Source: Seonamhaeicola algicola (GTDB taxonomy: Bacteria > Bacteroidota > Bacteroidia > Flavobacteriales > Flavobacteriaceae). Taken from it: DNA of 64,000 nt. The stretch lies in the NCBI RefSeq assembly GCF_007997385.1, contig NZ_VOSC01000012.1, positions 558,001 to 622,000 of the forward strand, in the 5' to 3' direction. Of the stretch, positions 1 to 64,000 are shown piece after piece. The position numbers were made by a program, and so were the translations under genes. How positions within the stretch are numbered: position 1 is the stretch's first letter; each line of letters begins with the position of its first letter. A model generated the notes under the pieces. It was not told the DNA's origin. It made no database searches and saw only the letters and a list, made by a program, of their open reading frames with translations.

Positions 1-743
1 TTTTTAAAAATGGTAATGCAAAAAATAAAACTGTTTCAGTAGACAATAAGTTTTGGATTAACTTAACATCAGATAACGGTGTGTTTAATCAAATTTTAGT
101 TGCTTACGTTTCAGGAGCAACTAATAATGACGATGGTGCTTTTTATGATGCTAAAAAAATTATTGCCCCAAATACATATGCTGCATTATATTCACAAATA
201 GAAAATTCAAACAAAACATTTGTTATTCAAGGTAAGGCACCAAACAGTTTAAATGAACAGGAGCAAATAGCTTTAGGTTTTAAAACTAGTATTGATGTTG
301 CAACGCTTTATACCTTGTCTTTAGCAAAAATACAGGGCGATTTTTTAACCAATAACCCTGTGTATTTAAAAGATAATTTATTAGGGAAAACGCATAATTT
401 ATCGGAGTCTGATTATACATTTACTTCAGAAACGGGTACGTTTAATGAGCGTTTTCAAATAGTATTTAGCAATGCTGCATTGCGTACAAATACAGCACTT
501 GCCAATAATAATAGTTTAAAAATTACGGCCTTACAAGATGATTTTGTACAGTTTAGCACTAGCAATAATATAACAATTAAAACCGTAAAAATTTACGATG
601 TTTTAGGTAGAACCTTGTATAACTTTAACGGTAATAGCAGCACAGAAACGTACAATGTATCAAAATTACAAAATAGCGTATTTGTGGCTAAAGTAACCTT
701 ATCAAATGGTGTTGAAATTAGCCGTAAAGCTGTAAAGAGGTAG
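1..743 (+). CDS. C-terminal part of a secreted protein with type IX sorting domain (5' truncated by window)
   Basis: The reading frame is open from base 3 and ends with TAG at 743, so the true start lies upstream of the window. About 247 residues are visible. The last 80 or so form a type A C-terminal sorting domain: a beta-rich stretch with TVKIYDVLGRTLY, then SVFVAKVTLSNG and a basic end, SRKAVKR. Such domains direct export through the Bacteroidota type IX system and surface attachment. Just before it, the segment NLLGKTHNLSESDYTFTS followed by GTFNERFQIVF closely resembles the same region of the two giant proteins at 44134-48516 and 48935-52723, so it belongs to the same architectural family. 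The function of the missing N-terminal part is unknown. It is convergent with the receptor gene that ends at 775. Confidence 0.8.
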   Translation, partial: FKNGNAKNKTVSVDNKFWINLTSDNGVFNQILVAYVSGATNNDDGAFYDAKKIIAPNTYAALYSQIENSNKTFVIQGKAPNSLNEQEQIALGFKTSIDVATLYTLSLAKIQGDFLTNNPVYLKDNLLGKTHNLSESDYTFTSETGTFNERFQIVFSNAALRTNTALANNNSLKITALQDDFVQFSTSNNITIKTVKIYDVLGRTLYNFNGNSSTETYNVSKLQNSVFVAKVTLSNGVEISRKAVKR

Positions 744-774
744 CATTAATAAGTTAAATTTAAGTGCGTTTTTA

Positions 775-3186
775 TTACAAACTATATTTTAATGATAGAA
801 TAAAATTACGGCCAGCAGCTGCAATACCCGATGAGTAGGTTTTATAGCGTTGGTCTGTAATGTTTTCTAAACTAGCTGTTAATAATGTAGATTGCCCTAT
901 GTGGTATTGTGTGCGTAAATTGAGTGTGTACCATGATGGGCTGTAAGGGTTACCGTTAGCATCGGCAGCATATATGTAATCTTTTTCAACTTCCGAAGGT
1001 GCTAAATCGGCAAAAGCTATTTCATCATTAAAGTTAACGAACGCATCAACTTTAAAATTATTGTTTGTGTAAATTAAGTGCGCATTACCAAAATTAGGAG
1101 ACACATGACGTATGGGTACTTCAATAGCATTATCTTCTTCAGTACCACCTATAATATTGTATTGTGTGTTTAAATTTAGGTTTTTAGTTAGGTTTACAAG
1201 CAAGCCAGCTTCAAAACCATAAATCCATGCTTTTGAGGCATTTTGTATGGCTTGTACGTTGCTTAATTGGCCGTCATACATAATGGTTGTTTGGCCATTT
1301 AGCGAAAAATCTCTTCGTACTAAAGCATTATCTAAATAGGTGTAATAAGCATTCAAATCTAAAACAACTTTGTTGTTAAAATCTAGTTTTAAGCCAAGAT
1401 CTGCTCCGTAAGCATATTCAGGCTTAAGGTTTTCATTAGGTACTACAACAGAGCCAGGTTCAGAGTCAAAAACTTTTCCAATATCATCAATATTAGGTGC
1501 TCTAAATGCCGAAGAGGCGTTTAATTTCCATTGAATAATATCATTAGGAGACCAACTTACACCAGCGGTACCTGTTAAGGCGCTAGCGTTGTTTTTAGCC
1601 CTGTTGAAAGGTAAATTTAAGTAAGTGTTGTTGGCTTCAAAATTGGCTTTTGAAACTATATGGTTATACCGTAAACCAGATTGAAATACAAATTTAGTGT
1701 TGGGTTTGTATTTAATGCTACTATACACTGCTGCCGATTGCCAACTGGCACCATCAGGATATCTAGATACTGTTGGTGTTGTTGTGGTGGTGTTTATGTT
1801 TTCTTCTAAACCTTTTGAGTTTACTTGGTTATAAATGTACTCTACACCGTAAAAAAACTGCGTTTTTGGGCTAAAGGTTTTTTCAAAATCTATGTTTAAA
1901 GAGTAGGCGTTTAAACGCTCTTCTCTAATGTTTCGGGTTAATGATTGGTAGTTGCGGTCAATGCGGCTTTCTTCAAAATTTTGATAGGCTACTGATGCTA
2001 TAATTTTATCGTATAAATTTGAGCTGCTACTAAGTTTGGTAATGTTTAAATTAGACATAAACCAGTTTTGAGGCCCGTAATACCATTCTGCCGAACGTAG
2101 CGTGTTGTCTCGGTAACGTATTAACCTATCGTATCTTGGGATATCTGATGTTGTGGTGTAATACAAACCTAAATCAAAACTTATGTTTTTATAGGGCTGA
2201 TAGCGCACTTTTTGCATTAAGTTAAGTTGATTGTATCCAGTATATTTTTGTTCTTTAGGGTTTGTGTTGGCAATAACTTGGTCTGTGTTATTGGTAGTTA
2301 AAACAAATTCTGGACGCAAATAATCTGAAGGGCCATGAGCACCCATACGTAAATCATCAAAATCTGTATAGCTGGCACTGGTTAAAAAGGCCCATTTTTT
2401 GTAACCTAAATTAATATTGAAATGGCCTGTGTTTTCATTATTTGCTGAGGCGTATCTTAAAATTATATTGGCTTTAAAAAGTAACGAGTCTGTATATGAT
2501 AGTTTAGGTTTTTGGGTGTAAAAACTCATAACGCCACCAACGGCATCACTACCATAAATTACAGAGCCTGCGCCTAAAGTTACCTCGGTGTTTTCAATTG
2601 AAAACGGATCAATAGAAATAACATTTTGTAGGTTGCCACCTCTAAAAATAGCATTGTTCATTCTAATACCATCTACAGTAATTAAAAGGCGGTTTGTTGA
2701 AAAACCTCTTATCATGGGGCTACCACCACCTAACTGACTTTTTTGAATGTACACCTGCCCAGTGGTTTCTAATACATCGGCACTGGTTTGCGGATTTGTA
2801 AATTGAATATTTTGAGCATTTACACTTACTATTTTTTGCGGAATATCTTTTTTGTTTTGTATGAATTTAGATGCTGAAATAACAATTTCTTCTAGCCCTT
2901 GTGTATTAGCTTCTAAAAAAACAGTATTAGTGCTTCCTAAGCTTTGTTTAGTAATTGTTTTAAGTAAATGCGATAGGTGTTTTAGGTAAATATCTTCGGT
3001 GTTTGAAAACTCAGAAATATCAGCTTCTCCTCTAAAATTAGTAATAATACTTTTTGATTTATCAATGTTATAAATAGCTACACCAATAATAGGCTCTTTA
3101 GTAACGCTATTTAAAACCTTAATGTTTTGAGCTTGAATATTTAAAAAAGCTAAAAAAAATAGAAAAAATGGTAAGTAAAACTTCAT
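775..3186 (-). CDS. TonB-dependent outer-membrane receptor (haem/haemoglobin or siderophore type)
   Basis: An 803-residue outer-membrane receptor. Residues 1-19 are a signal peptide ending in IQAQ. A carboxypeptidase-like regulatory domain follows (about 20-95), then the plug domain (about 110-230) with GGGSPMIRGFSTNRLLITVDG and AGSVIYGSDAVGGVMSF. The rest is a 22-strand barrel ending in LSLKYSL. The plug motif set is typical of the haemoglobin/transferrin/vitamin B12-like receptor group rather than SusC, so haem or a metal chelate is a reasonable substrate guess. The substrate cannot be fixed from sequence. The start codon lies 3 bases downstream of the recO stop, so it is probably cotranscribed with recO and the porZ-like gene. 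Confidence 0.85.
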   Translation of the reverse strand: MKFYLPFFLFFLAFLNIQAQNIKVLNSVTKEPIIGVAIYNIDKSKSIITNFRGEADISEFSNTEDIYLKHLSHLLKTITKQSLGSTNTVFLEANTQGLEEIVISASKFIQNKKDIPQKIVSVNAQNIQFTNPQTSADVLETTGQVYIQKSQLGGGSPMIRGFSTNRLLITVDGIRMNNAIFRGGNLQNVISIDPFSIENTEVTLGAGSVIYGSDAVGGVMSFYTQKPKLSYTDSLLFKANIILRYASANNENTGHFNINLGYKKWAFLTSASYTDFDDLRMGAHGPSDYLRPEFVLTTNNTDQVIANTNPKEQKYTGYNQLNLMQKVRYQPYKNISFDLGLYYTTTSDIPRYDRLIRYRDNTLRSAEWYYGPQNWFMSNLNITKLSSSSNLYDKIIASVAYQNFEESRIDRNYQSLTRNIREERLNAYSLNIDFEKTFSPKTQFFYGVEYIYNQVNSKGLEENINTTTTTPTVSRYPDGASWQSAAVYSSIKYKPNTKFVFQSGLRYNHIVSKANFEANNTYLNLPFNRAKNNASALTGTAGVSWSPNDIIQWKLNASSAFRAPNIDDIGKVFDSEPGSVVVPNENLKPEYAYGADLGLKLDFNNKVVLDLNAYYTYLDNALVRRDFSLNGQTTIMYDGQLSNVQAIQNASKAWIYGFEAGLLVNLTKNLNLNTQYNIIGGTEEDNAIEVPIRHVSPNFGNAHLIYTNNNFKVDAFVNFNDEIAFADLAPSEVEKDYIYAADANGNPYSPSWYTLNLRTQYHIGQSTLLTASLENITDQRYKTYSSGIAAAGRNFILSLKYSL

Positions 3187-3189
3187 GTT

Positions 3190-3909
3190 TTATTTAAAAA
3201 CTTGATTAAATATTTGTAAGGATTTTGGTTGTTTAAAATTGCCCAAATGTAGTTCAAAATAAAGCAAAATCATATTTAAAAACAATTGTCTTTGGTTGGC
3301 ATTAATTTTAATTGAAGAAAGCGCATCAAATGTTGTGCCTAACAGCTGTTTTAAAAGTGTTAAATTATTACCCGAAATGCAATAATTGTTAATTTTTTTA
3401 GCACTAAAGCTTCCTTCATACAAATTAAAATAGGGTAGCTGTATGTTAACAGTATCTGGGTAAAAGCCCAAATACTTGGTTAGTTTTAATAAAAATAGTA
3501 AATGAAAGTTTGAAAATTGTGATTGCTCATCTAGCCATAATAAAGCTGTTTCAATGTAGCTGTAAAGGGTTTGGTTTTCTTCTTCTTCTTGTAAAACATT
3601 TGAAAGTACTTCAGCTAAAAACATTACTATTGCGCCTTTTACTACATTGGTGTGTAAACTACTGTACAAAACTTGTGGTTTTACATCTTTTATGGTGTGT
3701 AAAGTACGATTGTTTTTATGCTGAAAAGTGAGCTGTAGTTGCGATAATAGTTGAAAATAAGCTACTTTATTGTTGCCTTTTTTGCTTTTTAAAACGCTTT
3801 TTAGAATAAAGCTAACAATGCCTAATTGTGCAGTGTAACACTTTACAATAAGATCATAATCTTTATACTTTATTTTTGATAAAACAATAGCGTTTGTGGT
3901 AATTAGCAT
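3190..3909 (-). CDS. recO: DNA repair protein RecO
   Basis: 239 residues, the usual RecO length. The N-terminal OB-fold begins with LITTNAIVLSKIKYKDYDLI, and a helical domain follows with the conserved LLFLLKLTKYLGFYPD region. RecO loads RecA onto SSB-coated single-stranded DNA together with RecR (and RecF) and anneals strands during recombinational gap repair. The four-cysteine zinc finger of some RecO proteins is not present. The ATG overlaps the stop of the upstream porZ-like gene by one base (TAATG), which suggests translational coupling. Confidence 0.92.
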   Translation of the reverse strand: MLITTNAIVLSKIKYKDYDLIVKCYTAQLGIVSFILKSVLKSKKGNNKVAYFQLLSQLQLTFQHKNNRTLHTIKDVKPQVLYSSLHTNVVKGAIVMFLAEVLSNVLQEEEENQTLYSYIETALLWLDEQSQFSNFHLLFLLKLTKYLGFYPDTVNIQLPYFNLYEGSFSAKKINNYCISGNNLTLLKQLLGTTFDALSSIKINANQRQLFLNMILLYFELHLGNFKQPKSLQIFNQVFK

Positions 3910-6242
3910 TATCTAACCAGCATTAGTTTTATAACTTTAGTTTCAAAGGTATCTAAATCTGATAGCATAATTAAATACACGCCCGATGCTACAAGGTTAT
4001 TAGCAAGGTTTTTACCATTCCAATAGGCGGTGCCACCATCTATTTCTAAGTTATAACCACGATGCCTTTGGTTGATGTTAGATTGGGCTTCGGCAACTAA
4101 ATTACCTTCAATATCGGTTATTTTAATGTTTACGTTTTCTGATATGTCTTTAATTTTTACCTTATCTGAAGTGATATTAAATCCTGGGCGTACAGGGTTT
4201 GGGTATGCGTAAGCGTTGTTTAAATCTTCAAACGGGCTAGAACCACCTGATTTAAATGACACTAAGCCACGGCTTGTAGCTATGTAAACAATGCCATTGG
4301 CACTATCTAATGAAATATCATTAATGGTGTTTGATGGTAATGGCGAGTTGGTTTTTGTGAAATGATAAATGGTGTTTTGGCCATCTTGCGAAAAGTAAAA
4401 CAAGCCAGAATCTGCAGTACCAATCCATTTATTGTTAGATCCATCAACTTTTATATCCGTTATCAATTGCTGAAACAGAAGCTCTTTAGTAATGCCATCT
4501 TCTTCAATGATAATTTCTTCAACTTGTATGTTGTCATCATCAAAAAAACCAGCAGTGTTGTATAGCACGCGTAGGCCTCTATCTGTACCAATCCAAAGTT
4601 GGTTTCTTTTGTCTAGAGCAGAAGCGGTAACATTGTTGGAAGGCATATTTTTGTTTTCTCCCATTATACTTTTTATAACATGGTTGCCATTGTTTTCTTT
4701 AAAACCAATAATACCGTAGTTGTAGCTACCAAAAAATAAGTTATTATTGAGATCAAATTCTATATTAGAAAAGCCTATATTAGAAAATTTATCACCTATA
4801 AGAGAATTGAAATTAAATGATTGCCAATTGCCATTAGAAAATTTATTTAACGGGTTATCAACTCTTCCATTTGTTAGCCATAGGTTGCCTTCAGAATCAA
4901 AGTTTGATGTTAATGTTAAATGCCAATCATTAAGGAAAGGTACAATAGTACTATTATTTTGGTTATAAATTTTATTGATTTTATTTTCCTCAATTTCAAT
5001 GAGTCCAGCCCAATAAGAGCTTATATAGACCTGATTTTTGTTATTTGGGTTTATAGTAATATGAGATAAAAATTGAGGCTCCTTAATTGTAGTATTTATA
5101 GAGTCGTATACAGTGTTTTGCCATTTTCCATTAGAGTATTTGCTAACCCCAGAAAATCTTCTCCCTCCATTCCAGTCATAACTTGTTCCATAACCACCAA
5201 AAACTACCCAAAGATCATTGTTTGAAAATTTAATTGAGAAAGGACTGTTAAGTAATGGCCCATCTGGATGAATTTCTTCAAATGTATTTGAGGTTGCAAA
5301 AGAGGTTTTTAAAACACCAAAATTAGAAGAACCTATGTAAATGTCATTATTTGTTACAGTAGCCGAAGTGTATGTTGTGTTAAAAGCTGTTTCAATGTTT
5401 ACTTGTGATAAAGCATTAAAATTTTCATCATAAACAAACACATTGTTTGGTGTTGTTACAACTAGGCTAGAACTGAATTTTAAATCTGTAGGCGTGTTAT
5501 TATACGTAGCGCGTTCAATTAGCCCATCATTAATTATTTCATAGATTTTTCTGTTAGATCCAATAGTATAAAGCTTGGAGTTTGTGTTTTCAATAAATAA
5601 ATAAGAACCCGATATAATTGTTTGCCAATTTTGAAAGTTTATGAGGTTTGGGCTAGTTACATTGGCCTTTTTTATACCATTATTACCAGCGCAAGCCGCA
5701 TAAATAGAATTATTGTAAACAGAAGTACCATTAACGGCAATTTGGCTTCCGTTTGCACCAATAAAATAGGTGTCTCCAAACTCTAACCGTTCTAGGTTAA
5801 AAACTGAAATACCATAATTTGTGGCTATATAAAGTAAATTATTGTATTCATTGAAGTGATTTATTTTTTTTTGTGTAGGCGGAATGGTTGTTTTTTCTAA
5901 AATATCAACAACAGAAAGTACATCACTTCCATTAAAAAAAACAATTTCAATTAAACCATTTTCATATCCAATTATAAGCAAGTCATAAACGTCACTGTAA
6001 TGAATGGTAGAAATGGGTTCGCCTGATAAGCCATTAATAGTTGTATATTCCTCTATAACGTTGGTTTGAACATCTAAACTAAAAATTGCGTTATCTGACA
6101 CAGCAAATATTTTGTTTTCAGCTTCAATAATGTCTTTAATGTTAAAATAAGAAAAGTGTCCAGTCCATTCACTAGAATAATCCTGAGCAATAAGTCTCAC
6201 AGGAAACACTATAACTAGTATAATAATTAGCTTTTTAAGCAT
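3909..6242 (-). CDS. porZ: PorZ-like type IX secretion component (beta-propeller protein with C-terminal sorting domain)
   Basis: 777 residues, matching the roughly 776 of Porphyromonas PorZ. It starts with a signal peptide (MLKKLIIILVIVFPVRLIAQ). Two seven-bladed-propeller-like regions follow, built from repeats of the NNIWIGT/LYIATNYGISVF kind (for example QLWIGTDRGLRVL, NNKWIGTADSGLFYF and GIVYIATSRGLVSF). The end is a type A sorting-like domain (AYPNPVRPGF ... ASGVYLIMLSD ... VIKLMLVR). PorZ acts at the cell surface with the PorU sortase in attaching cargo to anionic LPS. The 'two-component regulator propeller' blades could also occur in an unrelated surface protein, but the length, two-propeller-plus-CTD order and single-copy setting with recO favour PorZ. 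Confidence 0.75.
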   Translation of the reverse strand: MLKKLIIILVIVFPVRLIAQDYSSEWTGHFSYFNIKDIIEAENKIFAVSDNAIFSLDVQTNVIEEYTTINGLSGEPISTIHYSDVYDLLIIGYENGLIEIVFFNGSDVLSVVDILEKTTIPPTQKKINHFNEYNNLLYIATNYGISVFNLERLEFGDTYFIGANGSQIAVNGTSVYNNSIYAACAGNNGIKKANVTSPNLINFQNWQTIISGSYLFIENTNSKLYTIGSNRKIYEIINDGLIERATYNNTPTDLKFSSSLVVTTPNNVFVYDENFNALSQVNIETAFNTTYTSATVTNNDIYIGSSNFGVLKTSFATSNTFEEIHPDGPLLNSPFSIKFSNNDLWVVFGGYGTSYDWNGGRRFSGVSKYSNGKWQNTVYDSINTTIKEPQFLSHITINPNNKNQVYISSYWAGLIEIEENKINKIYNQNNSTIVPFLNDWHLTLTSNFDSEGNLWLTNGRVDNPLNKFSNGNWQSFNFNSLIGDKFSNIGFSNIEFDLNNNLFFGSYNYGIIGFKENNGNHVIKSIMGENKNMPSNNVTASALDKRNQLWIGTDRGLRVLYNTAGFFDDDNIQVEEIIIEEDGITKELLFQQLITDIKVDGSNNKWIGTADSGLFYFSQDGQNTIYHFTKTNSPLPSNTINDISLDSANGIVYIATSRGLVSFKSGGSSPFEDLNNAYAYPNPVRPGFNITSDKVKIKDISENVNIKITDIEGNLVAEAQSNINQRHRGYNLEIDGGTAYWNGKNLANNLVASGVYLIMLSDLDTFETKVIKLMLVR

Positions 6243-6321
6243 GCTGTTTAATTTAACTTCAAAACTATTAATTTATAAACGAAATAAATAAACAAATAAT
6301 ATTAAACTGAAAAGTAAAGTG

Positions 6322-7386
6322 TTATTTGGAAGTGTTAAAAAGGTTTTTGTGTCTAGATTTTCGGCTATCAGATAAGTTAGGTAGTTCAATAAAATACCAT
6401 GATATTACTGATAGTATTAAAGTTATAGTTAACGTAATGAAACTTGCCACATATGGGTTTAGATTATTGAACAAACCTAAATAAACAAATGTTTGTATTA
6501 AAGGAAAATGATATATATAAATACCATATGTAAAATCACCGTACTTTCCAAAATTGTTTAAGAATTTAAAGTTATAGGCTATATAAAATATCATAAAGCC
6601 GAAAGTAGCAGGCTTTAAGAGGTATGTTTCAAAGTAAACATATTCTAAAATAAATAAAAACAAACAGGGTACAATAATATGGTGTTTCCATTTGTTAAAA
6701 AATGAAAATTTGTGATATAACATTATGCCTGTTACAAAAAATGCTAAAGCTCCTGGTAACTGTTTAGCTATTCTATACATGTTAATGTTAACAAAATAAC
6801 TAAAATATACTACTGATACTATAAATATGATACTAGATAAAACGTAAATATTAATTCTTTTTTTATTTATCAACCAATAAAATAGAGGGATTAACAGGTA
6901 GAAAGCTTCTTCTATTTTAATAGTCCAAAGAGCACCATTAACAGCGCATATAATATTATTTTGAAACACCCCAGGTAAGCAAGGTTCAATGTAATTTTGA
7001 AAACTTAAATTTGCTAATAAATACGTGTAAAATTGTGGGTTTGTAAAATATGAAGAAGTGCTCATTGAAGAGATTAAACTAAAGCAAAGTGCACTTAAAA
7101 TGATAACAACAGCATAAGCGGGCACAATTCTTTTAATTCTTCGTAATATATACTGTTTTGTTGAAGTTGTGTTTTGATAACTTTTAGCAATTAAAAACCC
7201 ACTAATTATAAAAAAACCATCAATAGCTAAACGTGTGTTAAATATTGATGAGAAAATCTTTAATTCATTAACATTACTTAATTCAATTAAATGTGATAAA
7301 GCCACAGTTGTGGCAAAAACAACTCTTAAAAAATCAAAATTATTAACGTTAATTTTATTCAAAAAAATACTTTTTATAGAAATCAA
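6322..7386 (-). CDS. Membrane acyltransferase, acyltransferase-3 (OafA/YrhL-like) family
   Basis: 354 residues with about ten hydrophobic segments. The family signature is near the N-terminus: NNFDFLRVVFATTVALSHL, with Arg21 and His32 in the positions of the conserved R and H, followed by GFFIISGFLIAKSY. Members O-acetylate sugars of LPS, capsule or exopolysaccharide at the inner membrane. It has no glycan-synthesis neighbours, so its target is unknown. The gene stands alone between the porZ-like gene and gdhA and is noticeably rich in Ile, Asn, Tyr and Phe codons, so independent acquisition is possible but unproven. Confidence 0.85.
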   Translation of the reverse strand: MISIKSIFLNKINVNNFDFLRVVFATTVALSHLIELSNVNELKIFSSIFNTRLAIDGFFIISGFLIAKSYQNTTSTKQYILRRIKRIVPAYAVVIILSALCFSLISSMSTSSYFTNPQFYTYLLANLSFQNYIEPCLPGVFQNNIICAVNGALWTIKIEEAFYLLIPLFYWLINKKRINIYVLSSIIFIVSVVYFSYFVNINMYRIAKQLPGALAFFVTGIMLYHKFSFFNKWKHHIIVPCLFLFILEYVYFETYLLKPATFGFMIFYIAYNFKFLNNFGKYGDFTYGIYIYHFPLIQTFVYLGLFNNLNPYVASFITLTITLILSVISWYFIELPNLSDSRKSRHKNLFNTSK

Positions 7387-7440
7387 AGATATTTATTTAA
7401 CAAACGATTTTGAACTTTAAAGTGATATAAATTAAATAAA

Positions 7441-7471
7441 AAAACGCTTCTTTTTTAAGAAGCGTTTTTTT
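7441..7471 (-). terminator. Rho-independent terminator of gdhA
   Basis: A perfect 12-bp stem (AAAACGCTTCTT / AAGAAGCGTTTT) with a 4-base loop lies 27 bases past the gdhA stop. Read on the minus strand it ends in a run of T. Confidence 0.85.
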
Positions 7472-7497
7472 AAAACTTAAAATAATCTATTTGTATA

Positions 7498-8841
7498 TTA
7501 AACTATACCTTGTGCAAGCATAGCATCTGCAACTTTAACAAAACCAGCAATATTAGCGCCTTTTACGTAATCTATATAGCCGTTCTCATCTTTACCATAC
7601 TCAATACAAGCATCATGAATGTTAGACATGATATCTTTTAATTTATTATCAACCTCTTCGCGTGTCCATTTATATCGTAAAGAGTTTTGTGTCATTTCTA
7701 AACCTGAAGTTGCAACACCTCCTGCATTTGATGCTTTACCGGGTGCAAATAATATTTTAGCTTTATGAAAAGCAGCAATTGCTCCCTTTGTAGAGGGCAT
7801 ATTAGCACCTTCGCTTACACAAATGCAACCGTTTTGTAGTAGCAATTTAGCGTCTTTTTCATTTAACTCATTTTGTGTAGCGCATGGTAAGGCTATGTGG
7901 CATGTAACTTCCCAAGGTGTTTTGCCTTTTACAAATTTAGCGTTAGGATATTTTTCTAGATATTCATGAATTCTACCGCGTTTTTCATTTTTTAAATGCA
8001 TAACAAATTTTAGTTTATCAGCATCAATTCCTTCTTCATCATAAATGTAGCCTGAAGAGTCTGATAGTGTTAAAACTTTTCCTCCAAGTTGCAATACTTT
8101 TTCGGCTGCAAACTGTGCTACGTTACCAGAACCAGAAATAACTACGTTTTTACCTTCAAAACTATCATTTTTTGTTTTTAGCATGTTTTCAGCAAAATAA
8201 ACAGCACCGTAACCTGTAGCTTCAGGCCTAATTAATGAACCGCCCCAAGACATACCTTTACCTGTTAAAACACCAGTAAAACCATTACTAATTTTTTTAT
8301 ACATACCAAACAAGAAACCAATTTCTCTAGCGCCTACACCAATATCGCCCGCAGGAACATCAGTATTATGACCAATGTGTCTAAATAACTCATTCATAAA
8401 GGCGTGGCAAAAACGCATAATTTCATTATCGCTTTTTCCTTTAGGATCAAAATCGCTTCCACCTTTACCACCACCCATTGGTAGTGTAGTTAAGCTGTTT
8501 TTAAACACTTGCTCAAAGGCCAAAAACTTTAATATGCTTAGGTTTACGGTAGGGTGAAACCTAAGGCCACCTTTATATGGGCCAATGGCCGAATTCATTT
8601 GTATTCTATAACCTCTGTTAACTCTAATTTCTCCAGCATCATCAACCCAGCACACTCTAAAAGTGATAACGCGCTCGGGCTCTACCATTCTTAACAAGAT
8701 ATTTTTACCGTAGTAAATATCATGTTCAACTATATAAGGAATTACCGTTTCAGCAACTTCTTCAACGGCTTGTAAAAATTCAGGCTCGTGTGGGTTGCGT
8801 TGCTTAACTTGGTCTAAAAACTCATTAATAATACTTTTCAT
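7498..8841 (-). CDS. gdhA: NADP-type glutamate dehydrogenase
   Basis: 447 residues, the normal length for the hexameric bacterial enzyme. It converts 2-oxoglutarate plus ammonium to glutamate. Visible motifs are KGGLRF (90-95), the catalytic-lysine loop PMGGGKGGSDFDPKG with Lys126, and PAGDIGVGAREIG (163-175). The Rossmann region contains NVVISGSGNVAQFAAEKV. NADP preference is inferred from similarity to the GdhA class and not from a resolved fingerprint. It is transcribed alone and divergently from the beta-barrel gene at 9040. Confidence 0.95.
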   Translation of the reverse strand: MKSIINEFLDQVKQRNPHEPEFLQAVEEVAETVIPYIVEHDIYYGKNILLRMVEPERVITFRVCWVDDAGEIRVNRGYRIQMNSAIGPYKGGLRFHPTVNLSILKFLAFEQVFKNSLTTLPMGGGKGGSDFDPKGKSDNEIMRFCHAFMNELFRHIGHNTDVPAGDIGVGAREIGFLFGMYKKISNGFTGVLTGKGMSWGGSLIRPEATGYGAVYFAENMLKTKNDSFEGKNVVISGSGNVAQFAAEKVLQLGGKVLTLSDSSGYIYDEEGIDADKLKFVMHLKNEKRGRIHEYLEKYPNAKFVKGKTPWEVTCHIALPCATQNELNEKDAKLLLQNGCICVSEGANMPSTKGAIAAFHKAKILFAPGKASNAGGVATSGLEMTQNSLRYKWTREEVDNKLKDIMSNIHDACIEYGKDENGYIDYVKGANIAGFVKVADAMLAQGIV

Positions 8842-8886
8842 AAGCTTAAAATTGAACTATTTTAAAAAAAATATAATATATAGCTG

Positions 8887-8894
8887 CAAATATA
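8887..8894 (-). promoter_or_regulatory. Candidate -7 box of the gdhA promoter
   Basis: On the minus strand this reads TATATTTG, a full match to the Bacteroidota -7 consensus TAnnTTTG, 46 bases before the gdhA ATG. No TTTG is found at the expected 19-21 base spacing, so only the -7 element is supported. Confidence 0.4.
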
Positions 8895-8973
8895 CGTTTT
8901 ATGCAAAAATTACGCTTATTTTTTTTGAAATTCGTAACAAATATTTTTGTGTAACTGGTAAAATTTGTAAATA

Positions 8974-9004
8974 TTTGAATGTTAATTGAGTTTTTATATA
9001 TTTG
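8974..9004 (+). promoter_or_regulatory. Consensus Bacteroidota promoter of the 9040 gene
   Basis: TTTG (8974-8977), a 19-base spacer, then TATATTTG (8997-9004) match both halves of the sigma-ABfr-type promoter with ideal spacing. Transcription would begin near 9010. This rules out the possible in-frame start at 8986, which lies inside the promoter, and supports the ATG at 9040. Confidence 0.75.
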
Positions 9005-9039
9005 TTATAATAAATGCCCTCAAAAAAAGAAACCTTATT

Positions 9040-9843
9040 ATGCTTAACTTTAAACATTTAGCGTCAGCTTTTTGCTTGTTTTTTATTTTTGAAACGGCAA
9101 GTGGTCAACTAGGTTTCTCACATGAGTTAGGGGTTATTGCAGGTCCTGTGCAGTTTAGATCTGATTACGGAAATAGAAACGAATCTGAAACAAATTTTGG
9201 TAATAGTGGCATAGGTATTGGTGTTGTGCATTATTTAAACTTTTCTTATAGCGCAGATTGTAGTTGTTATACCACAGATACTTACTTTAATGATCATTTT
9301 AAATTAAGAAACGAAATTTCGTGGAATAAAACGAAATTAGAACATTTAGGTGAATGGGTAGACCCAAGTAAAAATTCACCTGAAGCCAATCAATTACGTG
9401 GTCATACAGGTTACGCTAAAAACTTAGATATTGGTACACAGTTAGAGTTTTTTCCAAGAAGTATAAGGTCTTTTCAGTCTTTTGGGTATAGGGTAGCTCC
9501 TTTTGCAAGTTTAGGTGTGCATTATACATACTACACGCCTGAGGTTACAACTACCTATGCTAACCCAAACCCTGATGCTATAGGTGATGTAACAGATCCT
9601 ACAAATTTTTACTCTGCTTGGGCTCCTGGTTCTGTAGATGCTTCTCCAGGAAGTGCTTGGTCTATGGTTACCAGTGTTGGGTTTAGATATAAATTGGGTA
9701 AGTTATCTGATTTAATGCTAGATTTAAGATGGCAATACTATTTTGATGATTGGGTTGATGGTTTAAATCATCAATTAAGTTACAATAAGTACAATGATTG
9801 GCTTGTGTGGCTAAACGTTGGTTACATTTATTATCTAGACTAA
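9040..9843 (+). CDS. Conserved flavobacterial outer-membrane beta-barrel protein (THC0290_0291-like)
   Basis: 267 residues when started at 9040. That start gives a clean signal peptide (MLNFKHLASAFCLFFIFETASG). A longer in-frame start at 8986 would put the promoter inside the gene. The mature part alternates hydrophobic and polar residues, is rich in Tyr, Trp, Gly and Asp, and ends with an aromatic strand (VWLNVGYIYYLD), as expected for a small outer-membrane barrel. It contains FSHELGVIAGPVQFRSDYG and HYLNFSY, which I recognise from a family of flavobacterial proteins of unknown function. No enzymatic motif is seen. It stands alone with its own consensus promoter. Confidence 0.75.
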   Translation: MLNFKHLASAFCLFFIFETASGQLGFSHELGVIAGPVQFRSDYGNRNESETNFGNSGIGIGVVHYLNFSYSADCSCYTTDTYFNDHFKLRNEISWNKTKLEHLGEWVDPSKNSPEANQLRGHTGYAKNLDIGTQLEFFPRSIRSFQSFGYRVAPFASLGVHYTYYTPEVTTTYANPNPDAIGDVTDPTNFYSAWAPGSVDASPGSAWSMVTSVGFRYKLGKLSDLMLDLRWQYYFDDWVDGLNHQLSYNKYNDWLVWLNVGYIYYLD

Positions 9844-9849
9844 ATTTTA

Positions 9850-10311
9850 TTATTTAACTAGTTTTAGTAAAGCCATAACTACACCAAGGTGAATACCTTC
9901 ATGTAATAGCACAAAATTTAAAGCATCTTCAACAGTTTTTAAAGTATTTCCTGTTGTAGAAACAGTATATTCAGTATAATTTTTAAATAATCCAGTTTTA
10001 TAGTTTTCTTCAGATTTTTTTATAGAACTAATAACTAAATCTTTAATTACTTCAATTTCTTGTTGTGAAACATTACCTGTTGGTTTTGTGCCTTTTTTAA
10101 AGGCATTAATTAAATCATCAGAAACAGTTACAGGTAAGCCAGATAGCTTGTTAATTAATAACTGCTCAGAAACTACAAGGTGAGCAATATTCCAAATAAT
10201 ATTATTATTAAAACCTTTAGGTATTGTGTTTAATTGTGTTTCAGAAGCGTTATCTAAAATTTGTTTTAGCGCTTTTCTTACGTTTAATAATACGTCAAAT
10301 TGAAATTGCAT
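9850..10311 (-). CDS. DinB-like four-helix-bundle protein
   Basis: 153 residues, the usual length of the DinB/YfiT-like metal-binding helical family. Candidate metal-ligand histidines sit in WNIAHLVVSEQ and in LLHEGIHLGVVMAL, in family-like positions. Members of this fold include thiol transferases that use bacillithiol or mycothiol and proteins of unknown role. Substrate and partner are not deducible here. It is convergent with the barrel gene with a 6-base gap and is transcribed alone. Confidence 0.8.
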   Translation of the reverse strand: MQFQFDVLLNVRKALKQILDNASETQLNTIPKGFNNNIIWNIAHLVVSEQLLINKLSGLPVTVSDDLINAFKKGTKPTGNVSQQEIEVIKDLVISSIKKSEENYKTGLFKNYTEYTVSTTGNTLKTVEDALNFVLLHEGIHLGVVMALLKLVK

Positions 10312-10383
10312 GATATTTTTTTGGTAAATATAGTTTTAAATGAAATAAATGCCTGTATTTTTGTTGTAAATACTTCTTAATAC

Positions 10384-10734
10384 ATGAAAAAAGTATACTA
10401 CTTAAAAACGTGTAATACTTGCACTAGAATTTTAAAAGAATTAAATCTATCGTCAGAGTTTATACTTCAAGATATTAAATCTGAACCAATAACTGTAGCA
10501 CACTTAGAGGCTATGGAACAACTATCAGGCAGTTATGAAGCCTTATTTAGTAAACGTTCAAAGCTATACAAAGAAATGGGTTTAAAAGATCAAACATTAA
10601 CTGAGCGCGATTTTAAAAACTACATTTTAGAGCATTACACTTTTTTAAGCAGACCCGTTTTTATTATTAATGACCAAATTTTTATTGGTAATTCAAAAAA
10701 GAATGTTGAAGCTGTAAAAGCGGCTTTAACGTAA
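10384..10734 (+). CDS. ArsC/Spx-family thioredoxin-fold protein
   Basis: 116 residues with a CxxC active site at Cys10-Cys13 (LKTCNTCTRIL) and the ArsC-family C-terminal strand FLSRPVFIINDQIFIG. The family covers glutaredoxin-dependent arsenate reductases and Spx-like regulators. A true ArsC uses a single catalytic Cys with three arginines. The CxxC pair and absence of ars neighbours make arsenate reduction only one possibility. A TATTTTTG -7-like box lies at 10356-10363. The stop codon abuts the stop of the esterase gene on the other strand. Confidence 0.75.
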   Translation: MKKVYYLKTCNTCTRILKELNLSSEFILQDIKSEPITVAHLEAMEQLSGSYEALFSKRSKLYKEMGLKDQTLTERDFKNYILEHYTFLSRPVFIINDQIFIGNSKKNVEAVKAALT

Positions 10735-11535
10735 TTATTTGTACTTGTTGAAGAATTTTAAAGTTTTTTCAACATGTGTTATCCAATAAGGCCATTCATG
10801 TCCGCCATCAAATTCTTCATACTCATGCGCTATATTTAAGTCGTTAAGTTGTTTGTTAAGTAATCTATTTGGCTCAATGAGTTCATCTTTAACTCCGCAA
10901 TCAAATCTTAACTTAGGTAAGTTGCTTTTGTTTAATTTAATACAATCAATTACATTGGGTAAGCTGGTATTATTGGTGTAAGCTTCTAAAGGTTCTTCAA
11001 CAAATAAAGCCATTTGTTCTAGTTTAGTAATAGAACTATGCCCTGAAACAGCTTTAAATTTTTCAGGAAATTTAGCACCTAAACTTAGCGCACCATAACC
11101 ACCCATTGAAAGCCCGCCAATACACGTTGAGGTTGATTTTTTTGCTTCAGGAATGTTTTCTTTTACAGCAGTTACTACATCATTCACAATCCAGTTATCA
11201 AAGTTTTTAGAGTGGTGTGAAAAATAGGCAGACCCATCGCCCCACAAACCGTCAGAAGGCATTGCAATAATAGCTGGTTCAATGGTTTTACTAGTTATAA
11301 GTTTTTCGGCGGCTTTATGTGCGCCACCTTTTAAAGCCCAAATCCATGCGCTACCATAAACACCGTGTAATAAAATATAAATAGGAAGGTTGTTTATACC
11401 TTTTTCAACTTTAGGTACATACAAACAAATATCTCCACGCCCCTGTAAGCTTGGTGTTTTTATGGTTAGAAAACGAAGTCCTTGAGATTCAAAAGGTACA
11501 TCAGAAAGTTCTACAGTTTTAAAACTTGAAGCCAT
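10735..11535 (-). CDS. Cytoplasmic alpha/beta-hydrolase of the esterase D / S-formylglutathione hydrolase fold family
   Basis: 266 residues with no signal peptide. The oxyanion region is YILLHGVYGSAWIW (53-66). The nucleophile is Ser143 in GGLSMGGYGA, with the acid at Asp212 or Asp217 (FDCGVKDEL) and the base at His246 (GGHEWPYW). This is the esterase D-type fold (PF00756), which includes S-formylglutathione hydrolases, carbohydrate esterases and feruloyl esterases. It is the last gene of the P450-ferredoxin-reductase-ADH-GH2 operon, 2 bases after the GH2 stop. Acting on a formyl-thiol adduct from P450-made formaldehyde is an attractive role. A sugar acyl esterase is equally possible from sequence alone. 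Confidence 0.8.
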   Translation of the reverse strand: MASSFKTVELSDVPFESQGLRFLTIKTPSLQGRGDICLYVPKVEKGINNLPIYILLHGVYGSAWIWALKGGAHKAAEKLITSKTIEPAIIAMPSDGLWGDGSAYFSHHSKNFDNWIVNDVVTAVKENIPEAKKSTSTCIGGLSMGGYGALSLGAKFPEKFKAVSGHSSITKLEQMALFVEEPLEAYTNNTSLPNVIDCIKLNKSNLPKLRFDCGVKDELIEPNRLLNKQLNDLNIAHEYEEFDGGHEWPYWITHVEKTLKFFNKYK

Positions 11536-11537
11536 GT

Positions 11538-14048
11538 TTAGTTAACTTTTAATGATGAATTTGATGCTGTTAAATGTTTTGATTTTACTGCAATAGTTAT
11601 ATTTCCGGGGGTTGTTGATTTTACAAATATAACAGCTTGCCCATTGAATAATTTACGTTCAGGTTTTGATAAATTTTGAACATTAGTCGGGTCTCCATTA
11701 CCAGAAGCTAAAAAATTAGCGGCGCCATTAACAGAAATACTCATATTTTCATTGTAGTTTACACACAAGTTGCCGTTTTTATCTAGTACTGAAATAACAT
11801 AAACTCCAACTTCACCATTTTTTATAGTTGATAATTCGCTTTCAATTTTAATACTGCTTGCTTCTCCTGATGTAGTTCTTATGGTTTCATCTATTTTTTG
11901 TCCTTTTTTATTATATGCAACTATTTTTAGCTCTCCTGGTTCATAATTAACGTTTTCCCAAACAATAGCGTAAGCTTTTAATTGCGCCATAGAGGTGCCT
12001 CCAGAAGCTTCTTTATGTATGTTGTTAGCTAAAAATTCGGGTGTTTCATTATGTTCTTTAGTTTTAATGCCATAGCTTTTACCGTTTACAAACAATTCAG
12101 CTTTATCATAAGTTGTATAACATACTACAGGTAGAGTTTTGTTTTCCATTTCAGGTAAAGTCCAGTGAGGAAAAACATGTAAGACCTCTTTATTATTATT
12201 CCATTGGCTTTGGTATAAGTAAAACTTATCTTTTTCTAATCCAACTATATCAACAGGTGCAAAGTATGAGCTTCTTGATTTTGCTGTATGATAAGGCGAT
12301 GGTTCTCCTAAATAATCATAACCTGTCCAAACAAATTCACCATAAACAAAATCGCTATATTCTTGAGCAGCAAACTCTTTAAAAGGAGCATAACCCCAAG
12401 GAACGTTAGTGTTTTCATAATTTCCAGGATGACCGTCTTTATAAAGTTTTACATTTGCTGATGCGCCTCTTTTATTTTGAACAGTATCAAAAACTACAGG
12501 AAATTTATAAGAGTTTCTGGTGCTTAAAGCACCACCGGTTTCACTAGCATAGAATTTTAAATTAGGATAATGTTCTCTAATTTTATGGTATATACCAGGT
12601 TTATAGTTAAAGCCAGCTACATCCACGGTTGAAGCCATACCGCTTTCTAAAGCATTGTTAGCTGAGTTAAACCCAGCAGTAGTTGCACGTGTTGTATCAA
12701 TAGATTTTACAATATCATTTAAAAACTTTGTAATGTTGTTTGGGTCTTTTTGATATTGTTCCATGATTTCATTACCAATACTCCACATAATTATAGAAGG
12801 GTGATTTCGATCTCTTAAAATCATATCAGTTAAATCGGTTTTAGCCCAATTATCAAAATGTTTTGCATAACCGTTTAAGGTTTTACCAATTTGCCATTCA
12901 TCAAAAGCTTCGTCAATTGCAAGAATTCCCATTTTATCACAAATATCTAAAGCTTCTGGAGCAGGAGGATTGTGAGAAAAGCGAATGGCATTTACACCCA
13001 TTTCTTTCATTTTTTTCATTTGACGTACAAAAAGCTCAGGATAAAAGGCGGCTCCTACAGGCCCAAAATCATGGTGCATGTTTACACCTTTAAATTTAAC
13101 TTTTTTATCATTTAAGTAAAAACCATCTAGATCAAAACGAATACTTCTAATACCAAATGGTGTATTATATGTGTCTATTTCTTTATCATCATCAAAAATT
13201 GTGGTTTTTAAGGTATATAAATTGGGGTTTTCAATACTCCAAAGTTGAGGTTTTGTAATGTTGAAATAATGACTTATTGTTTTTTCATTTTTAATTGAAA
13301 CAATTTCGTTTTCTGAAACAATGAGCTTCCCTTCGGTATCAAAAATTTCATTTTTTACAGTATAATTACCGTTGCCAACCAACTCTACTTTTGCATTAAT
13401 TAGAGCTTTTTTCTTTGTAATTTCAGGTGTTGTTACAAAAGTTCCCCATGTTTTAATGTGTGTATTATTGGTTTTAATTATAGATACTTTCCTGTATAAG
13501 CCAGCTCCGGGGTACCAGCGTGATTGACTATCAAAATTCTCTAATCTTACAGCTATTGAATTATCACCGGGCTTTAAGAACTTAGTTATATCAAAATAAA
13601 AAGAAATATACCCAAATGGACGCTCGCCCACATACTTGCCGTTTACATACACTTTAGAGTTGCTCATGGCACCATCAAACAGTAATTGTACTTTTTGTTT
13701 TATAGCTTTATCAGATATGTTGTAATTTGTTCTATACCATCCAATGCCAACATAAGGTAATGCGCCTGTTCTTCCTGTTCTATATCTAGGCTGTGTTTCT
13801 CCATCTTGAACCACCATAGTTAATTGTATGTCATGAGTGAAATCAAAATCTTCCTTCACAGCCCAATCATGCGGAATAGTTACAGTTTCCCAGTCTGTGT
13901 CATTAAAATTTTCTTGAAAAGCAGCACCATAATCATAGCTGCTAAATTTCCAATTTTTTAATAATTCAACAGTTCTAGACTGACTTTGAATTTGATAGAC
14001 ATAAAAAATTAATATAAACGAAAATAAATTTCGGGTGTGTTTAAGCAT
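11538..14048 (-). CDS. Secreted glycoside hydrolase family 2 (beta-galactosidase-like)
   Basis: 836 residues. A signal peptide (1-22, ending YQIQSQ) precedes the GH2 sugar-binding jelly roll (about 24-195, with GIGWYRTNY and VYVNGKYVGERPFGY), the immunoglobulin-like domain (200-305) and the TIM barrel (306-600, opening with FKGVNMHHDFGPVGAAF). The acid/base is Glu427 in MWSIGNEIME and the nucleophile Glu503 in FYASETGG. C-terminal beta domains follow. The signal peptide places it in the periplasm. In this locus it most likely removes a terminal beta-galactosyl or methyl-galactosyl unit from an imported red-algal oligosaccharide. Other GH2 activities (glucuronidase, mannosidase) cannot be excluded. 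Confidence 0.88.
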   Translation of the reverse strand: MLKHTRNLFSFILIFYVYQIQSQSRTVELLKNWKFSSYDYGAAFQENFNDTDWETVTIPHDWAVKEDFDFTHDIQLTMVVQDGETQPRYRTGRTGALPYVGIGWYRTNYNISDKAIKQKVQLLFDGAMSNSKVYVNGKYVGERPFGYISFYFDITKFLKPGDNSIAVRLENFDSQSRWYPGAGLYRKVSIIKTNNTHIKTWGTFVTTPEITKKKALINAKVELVGNGNYTVKNEIFDTEGKLIVSENEIVSIKNEKTISHYFNITKPQLWSIENPNLYTLKTTIFDDDKEIDTYNTPFGIRSIRFDLDGFYLNDKKVKFKGVNMHHDFGPVGAAFYPELFVRQMKKMKEMGVNAIRFSHNPPAPEALDICDKMGILAIDEAFDEWQIGKTLNGYAKHFDNWAKTDLTDMILRDRNHPSIIMWSIGNEIMEQYQKDPNNITKFLNDIVKSIDTTRATTAGFNSANNALESGMASTVDVAGFNYKPGIYHKIREHYPNLKFYASETGGALSTRNSYKFPVVFDTVQNKRGASANVKLYKDGHPGNYENTNVPWGYAPFKEFAAQEYSDFVYGEFVWTGYDYLGEPSPYHTAKSRSSYFAPVDIVGLEKDKFYLYQSQWNNNKEVLHVFPHWTLPEMENKTLPVVCYTTYDKAELFVNGKSYGIKTKEHNETPEFLANNIHKEASGGTSMAQLKAYAIVWENVNYEPGELKIVAYNKKGQKIDETIRTTSGEASSIKIESELSTIKNGEVGVYVISVLDKNGNLCVNYNENMSISVNGAANFLASGNGDPTNVQNLSKPERKLFNGQAVIFVKSTTPGNITIAVKSKHLTASNSSLKVN

Positions 14049-14071
14049 GGTTTTATTATTGTAGTTTAGTT

Positions 14072-15193
14072 TTAAAATGTGATAACACCTTTGGCGTTTC
14101 TACCTGCAAGCATATCATCAAATCCTTGTTGGAGGTCTTCAAGTTTATAGGTGCGCGTAATCATTTCTTCTAATATTAAATCGCCTTTTTCATATAAGGC
14201 TTCAAATTTTGGGAAGTCAATATCTGGTTTTGCTCCGCCATATAGTGGATTAATATATATTTTGTCCCATTCAAATAAACGCATATCAACAGTAATTTCT
14301 TCTTCAATACCACTTACTTGTACTGCAGTACCTGCATTACGTATCATGGCTAAAGGAGCTACTCCTAAAGCAGGAACTGCAGTACACTCAAAGGCATAAT
14401 CTGCGCCTCTGCCATTGGTCATACCTTTTACAATTTGGGCTGTATTTAATAAACCTTTATCGTTTTTATCTGCTAAAATAACATCAGTTGCGCCAAATTG
14501 TTTTGCCATTTCAAGGCGTTGCTCGTTAATATCAACAGCAATAATTTTTGCAGCTCCCGATATTCTGGCAGCTTGTACTACATTTAAGCCAACACCGCCG
14601 GTACCTAAAACTACTACTGTACTTCCCCATTCGGGCTTTGCAGTATTAAATACTGAACCACACCCCGTCATTACACCACAACTTATGGTTGAGGCGGCTT
14701 CAAAAGATAATTTCTTAGAGTTTTTCTTCACAACTCCCGAAGATCTTACTAAAGCATATTCAGAGAATGTACCTAAATTAAATGAGCGCTCAATAGGTTT
14801 TTGGTTTAGTGTTGTTGATTCAAAAGTTGGGTGTCCTCCAGAAATTTTTCCTGCATGACTTGCCATAACTGGAGAGTTACACTCACAAATATTTTGGTTT
14901 CCTATTTGAGATTGAAAGCTATCATATTTTGGTGTTGCCCAGTTTAAAATTACTTCATCACCAACTGCAACTTTTGTTACATCTGGCCCAATAGCCTCAA
15001 CAATTCCTGCGCCTTCATGCCCCATTACAATTGGCATTCCCCATGTTAATGAGTCATGATCTGTATGGCATATAGCTGCAGCTTTTATTTTTACTAATAC
15101 TTCATCTTTGTGTGGTGGATGAATTTCAGTTTCTACAATGGAGAAAGTTCCATCACCAGGTGCAACTGCTGCTTTACATTTTATTGTACTCAT
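14072..15193 (-). CDS. Zinc-dependent medium-chain alcohol dehydrogenase of the 6-O-methylgalactose module
   Basis: 373 residues. Catalytic zinc ligands are Cys42 (AICHTDH), His59 (GHEGAG) and Cys172 (SCGVMTG). The NAD(H) Rossmann motif GTGGVG is at 197-202, followed by AVDINEQRLE. It resembles class III (formaldehyde) dehydrogenases in overall sequence. The structural-zinc lobe is eroded: the usual CxxCxxC is replaced by PKYDSFQSQ (88-96), leaving only cysteines near NICEC. Related ADHs next to demethylating P450s in Formosa and Zobellia were reported not to oxidise formaldehyde yet to be needed for growth on 6-O-methyl-galactose. This gene fits that group by neighbourhood. It lies 7 bases after the reductase gene. 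Confidence 0.85.
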   Translation of the reverse strand: MSTIKCKAAVAPGDGTFSIVETEIHPPHKDEVLVKIKAAAICHTDHDSLTWGMPIVMGHEGAGIVEAIGPDVTKVAVGDEVILNWATPKYDSFQSQIGNQNICECNSPVMASHAGKISGGHPTFESTTLNQKPIERSFNLGTFSEYALVRSSGVVKKNSKKLSFEAASTISCGVMTGCGSVFNTAKPEWGSTVVVLGTGGVGLNVVQAARISGAAKIIAVDINEQRLEMAKQFGATDVILADKNDKGLLNTAQIVKGMTNGRGADYAFECTAVPALGVAPLAMIRNAGTAVQVSGIEEEITVDMRLFEWDKIYINPLYGGAKPDIDFPKFEALYEKGDLILEEMITRTYKLEDLQQGFDDMLAGRNAKGVITF

Positions 15194-15200
15194 AAATATT

Positions 15201-16445
15201 TTATATAAAATTATTTGGTTTAAAGGGAATTGTTATATCCTCTAACTTGCTTTTATTTATTTTTTGACCAGACTTAATGAATTTTGTACCTAACATATAG
15301 GCTTTAGGGTAATTTACAGCGTCAACTGCAAGTAATTTATCATCTTTAAAATACCAAGCTGAAAAACTATTTTGAGTTTCTTCTTTTCGTATAACTATTT
15401 GATTATAACCATTTGAAAGGCCTACCATTTGTAATTTCACATCAAATTGGTCAGACCAAAACCAGGGTATAGTGTTATATACAGTATGTGCCTCTCCACA
15501 TATTGCTTTTGCGGCTGTTTTAGCTTGATCAACTGCGTTTTGTACAGATTCTAATCTTACATTAGTTTTATAATGTGGATTGTAATGATACGTACAATCT
15601 CCAATGGCGTAAATATGTGCATCATTGGTTCTTGCAGTTTTATCAACTTTAATACCATTTTCAATGGTTAAACCTGCTTCTTTAGCCAATTCAGTATTTA
15701 CTTTTATGCCTACACCAACTACAATTAGGTCGGCCTGATATGTTGAGTTATCATTACAAACAACAGTATTATATGCACCATTGTTTTCAATTGAAACAAC
15801 ATTTTTACCTGTTAAAATATCAACACCTTTGCTTTTGTGTAGTTGTGTGAAAAATTTAGACATTACCGGTGCTGTAACTCTAGCTAAAATGCGCTCTTCA
15901 CGTTCTAAAACAGTAACATTAGCTCCTAATTTTTTTAGTGAAGCAGCCGTTTCTAAACCTATATAACCACCACCAATAACAACTACACGTTTTTGTTGTG
16001 AAGTGTTAAAAGCATTTCTAATATTAACAGCATCTGCAGCAGTTCGCATTGGGAACAGATTTTTGGCTGTATCAATACCTTTTATTGGCGGAATAAAAGG
16101 GCGTGCGCCAGTTGCAATAACAAGCTTGTCATACTTTTGAACCGTGTTATCACTTAGGTTAACTAATTTTTTGTTTCTGTTAATGCTTTTTACAGCAACA
16201 CCAAGTTTTAAAGTAATGTTGTCATCTTTATAATTTTCTTTTGGAAATAATAAACTTTGCGATGTACTATCTTCACTTGTTAAATAAGCTTTTGATAATG
16301 GCGGGCGATGATACGGAAATTCTGTATCAATATCATATAAAATTATAGCGCCTACCCAACCTTCTTTTCTTAATGCAAATGCCAAATTTACACCAGCATG
16401 ACTAGCACCAATAACTACACAAACCTGTTCTTTGGTTAAAGACAT
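15201..16445 (-). CDS. FAD-dependent NAD(P)H:ferredoxin reductase for the P450
   Basis: 414 residues of the putidaredoxin/rhodocoxin reductase type. The FAD-binding motif is VVIGASHAGVNLA (10-22), followed by the conserved HRPPLSKAYL (46-55). The NAD(P)H motif is VVIGGGYIGLETA (155-167), and the second FAD site is HIYAIGDCTYH. It takes electrons from NAD(P)H and passes them to the [2Fe-2S] ferredoxin encoded 5 bases upstream, which reduces the P450. Linkage of P450, ferredoxin and reductase in one operon makes the partner assignment strong. Confidence 0.92.
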   Translation of the reverse strand: MSLTKEQVCVVIGASHAGVNLAFALRKEGWVGAIILYDIDTEFPYHRPPLSKAYLTSEDSTSQSLLFPKENYKDDNITLKLGVAVKSINRNKKLVNLSDNTVQKYDKLVIATGARPFIPPIKGIDTAKNLFPMRTAADAVNIRNAFNTSQQKRVVVIGGGYIGLETAASLKKLGANVTVLEREERILARVTAPVMSKFFTQLHKSKGVDILTGKNVVSIENNGAYNTVVCNDNSTYQADLIVVGVGIKVNTELAKEAGLTIENGIKVDKTARTNDAHIYAIGDCTYHYNPHYKTNVRLESVQNAVDQAKTAAKAICGEAHTVYNTIPWFWSDQFDVKLQMVGLSNGYNQIVIRKEETQNSFSAWYFKDDKLLAVDAVNYPKAYMLGTKFIKSGQKINKSKLEDITIPFKPNNFI

Positions 16446-16450
16446 ATGTT

Positions 16451-16759
16451 TTATTTAGCAACTTTTAAAATGAGGCCGTCTGGTACTTCATTTACTTGAA
16501 GTTGGCATGCTAATCTGCTATAATCACTTACGTTATCATCAAATTCAAGCATGTCACTTTCAAGTTCGCTTGGTGCGCCAACGGCACCCCAAAATGCTTC
16601 GTTTACATGTACGTGGCATGTAGCGCAAGAGCAAACACCTCCGCAATCACCATCAATACCTTTTACTTTGTTTTTTACAGCTAATTCCATAACGTTGCCT
16701 GTAGTGCCTTCTGCAACTATAGTTTCGTTATCACTTGTTATAAATGTTATTTTTGCCAT
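16451..16759 (-). CDS. [2Fe-2S] ferredoxin, putidaredoxin type (P450 redox partner)
   Basis: 102 residues, typical for adrenodoxin/putidaredoxin-type ferredoxins. The cluster ligands follow the CX5CX2C ... C pattern: Cys39, Cys45 and Cys48 in DCGGVCSCATCHVHV, then Cys85 in LACQLQ. The acidic surface around residues 65-80 (SELESDMLEFDDNVSDY) is expected for docking to the reductase and the P450. It lies between the P450 (17 bases upstream) and the reductase (5 bases downstream) in the same operon. Confidence 0.94.
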   Translation of the reverse strand: MAKITFITSDNETIVAEGTTGNVMELAVKNKVKGIDGDCGGVCSCATCHVHVNEAFWGAVGAPSELESDMLEFDDNVSDYSRLACQLQVNEVPDGLILKVAK

Positions 16760-16776
16760 TTTCTCTTTTTTTATTT

Positions 16777-17937
16777 TTATAGTTTGTTGAATGTAACGTG
16801 AATACTATCAAAGCCTACTTTACGTTTAAATTCATCTAAATCTTCAATGTTTTCTTTACATTTTATAATTTCCATGGTGCCTACTTTTTCGGCAAGTGTA
16901 GTTAATAGAATTTTCATTATTTGGCGGGCATGAGTAGCGCCTAAACAATTGTGTGTGCCAAAACCAAATGCTACGTGCGGATTTACTTTTCGGTCTAAAA
17001 CCACATCATTAGCATTTTCAAATACACGTTCATCTCTGTTAGCCGATGCCCAACACATAGATATTCTGCTTTGTGCTTTTATGGCATGTTCGCAAACGTG
17101 TGTATTTTCGGTAACTACACGCCCCATTTGAGTTAATGGCGAAAAGTAACGTATTAACTCTTCAATGGCTGTGTTTAAAATTTCGGGTTCATCGCGTAAG
17201 CGTTGTAATGATTTTGGATGATCTGCAAAATAAGCAATAGCGTTGGTTACAGCATTAATTACCGTATCTCTTCCGCCAGCAAATGTTAAAATTAAAACAC
17301 CTTTAACTTCTTCTTTGGTAAGTTTTTTACCATTAATTTCTGATGCTAGTAGCACTGAGTATAAGTCGTTGCCAGGGTTTTCAATGGCTTTATCAATTTG
17401 CGCATCAATATAATCATAAAGTATGTTGGCTTTGTCGCCATCTAAAGCAGTATCTTCACTTCTAAATACGTGTGTTCCCCATGAAATCCAAAGGTCTGAT
17501 TCTTCAAAAGGAATATTTAAAAGTAGTGTTAAGGCTCTAGATTGTAATTTTAAAGCAAATTCTTCAACCACTTCTAAGGTGCCTTTGTTTAAAGCTTCAT
17601 CAACTACATTATTTATAATTTGGGTAAGTTTGGCTTGGTAATTGGCCTCTAAAGGGCGCTTAAACCAAGGTTCAACTAAATCTCTATAGCTTTTATGTTC
17701 TGGCGGATCTACTTCAAATGGAATTTGGCGTGTGTTTCTAATATGAACTTCAGAAGGCACTACAATTCTGCCTACTTCATCGCCACCAGACTGGAAGGTT
17801 TTCCAGTTATGTGCACATTTTCTAACATCTTTATGGCCTAAAACCATAACTACAGGATCATTTTGGTCATCCATTTCGCCAAAACCTTTGCTTTCTCTGG
17901 CTTCTTTAAACGGATCTGAAAGTGTGCTTTTTTTCAT
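16777..17937 (-). CDS. Cytochrome P450, probable 6-O-methyl-D-galactose demethylase
   Basis: 386 residues, a class I bacterial P450. The I-helix oxygen-activation motif is FAGGRDT (219-225), the ExxR pair is Glu260-Arg263 (EELIRYFSP), and the haem loop is FGFGTHNCLGATHAR with Cys331 as the thiolate ligand. Soluble, no signal peptide. P450s of this operon type in porphyran-degrading Flavobacteriia oxidise the 6-O-methyl group of D-galactose, releasing D-galactose and formaldehyde. The assignment rests on gene order (P450, ferredoxin, reductase, ADH, AraC) and the adjoining SusCD pair, not on a substrate-specific residue. It is the first gene of the six-gene operon. Confidence 0.85.
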   Translation of the reverse strand: MKKSTLSDPFKEARESKGFGEMDDQNDPVVMVLGHKDVRKCAHNWKTFQSGGDEVGRIVVPSEVHIRNTRQIPFEVDPPEHKSYRDLVEPWFKRPLEANYQAKLTQIINNVVDEALNKGTLEVVEEFALKLQSRALTLLLNIPFEESDLWISWGTHVFRSEDTALDGDKANILYDYIDAQIDKAIENPGNDLYSVLLASEINGKKLTKEEVKGVLILTFAGGRDTVINAVTNAIAYFADHPKSLQRLRDEPEILNTAIEELIRYFSPLTQMGRVVTENTHVCEHAIKAQSRISMCWASANRDERVFENANDVVLDRKVNPHVAFGFGTHNCLGATHARQIMKILLTTLAEKVGTMEIIKCKENIEDLDEFKRKVGFDSIHVTFNKL

Positions 17938-17968
17938 TAGTCTTAATTTTATTTGGTTTGTTTTAAAA

Positions 17969-18000
17969 GTGTTTTGTGCTTAAAAATTAAAGCAAAACAC
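17969..18000. repeat. Inverted repeat in the P450 operon leader or promoter
   Basis: GTGTTTTG-T-GCTT (17969-17981) faces AAGCAAAACAC (17990-18000) across a short AT loop, with a two-base bulge on the left arm. It lies about 32-63 bases upstream of the P450 ATG. It could be a leader hairpin or an operator. It has no T run, so it is not a terminator. Confidence 0.4.
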
Positions 18001-18126
18001 ATTTTATAGTTTACAAATATTATTATTAAAAACATATGATAATTATCTTATTTTGTTTAATAAGTAAACTATTTTGCGGTGTTTTATTGTTTTTATGCGT
18101 ATTATTAACATAATAAATCATTTAAA

Positions 18127-18142
18127 GTGTATAATTGTACAC
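18127..18142. promoter_or_regulatory. Candidate operator between the P450 operon and the araC gene
   Basis: A 16-base near-perfect palindrome, GTGTATAATTGTACAC, with a single mismatched pair, 44 bases upstream of the AraC-type gene's ATG in the 249-base divergent spacer. Its position suits control of the regulator itself and of the P450 operon. The cognate protein is unknown. Confidence 0.4.
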
Positions 18143-18186
18143 TGTTTGTTTAGAATTGATGTATTTTGATCGGCTATTTTTAAGTT

Positions 18187-19023
18187 ATGAAACCAGTTTT
18201 AGAACATATTAAATTAGGTGAAAAACGCTCTATATTAGCGTATAAATATAGTGGTGAAGATTTTGATGCGCCTTGGCATTTTCATCCGCAGCATGAACTA
18301 ACGTTTATTACAAAAAGTACTGGCACGAAGTTTATTGGCGATTATGTGGGCTCATATCAACCTGGAGAATTGGTGCTTTTAAGATCATATTTGCCACATT
18401 GTTGGAAAAATTTACAGGAACAAAACGAAATGCCAGAGTCTATTGTAATACAATGGAACAAAGGTATTTATAATAGAGTGCCTGAATTAGAGGCTTTATT
18501 TAATATGTTAAGAGCAGCATCTAGAGGTATTTTATTTTCTAAAGACACAGTAAAAGCATTAAAGCCAAAAATTGAAGCATTATTACATTTAGAAGGGCAG
18601 GCACTTTATTTAAATTTGCTTGAGTTGTTATTGGCGCTTGCTGCATGTGATTTTACATATTTATCAAATGCTAGTTTTGAAGATGATATTCCTACAGAGT
18701 ATGGTAGTAGAATGAGTAAAATTCATGATTTTATTGAAGCCAATTATCAACGTAAAATATTCTTAAAAGAATTAGCTGAGTTGGTAAGTATGTCTGAATA
18801 TTCGTTTTCACGTTTTTTTAGTAAAATGATGGGCCGTCCATTTTTTACGTTTTTAAATGAATACCGTATAAATATAGCAAGCAGAATGTTAATTGATACC
18901 GATTGGTCTGTGGCGCAAATAGGGTATGCATGTGGTTATGAGTCTTTAACCTTTTTTCATAAACAATTTAAAAAAGTTAAACATGTTACCCCCAAAAAGT
19001 ATAGGAGTAAGCACAAAGCATAA
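18187..19023 (+). CDS. AraC-family transcriptional regulator
   Basis: 278 residues. The N-terminal cupin sensor domain (about 1-140) carries PWHFHPQHELTFI. The C-terminal domain (about 178-276) has two helix-turn-helix motifs: FLKELAELVSMSEYSFSRFF and WSVAQIGYACGYESLTFFHK, then HVTPKKYR. It is transcribed away from the P450 operon and towards the 3' end of the SusE-like gene. The cupin pocket probably binds a sugar released by the pathway, and control of the P450 operon is likely. AraC genes accompany the demethylase module in related bacteria. Confidence 0.92.
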   Translation: MKPVLEHIKLGEKRSILAYKYSGEDFDAPWHFHPQHELTFITKSTGTKFIGDYVGSYQPGELVLLRSYLPHCWKNLQEQNEMPESIVIQWNKGIYNRVPELEALFNMLRAASRGILFSKDTVKALKPKIEALLHLEGQALYLNLLELLLALAACDFTYLSNASFEDDIPTEYGSRMSKIHDFIEANYQRKIFLKELAELVSMSEYSFSRFFSKMMGRPFFTFLNEYRINIASRMLIDTDWSVAQIGYACGYESLTFFHKQFKKVKHVTPKKYRSKHKA

Positions 19024-19025
19024 TT

Positions 19026-19059
19026 AAAAAAGGAAGCTGATAAAGGCTTCCTTTTTTTT
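19026..19059 (+). terminator. Rho-independent terminator of the araC gene
   Basis: A 12-bp stem (AAAAAAGGAAGC / GCTTCCTTTTTT) with an 8-base loop and T tract starts 3 bases after the AraC stop. Confidence 0.85.
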
Positions 19060-19072
19060 GAAAATCAAATCG

Positions 19073-19093
19073 CAATTTACAGCTTGTAAATTG
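19073..19093. repeat. Perfect 9+3+9 inverted repeat downstream of the SusE-like gene
   Basis: CAATTTACA - GCT - TGTAAATTG forms a perfect 9-bp stem with a 3-base loop just 6 bases beyond the SusE-like stop on the minus strand. It lacks an immediate T run, so it may be an mRNA 3'-end-stabilising hairpin or a weak terminator. Confidence 0.5.
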
Positions 19094-19098
19094 TAAAC

Positions 19099-20682
19099 TT
19101 ATGGTCTGCTTGTTAATTTAAACAGTGTTAAGTCATCAATATAAAATTTAAGTCTATCTGTATTATCATTAACACCTCTTATCATGTAACTAACATCACC
19201 AGAAGCGGCAAATTGCACAACTGCAGATGAGTAGAACCACTGCCCAACAGGTGTGGTAGTAGTAAATGTAACGTTATCACCAATACCCCAATTTGTTCCA
19301 GGATTCCAGTACATTCTAATATTTGCTTCACCAGTTATATTACCTAAATCTTCAATATACACCCATACACCCATTTCATAATTTACACCAGATTCTACAA
19401 GAAATGTAATGTCTTCATTATCATTATTTCTATGGCCCATAATCATCCCTCCATTTGGTCTAAACTCAATATACATGCTTTTACTACCAGTGTGTGCTCT
19501 ATCAAAAGAGAGGTTATAATCATATTCGCCCCATCTGCCGCCCCACCAAAGGTATGGCCAATTGCTATCTTCAGTTGTTTCAAATGAATAATCAATATCA
19601 GTTTCTTCAAGTACGTTAGTTTTAATAAAATCTGTTAAAACAGCACCTGTAATGGTTGTTGCCGCAACAGCATCCATGGTAGCTAGTGTTCCTGGAGTGT
19701 ATGATATTTTTACAACATCATCATTATACATAATTTCATTTGCAAGTTCTACTTGTAAAATATTACCCTCGTTAGCATCAACAGTTACGCTAGCTATTTC
19801 AGGATTTATCACAGCGCCACCAGCCGTTTCAATAGCTACCGAGAAGTTGTTTTTATTAACGGTTTCTGGGTTCATTTCTCTACTAAACTCTAAACCTATG
19901 GTTGTTTGGTATTCTTTTTCAAAAACACGATCTAATGTTACGGGTTCTGTTGAAGGAATTACTTTAATAAAGTTTTTAAGTGATATGGTATCAGCATCAC
20001 CGGGTCTGCTTCTAGAGGCTATGTATTGCAAATCCCATGAGCCTAATTTGCTAAATCTCATATCAACTTCGGTTTCTTCACTAGTTGTAATTGATGTTGG
20101 TTTTCCTCCTGCCGATGACCATACAATTTCATCGGGAGCACCAACAGCAGTGTATGTTAATCTTATAAATTCACTAGCTGTAATTTCATTTTCGGCATTG
20201 TCAGTCATTGTTAATTCATTGCCTGTAGAGCCATCGTCATTTATATAGTAAGCTTTAATGTTAGATTCTACCCAATCTAGTACGGTTACAACAATTGTTG
20301 TATCTAACTCTCGGGTTGTGTTTGGTACTGTGCTGTTTTCATTTGGGTACACATCGCCTTTAAAGGTTTGATTTAAAGTTACATTATAAACACCGGGTGT
20401 GTTAAAAATACCTTTAACAACATTTTTAGTTGAAGTATTACCATCTTCACCAGAAATACGAGATACATTTTCAGGAAATGTCCAAGTTCTACTTTGAACG
20501 CCTTGAGATAAATCGCCAAAATCAATATGACCTCCTGGGTTTATGGTGTTATCAAAATTCATTTCAGAAGTTACAATAACTCTGTGGTTGGGCTCTGTTG
20601 TGCTAATGGAATCGTCTTCAAAACAACTTACAGCAATGGTAGTTGTTAAGATTAACATGATTAATAATTTTATATTTTTCAT
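19099..20682 (-). CDS. SusE/SusF-position surface glycan-binding lipoprotein
   Basis: 527 residues with a lipoprotein signal and lipobox Cys20 (TTIAVSC). A PKD-like domain (about 35-140, with DFGDLSQGVQSRTWTFPE and GVYNVTLNQTF) is followed by Ig-like domains (about 140-345, one of the kind with TTIGLEFSREMN). A C-terminal jelly roll (about 350-527, with HTGSKSMYIEFRPNGG and FYIDDLTLFKL) resembles CBM4/9-type carbohydrate-binding modules. It is encoded 15 bases after the SusD gene, the usual place of a surface glycan-binding protein. The ligand is inferred to be a galactan fragment from the neighbouring catabolic operon. The sequence family is not a classical SusE match. Confidence 0.8.
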   Translation of the reverse strand: MKNIKLLIMLILTTTIAVSCFEDDSISTTEPNHRVIVTSEMNFDNTINPGGHIDFGDLSQGVQSRTWTFPENVSRISGEDGNTSTKNVVKGIFNTPGVYNVTLNQTFKGDVYPNENSTVPNTTRELDTTIVVTVLDWVESNIKAYYINDDGSTGNELTMTDNAENEITASEFIRLTYTAVGAPDEIVWSSAGGKPTSITTSEETEVDMRFSKLGSWDLQYIASRSRPGDADTISLKNFIKVIPSTEPVTLDRVFEKEYQTTIGLEFSREMNPETVNKNNFSVAIETAGGAVINPEIASVTVDANEGNILQVELANEIMYNDDVVKISYTPGTLATMDAVAATTITGAVLTDFIKTNVLEETDIDYSFETTEDSNWPYLWWGGRWGEYDYNLSFDRAHTGSKSMYIEFRPNGGMIMGHRNNDNEDITFLVESGVNYEMGVWVYIEDLGNITGEANIRMYWNPGTNWGIGDNVTFTTTTPVGQWFYSSAVVQFAASGDVSYMIRGVNDNTDRLKFYIDDLTLFKLTSRP

Positions 20683-20697
20683 AATTCAAACAATTTT

Positions 20698-22428
20698 TTA
20701 GTTATTCAAACCGTCATTGGTTTGTACTTCGCCATTTGGAATAGGGAAGTAGTTATGTTGCAATGGGTTGTAATTTTGAGATGCCAAGAAAAAATCTGGT
20801 CTTATTCTTTCATTTATAAATAGAGGTTCAACGCCACCATTACCAACTTGTAATACTGTGTCTTTGTTGTTTTCTCTCCAAATTTCATCGGCACGTAACT
20901 CATCAAAAACTTCTTTTACTATACCCCAGCGTACTAAATCTTTCCAACGGTGCCCTTCAAAACAAAGTTCTACGGTTCTTTCAACACGTTGTATATGGGT
21001 TAAAACAGTTTGAGCGTTAGCTGGTACTAATGGTTGTGTGCCGTGTACTTGTTTGCTAATATGTAATTGAGGAAACATACCGCCATTCATATCCATGTAT
21101 TGTTGAAGTGTGTAAACACCAGCGCGTTTTCTAACCATATCAATATATTCAATGGCTGTTGCGTAATCTCCACTAGCATTAATAATAGCTTCAGCATACA
21201 TTAATAATACATCGGCATATCTAATATGCCTAAAGTTAATACCAGATCTTGACAGTGCTGGTTCTGCAGGTAAATGATACCAGTTAGAGTGTTTTTTTAC
21301 ATAAGCACTTTGCCCAAAGCCCCAACCACGTGGTTCGCCTTGGGGAAGTTGATAGTATAAGCCTTCAAAATTACTTGGCGCTATGGTGGCATTCATTCTT
21401 CTAGATTCTAGGTTGCCATCATTAATAGGATTGTTTGGATCTACTTCATCATTTACCAACATTTCATGTAAGTTATATGATGGCAGCACAGTATTAAAAG
21501 CACCAAAGTTTAATTGTCCAACGGCGGTTGCCATGGCGGTAGATTCTGCACCTGATTCAAAAGCATTATCATCAACAACAGATCCAGGTACACCAGGTGC
21601 TATATCAAAAGAATAATTTACTTCAAAAATAGATTCTTCATTAAATTCATTTTCATGCCAAAAATTATCAGTAATGTCTCTTGTAAGCGCATATACATCA
21701 GAATCTATTACTTGTTTGAAAAGAGTTGCTGCTGTTGGCCAGTTTTCATCATATAAATGCACTTTACCTAATAATGACGTAGCGGCTCCCCAAGTTGCAC
21801 GCCCAACATTTTTGTTATCCCAGGTTTGTGGAAGGTTTTCAATAGCAAATTGTAAATCTGGAATTATTATAGTTGTATTTACATCATCAATAGAAGAAAA
21901 AGGTTTGTTGAAGTCTTCAAGCCCTTCAGCAACTTCATTATGTATTACAGCACCACCATATGTGTGTGCTAATTGAAAGTAGAAAAACGCTCTTAAAAAA
22001 CGCGCTTGCCCTTCAATTTCGGCTTTAGCGTTACCATTAAAAACTGTTGGGTCTGCTTGTTGTATAAACTGAATAACTTGGTTAGCCCTAAAAATACCTA
22101 CGTATAATTGGTCCCATTTATCGGTAATGTGATAAATTCCATCATTATAAGTTAAATTTCTGAATGCATTTGGACGATACCAAGATTCTGTTCCGGCAAT
22201 ATCACCTAAAACAAACTCATATTGAAGTTCGCCACCGCTTACACTTGGAAATTGCAGCGCGCCGTAAACTGTTGTTAGGGCACTGTTAAATTGTTTTTCA
22301 GATTGCCAAAAGGTTTCTGTTGTAATGGCATTAGGGTTAATTTCCTCAAGAAAATTACTTTCATCGCAGCTTACAAATGCAAGCATACTTAAGAAAATTA
22401 AGCTTAAAATTTTATTATATATTTTCAT
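20698..22428 (-). CDS. SusD/RagB-family nutrient-binding outer-membrane lipoprotein
   Basis: 576 residues with a lipoprotein signal (lipobox LAFVSC). SusD hallmarks follow: NFLEEINPNAITTETFWQSE, helical TPR-like segments with ARFLRAFFYFQLAHTYGG, the RHIRYADVLLMYAEAI block, and the terminal NPLQHNYFPIPNGEVQTN. It forms the lid of the SusC transporter and captures oligosaccharides at the cell surface. It lies 17 bases after the SusC gene and 15 before the SusE-position lipoprotein in one operon. Confidence 0.95.
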   Translation of the reverse strand: MKIYNKILSLIFLSMLAFVSCDESNFLEEINPNAITTETFWQSEKQFNSALTTVYGALQFPSVSGGELQYEFVLGDIAGTESWYRPNAFRNLTYNDGIYHITDKWDQLYVGIFRANQVIQFIQQADPTVFNGNAKAEIEGQARFLRAFFYFQLAHTYGGAVIHNEVAEGLEDFNKPFSSIDDVNTTIIIPDLQFAIENLPQTWDNKNVGRATWGAATSLLGKVHLYDENWPTAATLFKQVIDSDVYALTRDITDNFWHENEFNEESIFEVNYSFDIAPGVPGSVVDDNAFESGAESTAMATAVGQLNFGAFNTVLPSYNLHEMLVNDEVDPNNPINDGNLESRRMNATIAPSNFEGLYYQLPQGEPRGWGFGQSAYVKKHSNWYHLPAEPALSRSGINFRHIRYADVLLMYAEAIINASGDYATAIEYIDMVRKRAGVYTLQQYMDMNGGMFPQLHISKQVHGTQPLVPANAQTVLTHIQRVERTVELCFEGHRWKDLVRWGIVKEVFDELRADEIWRENNKDTVLQVGNGGVEPLFINERIRPDFFLASQNYNPLQHNYFPIPNGEVQTNDGLNN

Positions 22429-22445
22429 AATATTTTTTTTATTTT

Positions 22446-25400
22446 TTAGAAACTTAACTGTACACCTAGCATGAATTGGCGGGTAACAGGGTAACTACCA
22501 CTATCTATACCTCGTGTAAATAAACCATCGCCACCAACTTCAGGGTCGTAACCAGTGTAGCTAGTAAATGTAAATGGGTTGGTTGATGTTAAAAATACTC
22601 TAGCTTTATCAATGCCTGTAGCGTCTTTAATGCCGGGAATTGAGTAACCTAAGGTTAGTGTTCTAATTCTTAAATATGAACCATCTTCTAAGAAATAATC
22701 AGAGGCAGCTCTAACATTACTATGAAATGCGTTTTGCCTAAATGTAGGAACGTTTGATGTTGGGTTTTGTGGGCTCCACATGTTTACTAAATCTATGTGC
22801 CTGCCTGCTGTATAGGCATATAGTTTGGCGCCGTTGTAAATTTCTGTGCCGCCAACGTAGTATCCTTGTATATCAAAATCAAAATTTTTATACTTTAGGT
22901 TTAGGTTTAAACCGGCTTCAAATTCTGGTTGCCCAGATCCAGAATAAACTCTGTCTTTATCATCAATTTTACCATCGTTATTAGCGTCTTTATACATTAA
23001 ATCTCCTAATTGAGGTGTACTTACGCTGCTTAAATCAAGTTGATTATATTCATCAAGTTGTTCTTGGGTTTTAATAACACCATCATTTTGAAATAAAAAG
23101 AAAGCACCAGCTTCATAACCCTTAGCTAAAAAGGTAGTGTATTCAACATTTTCACCTCTAGAGGCAAGTGGCCTACCGTTAGCATAGCCTCTTTCAATAC
23201 CATTTAAATCTGTTACTTCGTTAGTATTTGTTGTAAATGTTCCTGTAAGGCTAAATTTTAAATCGCCAATACTGTTTTTGTAGCTGGCAGCTAATTCAAC
23301 ACCACGGTTAAACATATTACCTGCATTAATATTTATAAAGTTAAATTGTGAAGCAGCTCTTGGCTGATGTGTACCAGATGAAGGGGCAATGCGTTGTTGT
23401 AATAGCATATCTTGCTTATCATTTTGGTATACATCGGCAGTAATATTAAGTCTGTTTTTAAACATAGAAAGTTCAATACCAATGTTTTTTGAAACTGTTG
23501 TTTCCCAAAAAATATCAGATGCATAACGTCTTTGAACCGAGCCAAACTGCAAATCTTCATCAAAACCAAAAGGATAGTTAATGCCGGTTTCAATAACGGG
23601 TTGGTATGAATAATCAGAAACGCCTTCATAACCTAATTCTGCCCAACTACCTCTAATTTTTAATGCGTTTATAAAAGGCAGGTTAAACCAGTTTTCTTCG
23701 TGTACATTCCAACCAGCTGAAAACCCATAGAAATTACCATATTTATTGTCACTAGAGAATTTTGAAGAGCCATCGCGCCTGTAACTAGCCGATAGTAAGT
23801 ATTTTTGGTTATAATTATACTGTACTCTAGCAAGTTTACCTGCTAGTGTTCTGTTAATATTATATGAGTTAGGTTTAATACCTTCGGCACCAGCACCAAG
23901 TGTTTGTATATCATTACTTGCGTTTTCATCATAAATAACACCAACGCCTACAGTCCTAGATTTAAATCTTTCATATGACATTACACCTAATACATTTAAA
24001 TTATGTAAACCAAAACTTGTTGAATAATTAAGTATATGTTCTATAGTTTCTCTTTTTGTGAAAATATAGTCTTCATCTAAAGTTGCTTGCGGCCTAGAGG
24101 CAGTAGCATTGTATACGCCTTCTCTAGAAAAGGCTAAATATTGCGGTTGGAAGAATCTTCTAAAATAATTCCATTCATTTCTACCAAGGTTTAGTTTGTA
24201 TTTTAAACCTTTTAAAACTTCATATTCTAAGTTTAAAGCAATGTTGTTTGATTTTACTTCGCGTTCATCAACATTATCTAATTGTCTTGATAAAAAACTA
24301 TAAAATATTTCATTACCAACATCAAGTTCAACGCTATTTTGACCCACATTTGGAATAGAGTTAAGCGGTCTTGCCCAAGGCGATTGCCCAATAGCATATT
24401 CATACAATGCCCATGGTTCTTGAGTTCTGTTTTCAGTGGTCATTCCTATGGTAGCAAATGCTTTAAATTTTCCTTTTGAAAACTGTCCCGTAATTCTGCT
24501 TGATAAACGATCAAAACCAGAGTTAATTAACACACCATCTTGTTTAAAATAGTTGGTTGAAAAGTTAAAGGTTAAATCTTGCATGCCACCCGAAATGTTA
24601 AGGTTTGCATTTTGTATTATGGCATTGTCATTTTGAACATCGGCAACAAAATCTGAGTCATAATCTAAGGCATCAGGTTGAAAGAAGAATGTTAAAGGTT
24701 CTGTACCTAATTGTTGTGTAGTAACTTCTAGGTTGTATAATTGTTGTGTGGTATTCATTAAAGGTGTGCCTGAAGTAATGTTTTGAATACCTGTATATGT
24801 AGATATATCTACTTTCATATTACCAGATTTTCCTTTTTTAGTGGTAATAAGTATTACACCACCAGTAGCTCTAATACCATAAATAGCTGCCGAAGCACCA
24901 TCTTTTAATATATCTATAGACTCAATTTGTTCTGGCGGAATGTTTGGGTTGCCTTCTTGCGGAATATTATCAACAATATACAAAGGCTCGCCACCATTAA
25001 TTGAGGCTAAACCACGAATTTGTACGTTTGACGACTCTCCGGGTCTACCGCTGGCAGCTTGTATATTAACACCTGCAACTTTACCTTGTATGGCAGCGCC
25101 TAAATCTGCAACAGGTGCTTTTACAATTTCATCGGCGCTTACTTTAGCAACTGCACCAGTAACTTCTTTCTTTTTCTGGGTACCATATCCTACAACTATT
25201 ACTTCTTCTAGTTTAGATAGGTTTTCTTCTAAAGTAACATTAAGTGTTGTTTTACTACCAATGGTAACCTCTTTGGTTGTGTAGCCAATAAAGCTGAATA
25301 CTAAAACATCATTAGTATTGGCGGTAAGCTCATAGTTTCCATCAAAATCTGTGGCGGTTCCTTTAGTAGAACCTTTAACTAAAATGGTTACGCCTGGTAA

Positions 25401-25538
25401 TGGAAGTCCGCCATTAGCACTAACTACTCCTTTTATAGTTTTACTTTGGGCATTAATGCTTCCGCAAACGAGAGTAAACAAAGCAAAGTAGAGGGTGTAC
25501 TTAAAACTTTGTTTAAAACAAAAGTTTAATTTCATCAT
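22446..25538 (-). CDS. SusC/RagA-family TonB-linked outer-membrane transporter
   Basis: 1030 residues, the normal SusC size. A signal peptide (about 1-30, ending SINAQ) precedes the carboxypeptidase-like domain (GVTILVKGSTKGTATDFDGNYEL) and the SusC-specific TonB box/plug start LEEVIVVGYGTQKKKEVTGAV (split around residue 115). The plug contains NVQIRGLASINGGEPLYIVD and YGIRATGGVILITTKKGK, and a barrel with C-terminal RQFMLGVQLSF follows. It imports oligosaccharides using TonB energy together with the SusD lid. It is first in a three-gene operon divergent from the TPR-HTH regulator. Confidence 0.95.
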   Translation of the reverse strand: MMKLNFCFKQSFKYTLYFALFTLVCGSINAQSKTIKGVVSANGGLPLPGVTILVKGSTKGTATDFDGNYELTANTNDVLVFSFIGYTTKEVTIGSKTTLNVTLEENLSKLEEVIVVGYGTQKKKEVTGAVAKVSADEIVKAPVADLGAAIQGKVAGVNIQAASGRPGESSNVQIRGLASINGGEPLYIVDNIPQEGNPNIPPEQIESIDILKDGASAAIYGIRATGGVILITTKKGKSGNMKVDISTYTGIQNITSGTPLMNTTQQLYNLEVTTQQLGTEPLTFFFQPDALDYDSDFVADVQNDNAIIQNANLNISGGMQDLTFNFSTNYFKQDGVLINSGFDRLSSRITGQFSKGKFKAFATIGMTTENRTQEPWALYEYAIGQSPWARPLNSIPNVGQNSVELDVGNEIFYSFLSRQLDNVDEREVKSNNIALNLEYEVLKGLKYKLNLGRNEWNYFRRFFQPQYLAFSREGVYNATASRPQATLDEDYIFTKRETIEHILNYSTSFGLHNLNVLGVMSYERFKSRTVGVGVIYDENASNDIQTLGAGAEGIKPNSYNINRTLAGKLARVQYNYNQKYLLSASYRRDGSSKFSSDNKYGNFYGFSAGWNVHEENWFNLPFINALKIRGSWAELGYEGVSDYSYQPVIETGINYPFGFDEDLQFGSVQRRYASDIFWETTVSKNIGIELSMFKNRLNITADVYQNDKQDMLLQQRIAPSSGTHQPRAASQFNFININAGNMFNRGVELAASYKNSIGDLKFSLTGTFTTNTNEVTDLNGIERGYANGRPLASRGENVEYTTFLAKGYEAGAFFLFQNDGVIKTQEQLDEYNQLDLSSVSTPQLGDLMYKDANNDGKIDDKDRVYSGSGQPEFEAGLNLNLKYKNFDFDIQGYYVGGTEIYNGAKLYAYTAGRHIDLVNMWSPQNPTSNVPTFRQNAFHSNVRAASDYFLEDGSYLRIRTLTLGYSIPGIKDATGIDKARVFLTSTNPFTFTSYTGYDPEVGGDGLFTRGIDSGSYPVTRQFMLGVQLSF

Positions 25539-26137
25539 ATATTTAGTTTAGTTTAAAGAGCTTAAAATTAATATGATAGTAACTTTTGTTTAGCTTTTAC
25601 TACTGCATCATAACTAGACATAATTAGTTTTTAAGCCTGAAAAAACTTGATTAAAACTTGATTTTAATTAGATTAAAGTTTTGTATATCAGTGTATTAAT
25701 ATATTTTAGTTATGTTTTTTTAACGTTTTTTTATGATAATTAAACTAAACCGTGAATGCGTTTCAGTTTATGCTAGTTGTATATATTAGTTTACTGTTAA
25801 TATTAGTAAGTTTTTTTATTTTTTCAGATTATGTTGGTAACTAGTCATTTTTAAATAAATTAATGCTTTTTGGGGTTTCTGAAAACTAAATGAGGATTCA
25901 GTTTTCTTTAATTAAAAACTAACTATCTTGTTTTATTGAACTAAACATATTGTTTTGTTATTTGTTTGTTTTGTATAGATTGTTTGGTTTTATTATTCTT
26001 AATATCAATGTATTATAAAATATTTATGCTTTATTTGTTTAGTTTTAGTAACTGTACAAAAACTTGACATACCCTATTTATTGCACATCATTTATCTATA
26101 TTTATTATTACTAAACTAAATTATACTATAAATTGTA
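25539..26137. other. 599-base AT-rich divergent regulatory spacer between susC and the TPR-HTH regulator
   Basis: No credible gene lies here. The spacer holds the inverted pair ATTTAGTTTAG (25541-25551) / CTAAACTAAAT (26111-26121), placing the same 11-mer just before each divergent start codon. More ACTAAAC copies lie near 25744 and 25941, and there is a GAAAACT-N12-AGTTTTC dyad (25881-25906). A TTTATTTG near-match to the -7 box at 26030-26038 could serve the regulator. No full promoter consensus was found for susC. Confidence 0.55.
25881..25906. promoter_or_regulatory. Candidate regulator-binding dyad upstream of the PUL
   Basis: GAAAACT and AGTTTTC form a perfect 7-bp inverted repeat separated by 12 bases, roughly midway between the two divergent genes. 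The spacing suits a dimeric helix-turn-helix protein. It could also be a chance AT-rich dyad. Confidence 0.3.
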
Positions 26138-27775
26138 ATGAATACACTACCTAGAATTGCTATACTAGTTATAGCTTTTTTTGTTGAAAATGCGGCTTGT
26201 TTTGGAGCCAATTACACTTATAACGATTCTACTAACGTTGAAGGATTATCATTAAGGCAAAAGGCTAATGAGTTACGCTACAAGTTTCCAGACAGTTCTA
26301 TAACACTTTTAGAACAGAGTTTTAAAATTTTTATTGAAGAAAAAGATACTATTCAAGCTGCTAATAGTTTACTAGCAAAAGCACATGTTTTTGAAAATAA
26401 TGCTAATTATTCAAAATCATATGATGCTTATTGGAGCGCCATGATGCTTACTGATAATTTCAAAAATCATAATATTAGATCTTTAATTTACCATAGATTA
26501 GGCAGAATATATAGTTATTATAAACGTGAAGATGAAGCCTTAAAGTATTTAATTAAGGCGTTAACACTAAGAAAAGCAAGTATAAAAATTGATGGATTAG
26601 ATAAAAGTGAATTAATACCCTATTATTACTTTTTAGCAAGTACTTATAGAGAATTGAATAAACCTAGTTTAGCAAAAAAATATGTAGATAGTTGTTATCA
26701 AATTATGCCAGTTAAACTTAAAGATTTTTCAAAAGAACTTGTAGATTTTGAGCATGCTTATGTTTTATCTCAAACAGAAAAAGAAGTGGAGGCAATACAA
26801 CTCATGGAACATATATATCCTTGGTTTAAAAGTAATTTGCCATCCTATTTAGTTCTTTTTTATAAACAATGGGGCGATATGTATTTAGGTTTAAATAAAC
26901 TTTCTATTAGTGAAGATTTTTACATGAAGTCGTTATCAATTTCTAAAGCATTTAATTCACATAAAGATTTTACTCCATTAGTACACGAAAAGTTAACTGA
27001 AATGTATTTAAAAAAGAATGACTATAATAATGCATTTAAACATTTAAAATTAGCTAAAGAGTTAAATGAACGTTTTTTTGATAGTAGAAGTAAAAACAAT
27101 CAGTCTTTATTAGAAATTAAAGACAATTACAGAATAGAAAAACTCAAACAAGAAGCGCACATAAAAGAGCAATACTTAAAGCAACTTGAGCAAGAGGAAG
27201 AAATTGGTAATTTACAACGTATAATATTATTAGTTTCTGTTGTTTTTATAGCAGTTTTAGCTTTCATATACGTAAAACATTTAAGAACAAAACATAACGC
27301 CGAAAAAGCGCTAATAAAAAAGAATCAAGAGTTAGAAAACAAAAAAACACAAGAATTATTAGAACTTAAAAATAAAGAATTAGCAGCATCTGCCTTACAA
27401 CTTATAGAAAAAGAAGAGTTTTTAAAAACATTAAAATCTAAGGTTAGAGTAAAAGATGAAAAAATTAAAGTACATGAAGTTAATAAAGTATTACGTTCAA
27501 TATCAGTAAGTAATAATCAGAATTGGGAAGAGTTTAAGCTTCGTTTTATTGATGTTAATAAAGAGTTTTATAAAAAAATGTTTGACAAATTTCCAAACTT
27601 AAGCCAAGGTGATCAAAAAATATGTGCACTTATAAAATTAAATTTTTCAAGCAAAGATATGGCACGTTTGTTAGGAATTTCAGTAGAATCTGTCCATACA
27701 TCACGGCATAGAATTAGAAAAAAGATGAACCTTTCAAGAAGTGTAAATTTAGAAGATTACATCAATTCCCTATAA
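26138..27775 (+). CDS. Membrane-spanning TPR regulator with C-terminal LuxR-like helix-turn-helix
   Basis: 545 residues. An N-terminal signal-like segment (1-22) precedes tetratricopeptide repeats (about 70-310). One transmembrane helix follows (361-379, IILLVSVVFIAVLAFIYVK), then a coiled coil (380-450) rich in Lys and Glu. A C-terminal LuxR/GerE-like helix-turn-helix lies at about 487-535 (LSQGDQKICALIKLNFSSKDMA, split; then VHTSRHRIRKKM). This predicts a periplasmic TPR sensor and a cytoplasmic DNA-binding end. It is divergent from susC and so a strong candidate for its regulator. The sensed ligand or partner is unknown. It shares a bidirectional terminator with atpC. Confidence 0.85.
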   Translation: MNTLPRIAILVIAFFVENAACFGANYTYNDSTNVEGLSLRQKANELRYKFPDSSITLLEQSFKIFIEEKDTIQAANSLLAKAHVFENNANYSKSYDAYWSAMMLTDNFKNHNIRSLIYHRLGRIYSYYKREDEALKYLIKALTLRKASIKIDGLDKSELIPYYYFLASTYRELNKPSLAKKYVDSCYQIMPVKLKDFSKELVDFEHAYVLSQTEKEVEAIQLMEHIYPWFKSNLPSYLVLFYKQWGDMYLGLNKLSISEDFYMKSLSISKAFNSHKDFTPLVHEKLTEMYLKKNDYNNAFKHLKLAKELNERFFDSRSKNNQSLLEIKDNYRIEKLKQEAHIKEQYLKQLEQEEEIGNLQRIILLVSVVFIAVLAFIYVKHLRTKHNAEKALIKKNQELENKKTQELLELKNKELAASALQLIEKEEFLKTLKSKVRVKDEKIKVHEVNKVLRSISVSNNQNWEEFKLRFIDVNKEFYKKMFDKFPNLSQGDQKICALIKLNFSSKDMARLLGISVESVHTSRHRIRKKMNLSRSVNLEDYINSL

Positions 27776-27790
27776 TTTTAGTAAAAATAA

Positions 27791-27818
27791 AAAAGCGAAT
27801 CAATTATGATTCGCTTTT
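27791..27818. terminator. Bidirectional terminator between the TPR-HTH regulator and atpC
   Basis: A perfect 12-bp stem (AAAAGCGAATCA / TGATTCGCTTTT) with a 4-base loop lies between two convergent genes and has A/T runs on both sides, so it can work on both strands. Confidence 0.85.
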
Positions 27819-27844
27819 AATATTATTAAACAACTGTATTTATT

Positions 27845-28138
27845 TTAGTCTGCTAAAACAATTACTTTGTTATCTTTCATTTCAATTGTTCCAGAGTTTA
27901 TTTGAACTGTTAAAATTTTATCATCATCAGCATGCGGAACAATTTTACCATCTAAATCATTAAATTCTAGGTGGGTTTGTGTATGTGTATGAATTTTAAC
28001 AACACCTTCTTTTAATAAAGAAATTATTGGTGCGTGATTATTTAACATTTGAAACTCACCATTCACGCCTGGAACAGCTACAGAATCAACTTCTCCACTA
28101 AATAAAGTGGCTTCTGGTGATACAATTTCTAAATACAT
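27845..28138 (-). CDS. atpC: F1F0 ATP synthase epsilon subunit
   Basis: 97 residues containing only the N-terminal beta-sandwich (MYLEIVSPEATLFSGEVDSV and GEFQMLNNHAPIISLL). It lacks the C-terminal two-helix hairpin present in longer (about 135 residue) epsilon subunits, which is usual in Bacteroidota. The epsilon subunit links the F1 head to the rotor. It follows atpD after an unusually repetitive 77-base spacer. Confidence 0.93.
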   Translation of the reverse strand: MYLEIVSPEATLFSGEVDSVAVPGVNGEFQMLNNHAPIISLLKEGVVKIHTHTQTHLEFNDLDGKIVPHADDDKILTVQINSGTIEMKDNKVIVLAD

Positions 28139-28215
28139 ATTTTTTTAGTTTCCAGTCTGCAGTGTTTCCAGTTTGCAGTCATTAAAGACTGTAGACTGAT
28201 TACTGCCAACTAATT
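28139..28215. repeat. Degenerate ACTGnnA heptamer repeat in the atpD-atpC spacer
   Basis: On the coding (minus) strand the spacer contains successive copies of GGCAGTA, ATCAGTC, TACAGTC, then GACTGCA, AACTGGA, ACACTGC and AGACTGGA. On the plus strand CAGTTTGCAGTC / GACTGTAGACTG folds into a 12-bp hairpin with two G-U pairs. Such ACTGCnA-type runs recur between genes in flavobacterial genomes (recalled, not checked). Confidence 0.55.
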
Positions 28216-29727
<1,512 letters not shown>

Positions 29728-29785
29728 TTATCTGTTTAATATTATGCGATTTAATTGTGTGAAAACATGGTTTTGTTTTCGGCTG

Positions 29786-29793
29786 CAAAGATA
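29786..29793 (-). promoter_or_regulatory. Candidate -7 box of the atpD promoter
   Basis: Reads TATCTTTG on the minus strand (full TAnnTTTG match), 62 bases before the atpD ATG. The matching -33 TTTG is not evident. Confidence 0.4.
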
Positions 29794-29843
29794 GAGGTTT
29801 TAATTAAAAGATAAACTTCTTTTTTACTCTTTTTTAGTAAGAA

Positions 29844-29870
29844 AAAACACCTTCGTAATGAAGGTGTTTT
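29844..29870 (-). terminator. Terminator of the TonB receptor-SGNH lipoprotein operon
   Basis: An 11-bp perfect stem (AAAACACCTTC / GAAGGTGTTTT) with a 5-base loop lies 24 bases past the SGNH gene stop, with a T-rich tail on the minus strand. Confidence 0.8.
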
Positions 29871-29893
29871 AAATATTTGTATGTATATGTGGT

Positions 29894-31369
29894 TTATTGT
29901 AGGGCAGGAGTGTAATTTGTTTGATAATTACTAGCTTTTAAAAGGTTGCCAGAAACTTTAAAATTGCTCCCAAATTCGCTGTCAATAATTTCTAAAAATT
30001 TATTGGCCATAAGTGCATACCCTCTTGCTGTTAGGTGAATACCATCTAAACTAATAGCGCCTCCTGTAACTAAACTTGATTTTAATGAATAACCATCAAA
30101 CATAATACCTGTAGAAGCTAATTCTGTTAAAATAGCATTTAAATCTAATAATGCTACGTTTTCATTGGCATTAGCTACTGAAGTTATAGTGGCGTTAAAA
30201 GTATCGGTTGCTGTACTTATTTCCATTTGTTCTTCAGGAGTTAAAACCCATTTGTCTTTTAAAGGAACGGTTATTCCGTTAAGTTTGGTTGGGTCATTGT
30301 TTACTGCAGTGCCTATAAAATTTAGTGCAGGCAAAACAAGTAGGTCTTCGGCTGTTGCATGCCTGTAGCTTGGTATGCCAAAAGTTGAAAGATCTGTTAA
30401 ATTTTCATCTTCAATTACAACTGCATTAGTAGCTGATGCCATGAATTGAATGGTGCGTTTATCTGCTTCTTCTTGGGTTATTTGTCCTAATGTAACCATA
30501 GTGGCTAAACCACCGTTATATTGTGCGTAGCCATTGTTTATTTGATTAGCAGAAGCTTCATTTAATGGAACAGGATTATGGGGTACTGTAGTGAAATGTG
30601 CTAAATCTGTAATGTAAGGTACTGTTGTAACAACCCCTTTTGCACCATTTTTAGTAAGTTCTGAAACAAGGAAACCAAATGCATTGTTAAACGTAGTAGC
30701 ATCTGTAATTGTGTTGGTGCCGTCTCCACCTGAAATAGCATAACCTAAAACATCATTACCTCCAATTTCAGATAGTGTAAAAAAGGTAGGGTTTTGTTCT
30801 AAAGCTAAGTCTAAAATAGAAGCATTTGAAGCACCACCAGTTATACGAATAGCATAAGGATTTGCTGCTGTTGGAAAGTTTTGTAAGTTACCAAAACCTT
30901 CAGCAACTAAATGAAAGCTTTTTGCTCCTGGTACGCCTAAATTGTTAAAAGGACCTGTTGGGTTGTTTAATACAATATCTGTTGATACGGTTACAGGGCC
31001 AATAACGGTTTCTAAACCTGCTGGGGCAGAACCGTTAAAAACTAATCTGGGGTCAGTAATTCTGTTACCATTAGCAGCTAAACCTCCAAAATTGTCATTC
31101 ATTAAAGGTTGCGTAAAATCGCCTCCTCCAGCTAAAGCAAATTTGCTGGCTAGCATGTTAGGAAATGAGTTTTGTTGAGATGCTTTAAATAATGCATTGT
31201 CAGTAAAGCCTGCGGTAAATGAAGCGCCTAATGCCACATAATTTGAAAAATCTGCAGTACCTGAGGTTAATTCTGGTATAACTTCTTGTTCTGGTATGGG
31301 GCTTTCTAAATCATCACAGGAAAAAAATCCTACTAAAATTACTAAAAGCCATATATATTTAATTTTCAT
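29894..31369 (-). CDS. SGNH/GDSL-family hydrolase lipoprotein
   Basis: 491 residues, lipobox Cys18 (VGFFSCDD). The SGNH blocks are visible: block I NYVALGASFTAG with Ser50 (GAS in place of GDS), block III EIGGNDVLG (203-206 GGND) and block V LDGIHLTARGY with Asp442 and His445. All catalytic residues are present, so it should be active as an esterase or lipase anchored in the outer or inner membrane. It is encoded 10 bases after a TonB-dependent receptor gene. The pair suggests hydrolysis of a lipid or acylated substrate linked to import. Confidence 0.88.
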   Translation of the reverse strand: MKIKYIWLLVILVGFFSCDDLESPIPEQEVIPELTSGTADFSNYVALGASFTAGFTDNALFKASQQNSFPNMLASKFALAGGGDFTQPLMNDNFGGLAANGNRITDPRLVFNGSAPAGLETVIGPVTVSTDIVLNNPTGPFNNLGVPGAKSFHLVAEGFGNLQNFPTAANPYAIRITGGASNASILDLALEQNPTFFTLSEIGGNDVLGYAISGGDGTNTITDATTFNNAFGFLVSELTKNGAKGVVTTVPYITDLAHFTTVPHNPVPLNEASANQINNGYAQYNGGLATMVTLGQITQEEADKRTIQFMASATNAVVIEDENLTDLSTFGIPSYRHATAEDLLVLPALNFIGTAVNNDPTKLNGITVPLKDKWVLTPEEQMEISTATDTFNATITSVANANENVALLDLNAILTELASTGIMFDGYSLKSSLVTGGAISLDGIHLTARGYALMANKFLEIIDSEFGSNFKVSGNLLKASNYQTNYTPALQ

Positions 31370-31379
31370 AATTTTAATT

Positions 31380-34223
31380 TTATAGGTTATTAATTATCCA
31401 TGATACATAGTATTGAGATCCTATATATCCTGTTCCTGCTGCTGTGAAGTATTCATCACCTAAAAGATTGGTTGCTCCAACTTTGAAAGATGATTTTAAA
31501 CTAGGTACCCTTAAGTTTATTTGTGCATCTAGCACATGATACGCAGGAACATCGGCAGTTAAAAAAGATGCTTCCCAAACGTAGTTGTCACTCCATCTCC
31601 AAGCTACATTAAAGCCAAAGTTTTCAAATAAATCATTGTTTCCAAATGTGGCTTTAAATTTGTGTTCTGGTGTATTAAAATTTGTTTGAAAATCAGAGTT
31701 TGCTTGTCTGTCAAAATCTAATTTTGCGTATGTGTAATTAGCACCTAAATCAAAATCACCAAATATTTTTGTTGAAACACCTAATGAAGCACCGTATGAG
31801 CTTACATCTTCAGATGTGTTAGTATAAGCTCTATAGGCTTGAAAATCTTCATTTGCTAAAGCAATAACAGATAATGGAGTTGGTGTACCATTTACAGGAA
31901 AAGTTTGTGATAATTGCACATCGCCGTAGTATGGGTTTATAACATCTACAGTAGTAATGAAATCTTTGTATTGGTTATAATAGGCGCTAAAATCTAAACT
32001 TATTTTATCTATTTTACCTCTATAGCCAACTTCAAATGAGCTTACTTGTTCTGGTTTTACTAAACCTGGGTTTGCTACTTCTAAATCTGTTGGGTTTTGT
32101 GATGCTGCAAAAGCCGTAACAGAGCTTCGTGTAAATGAATTATCATATGCGCCAGTAGCATTGTATGTGTATGAATTTGTACCTAAAATAGCTTGACCTG
32201 TTGGTGAAATTTCGGTACCACTAACTGTTCTGGTAAATCTTTCAGGATTATCAAAAGCACTACCAATAAGTGTAATTGGGCCTACATTAAAACCAATATA
32301 TAATGCTTGCGTATCAGGGTTTCTGAAACCTGTTTGGAATGATGCTCTTAAATTATGGTTGTTATTTTCGCCTAAGTTATAGCCTACAGATAATCTTGGA
32401 GAAAAGAAAGCGTCAAATAATTCAGATTTATCATACCTTAATGATGCAGTTAATTTCAAACGATCATCTTCTAAAAACTTTTTCTGAATTTGTGTATATA
32501 AGCCTACTTCTGAATAAGGGATCTCCTCATTTCTGTCAGTGTAAATAGAACCGAAAGAATTTAATACATATTTTCTGTAAGAACCACCAACTTGAATTTC
32601 GGCCCAATCAATTAGGTGACTAAAATTGTAATTGGCATCAGAGTGGTAAATTTTAGATTCGTCTTTTAACTGACTTCCTGTTAAAATATCAGGGTCGTTA
32701 GTTACAGCGTTAAAAGCTTGCTGAAATTCTGGTGTTCCTGGTTCAAGGCGTCCTGTGTCAGCAGCTTGTCTTGCTGCAGCATGGGCTTGATCTCCGTTTA
32801 AACCAGCAAGTGTAGCTTGTAAAAAGGCACCAGCGTACTCTCCGAACCAATCTTCATCAGACTTCCATTTTCTGTTTACGTTAACCCCTGTAAAAACCAT
32901 GTCATAAGAGTCTCCTGCATTATCTGCAGTTACATAACCTCTTATAAAAAAGTTATCGTTTTTAATTTCTAATTTATGTTGTTGTAAGAAGAAGTTTTTA
33001 ATAGAATATCTATTTGAACCTTGATAAATGGTAGAACCTGAACCTATTTTACCAACATACTGAATTTCAAAATCATTTTCCCATGGGCGGTAGTATAATC
33101 CCCAATCGGTTTTGATACTTTTAGCATCATAATCTGTTAAATCTGCTTCATGATACCCTGTTCTACTAACATTAACCTCAGGAATTAAATTAGCTAAGGC
33201 AGGGTTTGGTAATCGACTTAAAAAATCGGGATTTTCTTTTACGTTTCTAAGGTTAGTTGTAGCTAAATCACCATAAACATTAACACCATCATAATCTGGG
33301 TCGTTTTCTCTTGTGCTGTTGTTTTTTATAAATGTTGTATTTCTGTCTTTGCCTCTTGTGTCATTTGCTACCCAATCTGTTCCTTGTAAGTAGCTAAAAT
33401 TTACTTTGGCTGCAAATTTGTTACTGAATTTGTGCGCTACTCTAATACCATAATCTTTATATTCATTGTCACCAGCGGCTTCTTGCGAAGTTATTCCCAT
33501 TTTAAAATAGGCACTTATACCAGCATGATCAAAAGGATTTTTACTTGTCATGAATAAAATACCATTGAATGCGTTGGCACCGTATAGCGCTGATGCTGCT
33601 CCGGGTAGAAGCTCTACACTTTGTACATCAGTTTCTACCATACCTAATAAATTTCCTAACGGAAAGTTTAATGCGGGTGCAGCATTATCCATACCATCAA
33701 CACGTTGCATAAAACGTGTGTTAGCAAATGTGGCAAAACCTCTGGTGTTTATAGATTTAAACGTTAAACTATTTGTGTTTATATCAACACCTTTTAAGTT
33801 TTCTAAGCCATCATAAAATTCAGAAGAGGCTGTGTTTTTAATTTCTTTTAGCCCAAAGCGTTCAACTGTTACAGGCGATTCAAAAATACGTTCAGGTGTT
33901 CTAGAAGCAGATATAACTACTTCATCTAAAGCGTTACCTTCTTTTAAAATTAAAGAAACGTTTTGTTTGTATTTTGTAATTTCAGCCGTAGCAGATTCAA
34001 AACCAACACTACTAGCCTGGATAGTAAACGGTGGGTTTTCATTGTAGGTTAACGTGAAGTTACCATCAAAATCTGTTACAATACCAACGGTGGTACCTAC
34101 TATAATTACATTTGCTCCTGGAATGGGTTGGCCATTATCATCAGTAACTGAGCCAGTTACTGTTGTTTGGGCGTAAGTTAAACTGCACAAAAACAACAGT
34201 AGGAAGGGTAGAATTGTCTTCAT
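31380..34223 (-). CDS. TonB-dependent outer-membrane receptor paired with an SGNH lipoprotein
   Basis: 947 residues. A signal peptide (MKTILPFLLLFLCSLTYAQ) precedes a carboxypeptidase-like domain (PIPGANVIIVGTTVGIVTDF). The plug starts with LDEVVISASRTPERIFESP and contains SINTRGFATFANTRFMQRVDG and AASALYGANAFNGILFMTSK, and a 22-strand barrel follows. It lacks the SusC-specific start and has no SusD partner, so it is a siderophore/lipid-type receptor rather than a glycan transporter. The next gene in the operon is an SGNH hydrolase lipoprotein. The substrate is unknown. Confidence 0.88.
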   Translation of the reverse strand: MKTILPFLLLFLCSLTYAQTTVTGSVTDDNGQPIPGANVIIVGTTVGIVTDFDGNFTLTYNENPPFTIQASSVGFESATAEITKYKQNVSLILKEGNALDEVVISASRTPERIFESPVTVERFGLKEIKNTASSEFYDGLENLKGVDINTNSLTFKSINTRGFATFANTRFMQRVDGMDNAAPALNFPLGNLLGMVETDVQSVELLPGAASALYGANAFNGILFMTSKNPFDHAGISAYFKMGITSQEAAGDNEYKDYGIRVAHKFSNKFAAKVNFSYLQGTDWVANDTRGKDRNTTFIKNNSTRENDPDYDGVNVYGDLATTNLRNVKENPDFLSRLPNPALANLIPEVNVSRTGYHEADLTDYDAKSIKTDWGLYYRPWENDFEIQYVGKIGSGSTIYQGSNRYSIKNFFLQQHKLEIKNDNFFIRGYVTADNAGDSYDMVFTGVNVNRKWKSDEDWFGEYAGAFLQATLAGLNGDQAHAAARQAADTGRLEPGTPEFQQAFNAVTNDPDILTGSQLKDESKIYHSDANYNFSHLIDWAEIQVGGSYRKYVLNSFGSIYTDRNEEIPYSEVGLYTQIQKKFLEDDRLKLTASLRYDKSELFDAFFSPRLSVGYNLGENNNHNLRASFQTGFRNPDTQALYIGFNVGPITLIGSAFDNPERFTRTVSGTEISPTGQAILGTNSYTYNATGAYDNSFTRSSVTAFAASQNPTDLEVANPGLVKPEQVSSFEVGYRGKIDKISLDFSAYYNQYKDFITTVDVINPYYGDVQLSQTFPVNGTPTPLSVIALANEDFQAYRAYTNTSEDVSSYGASLGVSTKIFGDFDLGANYTYAKLDFDRQANSDFQTNFNTPEHKFKATFGNNDLFENFGFNVAWRWSDNYVWEASFLTADVPAYHVLDAQINLRVPSLKSSFKVGATNLLGDEYFTAAGTGYIGSQYYVSWIINNL

Positions 34224-34366
34224 CTAAGCAATAATTAGTTTTAGTTAATAAGCCAATATATAAATAAAATCTTAAAAAACTATGCGCGCATAATATAAAT
34301 TAACAAAAAAAATATAAAAAAAATACATTTTTCTTAAAATGTAGGTGCAAAACTGGTTTGTAAAGC

Positions 34367-34396
34367 ATAAAAAAAGCCTAGAAATTTCTAGGCTTT
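34367..34396 (-). terminator. Terminator of glmS
   Basis: The 24-base perfect palindrome AAAGCCTAGAAATTTCTAGGCTTT (34373-34396, written here as two 12-base halves AAAGCCTAGAAA and TTTCTAGGCTTT) is followed on the minus strand by a run of T, 28 bases past the glmS stop. Confidence 0.85.
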
Positions 34397-34423
34397 ACTT
34401 TTAATGATATGTTTTTTTTTTGA

Positions 34424-36271
34424 TTACTCTACTGTTACAGATTTTGCTAAATTTCTTGGTTGATCTACATTTTTATCAAGTAAAACCGCAATATGGTATG
34501 ATAACAGTTGTAATGGTATAGTTGTTAATAGAGGTGTTAAAGGTTCTAATGTTTCAGGAACTTCAATAACATGGTCTGCTAGTGCTTTAACTTGCTCATC
34601 GCCTTCAGTAACAATACCTATAATTTTTCCTTTTCTAGATTTTATTTCTTGAATGTTACTAACTACTTTTTCATAATGGCCTTTTTTAGTGGCAATTACA
34701 ATAACAGGCATGTTTTCATCAATTAAAGCAATTGGGCCATGTTTCATTTCGGCGGCAGGATAACCTTCGGCGTGAATGTATGATATTTCTTTAAGTTTTA
34801 AAGCGCCTTCTAAAGCAACTGGAAAGTTATAACCACGGCCTAAGTATAAACAGTTAGTAGCTTCTTTATAAATATCAGCAATGTATTTTATATGCGCGTC
34901 AGATTTTAAAGCTTCTTCAACTTTGCTTGGTATCATTTCTAGTTCCAGTAAATGATGACGGTAATCAGAGCTGCTAATAGTGCCTTTTGCTCTGGCTAAT
35001 CTTAAAGCCATTAAAGTAAGAACTGTTATTTGTGTTGTGAAGGCTTTAGTTGATGCAACACCAATTTCAGGTCCGGCATGCGTATATGCTCCGGCATGAG
35101 TTTCTCTAGCTATAGATGAACCTACAACATTACAAACACCAAAAACAAAGGCGCCTTTAGATTTTGCTAACTTAATGGCAGCAAGTGTATCGGCAGTTTC
35201 ACCAGATTGCGAAATAGCTATTAAAACATCATTTTCAGTAATAACCGGGTTTCTGTATCTAAATTCTGAAGCGTATTCAACTTCAACAGGTATTCTTGCT
35301 AAGTCTTCAAAAATATATTCGGCAACTAAACCAGCATGCCATGACGTACCACAGGCTACTATTATAATTCTGTTAGCGTTCAAGAATTTTTTCATATTAT
35401 CTTCAACACCAGCCATTTTTATAATAGCTTGATCTCTTAAAAGTCTACCTCTGTAAGTGTCTTGTATAGCTTTAGGTTGTTCATGGATTTCTTTTAGCAT
35501 GAAGTGTTCATAACCACCCTTTTCAATTTCTTCTAGGTTTAATTGAAGTTTTTGAATATAAGGATCTACTAAAGAATCATCTTTTATTTTTCTTATTTTA
35601 ATGCCTTTATGAAATCTTAAAATAGCCATTTCTTCATCTTCTAAATAAATAGCATCTTTTGTGTATTCAATAAAAGGGGAAGCATCACTGGCTATGAAAA
35701 ATTCATCTTCACCAATACCAACGGCTAATGGGCTACCTAATTTTGCAACTACAACCTCTTCAGGTTTGTTTTTATCAAAAACTGTAATGGCATAAGCACC
35801 AATTACTTGGTTTAAGGCAATTTGAACTGCTTTACCTAATTTTACGCCTTCTTCCTTTTTAACATCTTCAATAAGGTTTACTAAAACTTCGGTATCTGTA
35901 TCAGATTTGAAGGTGTAGCCTCTGGTTGTTAACTCCTTTTTTAAAGATTCATAATTCTCAATAATACCATTGTGAATTAATACTAAATCTCCAGAGTTTG
36001 AAACATGTGGGTGCGAGTTAACATCATTAGGCACACCATGTGTTGCCCAACGTGTATGGCCAATACCAACATTACCTGTTTTAGTTATTGTTTTGTTTGA
36101 AAGTTCTTCAAGATCTGCAACTTTACCTTTGGTTTTAGATATTTTTAAATCTGTTCCGTCAAATAAAGCTACACCGGCACTGTCATAGCCTCTATATTCT
36201 AAGCGTTTAAGTCCTTCAATTATAATAGGATAAGCTTCTCTGTGACCTAAGTATCCAACTATTCCGCACAT
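34424..36271 (-). CDS. glmS: Glutamine-fructose-6-phosphate aminotransferase (isomerising)
   Basis: 615 residues. The N-terminal class II glutamine amidotransferase domain starts MCGIVGYLGHREA with Cys2 as nucleophile and has GHTRWATHG and HNGIIENY. Two SIS domains follow (about 290-420 and 460-600), with CGTSWHAGLVAEY and ISQSGETADTL, and the conserved C-terminal NLAKSVTVE. It makes glucosamine-6-phosphate from fructose-6-phosphate and glutamine, the entry step to peptidoglycan and LPS amino sugars. Transcribed on its own with a strong terminator. No glmS-ribozyme-like leader was recognised. Confidence 0.97.
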   Translation of the reverse strand: MCGIVGYLGHREAYPIIIEGLKRLEYRGYDSAGVALFDGTDLKISKTKGKVADLEELSNKTITKTGNVGIGHTRWATHGVPNDVNSHPHVSNSGDLVLIHNGIIENYESLKKELTTRGYTFKSDTDTEVLVNLIEDVKKEEGVKLGKAVQIALNQVIGAYAITVFDKNKPEEVVVAKLGSPLAVGIGEDEFFIASDASPFIEYTKDAIYLEDEEMAILRFHKGIKIRKIKDDSLVDPYIQKLQLNLEEIEKGGYEHFMLKEIHEQPKAIQDTYRGRLLRDQAIIKMAGVEDNMKKFLNANRIIIVACGTSWHAGLVAEYIFEDLARIPVEVEYASEFRYRNPVITENDVLIAISQSGETADTLAAIKLAKSKGAFVFGVCNVVGSSIARETHAGAYTHAGPEIGVASTKAFTTQITVLTLMALRLARAKGTISSSDYRHHLLELEMIPSKVEEALKSDAHIKYIADIYKEATNCLYLGRGYNFPVALEGALKLKEISYIHAEGYPAAEMKHGPIALIDENMPVIVIATKKGHYEKVVSNIQEIKSRKGKIIGIVTEGDEQVKALADHVIEVPETLEPLTPLLTTIPLQLLSYHIAVLLDKNVDQPRNLAKSVTVE

Positions 36272-36402
36272 AAGTTTTTAAATTTGGGTTATTGATTAAT
36301 AGCTGCACAAATATGTAAAATAAATACTAAAACGGCCTAGTAAATTATATAAAGTAGGCGTTTTATACGATGAAATAACACAAAGGTTTAAACTACTGGC
36401 TA

Positions 36403-38073
36403 CTATTGGTTTGGTTTTGTAGCAAATATTTTAAGTTTAAGGCGTTTTTCTTCGGGAACATTTTCAGTACTTCCGTATAAAATAGTACCTCTGGTTGTAA
36501 TAATTGAGGCTGTAGGTACAGCTGTTACAGCATCATCACTTTTTAAAATATCAGAGCTTCCTGTTATATTAACATTGGTTGATAAAACCAAGCCTAATTG
36601 TGTGTTTGTAGAGTCTCTTAATAAAATATTGTTTAAATGTTCAGTTAGGCGTATTTTGTATTTTTTATTGATAGTATCACGTTGTGTAAGGTGAAATATA
36701 ATTGAGCTAACTGGTGACGTTGTATTGCCTGTTGGATCTAAAGAATAATCAATTAGTGGGATGTTGTTTTTTACATCGTAAGCATAAATTCTGTCGTACT
36801 TATGTAAATTTGTGTTGCCACCCGTGTTTAAGGCATCATCTTCATAAACTTCTAAATGTGCTTCGTTAATTAGTTGTTTTAAAACATACTCGCCAGTTGT
36901 ACTTTCAATTATGTATTCACCTTGATCGTTTTTGGCTCTAAATCTATTTTTAAAACATTCTAGTGCATCATCATCTACATTTCCATCACCGTCACAATCA
37001 ACTAAACCATCAAATAAATTTACTATAGCCATTGAGCCTTCAGTACCTTTAATATATAATTTATCATCACCAACATTCTTATTACCGTTTGTTAACGTTT
37101 TGGTGTAATTATTTGTGAACGTGTTTAATCTGTTGCCTGAAAAGTTAAAGGTATATGTTGCTTGTTCTTTTTCACCTTCACTATCACTTTCATTATCTTT
37201 TTTATAGTAAATAGTTATAGAAGCATCAGTTGAAGCAAAATTTAAAAGTACCATATTTCCGTTATTGTTAACAGGTTCTGCTTTAAAATATAGCCCTCTA
37301 AAGTAGTTTTTAAAGTTGTTTGCATTAACCAATTCTGGTGTGCCTTGTTTGTTTAGTATTTTATTTTGCCAAAACAGAGAGTCTAATTTAGCTCTTAAAG
37401 CAGGAATGAATCTTAAAGTGTCAGTTTCAGTTGTGGTAATTATAGTATTGCTACTTGGTGTAAATGTAGTATCAATAAGTTGAGTACTTTTGAAATCATC
37501 AAAATTTATTAGCGTATTATCAGTTCTTGCAAAATTATCTGATGATGCATTACTTGCATGCGAGTAATATTTTTGAGTTTCACCTAAATTATCAGGGTTA
37601 AAATCTCTTAAAAAATAAGTGCTTTCAAAAATTGAAAGTTTTATAGGAGATACTTCATCACCAAATAAAGAATCGCTAATAGTGTATGTTGGGAAGCCAT
37701 CATCATCAAATCCAGTACTTCTGTTGAAGTAAGGAATGCTTAAAATCACAGAGTCTAATTCAGGATTGTTCCCAAAATCTGGATTGTAAGCAGTGGCATT
37801 TATTTGCGTAATGACACTTGCCGTGGTCGATCCGTATTCAGGGTCATTATAAAAGCCTAGTAGGTTTGACGTTAGGTTGTTTACCTGTAATGAGTCTAAC
37901 TTTTTGTTGTAACTTATTATGGGGTAAATATCTAAATTCGTGTCAAAATTAGCGTTGTTTTCACCTAAAACATCACTTTCAATGGTGTAAAAATCTTTAT
38001 CGCATGCAATAAAAGAGATTACAAGTAATAATAAAAGTGTAGGCGTAGTAAGGGCTTTTAAAATCTTTTTCAT
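36403..38073 (-). CDS. DUF4270 family lipoprotein
   Basis: 556 residues, lipobox around Cys24 (ISFIACDKDF). The family layout is visible: NFDTNLDIYPIISYNKKLDSLQ, split, then LLGFYNDPEYGSTTASVITQI and the PELDSVILSIPY strand. Members are outer-membrane-associated Bacteroidota lipoproteins of unknown function. Acidic DxDxDG-like stretch CDGDGNVDDDA may bind calcium. It follows the truncated glycogen-synthase-like gene by 23 bases and is probably cotranscribed with it, a recurrent arrangement next to panC in flavobacteria as far as I recall. Confidence 0.82.
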   Translation of the reverse strand: MKKILKALTTPTLLLLLVISFIACDKDFYTIESDVLGENNANFDTNLDIYPIISYNKKLDSLQVNNLTSNLLGFYNDPEYGSTTASVITQINATAYNPDFGNNPELDSVILSIPYFNRSTGFDDDGFPTYTISDSLFGDEVSPIKLSIFESTYFLRDFNPDNLGETQKYYSHASNASSDNFARTDNTLINFDDFKSTQLIDTTFTPSSNTIITTTETDTLRFIPALRAKLDSLFWQNKILNKQGTPELVNANNFKNYFRGLYFKAEPVNNNGNMVLLNFASTDASITIYYKKDNESDSEGEKEQATYTFNFSGNRLNTFTNNYTKTLTNGNKNVGDDKLYIKGTEGSMAIVNLFDGLVDCDGDGNVDDDALECFKNRFRAKNDQGEYIIESTTGEYVLKQLINEAHLEVYEDDALNTGGNTNLHKYDRIYAYDVKNNIPLIDYSLDPTGNTTSPVSSIIFHLTQRDTINKKYKIRLTEHLNNILLRDSTNTQLGLVLSTNVNITGSSDILKSDDAVTAVPTASIITTRGTILYGSTENVPEEKRLKLKIFATKPNQ

Positions 38074-38096
38074 GTATACACTAAATGAATATATGG

Positions 38097-38906
38097 TTAA
38101 CTTAAAACGGTATTATTAAAAAATGTTGTATAAGCTTCGCCAAATTCATCTTTGTTTTTATATTCTAAAATAGGTTTGTTTGCTGTTTCTAAATAGTTTT
38201 GTAATTCTTCAGGTATGTTTTCTGAACCTATTATTAGTGCATCAGAATAATCAATGGCAACTTTCATTAAGTTGTTGTATGATGGTTCATCTAACACTTT
38301 AACAGCATCTTCATTTATGTTGTCAAATTTAATTTTATTAAGCATGTCTTTATTTAAAGTATTGTTAAAACTTTGGTTATACACCGAAGTAACAATTTTA
38401 CTTTCACTAAATAAAGGTTCGTCTTTATAATATTCTTTTAAATATACAGGAAGTAGTGATGCTAACCAACCATGAACATGAATAACATCAGGAGACCAAT
38501 TTAGTTTTTTTACTGTTTCAATAACGCCTTTTGCAAAGAAAATAGCACGTTCATCATTGTCAGAAAACAATGCGCCATCTTCATCAGTTAATGTTGCTTT
38601 TCTTTTAAAATACTCATCATTATCAATAAAGTAAACTTGAATACGCTCTTTAGGTATTGATGCTACTTTTATAATAAGAGGCATATCTAAATCATTAATT
38701 ACCAGATTTATACCAGATAAACGTATAACTTCGTGTAATTGATGTCTACGCTCATTTATGTTTCCATATCGTGGCATAAAAATTCTAATTTGCCCACCTT
38801 GTTGATTTACTAATCTAGGGGCTTCAAACGACATTGAAGAAATTTCGGTTTCAGGTAAATAAGGCACTACTTCAGATGATACATACAATATCCTCTTATC
38901 TTTCAT
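38097..38906 (-). CDS. Glycogen/starch-synthase N-terminal-domain protein (GT5-like, half length)
   Basis: 269 residues resembling only the N-terminal Rossmann domain of GT5 glycogen synthase: ILYVSSEVVPYLPETEISSMS, then IRIFMPRYGNINERRH, VYFIDNDEYFKR and WSPDVIHVHGWLASLLPVYL. Full enzymes are about 480 residues. The C-terminal nucleotide-sugar-binding domain is absent, and the usual K-x-G-G-L motif near the N-terminus reads ETEISSM. It is therefore unlikely to be an active glycogen synthase by itself. A regulatory or sugar-sensing role is possible. It is divergent from panC and upstream of the DUF4270 gene. Confidence 0.8.
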   Translation of the reverse strand: MKDKRILYVSSEVVPYLPETEISSMSFEAPRLVNQQGGQIRIFMPRYGNINERRHQLHEVIRLSGINLVINDLDMPLIIKVASIPKERIQVYFIDNDEYFKRKATLTDEDGALFSDNDERAIFFAKGVIETVKKLNWSPDVIHVHGWLASLLPVYLKEYYKDEPLFSESKIVTSVYNQSFNNTLNKDMLNKIKFDNINEDAVKVLDEPSYNNLMKVAIDYSDALIIGSENIPEELQNYLETANKPILEYKNKDEFGEAYTTFFNNTVLS

Positions 38907-39024
38907 ATGTTTACTTTTATTTGGCTTCTATTAAGCCATTTTAATAATCGGGTTAACGATTTTTTTATTAGGGAACATTTTGTTAGCACAGGTTTTTACA
39001 AGTACTTTCAAAATAAAAAACACG

Positions 39025-39032
39025 CAAAAGTA
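39025..39032 (-). promoter_or_regulatory. Candidate -7 box for the GT5-like/DUF4270 operon
   Basis: Reads TACTTTTG on the minus strand, a TAnnTTTG match 119 bases before the ATG. A second match, TAAGTTTG at 39064-39071 on the plus strand, may serve panC. Neither has a well-spaced TTTG -33 element. Confidence 0.35.
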
Positions 39033-39095
39033 CAAAAATTTATGCAAATTGGCTGTAAAATCTTAAGTTTGCAGCCGTTAATTTTTTATTAAATA

Positions 39096-39947
39096 GTGGA
39101 AGTTTACAATAAAAAACAAGAAATATCAGCTAAAATAAACCTTTTTAAGGCTGAAAACTTAAACATTGGTTTGGTGCCAACCATGGGTGCTTTACACAAC
39201 GGGCATTTGGCTTTGGTTGAAAGGGCTTTAAAAGAAAATGATAAAGTAGTTGTTAGTATTTTTGTAAACCCAACACAGTTTGATAATAGTACCGATTTAG
39301 AAAAATACCCAAGAACATTGCCTGAAGACGTTAAGTTACTTAAAACACTTTCAGAAAATAACATCTTGGTTTATGCACCAACTGTTGATGATGTTTATGA
39401 AGGAAATACAGTAGCTGAAGCCTATGATTTTGATGGTTTAGAGCATGAAATGGAAGGTAAATTTCGTCATGGTCATTTTAACGGCGTTGGTACAATTGTT
39501 AAACGCCTTTTTGAAATAACTACGCCCCATAATGCATATTTTGGCGAAAAAGATTTTCAGCAATTACAAATCATAAAAAAATTAGTTGAAAAGCATAATA
39601 TTCCTGTAAAAATAACAGGCTGTCCTATTTACAGAGAATCTTCAGGTTTGGCCATGAGTTCTCGCAATACGCGTTTAAAACCAGCGTATTTAAAAGCAGC
39701 GCCTTTTATTTATAAAACCTTAAAAGATGCCAAAAAACATTTTGGCACAAAAAGTGCTAGTAAAGTAACGGAATGGGTTGAAAATGAGTTTTCTAATCAT
39801 ACTATTTTAAAGTTAGAATATTTTATTATTGCTGATGCAAAAACCCTAAAACCTGTAAACCGTAAGTATAAAAATAAAGCATATAGAGCGTTTATAGCTG
39901 TATATGCAGATGATATTAGACTTATTGATAATATAGCTTTAAATTAA
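39096..39947 (+). CDS. panC: Pantothenate synthetase
   Basis: 283 residues started from a GTG codon at 39096. No ATG precedes the conserved region in this frame. The ATP-binding HIGH-type motif is [14 protein letters not shown] (28-41), and [22 protein letters not shown] and [12 protein letters not shown] follow as in the family. The KMSKS-like site is SSRNTRL. It joins pantoate and beta-alanine with ATP to give pantothenate for coenzyme A. It lies 13 bases upstream of panD, which supplies beta-alanine. Confidence 0.96.
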
Positions 39948-39960
39948 TTATCTTTGCCCC

Positions 39961-40311
39961 ATGCAAATTCAAGTAGTAAAATCTAAAATTCACAGAGTTA
40001 AGTGCACAGGCGCTGAACTAAATTACATAGGTAGTATTACCATTGATGAAGATTTAATGGACGCTGCCAATATTATACAAGGTGAAAAAGTACAAATTGT
40101 TAATAATGATAATGGCGAGCGCTTAGAAACCTATTGTATACCCGGACCAAGAAAAAGTGGCGAAATTACACTTAACGGTGCTGCTGCACGTAAAGTATCA
40201 ATAGGAGATACGCTTATTTTAATAACATATGCCTTTATGGGTATTGAGGAAGCTAAGGAGTTTAAACCCTCTTTGGTATTTCCAGACGAGGCTACCAACT
40301 TATTAAAATAA
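39961..40311 (+). CDS. panD: Aspartate 1-decarboxylase
   Basis: 116 residues. The self-cleavage site is Gly24-Ser25 in [10 protein letters not shown], where serine becomes the pyruvoyl cofactor. Other conserved segments are ENV-type turn [15 protein letters not shown] and [21 protein letters not shown]. It makes beta-alanine for the adjacent panC product. The context is a compact panC-panD-membrane protein run. Confidence 0.97.
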
Positions 40312-40315
40312 ACCG

Positions 40316-41293
40316 TTGCCATTAAAACTAAAAAGCACACTTAAAATAGTACTCCCACTTTTATTGGGAGTTTTTTTAGTTTGGTATTCGTTATCAAAAG
40401 TATCTTTAGCACAAATTTATGGGTATTTAAAAACATCAAATTATTCATGGATAATTTTAGGTGTTTTTTTAGGCTTATTAAGTCATTTGTCGCGTGCTTA
40501 CCGTTGGCGTTTTCAATTAGCACCAATGGGTTGTAATATTAGTTTGGCAAATAGTATTATGGCGGTTTTTGCCACGTATTTAATAAACTACACCATTCCA
40601 AGAGCTGGCGAAGTTGCCAGAGCTTCCATTTTAACAAATTATGAAGATGTGCCGTTTGAAAAAGGTTTTGGCACTATTGTAGCTGAGCGTATTGCAGATA
40701 TGGTTGTTATGTTATGTATTGTGGGTATTACACTGTTTCTTCAATTTGATTTTATTTACAGTTTTTTTGCCGAAAAATTTAATCCAACCAAAATCATTGT
40801 AGCTATAGTAATACTAATAGTTTTAGGAGGCCTTTTAATTGTTTTTATTAAAAAAAGTAAGTTAAAAATAGCCTTAAAAATAAAAGCGTTTGTTAATGGA
40901 TTAATAGAAGGTGTTTTTAGCATATTTAAAATGAAAAATAAATGGGCATATATTTTTCATACACTATTTATTTGGGGTATGTATGTGCTTATGTTTTACG
41001 TAACATCATTTGCTATTCAGCCTTTACAAGGTATTTCAATGGGGGCTATTTTAATAGGTTTTATAGCAGCAAGTTTTAGTATTGCAGCAACAAATGGTGG
41101 TATTGGCTCATATCCGTTAGCTATTTATGGTGCGTTTTCAATTTTTGGAATTGCCGAAGAACCAAGCATTGCCTTTGGCTGGATTATGTGGGGAGCCCAA
41201 ACCTTATTAGTAATTATTTGTGGTGGTATTTCGTTAATATATTTACCAATATACAACCAAAAGAAAAACCGTAAAGCAAATAATAATTTTTAA
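40316..41293 (+). CDS. Flippase-like integral membrane protein (LPG synthase TM domain / YbhN family)
   Basis: 325 residues with a TTG start 4 bases after the panD stop. No ATG occurs before the first membrane helix. About eight transmembrane segments are visible, beginning VLPLLLGVFLVWYSLSKV. The family motif RAYRWRFQL and the YLINYTIPRAGEVARASIL segment, then GFGTIVAERIADM and TNGGIGSYPLAIYG, identify the LPG_synthase_TM/UPF0104 group. Members move or modify lipids. A specific substrate cannot be stated, and aminoacyl transfer is unlikely because the MprF catalytic domain is missing. Confidence 0.87.
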   Translation: MPLKLKSTLKIVLPLLLGVFLVWYSLSKVSLAQIYGYLKTSNYSWIILGVFLGLLSHLSRAYRWRFQLAPMGCNISLANSIMAVFATYLINYTIPRAGEVARASILTNYEDVPFEKGFGTIVAERIADMVVMLCIVGITLFLQFDFIYSFFAEKFNPTKIIVAIVILIVLGGLLIVFIKKSKLKIALKIKAFVNGLIEGVFSIFKMKNKWAYIFHTLFIWGMYVLMFYVTSFAIQPLQGISMGAILIGFIAASFSIAATNGGIGSYPLAIYGAFSIFGIAEEPSIAFGWIMWGAQTLLVIICGGISLIYLPIYNQKKNRKANNNF

Positions 41294-41345
41294 AGCTGTT
41301 GCATAATTTCTTACCTTACGCTTTAAAACAAAAACCCCTTAACCT

Positions 41346-42494
41346 ATGAAAACATTTAGTTCAATTTGTTTGTTTTTGCTCATATTTTTTTCTGCGGAAG
41401 CTCAAGTTAAATATGAAAATTTTCAGTCTGCTAGTTTAGGTGAAGAACGCCAAATAAAAATACAATTACCAAGAGGTTACAATTCAAATGAAGATAAAGT
41501 ATTTCCAATTTTTATTGTTTTAGATGGCGATTATTTGTTTGAAGCTGTGGCAGGCAACACTGATTATTACGCTTACTGGGAAGATATGCCAGATGCTATT
41601 GTGGTTGGTGTAAACCAACTGGGTAAACGTTTTGACGATTGTTTGTACTCTGAACAAAATTCGTTGCCAATTGAAACTGGTGCCGCTTTTTTTGAGTTTA
41701 TTGGCACAGAGCTTATACCGTATATTCAAAAAAATTACCGAGCCTCAAACTTTAAAGTGGCTGTAGGTCATGGAGAAACTGCTAATTTTATAAATTATTA
41801 TCTGCTAAAAGGTGCGCCATTATTTCAAGCATACATTGTTATTAGTCCTGAGTTAGCCCCAAATATGTTAGACTATATTCCTGAGCGTTTAAAAAATGTA
41901 GAATCTAAAATATTTTATTATTTAGCTAATACTGAAAATGATAAAAAATCTACTATTCAAATGACGGAAGCGTTACATAAAGATCTTTCAGCAATTGAAA
42001 ATAAAAATTTCACCTACGGTTATACATCATTTCAAGGTACCTCACATTATTCAGTGCCAACACACACCATACCAAAAGCTATTGAAAAAATATTTAAAGT
42101 ATTTCAGCCTATTTCAAAACAAGAATATAAAGACACTATTTTAGAGTTAGAAGGTTCTCCTGTTGATTATTTAGTTGATAAATATGAAAGCATAAAAGCA
42201 CTTTTTGGTTTAAATAAAAAGATTTTAATAAATGATTTTAAAGCCATTTCTGCAGCAATTGAAAAAACTGAGCAGTTTCAATATTATGAAGAATTAGGTA
42301 AAATTGCCAGAAAACAATACCCCGAAACACTATTAGGAAGTTACTACATAGCTAGGTTTTATGAAGAAGGTGGTGAGCCTAAAAAGGCAATGCGCACCTA
42401 TCAATCTGCTTACATGCTAGATGAAGCTGCAGGTATAACTAAAGATTTAGTACTTGAAAAAGCCGAAGCTATAAAAAGTGATTTTGGTTACTAA
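41346..42494 (+). CDS. Secreted esterase-fold (alpha/beta hydrolase) protein lacking the nucleophile serine
   Basis: 382 residues with a signal peptide (1-20, ending SAEAQ). An esterase D-type domain (about 25-260) is followed by a helical C-terminal region (about 265-382) with TPR-like GSYYIARFYEEGGEPKKAMRTYQSAY. The nucleophile elbow, normally GxSxG, reads VAVGHGETANF, so Gly143 replaces the serine. The expected histidine is kept (GTSHYSVPTHT). As drawn it cannot be a classical serine esterase. It may be a binding protein, or a neighbouring residue may act instead. It sits between the flippase-like gene and radA. Confidence 0.8.
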   Translation: MKTFSSICLFLLIFFSAEAQVKYENFQSASLGEERQIKIQLPRGYNSNEDKVFPIFIVLDGDYLFEAVAGNTDYYAYWEDMPDAIVVGVNQLGKRFDDCLYSEQNSLPIETGAAFFEFIGTELIPYIQKNYRASNFKVAVGHGETANFINYYLLKGAPLFQAYIVISPELAPNMLDYIPERLKNVESKIFYYLANTENDKKSTIQMTEALHKDLSAIENKNFTYGYTSFQGTSHYSVPTHTIPKAIEKIFKVFQPISKQEYKDTILELEGSPVDYLVDKYESIKALFGLNKKILINDFKAISAAIEKTEQFQYYEELGKIARKQYPETLLGSYYIARFYEEGGEPKKAMRTYQSAYMLDEAAGITKDLVLEKAEAIKSDFGY

Positions 42495-42538
42495 CTCGTT
42501 TGAAAAAATCAATAATTTAAAAAGGTTAAAATATATAG

Positions 42539-43900
42539 ATGGCAAAAGTAAAAACAGCATTTTTTTGTCAAAATTGTGGTGCACAATATGCTAAATGGCA
42601 AGGGCAATGTAATGCTTGTAAAGCGTGGAATACTATTGCTGAAGAGCTTATTGAAAAACCAGAAAAAGTAGGTTGGAAAGCTACAACAAACACTACAAGC
42701 AAACGTGTTTCAAAACCATTAAAAATTAATGAAATTGACACTACTGAAGATGCTAGATTAAACAGTTTAGATGCCGAGTTTAACCGTGTTTTGGGTGGTG
42801 GTGTTGTTCTGGGTTCATTAACACTATTAGGTGGCGAACCAGGTATAGGTAAAAGTACTTTATTACTTCAAATTTCATTAAAACTACCTTATAAAACATT
42901 GTATGTTTCTGGTGAGGAAAGCCAAAAACAAATAAAAATGCGTGCAGAACGTATAAATCCTAATAATAGCAATTGTTACATTTTAACTGAAACCAAAACA
43001 CAAAATATATTCAAACAAATTGAAGCTTTACAGCCCGATGTAGTAATAATAGATTCTATTCAAACATTACACAGTGATTATATAGAATCATCTGCAGGCA
43101 GTATTTCTCAAATAAAAGAATGTACAACAGAGCTTATAAAATTTGCAAAAGAAACGGCTACCCCTGTTATTTTAATAGGTCATATTACTAAAGATGGCCA
43201 CATTGCGGGTCCAAAAATTTTAGAACATATGGTTGATACTGTGTTGCAGTTTGAAGGCGATAGAAACCATGTTTTTAGAATTTTAAGAGCTAATAAAAAC
43301 CGTTTTGGCTCTACCAATGAGTTAGGAATTTATGAAATGCAAGGTGCTGGTTTGCGTGAAGTTTCTAATCCTTCTGAAATATTAATTTCAAAAAAAGATG
43401 AAGACTTGTCGGGTAATGCCATTGCTGCAACTTTAGAAGGCATGCGCCCGTTAATGATAGAGGTGCAGGCTCTTGTTAGTACGGCTGTTTATGGTACACC
43501 ACAGCGTTCTGCTACAGGTTTTAATGCTAAAAGATTAAATATGCTTTTGGCTGTTTTAGAAAAGCGTGCTGGCTTCAGGTTGGGGGCAAAAGATGTGTTT
43601 TTAAATATTACAGGAGGAATAACAGTAGATGATCCTGCTATAGATTTAGCTGTTATTGCAGCTATATTATCATCAAATGAAGATGAAGCGTTACAAAATA
43701 ATTTCTGTTTTGCTGCCGAGGTTGGTTTATCGGGTGAAATAAGGCCTGTACAACGTGTTGAGCAACGTATTTTAGAAGCTGAAAAACTAGGGTTTTCAAC
43801 CATATTTGTATCAAAATACAGTAAAATTTCATTAAAAAATACGGTTATAAAAATTCAGTATTTATCAAAAATTGAAGACTTAGTTGCTTTGCTTTATTGA
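42539..43900 (+). CDS. radA: DNA repair protein RadA
   Basis: 453 residues. The four-cysteine zinc finger uses Cys10, Cys13, Cys24 and Cys27 (FFCQNCGAQYAKWQGQCNAC). Walker A is GGEPGIGKSTLLL (98-110). The RadA signature KNRFGSTNELGIYEM is present, and a Lon-protease-like domain fills the C-terminal third (NITGGITVDDPAIDLAVIAA). It is a RecA-related helicase that processes branched recombination intermediates. Confidence 0.96.
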   Translation: MAKVKTAFFCQNCGAQYAKWQGQCNACKAWNTIAEELIEKPEKVGWKATTNTTSKRVSKPLKINEIDTTEDARLNSLDAEFNRVLGGGVVLGSLTLLGGEPGIGKSTLLLQISLKLPYKTLYVSGEESQKQIKMRAERINPNNSNCYILTETKTQNIFKQIEALQPDVVIIDSIQTLHSDYIESSAGSISQIKECTTELIKFAKETATPVILIGHITKDGHIAGPKILEHMVDTVLQFEGDRNHVFRILRANKNRFGSTNELGIYEMQGAGLREVSNPSEILISKKDEDLSGNAIAATLEGMRPLMIEVQALVSTAVYGTPQRSATGFNAKRLNMLLAVLEKRAGFRLGAKDVFLNITGGITVDDPAIDLAVIAAILSSNEDEALQNNFCFAAEVGLSGEIRPVQRVEQRILEAEKLGFSTIFVSKYSKISLKNTVIKIQYLSKIEDLVALLY

Positions 43901-44133
43901 GTTGAGAATTAAAATTTTATGTGTTTAGTAATTGTTTAAAAATGCATTTCAGCGAATTTTTAAGTACTTTAATCGATAAAAAACACATTTTTTATTAGGT
44001 TTTCTTCTACGTTTAGTGTAATATTGCCTTATTAAATGCTTTTTCTCTCAAGTATTTAGGTCCATTTGAAGTAAAAACGTAGTGGTTGTTTAGTATTAGA
44101 AAACTAGGTTCTAATACAATTAACAATTAATCT

Positions 44134-47100
44134 ATGAAAACAATATCTTTTTTAAGAGTCGTGTTTTTGGCAGTATTCTTAACAACGGTAAGCGCGTATG
44201 CGCAATATTGTACACCAAACAATATTAATACGTATAATACAAATTATATTTCTAATGTAACTTTTGGAAATATAAATAACGCTTCTTCAGGTACAACAGG
44301 TGGTTATACGCACTTTTCAAGTCTTCCAACTGAGCATATTGAAATAGGAGAAACTTTAACAGGAACCGTTAGTGTTACTATTAATAGTTGGAACAATGCA
44401 AGCAATACTGTTGTAATATGGTTGAATTTTAATGAAAACTCTGATGACGATTTTGAAGATAATGGTGAGCGCTTTTTGTTCAATATAAAAGATAATGGCA
44501 ATAGATGGCGTGGAACAAAAACTTTAGATGTTCCGTTTTCAATAGCAATTCCTCAAGGTGCAGATGTTGGTAATTCTGTAATGCGTGTTGGTTTCAGAAC
44601 TGGTCAGAATACTAATTTTACATCATGTAATTTTAATTGGGAAGCCGGTGAAATTGAAGATTATAACATAAAATTTATTTCAAATTCAGTACCACTTATT
44701 GATACAGATAGTGATGGTATTGCCGATGTTGTTGATGTAGATGATGATAATGATGGTATTTTAGATTGTGTTGAAAAAGGAATTACTTATGGTACAATAT
44801 CTGAAGTTTTTTCATTAAGCGGAACCGCAGTTGAAGTCTCAAATAATGAGTTTCAATTAACAACAGCAACTAATAACCAAGCAGGTGCTGCTACAATTAA
44901 AGAACGTATTAATTTTGATACAAGTTTTTCTTTTTCTTTTGATGCTTTTTTAGGAGCCTATGATCATGGGGCAGATGGTATGGCTATTATTTTTCACAAT
45001 GACCCAGCAGGAGCATCGGCTGTAGGTGCTGCAGGTAACGGAATTGGGGCAAAAGGTATAAAAAATGGTATTGTTTTAGAGTTAGATACGTATTACAATG
45101 GGAGTTTTTTAGGTGATCTTTCTCAAGATCACGGTATGATTTGGGATTCTGATAATCAAACAAGCTCTGGATTTTTAACACCAGCAACTAGTTTAGGCCA
45201 GTTAGAAAATAACTTGTGGCATACAGTAACCATTACATGGAATAAAAATACCAAAACTATAAGTTATTATGTAGATAGTACATTAGCAGGCATTTATACA
45301 GGCGACTTAATAAACAATTATTTTGGCGGTAGTAGCTTAGTATATTTTGGTTTTTCAGCATCAACAGGAGGATTAAACAATGAGCATAAAGTTAGGTTTA
45401 ATAGCGTATGCGATATTCCTTTATTTGTAGATACTGATAATGATGGGTTTCCGAACAGTTTAGATATTGATAGCGATAACGATGGTATACCAGATAACGT
45501 TGAAGCGCAAACTACTTTGGGTTACCTGCTACCTAGCGGTACAGTAAATGTCTCAGGTGCTTATAAAGGGCTTTGGAGTAATTACGCAACAGGTATAATA
45601 CCTATTGATACTGATGCAGATACTACACCAGACTATAAAGATTTAAATAGTGATAATGATGATTTAGATGATATTGAAGAAAATGGCATGAAAAACGCCG
45701 TTTTGGGGACTGATTCTGACCACGATGGTCTAGATGATGCCTTTGAAACTAATGGTGTTAGTGATACAATTTGGGATGTAAATGAAGCCATTGAAAACCC
45801 TTCAGATGCATCTGTTTTACCTGATTCAGATGCTGATGTTAACTCAGGAGGCGATTTAGATTATCGTGATGTTCCTGTAGCTGTTGTATACCCATCAATA
45901 GCATCAGTTGATTTTGATGGTGTTGACGATTATCTTCAAGGAAACAGTGTTTTAAACGGTTTAAATGAGTTAACCATTATGGCATGGATAAAGTTAGAAG
46001 AAAACGTTACGGGTAATACAAAATTAAACATACTTGGTGAAGATAATGGGTGTAGGCTTTTTGTTAAAAATAATAACAACATAATGTTTGGTGTAAAAAC
46101 ATCAAAAGGTGTTTCAAGAACGCTTAATGCAGGTGCTATAAATAAAAATGAGTGGCACCATGTTGTTGGTACATTTTCAAGTTCTTCAGGTACTGTAAAT
46201 ATATATTTAGATGGTAAAAAGGTAAAAACCTCATATAGTTTATTTTTATCAGGATCTAAAATTCAAACAACATCAAAATGGACTGGTAATTTTGAAATTG
46301 GTCGTATTTCAAGAGATATTTCAAACAAACAATATTTTAAGGGTGAAATAGATGAGGTTAGAGTATTTAACCAAGCTCTAACTGATACACAAATTCAAAC
46401 CATGGTATATCAAGAAATTCAAAATAACAATGGCAATGTTAGAGGTATTGTAGTACCAAAAGATATTATTGATTTTGATAGTAAAACCACAGTGCCATGG
46501 GCTAGTTTGGTAGCTTATTACCCAATGACAAATATTGCTTCAAACAAAGTGCTAGATTTTTCAAGTAATAACAATAACCTAACAATGTTTAATATATCAA
46601 CGGTGCAAGAGCAAACAGCACCAATGCCATATAAAACAATTGCTGATGGCGCTTGGAACTCACAAAACTCTTGGCTACATGGTAATGTTTGGGATGTTGA
46701 ATCTATGCCAGAAGACAGGGAATGGAGTATAGTTGCAATTGAAAATGATATTGAATTAGCATCGTCATTATCTTCTTACGGTTTAATAATTAATACAGGA
46801 AAAACATTAACAGTAAACGGTAATAATGTAATAAAAAATACGGGGTATTTTGAGCTTAACGGTGCTTTAGATTTAATGAACGATTCGCAATTAATTCAAA
46901 CCAAAACAAGTGATTTAGTTACATCGGCTGATGGTAAGGTGTTAAGAAGGCAAGAAGGAACCCCAAGTGCTTTTTGGTACAATTACTGGGCATCACCTGT
47001 GGGTGTAGCAAGTGCAACTACATTAACAGATAATAATGCTTTAACAAATAACCCAAATAACACGCCGTTTCAGGTGGGAATGTTGAAGGATGATGCTGGC

Positions 47101-48516
47101 TTTAATATGCAGTTTACATCAAGTTATACAGCTAGTGGTAATATTAGTTCCTATTGGATGTATACCTACAAAAATGGTAAAACATATTGGGATTGGGCAC
47201 GAGTTACAACCACTACAAATATAGAGCCAGGTGTAGGTTACACCCAAAAAGGAACCGGTGTGCCTTTTGAATCTCAACAATATATTTTTGAAGGTAAACC
47301 CAATAACGGCACCATATTAATTGATGTTAAAGATGTTGGCGGACCAGGGTCTGTGCCAGAAGTATCAAGAACAAATTATTTGTTGGGTAACCCGTACCCA
47401 TCTGCGCTTGATATTCATAAATTTATACAAGATAACAGAGGTGTTATAAATGGAAACATTCAATTATGGCAACAATGGAGTGGTAGTTCGCATAATTTAA
47501 GTGAGTACAACGGAGGTTATGCTCAGGTTAGTTTGTTAGGAGCCACAAGAGCTTATCAGTTTTCAGGTATAAGCGGTTTAATTAATTTGCTTTTACCAGG
47601 TGGGAATTTATTAGCAACTAAATATCTGCCAGTGGGTCAGGGTTTTGTTACTGAAATTGTTTCAGATGGTAAAGTAGAGTTTAATAATGCACAAAGAGCC
47701 TTTGTTTTAGAAGAAGATGCTAGAGGAAGTTTTTACAGTGGCTCAGTGTTTTTCAAAAACAATTCAAAATCAAATAAATCATCACAAAATGCAATAGTTG
47801 AAAATGTAATAGAAGAAGATAGTCCGTTTAAAAAAATACGATTAGCGTTTACAACCGTTACAGGGCCTGATACAAACCGCGAATTATTATTAGGTTTTAG
47901 TGATGAAACTACTGATGGTTATGATTACGGATATGACACTAAATGTGAAGAAATAAATAACAACGACTTAAACCTTGCTTTTGAAGGTGAAAACATGAAT
48001 ATGCAAGCCTATGCTAATGTAACACCAGATAAAGTAGTGCCGCTAAACTTTAAATCATCAGGTCAAAACGCATTTAAAATTAAAATAACTGAATTGATAA
48101 ATTTTGAAGAAACCGATGAAATTTACATAAAAGATAATTTTACAGGCGAGTACTTTGATTTAAAACATAACGATGCGTTTAATTTTACTTCAGAGCAAGG
48201 AAAATTTAATGACAGGTTTCAAATAGTATTTCAATCAGAACAACAATCACTTAGTGCAGAAGAAGTACAAATAGAAGAAAACTTTATATATTATTTAAAT
48301 TCAGCACGTAGGTTGTATGTTAAAAAATCAACCGCATCAGTAAAAAGAATGGCCATAGTAAGCATGACGGGGCAAACTATTTTAGAAATGCATGATGTTT
48401 CAAATGAAACCCTGTTAAACGGTATTGAAGTGCCAAATGTAGCAACGGGAGCCTATGTAGCTTATTTAAGAACTGATGATAACCAAGTGCTTACCAAAAA
48501 AATTATAATAAATTAA
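44134..48516 (+). CDS. Giant secreted GEVED / L-type lectin / LamG protein with type IX sorting domain
   Basis: 1460 residues with a signal peptide ending in SAYAQ. Domains in order: GEVED-type beta domain (about 22-188, GEIEDYNIKF); thrombospondin type 3 calcium repeats (about 189-212, DTDSDGIADVVDVDDDNDG); L-type-lectin-like domain (218-428, GADGMAIIFHNDP); more type 3 repeats (430-580); LamG (590-755, VDFDGVDDYLQ and EWHHVVGTFSSSSG); a GAWNSQNSWLHGNVWD segment (835 on); and a long region ending in a C-terminal sorting domain (RMAIVSMTGQTILEM ... GAYVAYLRTDDNQVLTKKI). It is probably a cell-surface adhesin or glycan-binding protein; no catalytic motif is seen. The C-terminal 870 residues are paralogous to the next gene. 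Confidence 0.85.
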   Translation: MKTISFLRVVFLAVFLTTVSAYAQYCTPNNINTYNTNYISNVTFGNINNASSGTTGGYTHFSSLPTEHIEIGETLTGTVSVTINSWNNASNTVVIWLNFNENSDDDFEDNGERFLFNIKDNGNRWRGTKTLDVPFSIAIPQGADVGNSVMRVGFRTGQNTNFTSCNFNWEAGEIEDYNIKFISNSVPLIDTDSDGIADVVDVDDDNDGILDCVEKGITYGTISEVFSLSGTAVEVSNNEFQLTTATNNQAGAATIKERINFDTSFSFSFDAFLGAYDHGADGMAIIFHNDPAGASAVGAAGNGIGAKGIKNGIVLELDTYYNGSFLGDLSQDHGMIWDSDNQTSSGFLTPATSLGQLENNLWHTVTITWNKNTKTISYYVDSTLAGIYTGDLINNYFGGSSLVYFGFSASTGGLNNEHKVRFNSVCDIPLFVDTDNDGFPNSLDIDSDNDGIPDNVEAQTTLGYLLPSGTVNVSGAYKGLWSNYATGIIPIDTDADTTPDYKDLNSDNDDLDDIEENGMKNAVLGTDSDHDGLDDAFETNGVSDTIWDVNEAIENPSDASVLPDSDADVNSGGDLDYRDVPVAVVYPSIASVDFDGVDDYLQGNSVLNGLNELTIMAWIKLEENVTGNTKLNILGEDNGCRLFVKNNNNIMFGVKTSKGVSRTLNAGAINKNEWHHVVGTFSSSSGTVNIYLDGKKVKTSYSLFLSGSKIQTTSKWTGNFEIGRISRDISNKQYFKGEIDEVRVFNQALTDTQIQTMVYQEIQNNNGNVRGIVVPKDIIDFDSKTTVPWASLVAYYPMTNIASNKVLDFSSNNNNLTMFNISTVQEQTAPMPYKTIADGAWNSQNSWLHGNVWDVESMPEDREWSIVAIENDIELASSLSSYGLIINTGKTLTVNGNNVIKNTGYFELNGALDLMNDSQLIQTKTSDLVTSADGKVLRRQEGTPSAFWYNYWASPVGVASATTLTDNNALTNNPNNTPFQVGMLKDDAGFNMQFTSSYTASGNISSYWMYTYKNGKTYWDWARVTTTTNIEPGVGYTQKGTGVPFESQQYIFEGKPNNGTILIDVKDVGGPGSVPEVSRTNYLLGNPYPSALDIHKFIQDNRGVINGNIQLWQQWSGSSHNLSEYNGGYAQVSLLGATRAYQFSGISGLINLLLPGGNLLATKYLPVGQGFVTEIVSDGKVEFNNAQRAFVLEEDARGSFYSGSVFFKNNSKSNKSSQNAIVENVIEEDSPFKKIRLAFTTVTGPDTNRELLLGFSDETTDGYDYGYDTKCEEINNNDLNLAFEGENMNMQAYANVTPDKVVPLNFKSSGQNAFKIKITELINFEETDEIYIKDNFTGEYFDLKHNDAFNFTSEQGKFNDRFQIVFQSEQQSLSAEEVQIEENFIYYLNSARRLYVKKSTASVKRMAIVSMTGQTILEMHDVSNETLLNGIEVPNVATGAYVAYLRTDDNQVLTKKIIIN

Positions 48517-48553
48517 TAAACCAAAGTACCCTTAAATATATCAACCAAAAACC

Positions 48554-48594
48554 ATAAAGCCCAAACATCCTAGTATTGGGCTTTATTTAAAAAA
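48554..48594 (+). terminator. Terminator of the first giant LamG gene
   Basis: An 11-bp perfect stem (ATAAAGCCCAA / TTGGGCTTTAT) with an 11-base loop lies 38 bases after the stop, followed by a T/A-rich tail. Confidence 0.75.
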
Positions 48595-48853
48595 AAATAC
48601 CAAGTGTATGAGTTAAACCCTGTATGTTATTCATCTGATTTTTTGAGTATTTCATATTTTAAAATACACGTAATAACGGTTTTTTACACTGCTTTATCGA
48701 AATGAATAATAGTTCTTTTTGATGTATGGTTTTTAAGGTTATTTTTGAATCAAATATTTGATTTACAAACAAAACGTTTTTTAACAAGTATTTTAATCCC
48801 TCTTAAAATAAATAATCCATTTTACTAAAATTTAAGCTTGTTTTTTCGCTTAA

Positions 48854-48893
48854 ACACTAACTTTTATCGTTAAGTGTTAGTGACAGTAACACT
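48854..48893. promoter_or_regulatory. Iterated dyad upstream of the second giant gene
   Basis: ACACTAAC, then AGTGTTA (48873-48879) and TAACACT (48887-48893), gives three half-sites. The last two form a perfect 7-7-7 inverted repeat. It lies 42-81 bases before the ATG, where a repressor or activator site would be expected. Confidence 0.4.
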
Positions 48894-48934
48894 GTTTTCG
48901 TGTCGTAATTAGTACAGCAAACAAATGAAAGACC

Positions 48935-51900
48935 ATGAAAAAAAAATTTTGGATTATTACTGTATTATTTCTTTGTATCGGTTTCAATACTAATGTATTT
49001 GCTCAAGATACTGATGGCGATTCTATTGCTGATTCAGCAGATTTAGATGATGATAATGATGGTATTCCAGATTCACAAGAAATTAATTGTGCAGCTTCAT
49101 ATATAGATTTAGCTCAAACGTTTAATGACAGAAGATCAAACCCAGGTGTTGTTAATAATGCATATCCTTATGGGGGTGTTACCGTAGATTTTACCTACTC
49201 ATTAGTAGGTACGGCAACATGGGCTTCGGGTGTTAGAAGTATTACAGGCGCAGGTATTACGGGTGAATATATCCAAACACAGGTAAGAAATTCAGATTTT
49301 CCAAATGGAGATGTAGCAGTGTATAGGTTTAGTTTTTCAGAGCCCGTTTATAACTTGTCTTTCAAAATGGGTGGTTTTGATAACCAAGATAGAGCCGATA
49401 TTTATGCAAACAATAGCGGCGTTAGTAAAACGGTTTCAATAACCGATATAAATTTAAGTGGTGGTGCTATTTCAGGAAATTCTGCGTATGATGTTAATGG
49501 TGTTAATGGTAATGCGCCGTTAAATAGTGTACAAGTAAATATTTATGGGCCGCTAAATGAACTGATTATTGAAATAGCAAAAGATGATGGCGAATCTGCC
49601 AATGCAACCATTCAAATGTATGAATGGCAGTACTGTGCAGCTATACATTCTGATAATGATGGTATTCCTGACCATTTAGATATTGATGCTGATAACGATG
49701 GTATTCCTGATAATGTAGAAGCTCAACCAACCATAGGCTATGTGGCTCCTAGTGGAAACGGAACAGCTATGACAGATGCTAATAATGATGGTATTGACGA
49801 TAACTACGGAGCGGGTTTATTAACCCTTGAAGATACAGATAGAGATGGTACTCCTGATTACATTGATGTTGATGCTGATAACGACGGAACACCTGATGTT
49901 GAAGAAAACGGTATGCCAAATACACTTTTAGGAACTGATGCTGATACCGATGGTTTAGATGATGCTTTTGAAACAACTAATACAAATGATGCTGTTATTG
50001 ATGCTAATGAAGATATTGAAAACCCATCAGATTTATCAATTCTTCCTGATACAGATGGTGATTTAAACTCTGGTGGCGATTTAGATTACCGTGACGTTTT
50101 TACGCCTAATCCACCAGTATACGCAACCATTGATTTTGATGGTGTTGATGATTATTTGTCTACAACAGCCTTTGTTGGTGGGCAAAATAACATCACAATT
50201 ATGGCTTGGATGAAATCTGATATTGGTAACACCAGAGATATGATTATTGCAGGTGAAGATGTTAGTTGTAGTATTTGGCTTAAAGATGGTGATATTCCTA
50301 TGTTTACTATAAAAACTGTAGCCAATTCAGCAGTAACGCTTAGTGCCTCATCTTCTGTTAATTGTAATGAATGGCACCATGTAGCGGCTTCTTATAATAG
50401 TTTAACTGGCTTAGTATCATTATATGTTGATGGCGCACTAGTGGCATCAACAAATTTAAGTGTTGTTGGTTCAGCAATAGAAAACTCAGTAAACAGTAAT
50501 GGTAATTTTGAAGTAGGACGCTTGTCTACAACCTTAACTGATAAAAAATACTTTAAAGGTGATATTGATGAGGTTAGGGTTTTTAATGCAGCTTTAACAA
50601 CAAGCCAAATTCAAGGCATGGTTTATCAAGAAATAAATGAAAGCGCAGGTAGTGTGTCGGGTTCTGTTGTTCCAAAAAACATTCAAGATACCCAAACTAA
50701 TGCTACTGTAGCTTGGGCTAGCCTTATTGCATATTACCCAATGACAAATATAAAAACTGATAGAACAACGGACTATTCAGGGCATAACAGATTATTGTAT
50801 TTAAATAACATAACAACCGTACAAGAGCAAACGGCACCAATGCCTTACAGAGCTGTGTCTTACGGAAATTGGAATTCTGTTTCAACATGGGCGCACGGTA
50901 GTGTTTGGGATATTGAAGATGTTTCAACAAATAAAGCATGGAGTATAGTAAAAATAGAAGAAGATGTTGTAACAAGCAATTCGCATACTACCTATGGTTT
51001 AGTAATAGATGCAGGAAAACGTTTAACGGTTTCTGGTGATAATTTAATAAAAAACACTTGGTATTTAGAGCTAAATGGTGTCATAGATTTGTTAAACGAT
51101 TCTCAATTAATACAAACTGAACAAAGTGATTTAGTTACCTCTGCCGATGGTAGGATTTTAAGGCGTCAACAAGGAGAATCAAACCCGTATCGTTATAATT
51201 ATTGGTCGTCACCAATTGGGGCTCAAAGCACCACTGGTTTAACAAACAATAATGCATCAACAAATAACACCAATAATACGCCATATAGGTTAAATATGAT
51301 AAAAGATGATGCTGGTACAAATTGTTTATTTACATCAAATTATACAGCAAACGGTAATATTAGTACCTACTGGATATACACTTATAAAAATGGTGTAACC
51401 TATTGGGATTGGGAGCGTGTAAGTACTTCTAGAGATTTAGCTCCTGGCTTAGGTTATACACAAAAAGGTACAGGTATAGCGGCTTCAGAACAGCAATATA
51501 TTTTTGAAGGCAAACCTAATAATGGTACAATAATAGTTGAGGTTGAAGATAAAGGAGGTGCAGGTTCAGAGCAAGATGTTACACGAACTAATTTCTTATT
51601 AGGAAACCCCTATGCTTCTGCCATAGATATTCATAAATTTATTGATGATAACCAAGGTGTTATAGATGGAACACTTCAGTTATGGCAACAATGGAGTGGA
51701 AACTCTCACAATTTAAATGAGTATAACGGTGGTTATGCACAAGTAAACAAAACAGGAGGTGTAAGGGCATTTCAGTTTGTGGGTATTAGTGGTGCGCACA
51801 ATGGATCGCAAGATGGTACTTTGGTGCCGTCAAGATACTTGCCAGTAAGTCAAGGTTTTGTTGTAGAAGTAGTTGCTAACGGAGAGGTGAAATTCAATAA

Positions 51901-52723
51901 TGCACAGCGTGTGTTTGTTAAAGAAGCTGATGCAGATGGAACATATGATAACGGATCGGTGTTTTTTAAAGGCGGTAATTCAAAGTCAAAAACATCAAAA
52001 TCTGTTGCACAAACTCAAACAGAAACACCTGTTATGCAAAAAATACGTTTAGAGTTTAGTGCGTTATCAGGGCCATCAACGCATCGTGAATTGTTACTAG
52101 GGTTTAGTGATTTTACTACTGATGGTTATGATTATGGTTATGAGGCCAAATCATCAGAAAGTAATAACAACGATTTGAATTTATCGTTAGAAGGTGAGAA
52201 TATGAATATTCAAGCCTATGGTCCCGTATCAAATGATAAAATAGTACCATTAAATTTTAAATCATCAGGAAGCAATAGTTTCGAAATAAAAATTACTGAT
52301 AAAGTGCATTTTTCAGAAGAGCAATCTATTTACCTTCGCGATAATATGTTAGGTACTTATTTCAATTTATCAGAAGGAGAAGCATATAGTTTTACATCAG
52401 AAAAAGGTAAATTTAATGATAGGTTTGAAATAGTGTTCCAATCTGAGCAAGCCGCGTTAAGTACTGAGCAGGCAGAAGTAGACGCTAATTTTGTTTATTA
52501 CACCAACACAGACCATAAGTTGTATGCAAAAAAATTAAATGGTACTGTAAAACGTTTAGCTTTAGTAAGTATAACAGGGCAAATAGTTTTAGAAAAAAAC
52601 AATGTATCACCGCAAGTTTTACAAAATGGTATTACTATCCCAAAGGTAGCATCAGGTGGATATGTTGTTTTTTTAAGAACAGACGATAATCAAGTGATAA
52701 CCAAAAAAATAGTTGTTAATTAA
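48935..52723 (+). CDS. Giant secreted LamG protein with type IX sorting domain (paralogue)
   Basis: 1262 residues. A signal peptide ends in VFAQ, followed directly by thrombospondin type 3 repeats (24-50). A distinct beta-rich domain (about 55-235, GVTVDFTYSLVG and DIYANNSGVSKTVSI) has no counterpart in the upstream gene. More type 3 repeats (236-390), LamG (398-560, IDFDGVDDYLS, EWHHVAASYNSLTG), the YGNWNSVSTWAHGSVWD segment, and the sorting domain (RLALVSITGQIVLEK ... GGYVVFLRTDDNQVITKKIVVN) follow. From the second repeat block on it aligns with the preceding gene almost throughout, so the pair arose by tandem duplication with N-terminal domain exchange. A surface adhesion or glycan-binding role is inferred. 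Confidence 0.85.
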   Translation: MKKKFWIITVLFLCIGFNTNVFAQDTDGDSIADSADLDDDNDGIPDSQEINCAASYIDLAQTFNDRRSNPGVVNNAYPYGGVTVDFTYSLVGTATWASGVRSITGAGITGEYIQTQVRNSDFPNGDVAVYRFSFSEPVYNLSFKMGGFDNQDRADIYANNSGVSKTVSITDINLSGGAISGNSAYDVNGVNGNAPLNSVQVNIYGPLNELIIEIAKDDGESANATIQMYEWQYCAAIHSDNDGIPDHLDIDADNDGIPDNVEAQPTIGYVAPSGNGTAMTDANNDGIDDNYGAGLLTLEDTDRDGTPDYIDVDADNDGTPDVEENGMPNTLLGTDADTDGLDDAFETTNTNDAVIDANEDIENPSDLSILPDTDGDLNSGGDLDYRDVFTPNPPVYATIDFDGVDDYLSTTAFVGGQNNITIMAWMKSDIGNTRDMIIAGEDVSCSIWLKDGDIPMFTIKTVANSAVTLSASSSVNCNEWHHVAASYNSLTGLVSLYVDGALVASTNLSVVGSAIENSVNSNGNFEVGRLSTTLTDKKYFKGDIDEVRVFNAALTTSQIQGMVYQEINESAGSVSGSVVPKNIQDTQTNATVAWASLIAYYPMTNIKTDRTTDYSGHNRLLYLNNITTVQEQTAPMPYRAVSYGNWNSVSTWAHGSVWDIEDVSTNKAWSIVKIEEDVVTSNSHTTYGLVIDAGKRLTVSGDNLIKNTWYLELNGVIDLLNDSQLIQTEQSDLVTSADGRILRRQQGESNPYRYNYWSSPIGAQSTTGLTNNNASTNNTNNTPYRLNMIKDDAGTNCLFTSNYTANGNISTYWIYTYKNGVTYWDWERVSTSRDLAPGLGYTQKGTGIAASEQQYIFEGKPNNGTIIVEVEDKGGAGSEQDVTRTNFLLGNPYASAIDIHKFIDDNQGVIDGTLQLWQQWSGNSHNLNEYNGGYAQVNKTGGVRAFQFVGISGAHNGSQDGTLVPSRYLPVSQGFVVEVVANGEVKFNNAQRVFVKEADADGTYDNGSVFFKGGNSKSKTSKSVAQTQTETPVMQKIRLEFSALSGPSTHRELLLGFSDFTTDGYDYGYEAKSSESNNNDLNLSLEGENMNIQAYGPVSNDKIVPLNFKSSGSNSFEIKITDKVHFSEEQSIYLRDNMLGTYFNLSEGEAYSFTSEKGKFNDRFEIVFQSEQAALSTEQAEVDANFVYYTNTDHKLYAKKLNGTVKRLALVSITGQIVLEKNNVSPQVLQNGITIPKVASGGYVVFLRTDDNQVITKKIVVN

Positions 52724-52756
52724 GTAAAAGCACTTAAAATAACTACACAAAACAAT

Positions 52757-52787
52757 AAAAAGTCAAAACATAAGGTTTTGGCTTTTT
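52757..52787 (+). terminator. Terminator of the second giant LamG gene
   Basis: AAAAGTCAAAAC and GTTTTGGCTTTT pair (one G-T) around a short loop, followed by T7, 34 bases after the stop. Confidence 0.75.
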
Positions 52788-52855
52788 TTATGTTTTAAAA
52801 CCAACCTTTTCAGGATAAATTCTTAAATTCGCATCCTTATATGAATTTTGAGTAA

Positions 52856-55800
52856 ATGAGCGCTAAATTTCCTGAATATAAAGGACTTGACTTGCCAAAT
52901 GTAGCAGACCAAATACTGCAATATTGGCAAGAAAATAACATTTTTGATAAAAGTATAACCTCTAAAGAAGGCAAAGAAACTTTCGTTTTTTTTGAAGGGC
53001 CGCCTTCAGCAAATGGTTTACCTGGTATTCATCATGTAATGGCACGTGCTATAAAAGATATTTTTTGTAGATACAAAACCCAAAAAGGCTATCAAGTTAA
53101 GCGTAAAGCAGGTTGGGATACCCACGGGTTGCCAATTGAGCTTGGTGTTGAAAAAGAATTAGGCATTACTAAAGAAGATATTGGCAAAACCATTTCTGTA
53201 GAAGAATATAACGCAGCTTGTAAAAAAGCCGTAATGCGTTATACTGATGTTTGGAATGACCTTACTGAAAAAATGGGCTATTGGGTAGATATGAATGATC
53301 CATACATTACTTATGAGCCTAAATATATGGAGTCTGTTTGGTGGTTACTAAAACAGATTTATAGCAAAAATTTACTGTATAAAGGTTACACTATTCAGCC
53401 CTATTCACCAAAAGCAGGTACAGGTTTAAGTTCGCATGAGCTAAACCAACCCGGAACCTATCAAGATGTAACCGATACTACAGTTGTAGCGCAGTTTAAA
53501 GCTAATAAAGCATCGTTACCAACGTTTTTACAAAATGAGGGCGATATTCATTTTTTAGCATGGACAACCACACCTTGGACACTGCCAAGTAACACCGCCT
53601 TAACTGTAGGGCCAAAAATTGATTATGTGTTAGTAAAAACATTTAATCAATATACCTTTGAACCCATAAATGTTGTATTAGGGAAACCACTAGTAGCAAA
53701 ACAATTTGCAGGTAAGTTTATAAAAGCTGAAGATGTTTCAGAATTAAGTAACTTTAAACAAGGAGATAAAAAGATTCCTTATTTCGTTGTAAAAGAATTT
53801 AAAGGCGCCGATTTAGTAGGAATAACCTATGAACAATTATTGCCATATGTGTTGCCTAATGATAACCCTGAAAATGCATTTAGAGTTATTTCTGGAGATT
53901 TTGTAACTACCGAAGATGGTACAGGTATAGTACACACAGCCCCAACGTTTGGTGCAGATGATGCCTTGGTAGCAAAACAAGCCACACCAGAAGTGCCGCC
54001 AATGTTAGTGAAAGATGACAATGATAATTTGGTGCCATTAGTAGATTTACAGGGGCGTTTCCGCCCTGAGCTAAAAGAGCTTGCTGGTAAATATGTAAAA
54101 AATGAATATTATGATGATGGCGAAGCACCAGAACGTTCTGTTGATGTTGAAATTGCCATTAAATTAAAAGAAGAAAACAAAGCCTTTAAGGTTGAAAAAT
54201 ATAAGCACAGTTACCCAAATTGTTGGCGTACAGATAAACCAATTTTATACTATCCGTTAGATTCTTGGTTTATTAAGGTAACCGATGTTAAAGACAAAAT
54301 GTTTGAACTTAACCAAACCATAAACTGGAAACCAAAAAGCACTGGAGAAGGCCGTTTTGGTAATTGGTTGGCAAACGCAAACGATTGGAACTTATCACGC
54401 TCACGCTACTGGGGCATTCCGCTACCAATTTGGAGAACCGAAGACGGAAAAGAAGCGCTTTGCATTGGCTCAGTTGAAGAGTTAAAAGCCGAAATGCAAA
54501 AAGCTGTTAAAGCAGGAGTTTTAGCTGAAGATATTTTTGCCGATTTTGAAGTGGGCAATATGAGCAATGAAAACTATGCAAAGTTAGATTTGCATAAAAA
54601 TATTGTAGATCAAATCACATTAGTATCAGCATCGGGTAAGCCCATGAAACGCGAAAGCGATTTAATTGATGTGTGGTTTGATTCTGGTTCAATGCCTTAT
54701 GCTCAATGGCATTATCCTTTTGAAAATGTAGATTTGATTGATAAAGGCACAACCTATCCAGCAAACTTTATTGCAGAAGGGGTAGACCAAACACGAGGTT
54801 GGTTCTATACATTACATGCTATTGGTACTATGGTATTTAATTCTGTAGCTTACAAGAATGTAGTTTCAAATGGATTGGTGTTAGATAAAAACGGACAAAA
54901 AATGTCAAAGCGTTTAGGTAATGCTGTAGATCCGTTTACAACACTATCAAAATACGGGCCAGATGCTACACGTTGGTACATGATTAGTAATGCCAACCCA
55001 TGGGATAACCTGAAATTTGATTTAGAGGGCATAGAAGAAGTAAAGCGTAAATTCTTCGGAACACTTTATAATACCTATTCATTTTTTAGTTTATATACAA
55101 ATCTTGATAAATTTAACTACGCCGAAGCTGATATTCCGTTAGCTGAAAGACCAGAATTAGATAGGTGGATTTTATCAGAATTACACACCTTAATTAAAAA
55201 GGTTGATGCATTTTATGCTGATTATGAACCAACCAAGGCAGCCAGAGCTATTTCAGATTTTACACAAGATTACTTAAGTAACTGGTTTGTACGTTTAAGT
55301 AGAAGACGTTTTTGGAAAGGCGATTACCAAACCGATAAAATATCGGCATATCAAACGCTATACACTTGTATGGTAACCATAGCTAAATTGGGTGCGCCAA
55401 TTGCCCCGTTCTTTATGGATAAATTATACCAAGATTTAAATAGTGTAACCAAAAAAGAAACCTTTGAAAGTGTACATTTAGCAGATTTTCCTGTGTACGA
55501 TGAAAGCTTTGTTGACAAAAGTTTAGAGCGTAAAATGGAAAATGCCCAAACAATATCATCATTAGTTTTGTCGTTACGTGCTAAAGAAAAGATAAAAGTG
55601 CGTCAACCACTTCAAAAAATAATGATTCCTATTGATAATGAACAACAAAAGGAAGAAATATTAGCAGTTTCAGATTTAATAAAACATGAAGTTAATGTTA
55701 AAGAAGTTGAACTTTTAGAAGACGCTTCAGATATTTTAGTAAAACAAATAAAGCCTAATTTTAAAGCTTTAGGACCACGTTTTGGTAAAGACATGAAAGC

Positions 55801-56260
55801 CATTGCTAGCGCTATAAATGCTTTTGATGCAAGTAATATTAAAAAAATTGAACAAACAGGTAATTTATCACTTGACATTAATGGAAAAAATGTTACTTTA
55901 GGGCTTGAAGATGTAGAAATTACATCGCAAGACATTGAAGGCTGGTTAGTGGCCAATGAAGGCGCATTAACAGTAGCTTTAGATGTTACTATAACTGATG
56001 AATTACGAAGCGAAGGTATAGCCAGAGAGCTTATTAATCGTATTCAAAATTTACGTAAAGATTCAGGTTTTGAAGTTACTGATAGAATTGATGTAAAACT
56101 TCAAAAAGACGAACATATAATTAGTGCAGTAAATACAAATAGAGCTTATATAAAAACGGAAACGTTGGCAGAACAGCTTGATATTATTGATAATTTAGAA
56201 CATGGTATAGAAATTGCTTTTGATGATATAAATACCAAATTGTTTATACAAAAACATTAA
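52856..56260 (+). CDS. ileS: Isoleucyl-tRNA synthetase
   Basis: 1134 residues, the longer IleRS form. The HIGH motif appears as GIHH (57-60, PSANGLPGIHHVMAR) and the KMSKR loop as QKMSKRLGNAVDPF near residue 682. The CP1 editing domain lies between about 200 and 430 with LAWTTTPWTLPSNTAL and GTGIVHTAPTFGADD. The anticodon-binding domain and the C-terminal region of the long class follow. It charges tRNA-Ile and hydrolyses mischarged valine. It lies 4 bases upstream of the DksA-like gene. Confidence 0.97.
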   Translation: MSAKFPEYKGLDLPNVADQILQYWQENNIFDKSITSKEGKETFVFFEGPPSANGLPGIHHVMARAIKDIFCRYKTQKGYQVKRKAGWDTHGLPIELGVEKELGITKEDIGKTISVEEYNAACKKAVMRYTDVWNDLTEKMGYWVDMNDPYITYEPKYMESVWWLLKQIYSKNLLYKGYTIQPYSPKAGTGLSSHELNQPGTYQDVTDTTVVAQFKANKASLPTFLQNEGDIHFLAWTTTPWTLPSNTALTVGPKIDYVLVKTFNQYTFEPINVVLGKPLVAKQFAGKFIKAEDVSELSNFKQGDKKIPYFVVKEFKGADLVGITYEQLLPYVLPNDNPENAFRVISGDFVTTEDGTGIVHTAPTFGADDALVAKQATPEVPPMLVKDDNDNLVPLVDLQGRFRPELKELAGKYVKNEYYDDGEAPERSVDVEIAIKLKEENKAFKVEKYKHSYPNCWRTDKPILYYPLDSWFIKVTDVKDKMFELNQTINWKPKSTGEGRFGNWLANANDWNLSRSRYWGIPLPIWRTEDGKEALCIGSVEELKAEMQKAVKAGVLAEDIFADFEVGNMSNENYAKLDLHKNIVDQITLVSASGKPMKRESDLIDVWFDSGSMPYAQWHYPFENVDLIDKGTTYPANFIAEGVDQTRGWFYTLHAIGTMVFNSVAYKNVVSNGLVLDKNGQKMSKRLGNAVDPFTTLSKYGPDATRWYMISNANPWDNLKFDLEGIEEVKRKFFGTLYNTYSFFSLYTNLDKFNYAEADIPLAERPELDRWILSELHTLIKKVDAFYADYEPTKAARAISDFTQDYLSNWFVRLSRRRFWKGDYQTDKISAYQTLYTCMVTIAKLGAPIAPFFMDKLYQDLNSVTKKETFESVHLADFPVYDESFVDKSLERKMENAQTISSLVLSLRAKEKIKVRQPLQKIMIPIDNEQQKEEILAVSDLIKHEVNVKEVELLEDASDILVKQIKPNFKALGPRFGKDMKAIASAINAFDASNIKKIEQTGNLSLDINGKNVTLGLEDVEITSQDIEGWLVANEGALTVALDVTITDELRSEGIARELINRIQNLRKDSGFEVTDRIDVKLQKDEHIISAVNTNRAYIKTETLAEQLDIIDNLEHGIEIAFDDINTKLFIQKH

Positions 56261-56264
56261 AATT

Positions 56265-56645
56265 ATGGCAGCTACAAATGCAAGATATTCTGATGCAGAA
56301 TTAGAAGAATTTAGAGCTTTAATACAAGAAAAAATAGATAAAGCGCAGCATGATTTAGAGCTTATTAAAAGTGCGTATATGAACGACCATAATAACGGTA
56401 CAGATGATACATCGCCTACTTTTAAGGCTTTTGATGAGGGTAGCGAAGTTATGAGTAAAGAATCTAATTCGCAATTAGCTATTCGTCAAGAAAAGTTTAT
56501 TCGTGATTTAAAAAATGCAATTATTAGAATTGAAAATAAAACCTATGGTATATGTCGCGTTACAGGTAAGTTAATAAACAAAAAACGTTTAGAGCTTGTA
56601 CCTCATGCAACATTAAGTATTGAAGCTAAAAATATGCAAAAATAA
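56265..56645 (+). CDS. TraR/DksA-family protein with a degenerate zinc finger
   Basis: 126 residues. The N-terminal coiled coil (about 10-90, FRALIQEKIDKAQHDLELIK) precedes the DksA-like C-terminal motif YGICRVTGKLINKKRLELVPHATLSIEAK (split). Only one of the four zinc-ligand cysteines remains (Cys in GICRVT). This reduced form is, as far as I recall, normal in Bacteroidota. DksA-like proteins bind the RNA polymerase secondary channel and tune transcription with ppGpp. That role is inferred. It follows ileS by 4 bases and ends at a strong terminator. Confidence 0.87.
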   Translation: MAATNARYSDAELEEFRALIQEKIDKAQHDLELIKSAYMNDHNNGTDDTSPTFKAFDEGSEVMSKESNSQLAIRQEKFIRDLKNAIIRIENKTYGICRVTGKLINKKRLELVPHATLSIEAKNMQK

Positions 56646-56670
56646 ATACGCTCTTCACGTAAAGGAGTTT

Positions 56671-56714
56671 AAAAAAAACGCCAATCATAGATTTTTAATG
56701 AGTGGCGTTTTTTT
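56671..56714 (+). terminator. Terminator between the DksA-like gene and lspA
   Basis: A long stem (AAAAAACGCCAATCAT / ATGAGTGGCGTTTTTT, one mismatch) with a roughly 10-base loop and T7 lies 25 bases after the DksA-like stop. It lies inside the possible 5' extension of the lspA frame, which argues for the lspA start at 56749. Confidence 0.85.
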
Positions 56715-56748
56715 ATTTTTAACACCTTTGCATAATACATTTTTTCTA

Positions 56749-57369
56749 ATGTCATTAAAAAAATCGGTTATAATTATCGTTTTAATTTTGCTTGCAGACC
56801 AAGTGAGCAAGGTTTATATAAAAACTAATTTTCAGCTACAAGAAAGTATAAAAATTTTTAATTGGTTTCAAATATATTTTATTGAAAACGATGGGATGGC
56901 TTGGGGCACAAAAATTAGTGATTTTATACCCTTAATTAATGACCGTACAGCTAAAGTAGCTTTAACATTGTTTAGGGTTGTAGCTATTTGTGGTATTGGC
57001 TATTGGTTGTATAACGTTACTAAACAACAAAAACCTAAGGTGTTAATTTTGGCCTTAGCTTTTATATTTGCAGGCGCTTTGGGTAATATAATAGACTCTG
57101 TTTTTTATGGTGTTTTATTTAGTGATAGCCTTATTGATGTTGCAACGTTTATGCCTCATGAGGGCGGATATGATAGCTTGCTACATGGTAAAGTTGTAGA
57201 TATGCTTTACTTTCCGTTATGGAAAGGCTTTTTGCCAAAGTGGTTACCTGTTATTGGTGGTAAATATTTTACGTTTTTTGAACCTGTGTTTAATATAGCC
57301 GATGTTGCCATTAGCACTGGTTTTGTAATGCTAATTGTATTTAACAAAAAGGCGTTTCCTAAAAAATAA
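56749..57369 (+). CDS. lspA: Lipoprotein signal peptidase (signal peptidase II)
   Basis: 206 residues from ATG 56749. An in-frame ATG at 56620 would begin inside the DksA-like gene and cross its terminator, so it is rejected. Four membrane segments are visible, with the family blocks LADQVSKVYIK, NDGMAWG, AGALGNIIDSVFYG (first catalytic Asp) and FNIADVAISTG (second catalytic Asp). A Bacteroidota-type insertion lies between the last two. It cleaves prolipoprotein signal peptides at the lipobox cysteine in the inner membrane, serving the many lipoproteins encoded here. Confidence 0.95.
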   Translation: MSLKKSVIIIVLILLADQVSKVYIKTNFQLQESIKIFNWFQIYFIENDGMAWGTKISDFIPLINDRTAKVALTLFRVVAICGIGYWLYNVTKQQKPKVLILALAFIFAGALGNIIDSVFYGVLFSDSLIDVATFMPHEGGYDSLLHGKVVDMLYFPLWKGFLPKWLPVIGGKYFTFFEPVFNIADVAISTGFVMLIVFNKKAFPKK

Positions 57370-58356
57370 TTACAAAAATATTTTAAATGTAGTTGATGTG
57401 TTTTTTTGGTTTTCAATAACCAAAATACCTTCCATTTTATGTGTTGTTTTAGCGCATAATTCATTCGCATTTATATCAATACCATTATCTGTAATTTCCA
57501 ATACAGGTTTATTATTTTCTAAATAACTATGTATATAAACTTTAGGGTGTTTATGAGAGTGTCTGTTGTGTATAGCATATGTAATTAGGTTTAACAATAT
57601 GCGCTCAATATATTCAGCTTTGGTATTTATAGATTTAAGTTTAGAAAAATCTGAATCAATTTTGGCATTAGCATCAATAATTACAGGGCTAATTGATATT
57701 AAAACCTGGCACAAAATATTATTAAAACTAACCGTTTTATCTGTTGGGTTTTGCTTTATATCACTTAAAATACTAACAACATCGTCAATAACCTTGCTGG
57801 TATTTTCTCTAGTATTATTTAAGCTGTTTTTAGGTTGTGAAATAGTAAAGGTATTAACCAGTTCAGAAACCAATGTTAAATTACTAGCATGAGATTTTAC
57901 GTTTTGTAAAGCTATTTTGTTGTAACCCGCAGATTTTGTAGACTGATGTTTAAAAACATTTGGTGTACTATCAGAAATTAAACTATCAATATAATCTGAT
58001 GTGTTTTCAGCTTGTTTATGAAAAAATAAATATTGTGAAGTTTTGTTGGGTTTTATAAAAAAGTTGTGCTTTGTTGAACATATAAAACTATTATAAATAC
58101 CAGCATTACCTTTTAATTGTATGCGCTGTTTAAAATGAATACCGTTTTTAATGTAGTTTAAAAAATTAGCTTCAAACTCTAGACTGTCTTTAGTGTGAAT
58201 AGTATTGTTTAAGAAACTTTTTAATGTTTGATTTGCTTTTAATGAAGCATCAAGATTTGACAAAAAAGCTTCAGACCAAAGCATGGTGTCATTATCTTTA
58301 AGTTCCCAAAATGCAATATCACTTACTGTTTTATTGATACTGTTATTTAATAGCAT
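57370..58356 (-). CDS. PAS-HATPase sensor-kinase-like protein with degenerate ATP domain
   Basis: 328 residues without membrane segments. The N-terminal region (about 13-120) resembles a PAS fold (IAFWELKDNDTMLWSEAF). A helical segment has His156 in NVKSHASNLTLVSELV, in the place of the DHp phosphoacceptor. The ATPase region has an N-box (ERILLNLITYAIHN, Asn256) and DNGID (290-294) in place of DNGxG. The ATP lid and second glycine box are missing before the end. It is probably a non-catalytic or altered kinase. No response regulator adjoins. It is convergent with lspA with no gap. Confidence 0.65.
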   Translation of the reverse strand: MLLNNSINKTVSDIAFWELKDNDTMLWSEAFLSNLDASLKANQTLKSFLNNTIHTKDSLEFEANFLNYIKNGIHFKQRIQLKGNAGIYNSFICSTKHNFFIKPNKTSQYLFFHKQAENTSDYIDSLISDSTPNVFKHQSTKSAGYNKIALQNVKSHASNLTLVSELVNTFTISQPKNSLNNTRENTSKVIDDVVSILSDIKQNPTDKTVSFNNILCQVLISISPVIIDANAKIDSDFSKLKSINTKAEYIERILLNLITYAIHNRHSHKHPKVYIHSYLENNKPVLEITDNGIDINANELCAKTTHKMEGILVIENQKNTSTTFKIFL

Positions 58357-58457
58357 TTTACTTTAAGTTATTGAGAGTAATGAGAGTAACTTGATGTAAA
58401 CTTACTAAAAAAAAATGTTTTAAAACAAATAAAATTGCATTTAATCGGTTAAAAGCA

Positions 58458-59024
58458 TCACTTAAACGTGTAAACGTGCGATTTTGTAACACAAAAATCT
58501 AATTTAATATCTGTTGAGTAGGTGTCTTCAATTTGTGTTTCAGCATCAAAAAATGATAATCCAATTTTTATTGTTTCGGGTTTACATTTGGCAAGAAATC
58601 TATCATAAAACCCTTTTCCGTATCCAACTCTATTGCCTTTTTTATCAAAAGATAATAGTGGAATAAAAACGACATCAATTTTGTTATCATCAATTTCAAT
58701 ACCGTCAACAGGTTCGGGTATATTGTAATGGTTTTTTTTAATAGTAGTGCCATCGGTTAATAAAAAATGCGTCATTTCACCTGTATCAAAATGACTTTTA
58801 GGTACTACAATGTTTTTATCTTTGCCCGCTAAAATACTTAAAATAAACTCAGTGTTTATTTCTTTTTGTTCTTCAATTGGTAAAAAAATATGATAAAATT
58901 TATGTTGCCAAATGGGCATTTTTATGGCATTATTGGCAATGGCAATGCTAAATGTTTCAATATCATTTTGAGATAGGTTGTTGCGAAGCGTTTTATATTT
59001 TTTGCGAAGTTCAGTTTTTGTCAT
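58458..59024 (-). CDS. 5-formyltetrahydrofolate cyclo-ligase
   Basis: 188 residues, the usual length. The N-terminal MTKTELRKKYKTLRNNLS region binds ATP, and the signature is VFIPLLSFDKKGNRVGYGKGFYDRFLAK (split). It converts 5-formyl-THF to 5,10-methenyl-THF using ATP, recovering a dead-end folate. Its start overlaps the end of the aspartoacylase-family gene by 14 bases, so it is the last gene of that operon. Confidence 0.93.
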   Translation of the reverse strand: MTKTELRKKYKTLRNNLSQNDIETFSIAIANNAIKMPIWQHKFYHIFLPIEEQKEINTEFILSILAGKDKNIVVPKSHFDTGEMTHFLLTDGTTIKKNHYNIPEPVDGIEIDDNKIDVVFIPLLSFDKKGNRVGYGKGFYDRFLAKCKPETIKIGLSFFDAETQIEDTYSTDIKLDFCVTKSHVYTFK

Positions 59025-59988
59025 TTAACTTAGTGCTTATATGAAAAAGCGCATCACCTTGATATACAATTGGCGATTCGTTTACATTAATTATGTAACC
59101 AGAATTTGGTGCTTTCACAAAAAAGTTAAGCTTGCCATAAGGGTCTGTTATATTGCCTAATAAATCGCCTTTAGCAACTTTTGAGTTTATTTTAGCACTG
59201 GCTTTAAACATGCCTGAAAACTTGGCTCTAACCCATTTGCTATCTTTAATAAAAACACAGTCTTTTTTAGGTATTGAAGCTTTAAAAGCTACGTTTAACA
59301 TGCCTAAATGTTTTAATACGCGTTTTGCACCATTAACGCCTGAATTTGTTACAACATCATCAATATGAACAGATTTGCCACCTTCAAAAAGTAATAAGGG
59401 TTTGTTTAATTTAAAACAGGTGTTTCTAAATGATTTGTTTAAGTTTTTTGAATACAAAACAAAGGGTGCGCCAAATATTTTTGCAAGTTGTTTTAATTCA
59501 ATTTCGCCTTCAATAATTCTAATTTGAGGCGCATTAAACCTACCCGAGCCACCCGTGTGAAAATCCATAACATAATCTACATGCGGTATAATTTCAGTAA
59601 CTAATTTATGTGCAACTCTGCTAGCTAATGAGCCTTTTGGGCTACCGGGAAACATACGGTTTAAATCTCTACCATCAGGAAATTCACGGGTTAAGTTTAA
59701 AAAACCAAAAATGTTAATTACTGGTATGCAAATAATGGTGCCAATTTTGGGTTTGTTAATGCCTTTGGCAATAATTTGGCGCACAATTTCAATACCATTT
59801 ACTTCATCACCGTGTATGCCTGCGGTAAATAATACTGTTGGGCCAACACGTTTTGAGCGTTCAATAATAATAGGAACATTTACAGGTGTACTGGTGTGTA
59901 AGTTGGCAACATCAAAATTTACTTCTTTACTTTCGCCAGGAGCTATGGTTTCATTTAAAATAGTAAGCGTTTTCTTTTCTAAAGTCAT
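59011..59988 (-). CDS. Succinylglutamate desuccinylase/aspartoacylase-family zinc hydrolase
   Basis: 325 residues. The M14-like zinc ligands are His and Glu in AGIHGDEVNGIEIV and His in YVMDFHTGGSG. The substrate-binding block is GRDLNRMFPGS. A C-terminal barrel-sandwich domain (about 245-325, ending DALFHIS) resembles the second domain of the family. These enzymes deacylate N-acyl amino acids. The gene lies directly after rimK and overlaps the cyclo-ligase gene, so a role linked to glutamate addition or removal is an inference. The substrate is unknown. Confidence 0.87.
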   Translation of the reverse strand: MTLEKKTLTILNETIAPGESKEVNFDVANLHTSTPVNVPIIIERSKRVGPTVLFTAGIHGDEVNGIEIVRQIIAKGINKPKIGTIICIPVINIFGFLNLTREFPDGRDLNRMFPGSPKGSLASRVAHKLVTEIIPHVDYVMDFHTGGSGRFNAPQIRIIEGEIELKQLAKIFGAPFVLYSKNLNKSFRNTCFKLNKPLLLFEGGKSVHIDDVVTNSGVNGAKRVLKHLGMLNVAFKASIPKKDCVFIKDSKWVRAKFSGMFKASAKINSKVAKGDLLGNITDPYGKLNFFVKAPNSGYIINVNESPIVYQGDALFHISTKLNDKN

Positions 59989-60012
59989 AAATCTTCATCA
60001 TTTAAAAAAAAT

Positions 60013-60888
60013 TTAATGTTTGTTGCGTTCAATGTATGTAATAATGCTTTTAGCTATATTTTTACCAGTAGCTTTTTCAATACCTTCTAAACCGGGTGTT
60101 GAGTTTACTTCTAATAGCAATGGCCCGCGTGCCGATTGTAAAATATCTACACCGCAAACAGGAAGTTTTAAAGCTCTGGCAGCATTCATGGCAACTTTTA
60201 TTTCAGCTTCGTTAAGTTTTATAATTTCGGCACTACCGCCTCTGTGAAGGTTAGATCTGAATTCGCCTTCTTTTCCTTGGCGTTTCATGGCGCCAACCAC
60301 ATGGCCATCAACAACCAGCGCTCTAATATCGGCGCCTTTTGCTTCGGCAATAAATTCTTGTACTAGTGCACGTGCTTGTAAGCCATTAAAGGCTTCTAAA
60401 ACGGACTCTGCGGCGTTTTTTGTTTCGGCTAAAACAACACCTAAACCTTGGGTGCCTTCTAATAATTTTATAATTACGGGTGTGCCGCCAACGTGCGATA
60501 ATACCTTTTCAATATCGCGTGAGTAATTTGTAAATACGGTTTTAGGCATGCCAATTCCGGCTTTTGATAGCCTTTGGAAACTACGCAGTTTGTCTCTAGA
60601 TCTAATAATAGCATCTGATGTTACAGAGGTAAATACATTCATCATTTCAAATTGGCGTACAACAGCGCAACCAAAAAATGTAACTGATGCGCCAATTCTA
60701 GGTATAATAGCATCAACATAATCTAAATACCTGTCTTTGTAAAAAATGGTAGGTTTTTCTTTTTCAATTATTAAATCGCATTTAAGCGGATCAATAACTT
60801 CAATTTGGTGTCCGCGTTTTTCGCCTTCTTCAATGAGTCTTTCTGTAGAATAAAGGTTGGTGTTTCTAGACAGTATTACTATATTCAT
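60013..60888 (-). CDS. rimK: RimK-family ATP-grasp ligase (ribosomal protein S6 glutamate ligase)
   Basis: 291 residues. The N-terminal [20 protein letters not shown] and [11 protein letters not shown] are typical of RimK, and the ATP-grasp core has [21 protein letters not shown] (split), [20 protein letters not shown] and [17 protein letters not shown] with the Mg-binding Glu/Asn. It adds glutamate to the C-terminus of ribosomal protein S6. Its start overlaps the protease gene stop by four bases (ATGA). Confidence 0.94.
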
Positions 60889-61310
60889 GGTGTTTTTGAG
60901 TTAAAGGAAACGTTTTCTAAATCTACATCAACTATAAATTTGTGGCTTAAAAATTGCCTGCCAATTAAAACAGGGAATTTCATATCGTCTCTGGTGCTTA
61001 AAGTTAAGTTAATCTTATAAGTTTTACCAAAAAATATGGCTTCAGATTTTACTTTGTATCTGTTTTCTTTATAGCCGTTACTACTTTTTACGTTTGTTAG
61101 TGAAAACGAATCGAAAATAATTTCGGTTTTACCAAAATTTTGGTGCACATCACTATTAAAAATGCACAGCAATGCGTTGTCTATTTCTATAATTTCAGAG
61201 CAGTGAATTGCAGAAGTATATGCGCCTGTATCTATCTTAACATCAATGTTGTAGAGTTCCAGTTTTGGGAAATCTATTTTATCTATTCTTCCAATTGTTT
61301 TTTTACTCAT
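60885..61310 (-). CDS. RimB-like retropepsin-type protease (RimK/LysX-associated family)
   Basis: 141 residues from ATG 61310. A start at 61334 would add only MRLFLKKQ. The core [18 protein letters not shown] has the retropepsin D-T-G-A motif, and [18 protein letters not shown] matches the family end. Formerly annotated as 'ATP-dependent zinc protease' (PF05618). In Pseudomonas a RimB protease and RimK together shape S6 polyglutamylation. The same pair, overlapping by four bases, occurs here. It is the first gene of the operon continuing to 58458. Confidence 0.88.
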
Positions 61311-61408
61311 TTGCTTTTTTAAAAAGAGGCGCAATGTAGTAAATAAGTTAATTCAAATTTTTAGTTTATTAAAATTTAACCATAAAATATTTAATAATTA
61401 CCTTTGAG

Positions 61409-63211
61409 ATGATGGATGTACCTGCTTTAGAAATACAATTACAAACATTACCCAATCAACCGGGTGTATATCAATACTTTGATAAAGATGATACTATTAT
61501 TTACGTAGGGAAAGCCAAAAATTTAAAAAAGCGCGTAAGCTCATACTTTACCAAAACTCATGATAGTGGTAAAACCCGTGTGCTAGTAAAAAAAATAGCA
61601 CGTATAAAACACATAGTTGTTGAAACCGAAACCGATGCGTTGTTGCTAGAAAATAACCTAATTAAAAAGCATAAACCACGCTATAATGTACTGCTTAAAG
61701 ATGATAAATCTTACCCGTGGATTTGTATAAAAAATGAACGATTTCCGCGTGTGTTTTCAACAAGGCGTGTTTTTAAAGGTGGTGGTGAATATTATGGGCC
61801 CTACACCAGTGGTAAAACTGTGCACACGTTGCTAGATTTAATAAAAGGATTGTATCCGTTACGTACATGTAATTATGATTTGGCCGAAACAAAAATTGAG
61901 GCAGGAAAATACAAAGTGTGCTTAGAGTATCATCTAAAAAATTGTAAAGGTGCTTGCGAAGGTTACGAAACTGAAGAAGCTTACAATGAAAATATAAAAG
62001 CCATTAGGCAAATTTTAAAAGGGAATTTTAAAGATTCATTACAACAATTTAAACAGCAAATGAAACAACTTGCTGAAAAAATGTTGTTTGAAGAAGCTCA
62101 AAAAATAAAAGAAAAAATTGAGGTTTTAGAAAACTATCAAGCACGTTCAACCATTGTAAACCCTAAAATTAGCAATGTTGATGTGTTTTCAATTATGAGT
62201 GATGAAACCTATGGTTATATTAATTTCTTGCAGTTATCTTACGGTTCAATAATTAGGTCGCATACCTTAGAAATTAAAAAGAAGCTTGATGAAACTGATG
62301 AAGAATTGCTAACATTAGCAATTACCGAAATTAGGCAACGTTTTCATTCAAAATCAAAAGAAATTTACGTACCTTTTAAAGTACAATTAGGTGAAAACAT
62401 AAAGGTTACAGTGCCAAAACTTGGTGATAAAAAGCATATTTTAGATTTATCTCTACGCAACGCAAAATATTACCGTATGGAGCGTTTTAAACAAGATAAA
62501 ATTGTTGATCCTGATAGGCATGCTAACCGTATTATGGCGCAAATGAAAGCCGATTTACGTTTGCATGAAGAACCGCGCCATATTGAGTGTTTTGATAATT
62601 CAAACATACAAGGAACCAATCCTGTAGCAGCTTGTGTAGTATTTAAAAACGGTAAACCTAGTAAAAAAGATTACAGGCATTTTAATATAAAAACAGTAGA
62701 AGGTCCTGATGATTTTGCTTCAATGGAAGAAGTGGTTTATAGGCGTTACAAACGTTTGTTAGATGAAGATAAACCATTGCCTCAACTTATAATTATTGAT
62801 GGTGGAAAAGGGCAACTATCTTCTGCATTAAAAAGTTTAGATGTTTTGGGGTTACGTGGTAAAATAGCAATTATTGGTATAGCAAAACGTTTAGAGGAAT
62901 TGTTTTATCCAAATGACCCAATTCCATTATATTTAGATAAAAAAAGCGAAACGTTAAAAATAATTCAGCAATTACGTAATGAAGCACACCGTTTTGGTAT
63001 AGAGCATCATAGAAATAGGCGAAGTAAAAATGCGCTAAATACAGAGTTGGAAACTATTCCTGGTATTGGCGAAAAAACAGTTGTTGAGCTATTAAGGCAT
63101 TTTAAATCGGCTAAACGAGTTGCCAATGCTAAATTAGATGAGCTTGAGGGTGTTGTAGGTAATTCAAGAGCCGAAAAAGTATATAATTATTATCATGAGC
63201 AAAAACGTTGA
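61409..63211 (+). CDS. uvrC: Excinuclease ABC subunit C
   Basis: 600 residues. The GIY-YIG nuclease is at the N-terminus (GVYQYFDKDDTIIYVGKAKNLK, split). The UvrB-binding UVR motif is EKMLFEEAQKIKEKIEVL, and the RNase H-like nuclease carries ECFDNSNIQGTNPVA with the catalytic Asp. Helix-hairpin-helix motifs close the protein (IPGIGEKTVVELLRHF and LEGVVGNSRAEKV). It makes both incisions in nucleotide excision repair. Two ATGs start the frame (61409 and 61412). Either is possible. Confidence 0.96.
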   Translation: MMDVPALEIQLQTLPNQPGVYQYFDKDDTIIYVGKAKNLKKRVSSYFTKTHDSGKTRVLVKKIARIKHIVVETETDALLLENNLIKKHKPRYNVLLKDDKSYPWICIKNERFPRVFSTRRVFKGGGEYYGPYTSGKTVHTLLDLIKGLYPLRTCNYDLAETKIEAGKYKVCLEYHLKNCKGACEGYETEEAYNENIKAIRQILKGNFKDSLQQFKQQMKQLAEKMLFEEAQKIKEKIEVLENYQARSTIVNPKISNVDVFSIMSDETYGYINFLQLSYGSIIRSHTLEIKKKLDETDEELLTLAITEIRQRFHSKSKEIYVPFKVQLGENIKVTVPKLGDKKHILDLSLRNAKYYRMERFKQDKIVDPDRHANRIMAQMKADLRLHEEPRHIECFDNSNIQGTNPVAACVVFKNGKPSKKDYRHFNIKTVEGPDDFASMEEVVYRRYKRLLDEDKPLPQLIIIDGGKGQLSSALKSLDVLGLRGKIAIIGIAKRLEELFYPNDPIPLYLDKKSETLKIIQQLRNEAHRFGIEHHRNRRSKNALNTELETIPGIGEKTVVELLRHFKSAKRVANAKLDELEGVVGNSRAEKVYNYYHEQKR

Positions 63212-63257
63212 TAACTTACACGTAATCATAAAATTTAAACCATATAAAATATAAAGT

Positions 63258-64000
63258 TTGAAAAAAGCACTGTCAATATTATTAGTGTTGTTTGTTTTTG
63301 TTTCCGCGAAAGCGCAAACAGATACATTAAAACATAAAAAACCTAAAATAGGTTTGGTGTTAAGTGGTGGCGGTGCAAAAGGGCTGGCGCACATTGGTGT
63401 TTTAAAAGTTATTGATAGCCTTGGTATACATATTGATTATGTGTCTGGTTCAAGTATGGGGGCCATTGTTGGCTCTTTGTACGCGGCAGGTTATTCGGGT
63501 AAACAGCTTGATTCTATTTTTGTTGAAGCCGATTTTGATAAAATTATTACTGATGATTTACCAAGAGCTTCAAAAGATTTTTTTGAACGTAATAATGATG
63601 AGCGGTACGCAATAAAACTACCTTTTAACGATTTTAAATTAAAATTACCATCGGCGCTTTCAAGAGGGCAAAACGCCTATAATTTGTTGCTAAAATTACA
63701 TTTGCACACTAACGAAATTGAAGATTTCACCAAACTGCCAGTGCCATTTTTTTGTATAGCAACCAATATGGAAACAGGTAAGCAAATTCAGTTAGAGTCT
63801 GGTAATTTAACCCAAAGTGTTATGGCAAGTGGTGCCTTGCCTACCTTGTTTCAGCCGGTAGCTTTAAATGATAACCTTTTAATTGATGGCGGTGTGGTTA
63901 ATAATTATCCAGTTGATGAGCTACGAGCTAAAGGAATGGATGTAATTATTGGTGTTGATGTGCAAGATGGTTTAATGGATAGAACACAATTAACATCGGC
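63258..64000 (+). CDS. Patatin-like phospholipase, 3' truncated by the window
   Basis: The frame runs from a TTG at 63258 to the window end (about 247 residues, no stop). That start gives a signal peptide (KKALSILLVLFVFVSAKAQ), and no ATG precedes the first motif. Patatin motifs are intact: oxyanion hole GGGAKG (37-42), nucleophile Ser66 in GSSMG (64-68), and the DGG catalytic Asp near residue 210 (LIDGGVVNNYPVDELR). Secreted patatins in Bacteroidota often carry a C-terminal BamA-like barrel, which would lie outside the window. Confidence 0.9.
   Translation, partial: MKKALSILLVLFVFVSAKAQTDTLKHKKPKIGLVLSGGGAKGLAHIGVLKVIDSLGIHIDYVSGSSMGAIVGSLYAAGYSGKQLDSIFVEADFDKIITDDLPRASKDFFERNNDERYAIKLPFNDFKLKLPSALSRGQNAYNLLLKLHLHTNEIEDFTKLPVPFFCIATNMETGKQIQLESGNLTQSVMASGALPTLFQPVALNDNLLIDGGVVNNYPVDELRAKGMDVIIGVDVQDGLMDRTQLTS

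Follow-up and report, generated by a model that had tools for sequence, protein, structure and literature searches.

A predicted cassette for importing and O-demethylating methylated galactan fragments in Seonamhaeicola algicola, with an apparently separable alcohol dehydrogenase-esterase pair

Background

A gene cluster for the demethylation of 6-O-methyl-D-galactose (G6Me) has been described in Formosa agariphila and Zobellia galactanivorans, and the P450 chemistry on G6Me is likewise published (available text of Brott 2023, PMC10033563, which cites Reisky 2018 and Robb 2018). In the same text, a GH2 gene lying between those for the alcohol dehydrogenase (ADH) and the esterase, together with a GH16, is reported for Formosa and Algibacter lectus. 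According to that text, Zobellia needs the ADH to grow normally on G6Me, and knocking the gene out impairs growth on this sugar but not on galactose; a P450 knockout of Z. galactanivorans has been published as well. As far as that text goes, FoADH and ZoADH have a narrow pocket, favour aromatic aldehydes and show no formaldehyde activity with glutathione, mycothiol, bacillithiol or the other thiols tried, and its authors argue against formaldehyde detoxification as the role of the ADH.

The locus analysed here lies in a 64,000-nucleotide stretch of Seonamhaeicola algicola DNA (the window). It has the P450, ferredoxin, reductase, ADH and esterase in common with the Formosa/Zobellia cluster, and the position of the GH2 in common with Formosa and A. 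lectus. It differs from the Formosa/Zobellia cluster in that it holds no GH16, is adjoined by a SusC-SusD-lipoprotein block and encodes an ADH without the structural zinc site. The core finding is already known, given the orthology of the P450 and ADH, the adjacent ferredoxin and reductase, and the published placement of the GH2. New are the zinc-ligand-poor ADH of distinct history, the ADH-esterase pair (including loci that have a PhyH-type oxygenase and no P450), and the conserved block between regulator and P450.

Locus organization

The following features were assigned, with domain models and bit scores in brackets.

10735-11535, minus strand: alpha/beta-hydrolase esterase, partner of the ADH (PF00756)
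11538-14048, minus strand: GH2 with a signal-like N-terminus by eye (PF02836, PF02837, PF00703, PF18565)
14072-15193, minus strand: zinc ADH of the FoADH/ZoADH group (560 bits to 8h2a, 542 to 8h2b)
15201-16445, minus strand: FAD ferredoxin reductase (PF07992 and PF14759)
16451-16759, minus strand: [2Fe-2S] ferredoxin, the presumed electron carrier to the P450 (PF00111)
16777-17937, minus strand: cytochrome P450, orthologue by sequence of the Zobellia/Formosa G6Me demethylase
18048-18076, minus strand: conserved block resembling an operator, upstream of the P450 gene, with the core CARAATAGTTTAYTTATT at 18059-18076
18187-19023, plus strand: AraC-family regulator, divergent from the P450 gene (PF12833)
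19099-20682, minus strand: lipoprotein-like protein at the SusE position (unmatched in Pfam and NCBIfam)
20698-22428, minus strand: SusD-like lipoprotein (PF07980, PF14322)
22446-25538, minus strand: SusC-like TonB-dependent transporter (TIGR04056, 779 bits, above cut-off)

All open reading frames (ORFs) named in the initial annotation were recovered in place on the minus strand, and Pfam and NCBIfam support every name except that of the lipoprotein. The latter had been called glycan-binding; the ORF is present, and the label has no domain match behind it. Its relatives in two named loci are 80% and 50% identical, and its AlphaFold model is poor (pLDDT 46). The six cassette genes, previously described as a P450 module fused to a GH2 and an esterase, are merely adjacent, all on the minus strand with gaps of 17, 5, 7, 23 and 2 bases from P450 to esterase, and none is fused. 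The AraC-family regulator gene separates the P450-side block from the SusCD-side block. With a SusC/SusD pair (TIGR04056, PF07980) beside a carbohydrate-active enzyme (the GH2 domains), the locus is a polysaccharide utilization locus in the usual sense; no inner-membrane sugar importer gene was seen in the cassette. The GH2 is probably an exo-beta-galactosidase (best PDB match 5t98, 637 bits; NCBIfam GalB 775 bits, under its cut-off of 900).

P450, ferredoxin and reductase

The P450 matched the Zobellia P450 6g5o over its full length at 652 bits, the next PDB match scoring 161 bits, which places it among the methyl-galactose P450s rather than the steroid or terpene hydroxylases. The ADH groups with the marine enzymes 8h2a and 8h2b. 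The relationship to Formosa and Zobellia proposed by the initial annotation is thus borne out, and on sequence both proteins are orthologues of the characterised G6Me enzymes. Identity of the P450 to 27 family orthologues was 63-87%, and reached 89% for a homologue in a Seonamhaeicola MAG. A total of 217 relatives were confirmed by scan and 80 were kept as named loci; none was found in the viral contigs scanned. After the P450, homologues of the ferredoxin and of the reductase come in the same order in 80/80 named loci (the ferredoxin ORF is clear of the P450 in 77, and its call overlaps the P450 end in 3), so this grouping is not due to chance.

The full order P450-ferredoxin-reductase-ADH-GH2-esterase of the window recurs in Tamlana fucoidanivorans, Algibacter lectus and a Tamlana sp. 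(L078, L081 and L083). Their esterases are 57-60% identical to that of the window and their ADHs 68-69%, but these ADHs keep all four structural cysteines, and the fetched stretches hold no homologue of the window SusC or SusD.

Zinc sites and history of the ADH

The catalytic zinc ligands of the ADH (C42, H59 and C172) are retained, as they are in 59 of the 60 rows of the alignment (one row is cut short). At the structural site, for which the available text of PMC10033563 gives Cys 88, 91, 94 and 102 in FoADH/ZoADH, three cysteines are replaced by K89, S92 and S95 and only C103 is kept. All four are present in 57 of the 60 rows, the exceptions being the window ADH, L147 and L129. The ADH and P450 trees are discordant (AU tests), as if the window ADH had been swapped relative to the P450. 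Its nearest relative is the ADH of L147 (92% identical), where the GH2 is only 65% identical to that of the window; the nearest GH2 is that of L078 (78%). A joint arrival of ADH and GH2 from a single donor is unlikely, since their closest relatives sit in different loci.

The ADH and esterase as a fixed pair

An esterase gene lies 3' of the ADH gene on the same strand in every one of the 59 named loci with an ADH: within 400 bp in 45, as overlapping ORF calls in one, and with a GH2 between them in 13. It also follows the ADH in each of the 13 fetched loci whose ADH has no neighbouring P450, giving 72/72 ADH loci overall. An ADH of at least 60% length is missing from the fetched stretch in 21 of the 80 P450 loci, among them L123, in which an esterase homologue is present. 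On the pairing counts, the esterase looks less like a glycan esterase and more like an invariable companion of the ADH. Its probable catalytic triad, judged from the alignment, is Ser143-Asp217-His246, residues that are invariant across 45 aligned sequences.

Pairing of a zinc ADH with a PF00756 esterase resembles glutathione-dependent formaldehyde oxidation, in which the two enzymes belong to the same superfamily and the same fold, respectively. Unlike that system, however, the window proteins fall far below the cut-offs for class III formaldehyde dehydrogenase (TIGR02818, 212.6 bits against 543.95) and S-formylglutathione hydrolase (TIGR02821, 33.5 against 281.7), and the ADHs related to that of the window were inactive with the thiols tried (available text of PMC10033563). 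The two are nevertheless the best matches to these respective models in the genome. Comparison of the esterase AlphaFold model (pLDDT 93) ended in a tie between S-formylglutathione hydrolases and ferulic acid esterases.

ADH-esterase loci without a P450

Among 397 Flavobacteriaceae genomes searched, the ADH was present in 28/28 P450-positive and 12/369 P450-negative genomes, the latter carrying the ADH-esterase pair without a P450. A gene for a PhyH-type Fe/2-oxoglutarate oxygenase was found in 12/12 of these P450-less ADH genomes vs 21/357 ADH-negative genomes (Fisher 3e-14 among P450-negative genomes, not corrected for kinship). It directly adjoins the pair in seven of the 12 loci, with an eighth at no more than 6 kb, and lies away from the pair in four genomes. 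A partial context scan of the four P450-less loci without an adjacent PhyH gene recognised no other oxygenase among the scanned proteins. PhyH is adjacent in three Zobellia loci but not in a fourth, that of Zobellia uliginosa (L112). No PhyH was found in the window genome at E 1e-60.

In L204 the P450-ferredoxin-reductase genes present in its genus mate L117 are missing between the operator core and ADH-esterase-PhyH, so that this trio sits directly behind the core. ADHs without a neighbouring P450 are dispersed on the ADH tree (eight state changes, at least six of them forced by starred branches). The ADH and esterase appear to be a detachable pair, associated in relatives with another oxygenase as well, and the PhyH-type oxygenase is a candidate second enzyme class for sugar demethylation. 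Among the papers listed from the open literature searched, some of them on plants and a plant pathogen, none was found that ties PhyH to polysaccharide use or sugar O-demethylation.

Regulator and operator-like block

Each of the 19 named loci compared has an AraC homologue (57-87% identical) divergent from its P450 gene. In 20 aligned sequences of the regulator-P450 intergenic region, 29 columns were at least 90% conserved, compared with 0-3 in 10 shuffled sets. This block is a candidate operator to which the AraC protein may bind. With up to two mismatches, the core was found at 23 sites in 122 loci: 19 before a P450 (14 of which lie in loci from which the pattern was derived), two before an ADH and two elsewhere. 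Five of the 19 derivation loci miss this threshold, as do 61 of the 80 P450 loci. Within the window the core has one exact match; allowing three mismatches adds two sites, each with three, for a total of three against 2.4 expected. These extra copies are at chance level and do not show that SusCD has the same operator.

Proposed function and the formaldehyde question

On balance, we lean towards reading the locus as a regulated cassette that takes up methylated galactan fragments, which are probably self-made, and O-demethylates them, with the ADH and esterase as a separate unit. SusCD would bring in oligosaccharides, and the GH2 would take off terminal galactose or G6Me. The P450-ferredoxin-reductase system is predicted to demethylate G6Me, yielding galactose and formaldehyde. 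A separate two-step unit of ADH and esterase, built like the ADH and S-formyl-thiol hydrolase of thiol-dependent formaldehyde oxidation, would then act on a product that the P450 has in common with the unrelated PhyH-type oxygenase of relatives. This product would most simply be formaldehyde, with a hypothetical carrier; against this, the related ADHs were inactive on formaldehyde with the thiols tested.

A more specific version is tentative, and we rate it below an even chance: that the pair is a dedicated carrier-dependent formaldehyde module behind both P450 and PhyH-type sugar O-demethylases, and that an ADH without its structural zinc replaced the original in the window lineage. If true, PhyH-type Fe/2-oxoglutarate oxygenases would constitute a new carbohydrate O-demethylase class. 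The comparative pattern, in which the ADH always occurs with the esterase, and with either of the oxygenases, makes the job of the pair testable.

The ribulose monophosphate (RuMP) route has been linked to porphyran use in Zobellia. In the S. algicola genome, profile searches for HPS, PHI, class III formaldehyde dehydrogenase and S-formylglutathione hydrolase gave no match above cut-off, and RuMP was rejected as its formaldehyde sink on the HPS and PHI results. HPS exceeded its cut-off in only 5/28 P450-positive Flavobacteriaceae genomes searched, which makes RuMP an unlikely usual sink in the group if this one-enzyme proxy holds.

It is also conceivable, though rather doubtful, that the ADH and esterase are unrelated to formaldehyde: the ADH would handle another aldehyde encountered on algal walls, the esterase would remove acetyl or feruloyl groups, and both would travel with the oxygenases because all of them serve one algal diet. 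The published preference of the ADH for aromatic aldehydes agrees with this, as do the nearest PDB entry to the esterase by sequence, a ferulic acid esterase, and the tie in fold. PhyH, moreover, adjoins hexuronate genes in several of the genomes that have it without the ADH, and its substrate may therefore not be a methyl sugar. Against these points stand the unbroken pairing beside two unrelated oxygenases, with several gaps of less than 200 bases, the shared operator core in L204, the lack of a signal peptide on the esterase by eye, and the knockout phenotype on G6Me but not galactose (PMC10033563, available text).

Sugar and source of the fragments

That the cassette acts on a methyl hexose other than porphyran G6Me, such as one derived from agar or a different glycan, is improbable. 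The P450 has orthologues (72-73% identical) in Flavobacterium saccharophilum, F. potami and F. fluviatile, whose names alone suggest non-marine habitats. SusC, SusD and the lipoprotein are jointly matched at 48% identity or more in only 2/80 named loci (L077 and L079), and the imported glycan may therefore differ from that of other cassettes. However, Zobellia uliginosa and Polaribacter porphyrae, for which porphyran use is presumed, have P450s 74-75% identical to this one, and the S. algicola genome itself carries a relative of a 6-O-methyl-porphyranase.

The initial annotation had suggested a minimal unit that may scavenge methylated galactosides freed elsewhere or by other species, as it saw no GH16, GH86 or sulfatase at the locus; none was found among the 40 of 52 listed window ORFs scanned with Pfam (nine of the other 12 are nested within larger ORFs), but a unit living on fragments from other species is very improbable, because the same genome holds, on other contigs, a porphyranase-like GH16, a porphyranase-like GH86 and many sulfatase matches. 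The fragments would probably be produced by the bacterium's own enzymes, encoded elsewhere in the genome. The search returned 13 GH16 matches in 11 open frames (all above cut-off), 34 sulfatase matches (33 above cut-off) and three GH86-domain matches, all marked above cut-off, one of which fell just under it when re-scored in Pfam (26.3 vs 27). One GH86 with a secretion tail is nearest the beta-porphyranase BpGH86A (340 bits), and one GH16 is nearest the 6-O-methyl-porphyranase BpGH16C (368 bits).

Gene identities and relation to the known cassette

Searches against Pfam and NCBIfam confirmed the identities of the P450, ferredoxin, FAD reductase, zinc alcohol dehydrogenase (ADH), GH2, PF00756 esterase, SusD and SusC. 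The six minus-strand genes and the SusC, SusD and lipoprotein genes, including their spacing, were all as described in the initial annotation. There the P450 module, GH2 and esterase had been called fused, which was wrong, the genes being merely adjacent; the lipoprotein gene is present, and its "glycan-binding" label was a guess from position, with no family matched in Pfam or NCBIfam. An AraC-family regulator that had gone unmentioned is located between the two blocks and is oriented away from the P450.

The P450 matched structure 6g5o, which we take to be the Zobellia P450, at 652 bits across its length, and it is 74% identical to the Zobellia uliginosa P450. The runner-up PDB match reached 161 bits, and the protein therefore groups with the methyl-galactose P450s, as had been proposed, and not with steroid or terpene hydroxylases. 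The ADH matched 8h2a (560 bits) and 8h2b (542 bits), listed in the PDB as "Alcohol dehydrogenase"; from length, cysteine motifs and excerpts of PMC10033563, we infer that these are FoADH and ZoADH, the Formosa and Zobellia ADHs of 6-O-methyl-D-galactose clusters. The GH2 was nearest to 5t98 (637 bits); 5t9a, which is GH2C, an agarose-directed exo-beta-galactosidase from Bacteroides uniformis (PMC5849685, in excerpt), was more distant at 343 bits. The porphyran locus of B. plebeius encodes a beta-galactosidase that frees plain and methylated galactose (PMC12316285, in excerpt), which shows that a GH2 can release both, as the window GH2 may also do.

Polaribacter, Maribacter and Arenibacter are among the genera in which P450, redox partners, esterase and ADH cluster, and both Formosa agariphila and Algibacter lectus have a GH2 and a GH16 between ADH and esterase (excerpts of Brott 2023, PMC10033563). 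Among the named loci (the best 80 of 217 confirmed P450 relatives from a single genome-contig scan), 13 had a GH2 more than 50% identical to the window's, and each of these also has an ADH and an esterase within the sequence fetched. Given the published clusters and these 13 loci, the layout is thus a known one; the locus is a variant, not seen before, of a known cassette, and the specific finding is ordinary. Specialist interest lies in how ADH and esterase accompany two different oxygenases.

The DinB and ArsC-like neighbor genes (window 10041-11521) also align with L077 and L079, two loci of relatives, so the cassette seems to occupy the same chromosomal site in all three; no GH2 above 50% identity was seen at the L077/L079 site. 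Flavobacterium saccharophilum, F. potami and F. fluviatile (L125, L149 and L153) have orthologues of the P450, which suggests, from the species names only, that methyl-galactose use extends beyond the sea.

The ADH-esterase pair and its two oxygenases

An ADH was present in the fetched stretch of 59 of the 80 named loci, and in all 59 an esterase gene followed downstream in the same orientation (within 400 bp in 45, with overlapping ORF calls in 1 and beyond an intervening GH2 in 13). The other 21 had no ADH of 60% length in the fetched stretch; at least six are on short contigs, L126 has a truncated ADH where its contig stops, and L123 has an esterase homologue and no ADH.

Across 397 sampled Flavobacteriaceae genomes, P450 was detected in 28 (E limit 1e-100), ADH in 40 (1e-110) and PhyH, a PhyH-type Fe/2-oxoglutarate oxygenase gene, in 40 (1e-60). 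Every P450 genome (28/28) carried ADH. The 12 genomes with ADH and without P450, representing 10 genus codes, all carried PhyH, versus 21 of 357 ADH-negative genomes (Fisher 3e-14, which ignores kinship). The esterase followed ADH in 13 of 13 further loci, comprising the 12 P450-less ones and one from a genome with ADH and P450 on separate contigs. An ADH tree of 73 rows, made by a quick method and having some long branches, requires eight switches between loci with and without a P450, at least six of them forced by starred branches.

In seven of the 12 P450-less loci PhyH adjoins the ADH-esterase pair; in one it lies within 6 kb, and in the remaining four genomes it is at some other site. Three named Zobellia loci and Ulvibacterium likewise have PhyH after P450-ADH-esterase, a position from which it was absent in the Z. 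uliginosa locus. In 44 PhyH homologues, drawn from fetched loci, some overlapping, H-x-D and a distal H, the motif of Fe/2-oxoglutarate enzymes, were kept at the 97% level. A PhyH-family clade also occurs within hexuronate loci in a number of fetched Flavobacteriaceae loci (L196-L207, L239-L267), beside genes for altronate dehydratase, KDPG aldolase, a PfkB kinase and a mannitol-type dehydrogenase.

L204, from P450-less genome G217, has the same genus code as L117 from Ulvibacterium marinum. Their flanks align on both sides at 79-85% DNA identity, and the P450-ferredoxin-reductase stretch is missing from L204, which retains the AraC gene, the operator core (a conserved operator-like block), ADH, esterase and PhyH. 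The difference is a natural deletion or insertion.

When the AraC-P450 intergenic regions of the window and 19 other loci were aligned, they shared a block, and 29 columns of the alignment reached ≥ 90% identity; 10 shuffled sets gave 0-3, a contrast overstated because the shuffles used two-base blocks and the aligned intergenics are related. At ≤ 2 mismatches, 23 sites were found in 122 loci: 19 before P450, 2 before ADH (in L204 and a second site in L152) and 2 elsewhere. Since 14 of the 19 pre-P450 sites belong to the derivation set, the fit to the model is given by the independent sites, seven of nine being located as predicted; 61 of the 80 P450 loci had no site at this limit. Binding of the AraC regulator to the block is predicted.

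Zinc site and history of the ADH

The structural zinc ligands of FoADH and ZoADH are Cys 88, 91, 94 and 102 (PMC10033563, in excerpt). At these positions the window ADH has Lys89, Ser92, Ser95 and Cys103, with the catalytic ligands kept. All four cysteines occur in 57 of 60 aligned ADH rows; the three exceptions, each with a single one of them, are the window, L147 (Ochrovirga) and L129 (Aquimarina algicola). Identity to the window ADH is 92% for the ADH of L147 and 87% for that of L129; the P450s are just 69% and 72% identical, and the ferredoxin, reductase, GH2 and esterase 59-66%.

A clade of the window, L147 and L129 was rejected by the P450 data (AU p 3e-36), and the P450-supported clade was rejected by the ADH data (AU p 6e-95 including L077, 8e-140 without it). 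The 25 rows tested were picked out of 59 once trees had been seen, which makes these p values too good; the differences in log-likelihood, 196 to 300 units, are nevertheless large. The ADH would have been swapped, and the swap is old as judged from DNA divergence, since the window and L147/L129 genes are 81% identical overall and 53-59% at third positions. L077, whose P450 is a close relative of the window's, has an ADH in the same wider clade with all four cysteines kept, so the swap may have preceded the zinc loss or occurred more than once.

Probable porphyran enzymes elsewhere in the genome

In the genome (3.7 Mb, 32 contigs), sulfatase searches yielded 34 matches, 33 of them above cut-off; GH16 gave 13, in 11 open frames, and the GH86 domain gave 3. 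One of the GH86-domain proteins, on contig C1, is 1369 residues long and also carries a CBM6 and a secretion tail; its nearest match was BpGH86A, a beta-porphyranase (340 bits). The remaining two were nearest to 5ta1 and 5ta0, with best scores of 70 and 140 bits, and one of them fell below the Pfam cut-off of 27, at 26.3; according to the data statement of PMC5849685, 5ta0 is the GH86 encoded in the agarose locus of B. uniformis.

A 287-residue GH16 on contig C3 (L073:19020-19883) was nearest to 8ep4 (368 bits) and its mutant 8ew1 (365 bits), followed by PorB at 81 bits, and sulfatase matches lie 3-14 kb away in the same stretch. As described in excerpts of PMC12316285, 8ep4 is BpGH16C, a 6-O-methyl-beta-porphyranase in which Gly132 accommodates the methyl group and the active site includes Glu145 and Asp147. 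By residue counting rather than structural alignment, the C3 protein has a Gly 13 residues ahead of the Glu of a Glu-Ile-Asp motif, the place expected for Gly132. The initial annotation had raised possible scavenging of fragments from elsewhere or from other species; with its own BpGH16C-like GH16, BpGH86A-like GH86 and sulfatases, the organism probably produces its methylated fragments itself. The C3 GH16 and the demethylation cassette are on different contigs.

Other window observations

Two very long proteins with lectin or laminin-G domains are encoded at 44134-48516 (1460 aa, weakly matching a type IX secretion tail) and 48935-52723 (1262 aa). At 29894-34223, a gene for a GDSL-lipase-domain protein adjoins a TonB-dependent receptor gene on the same strand.
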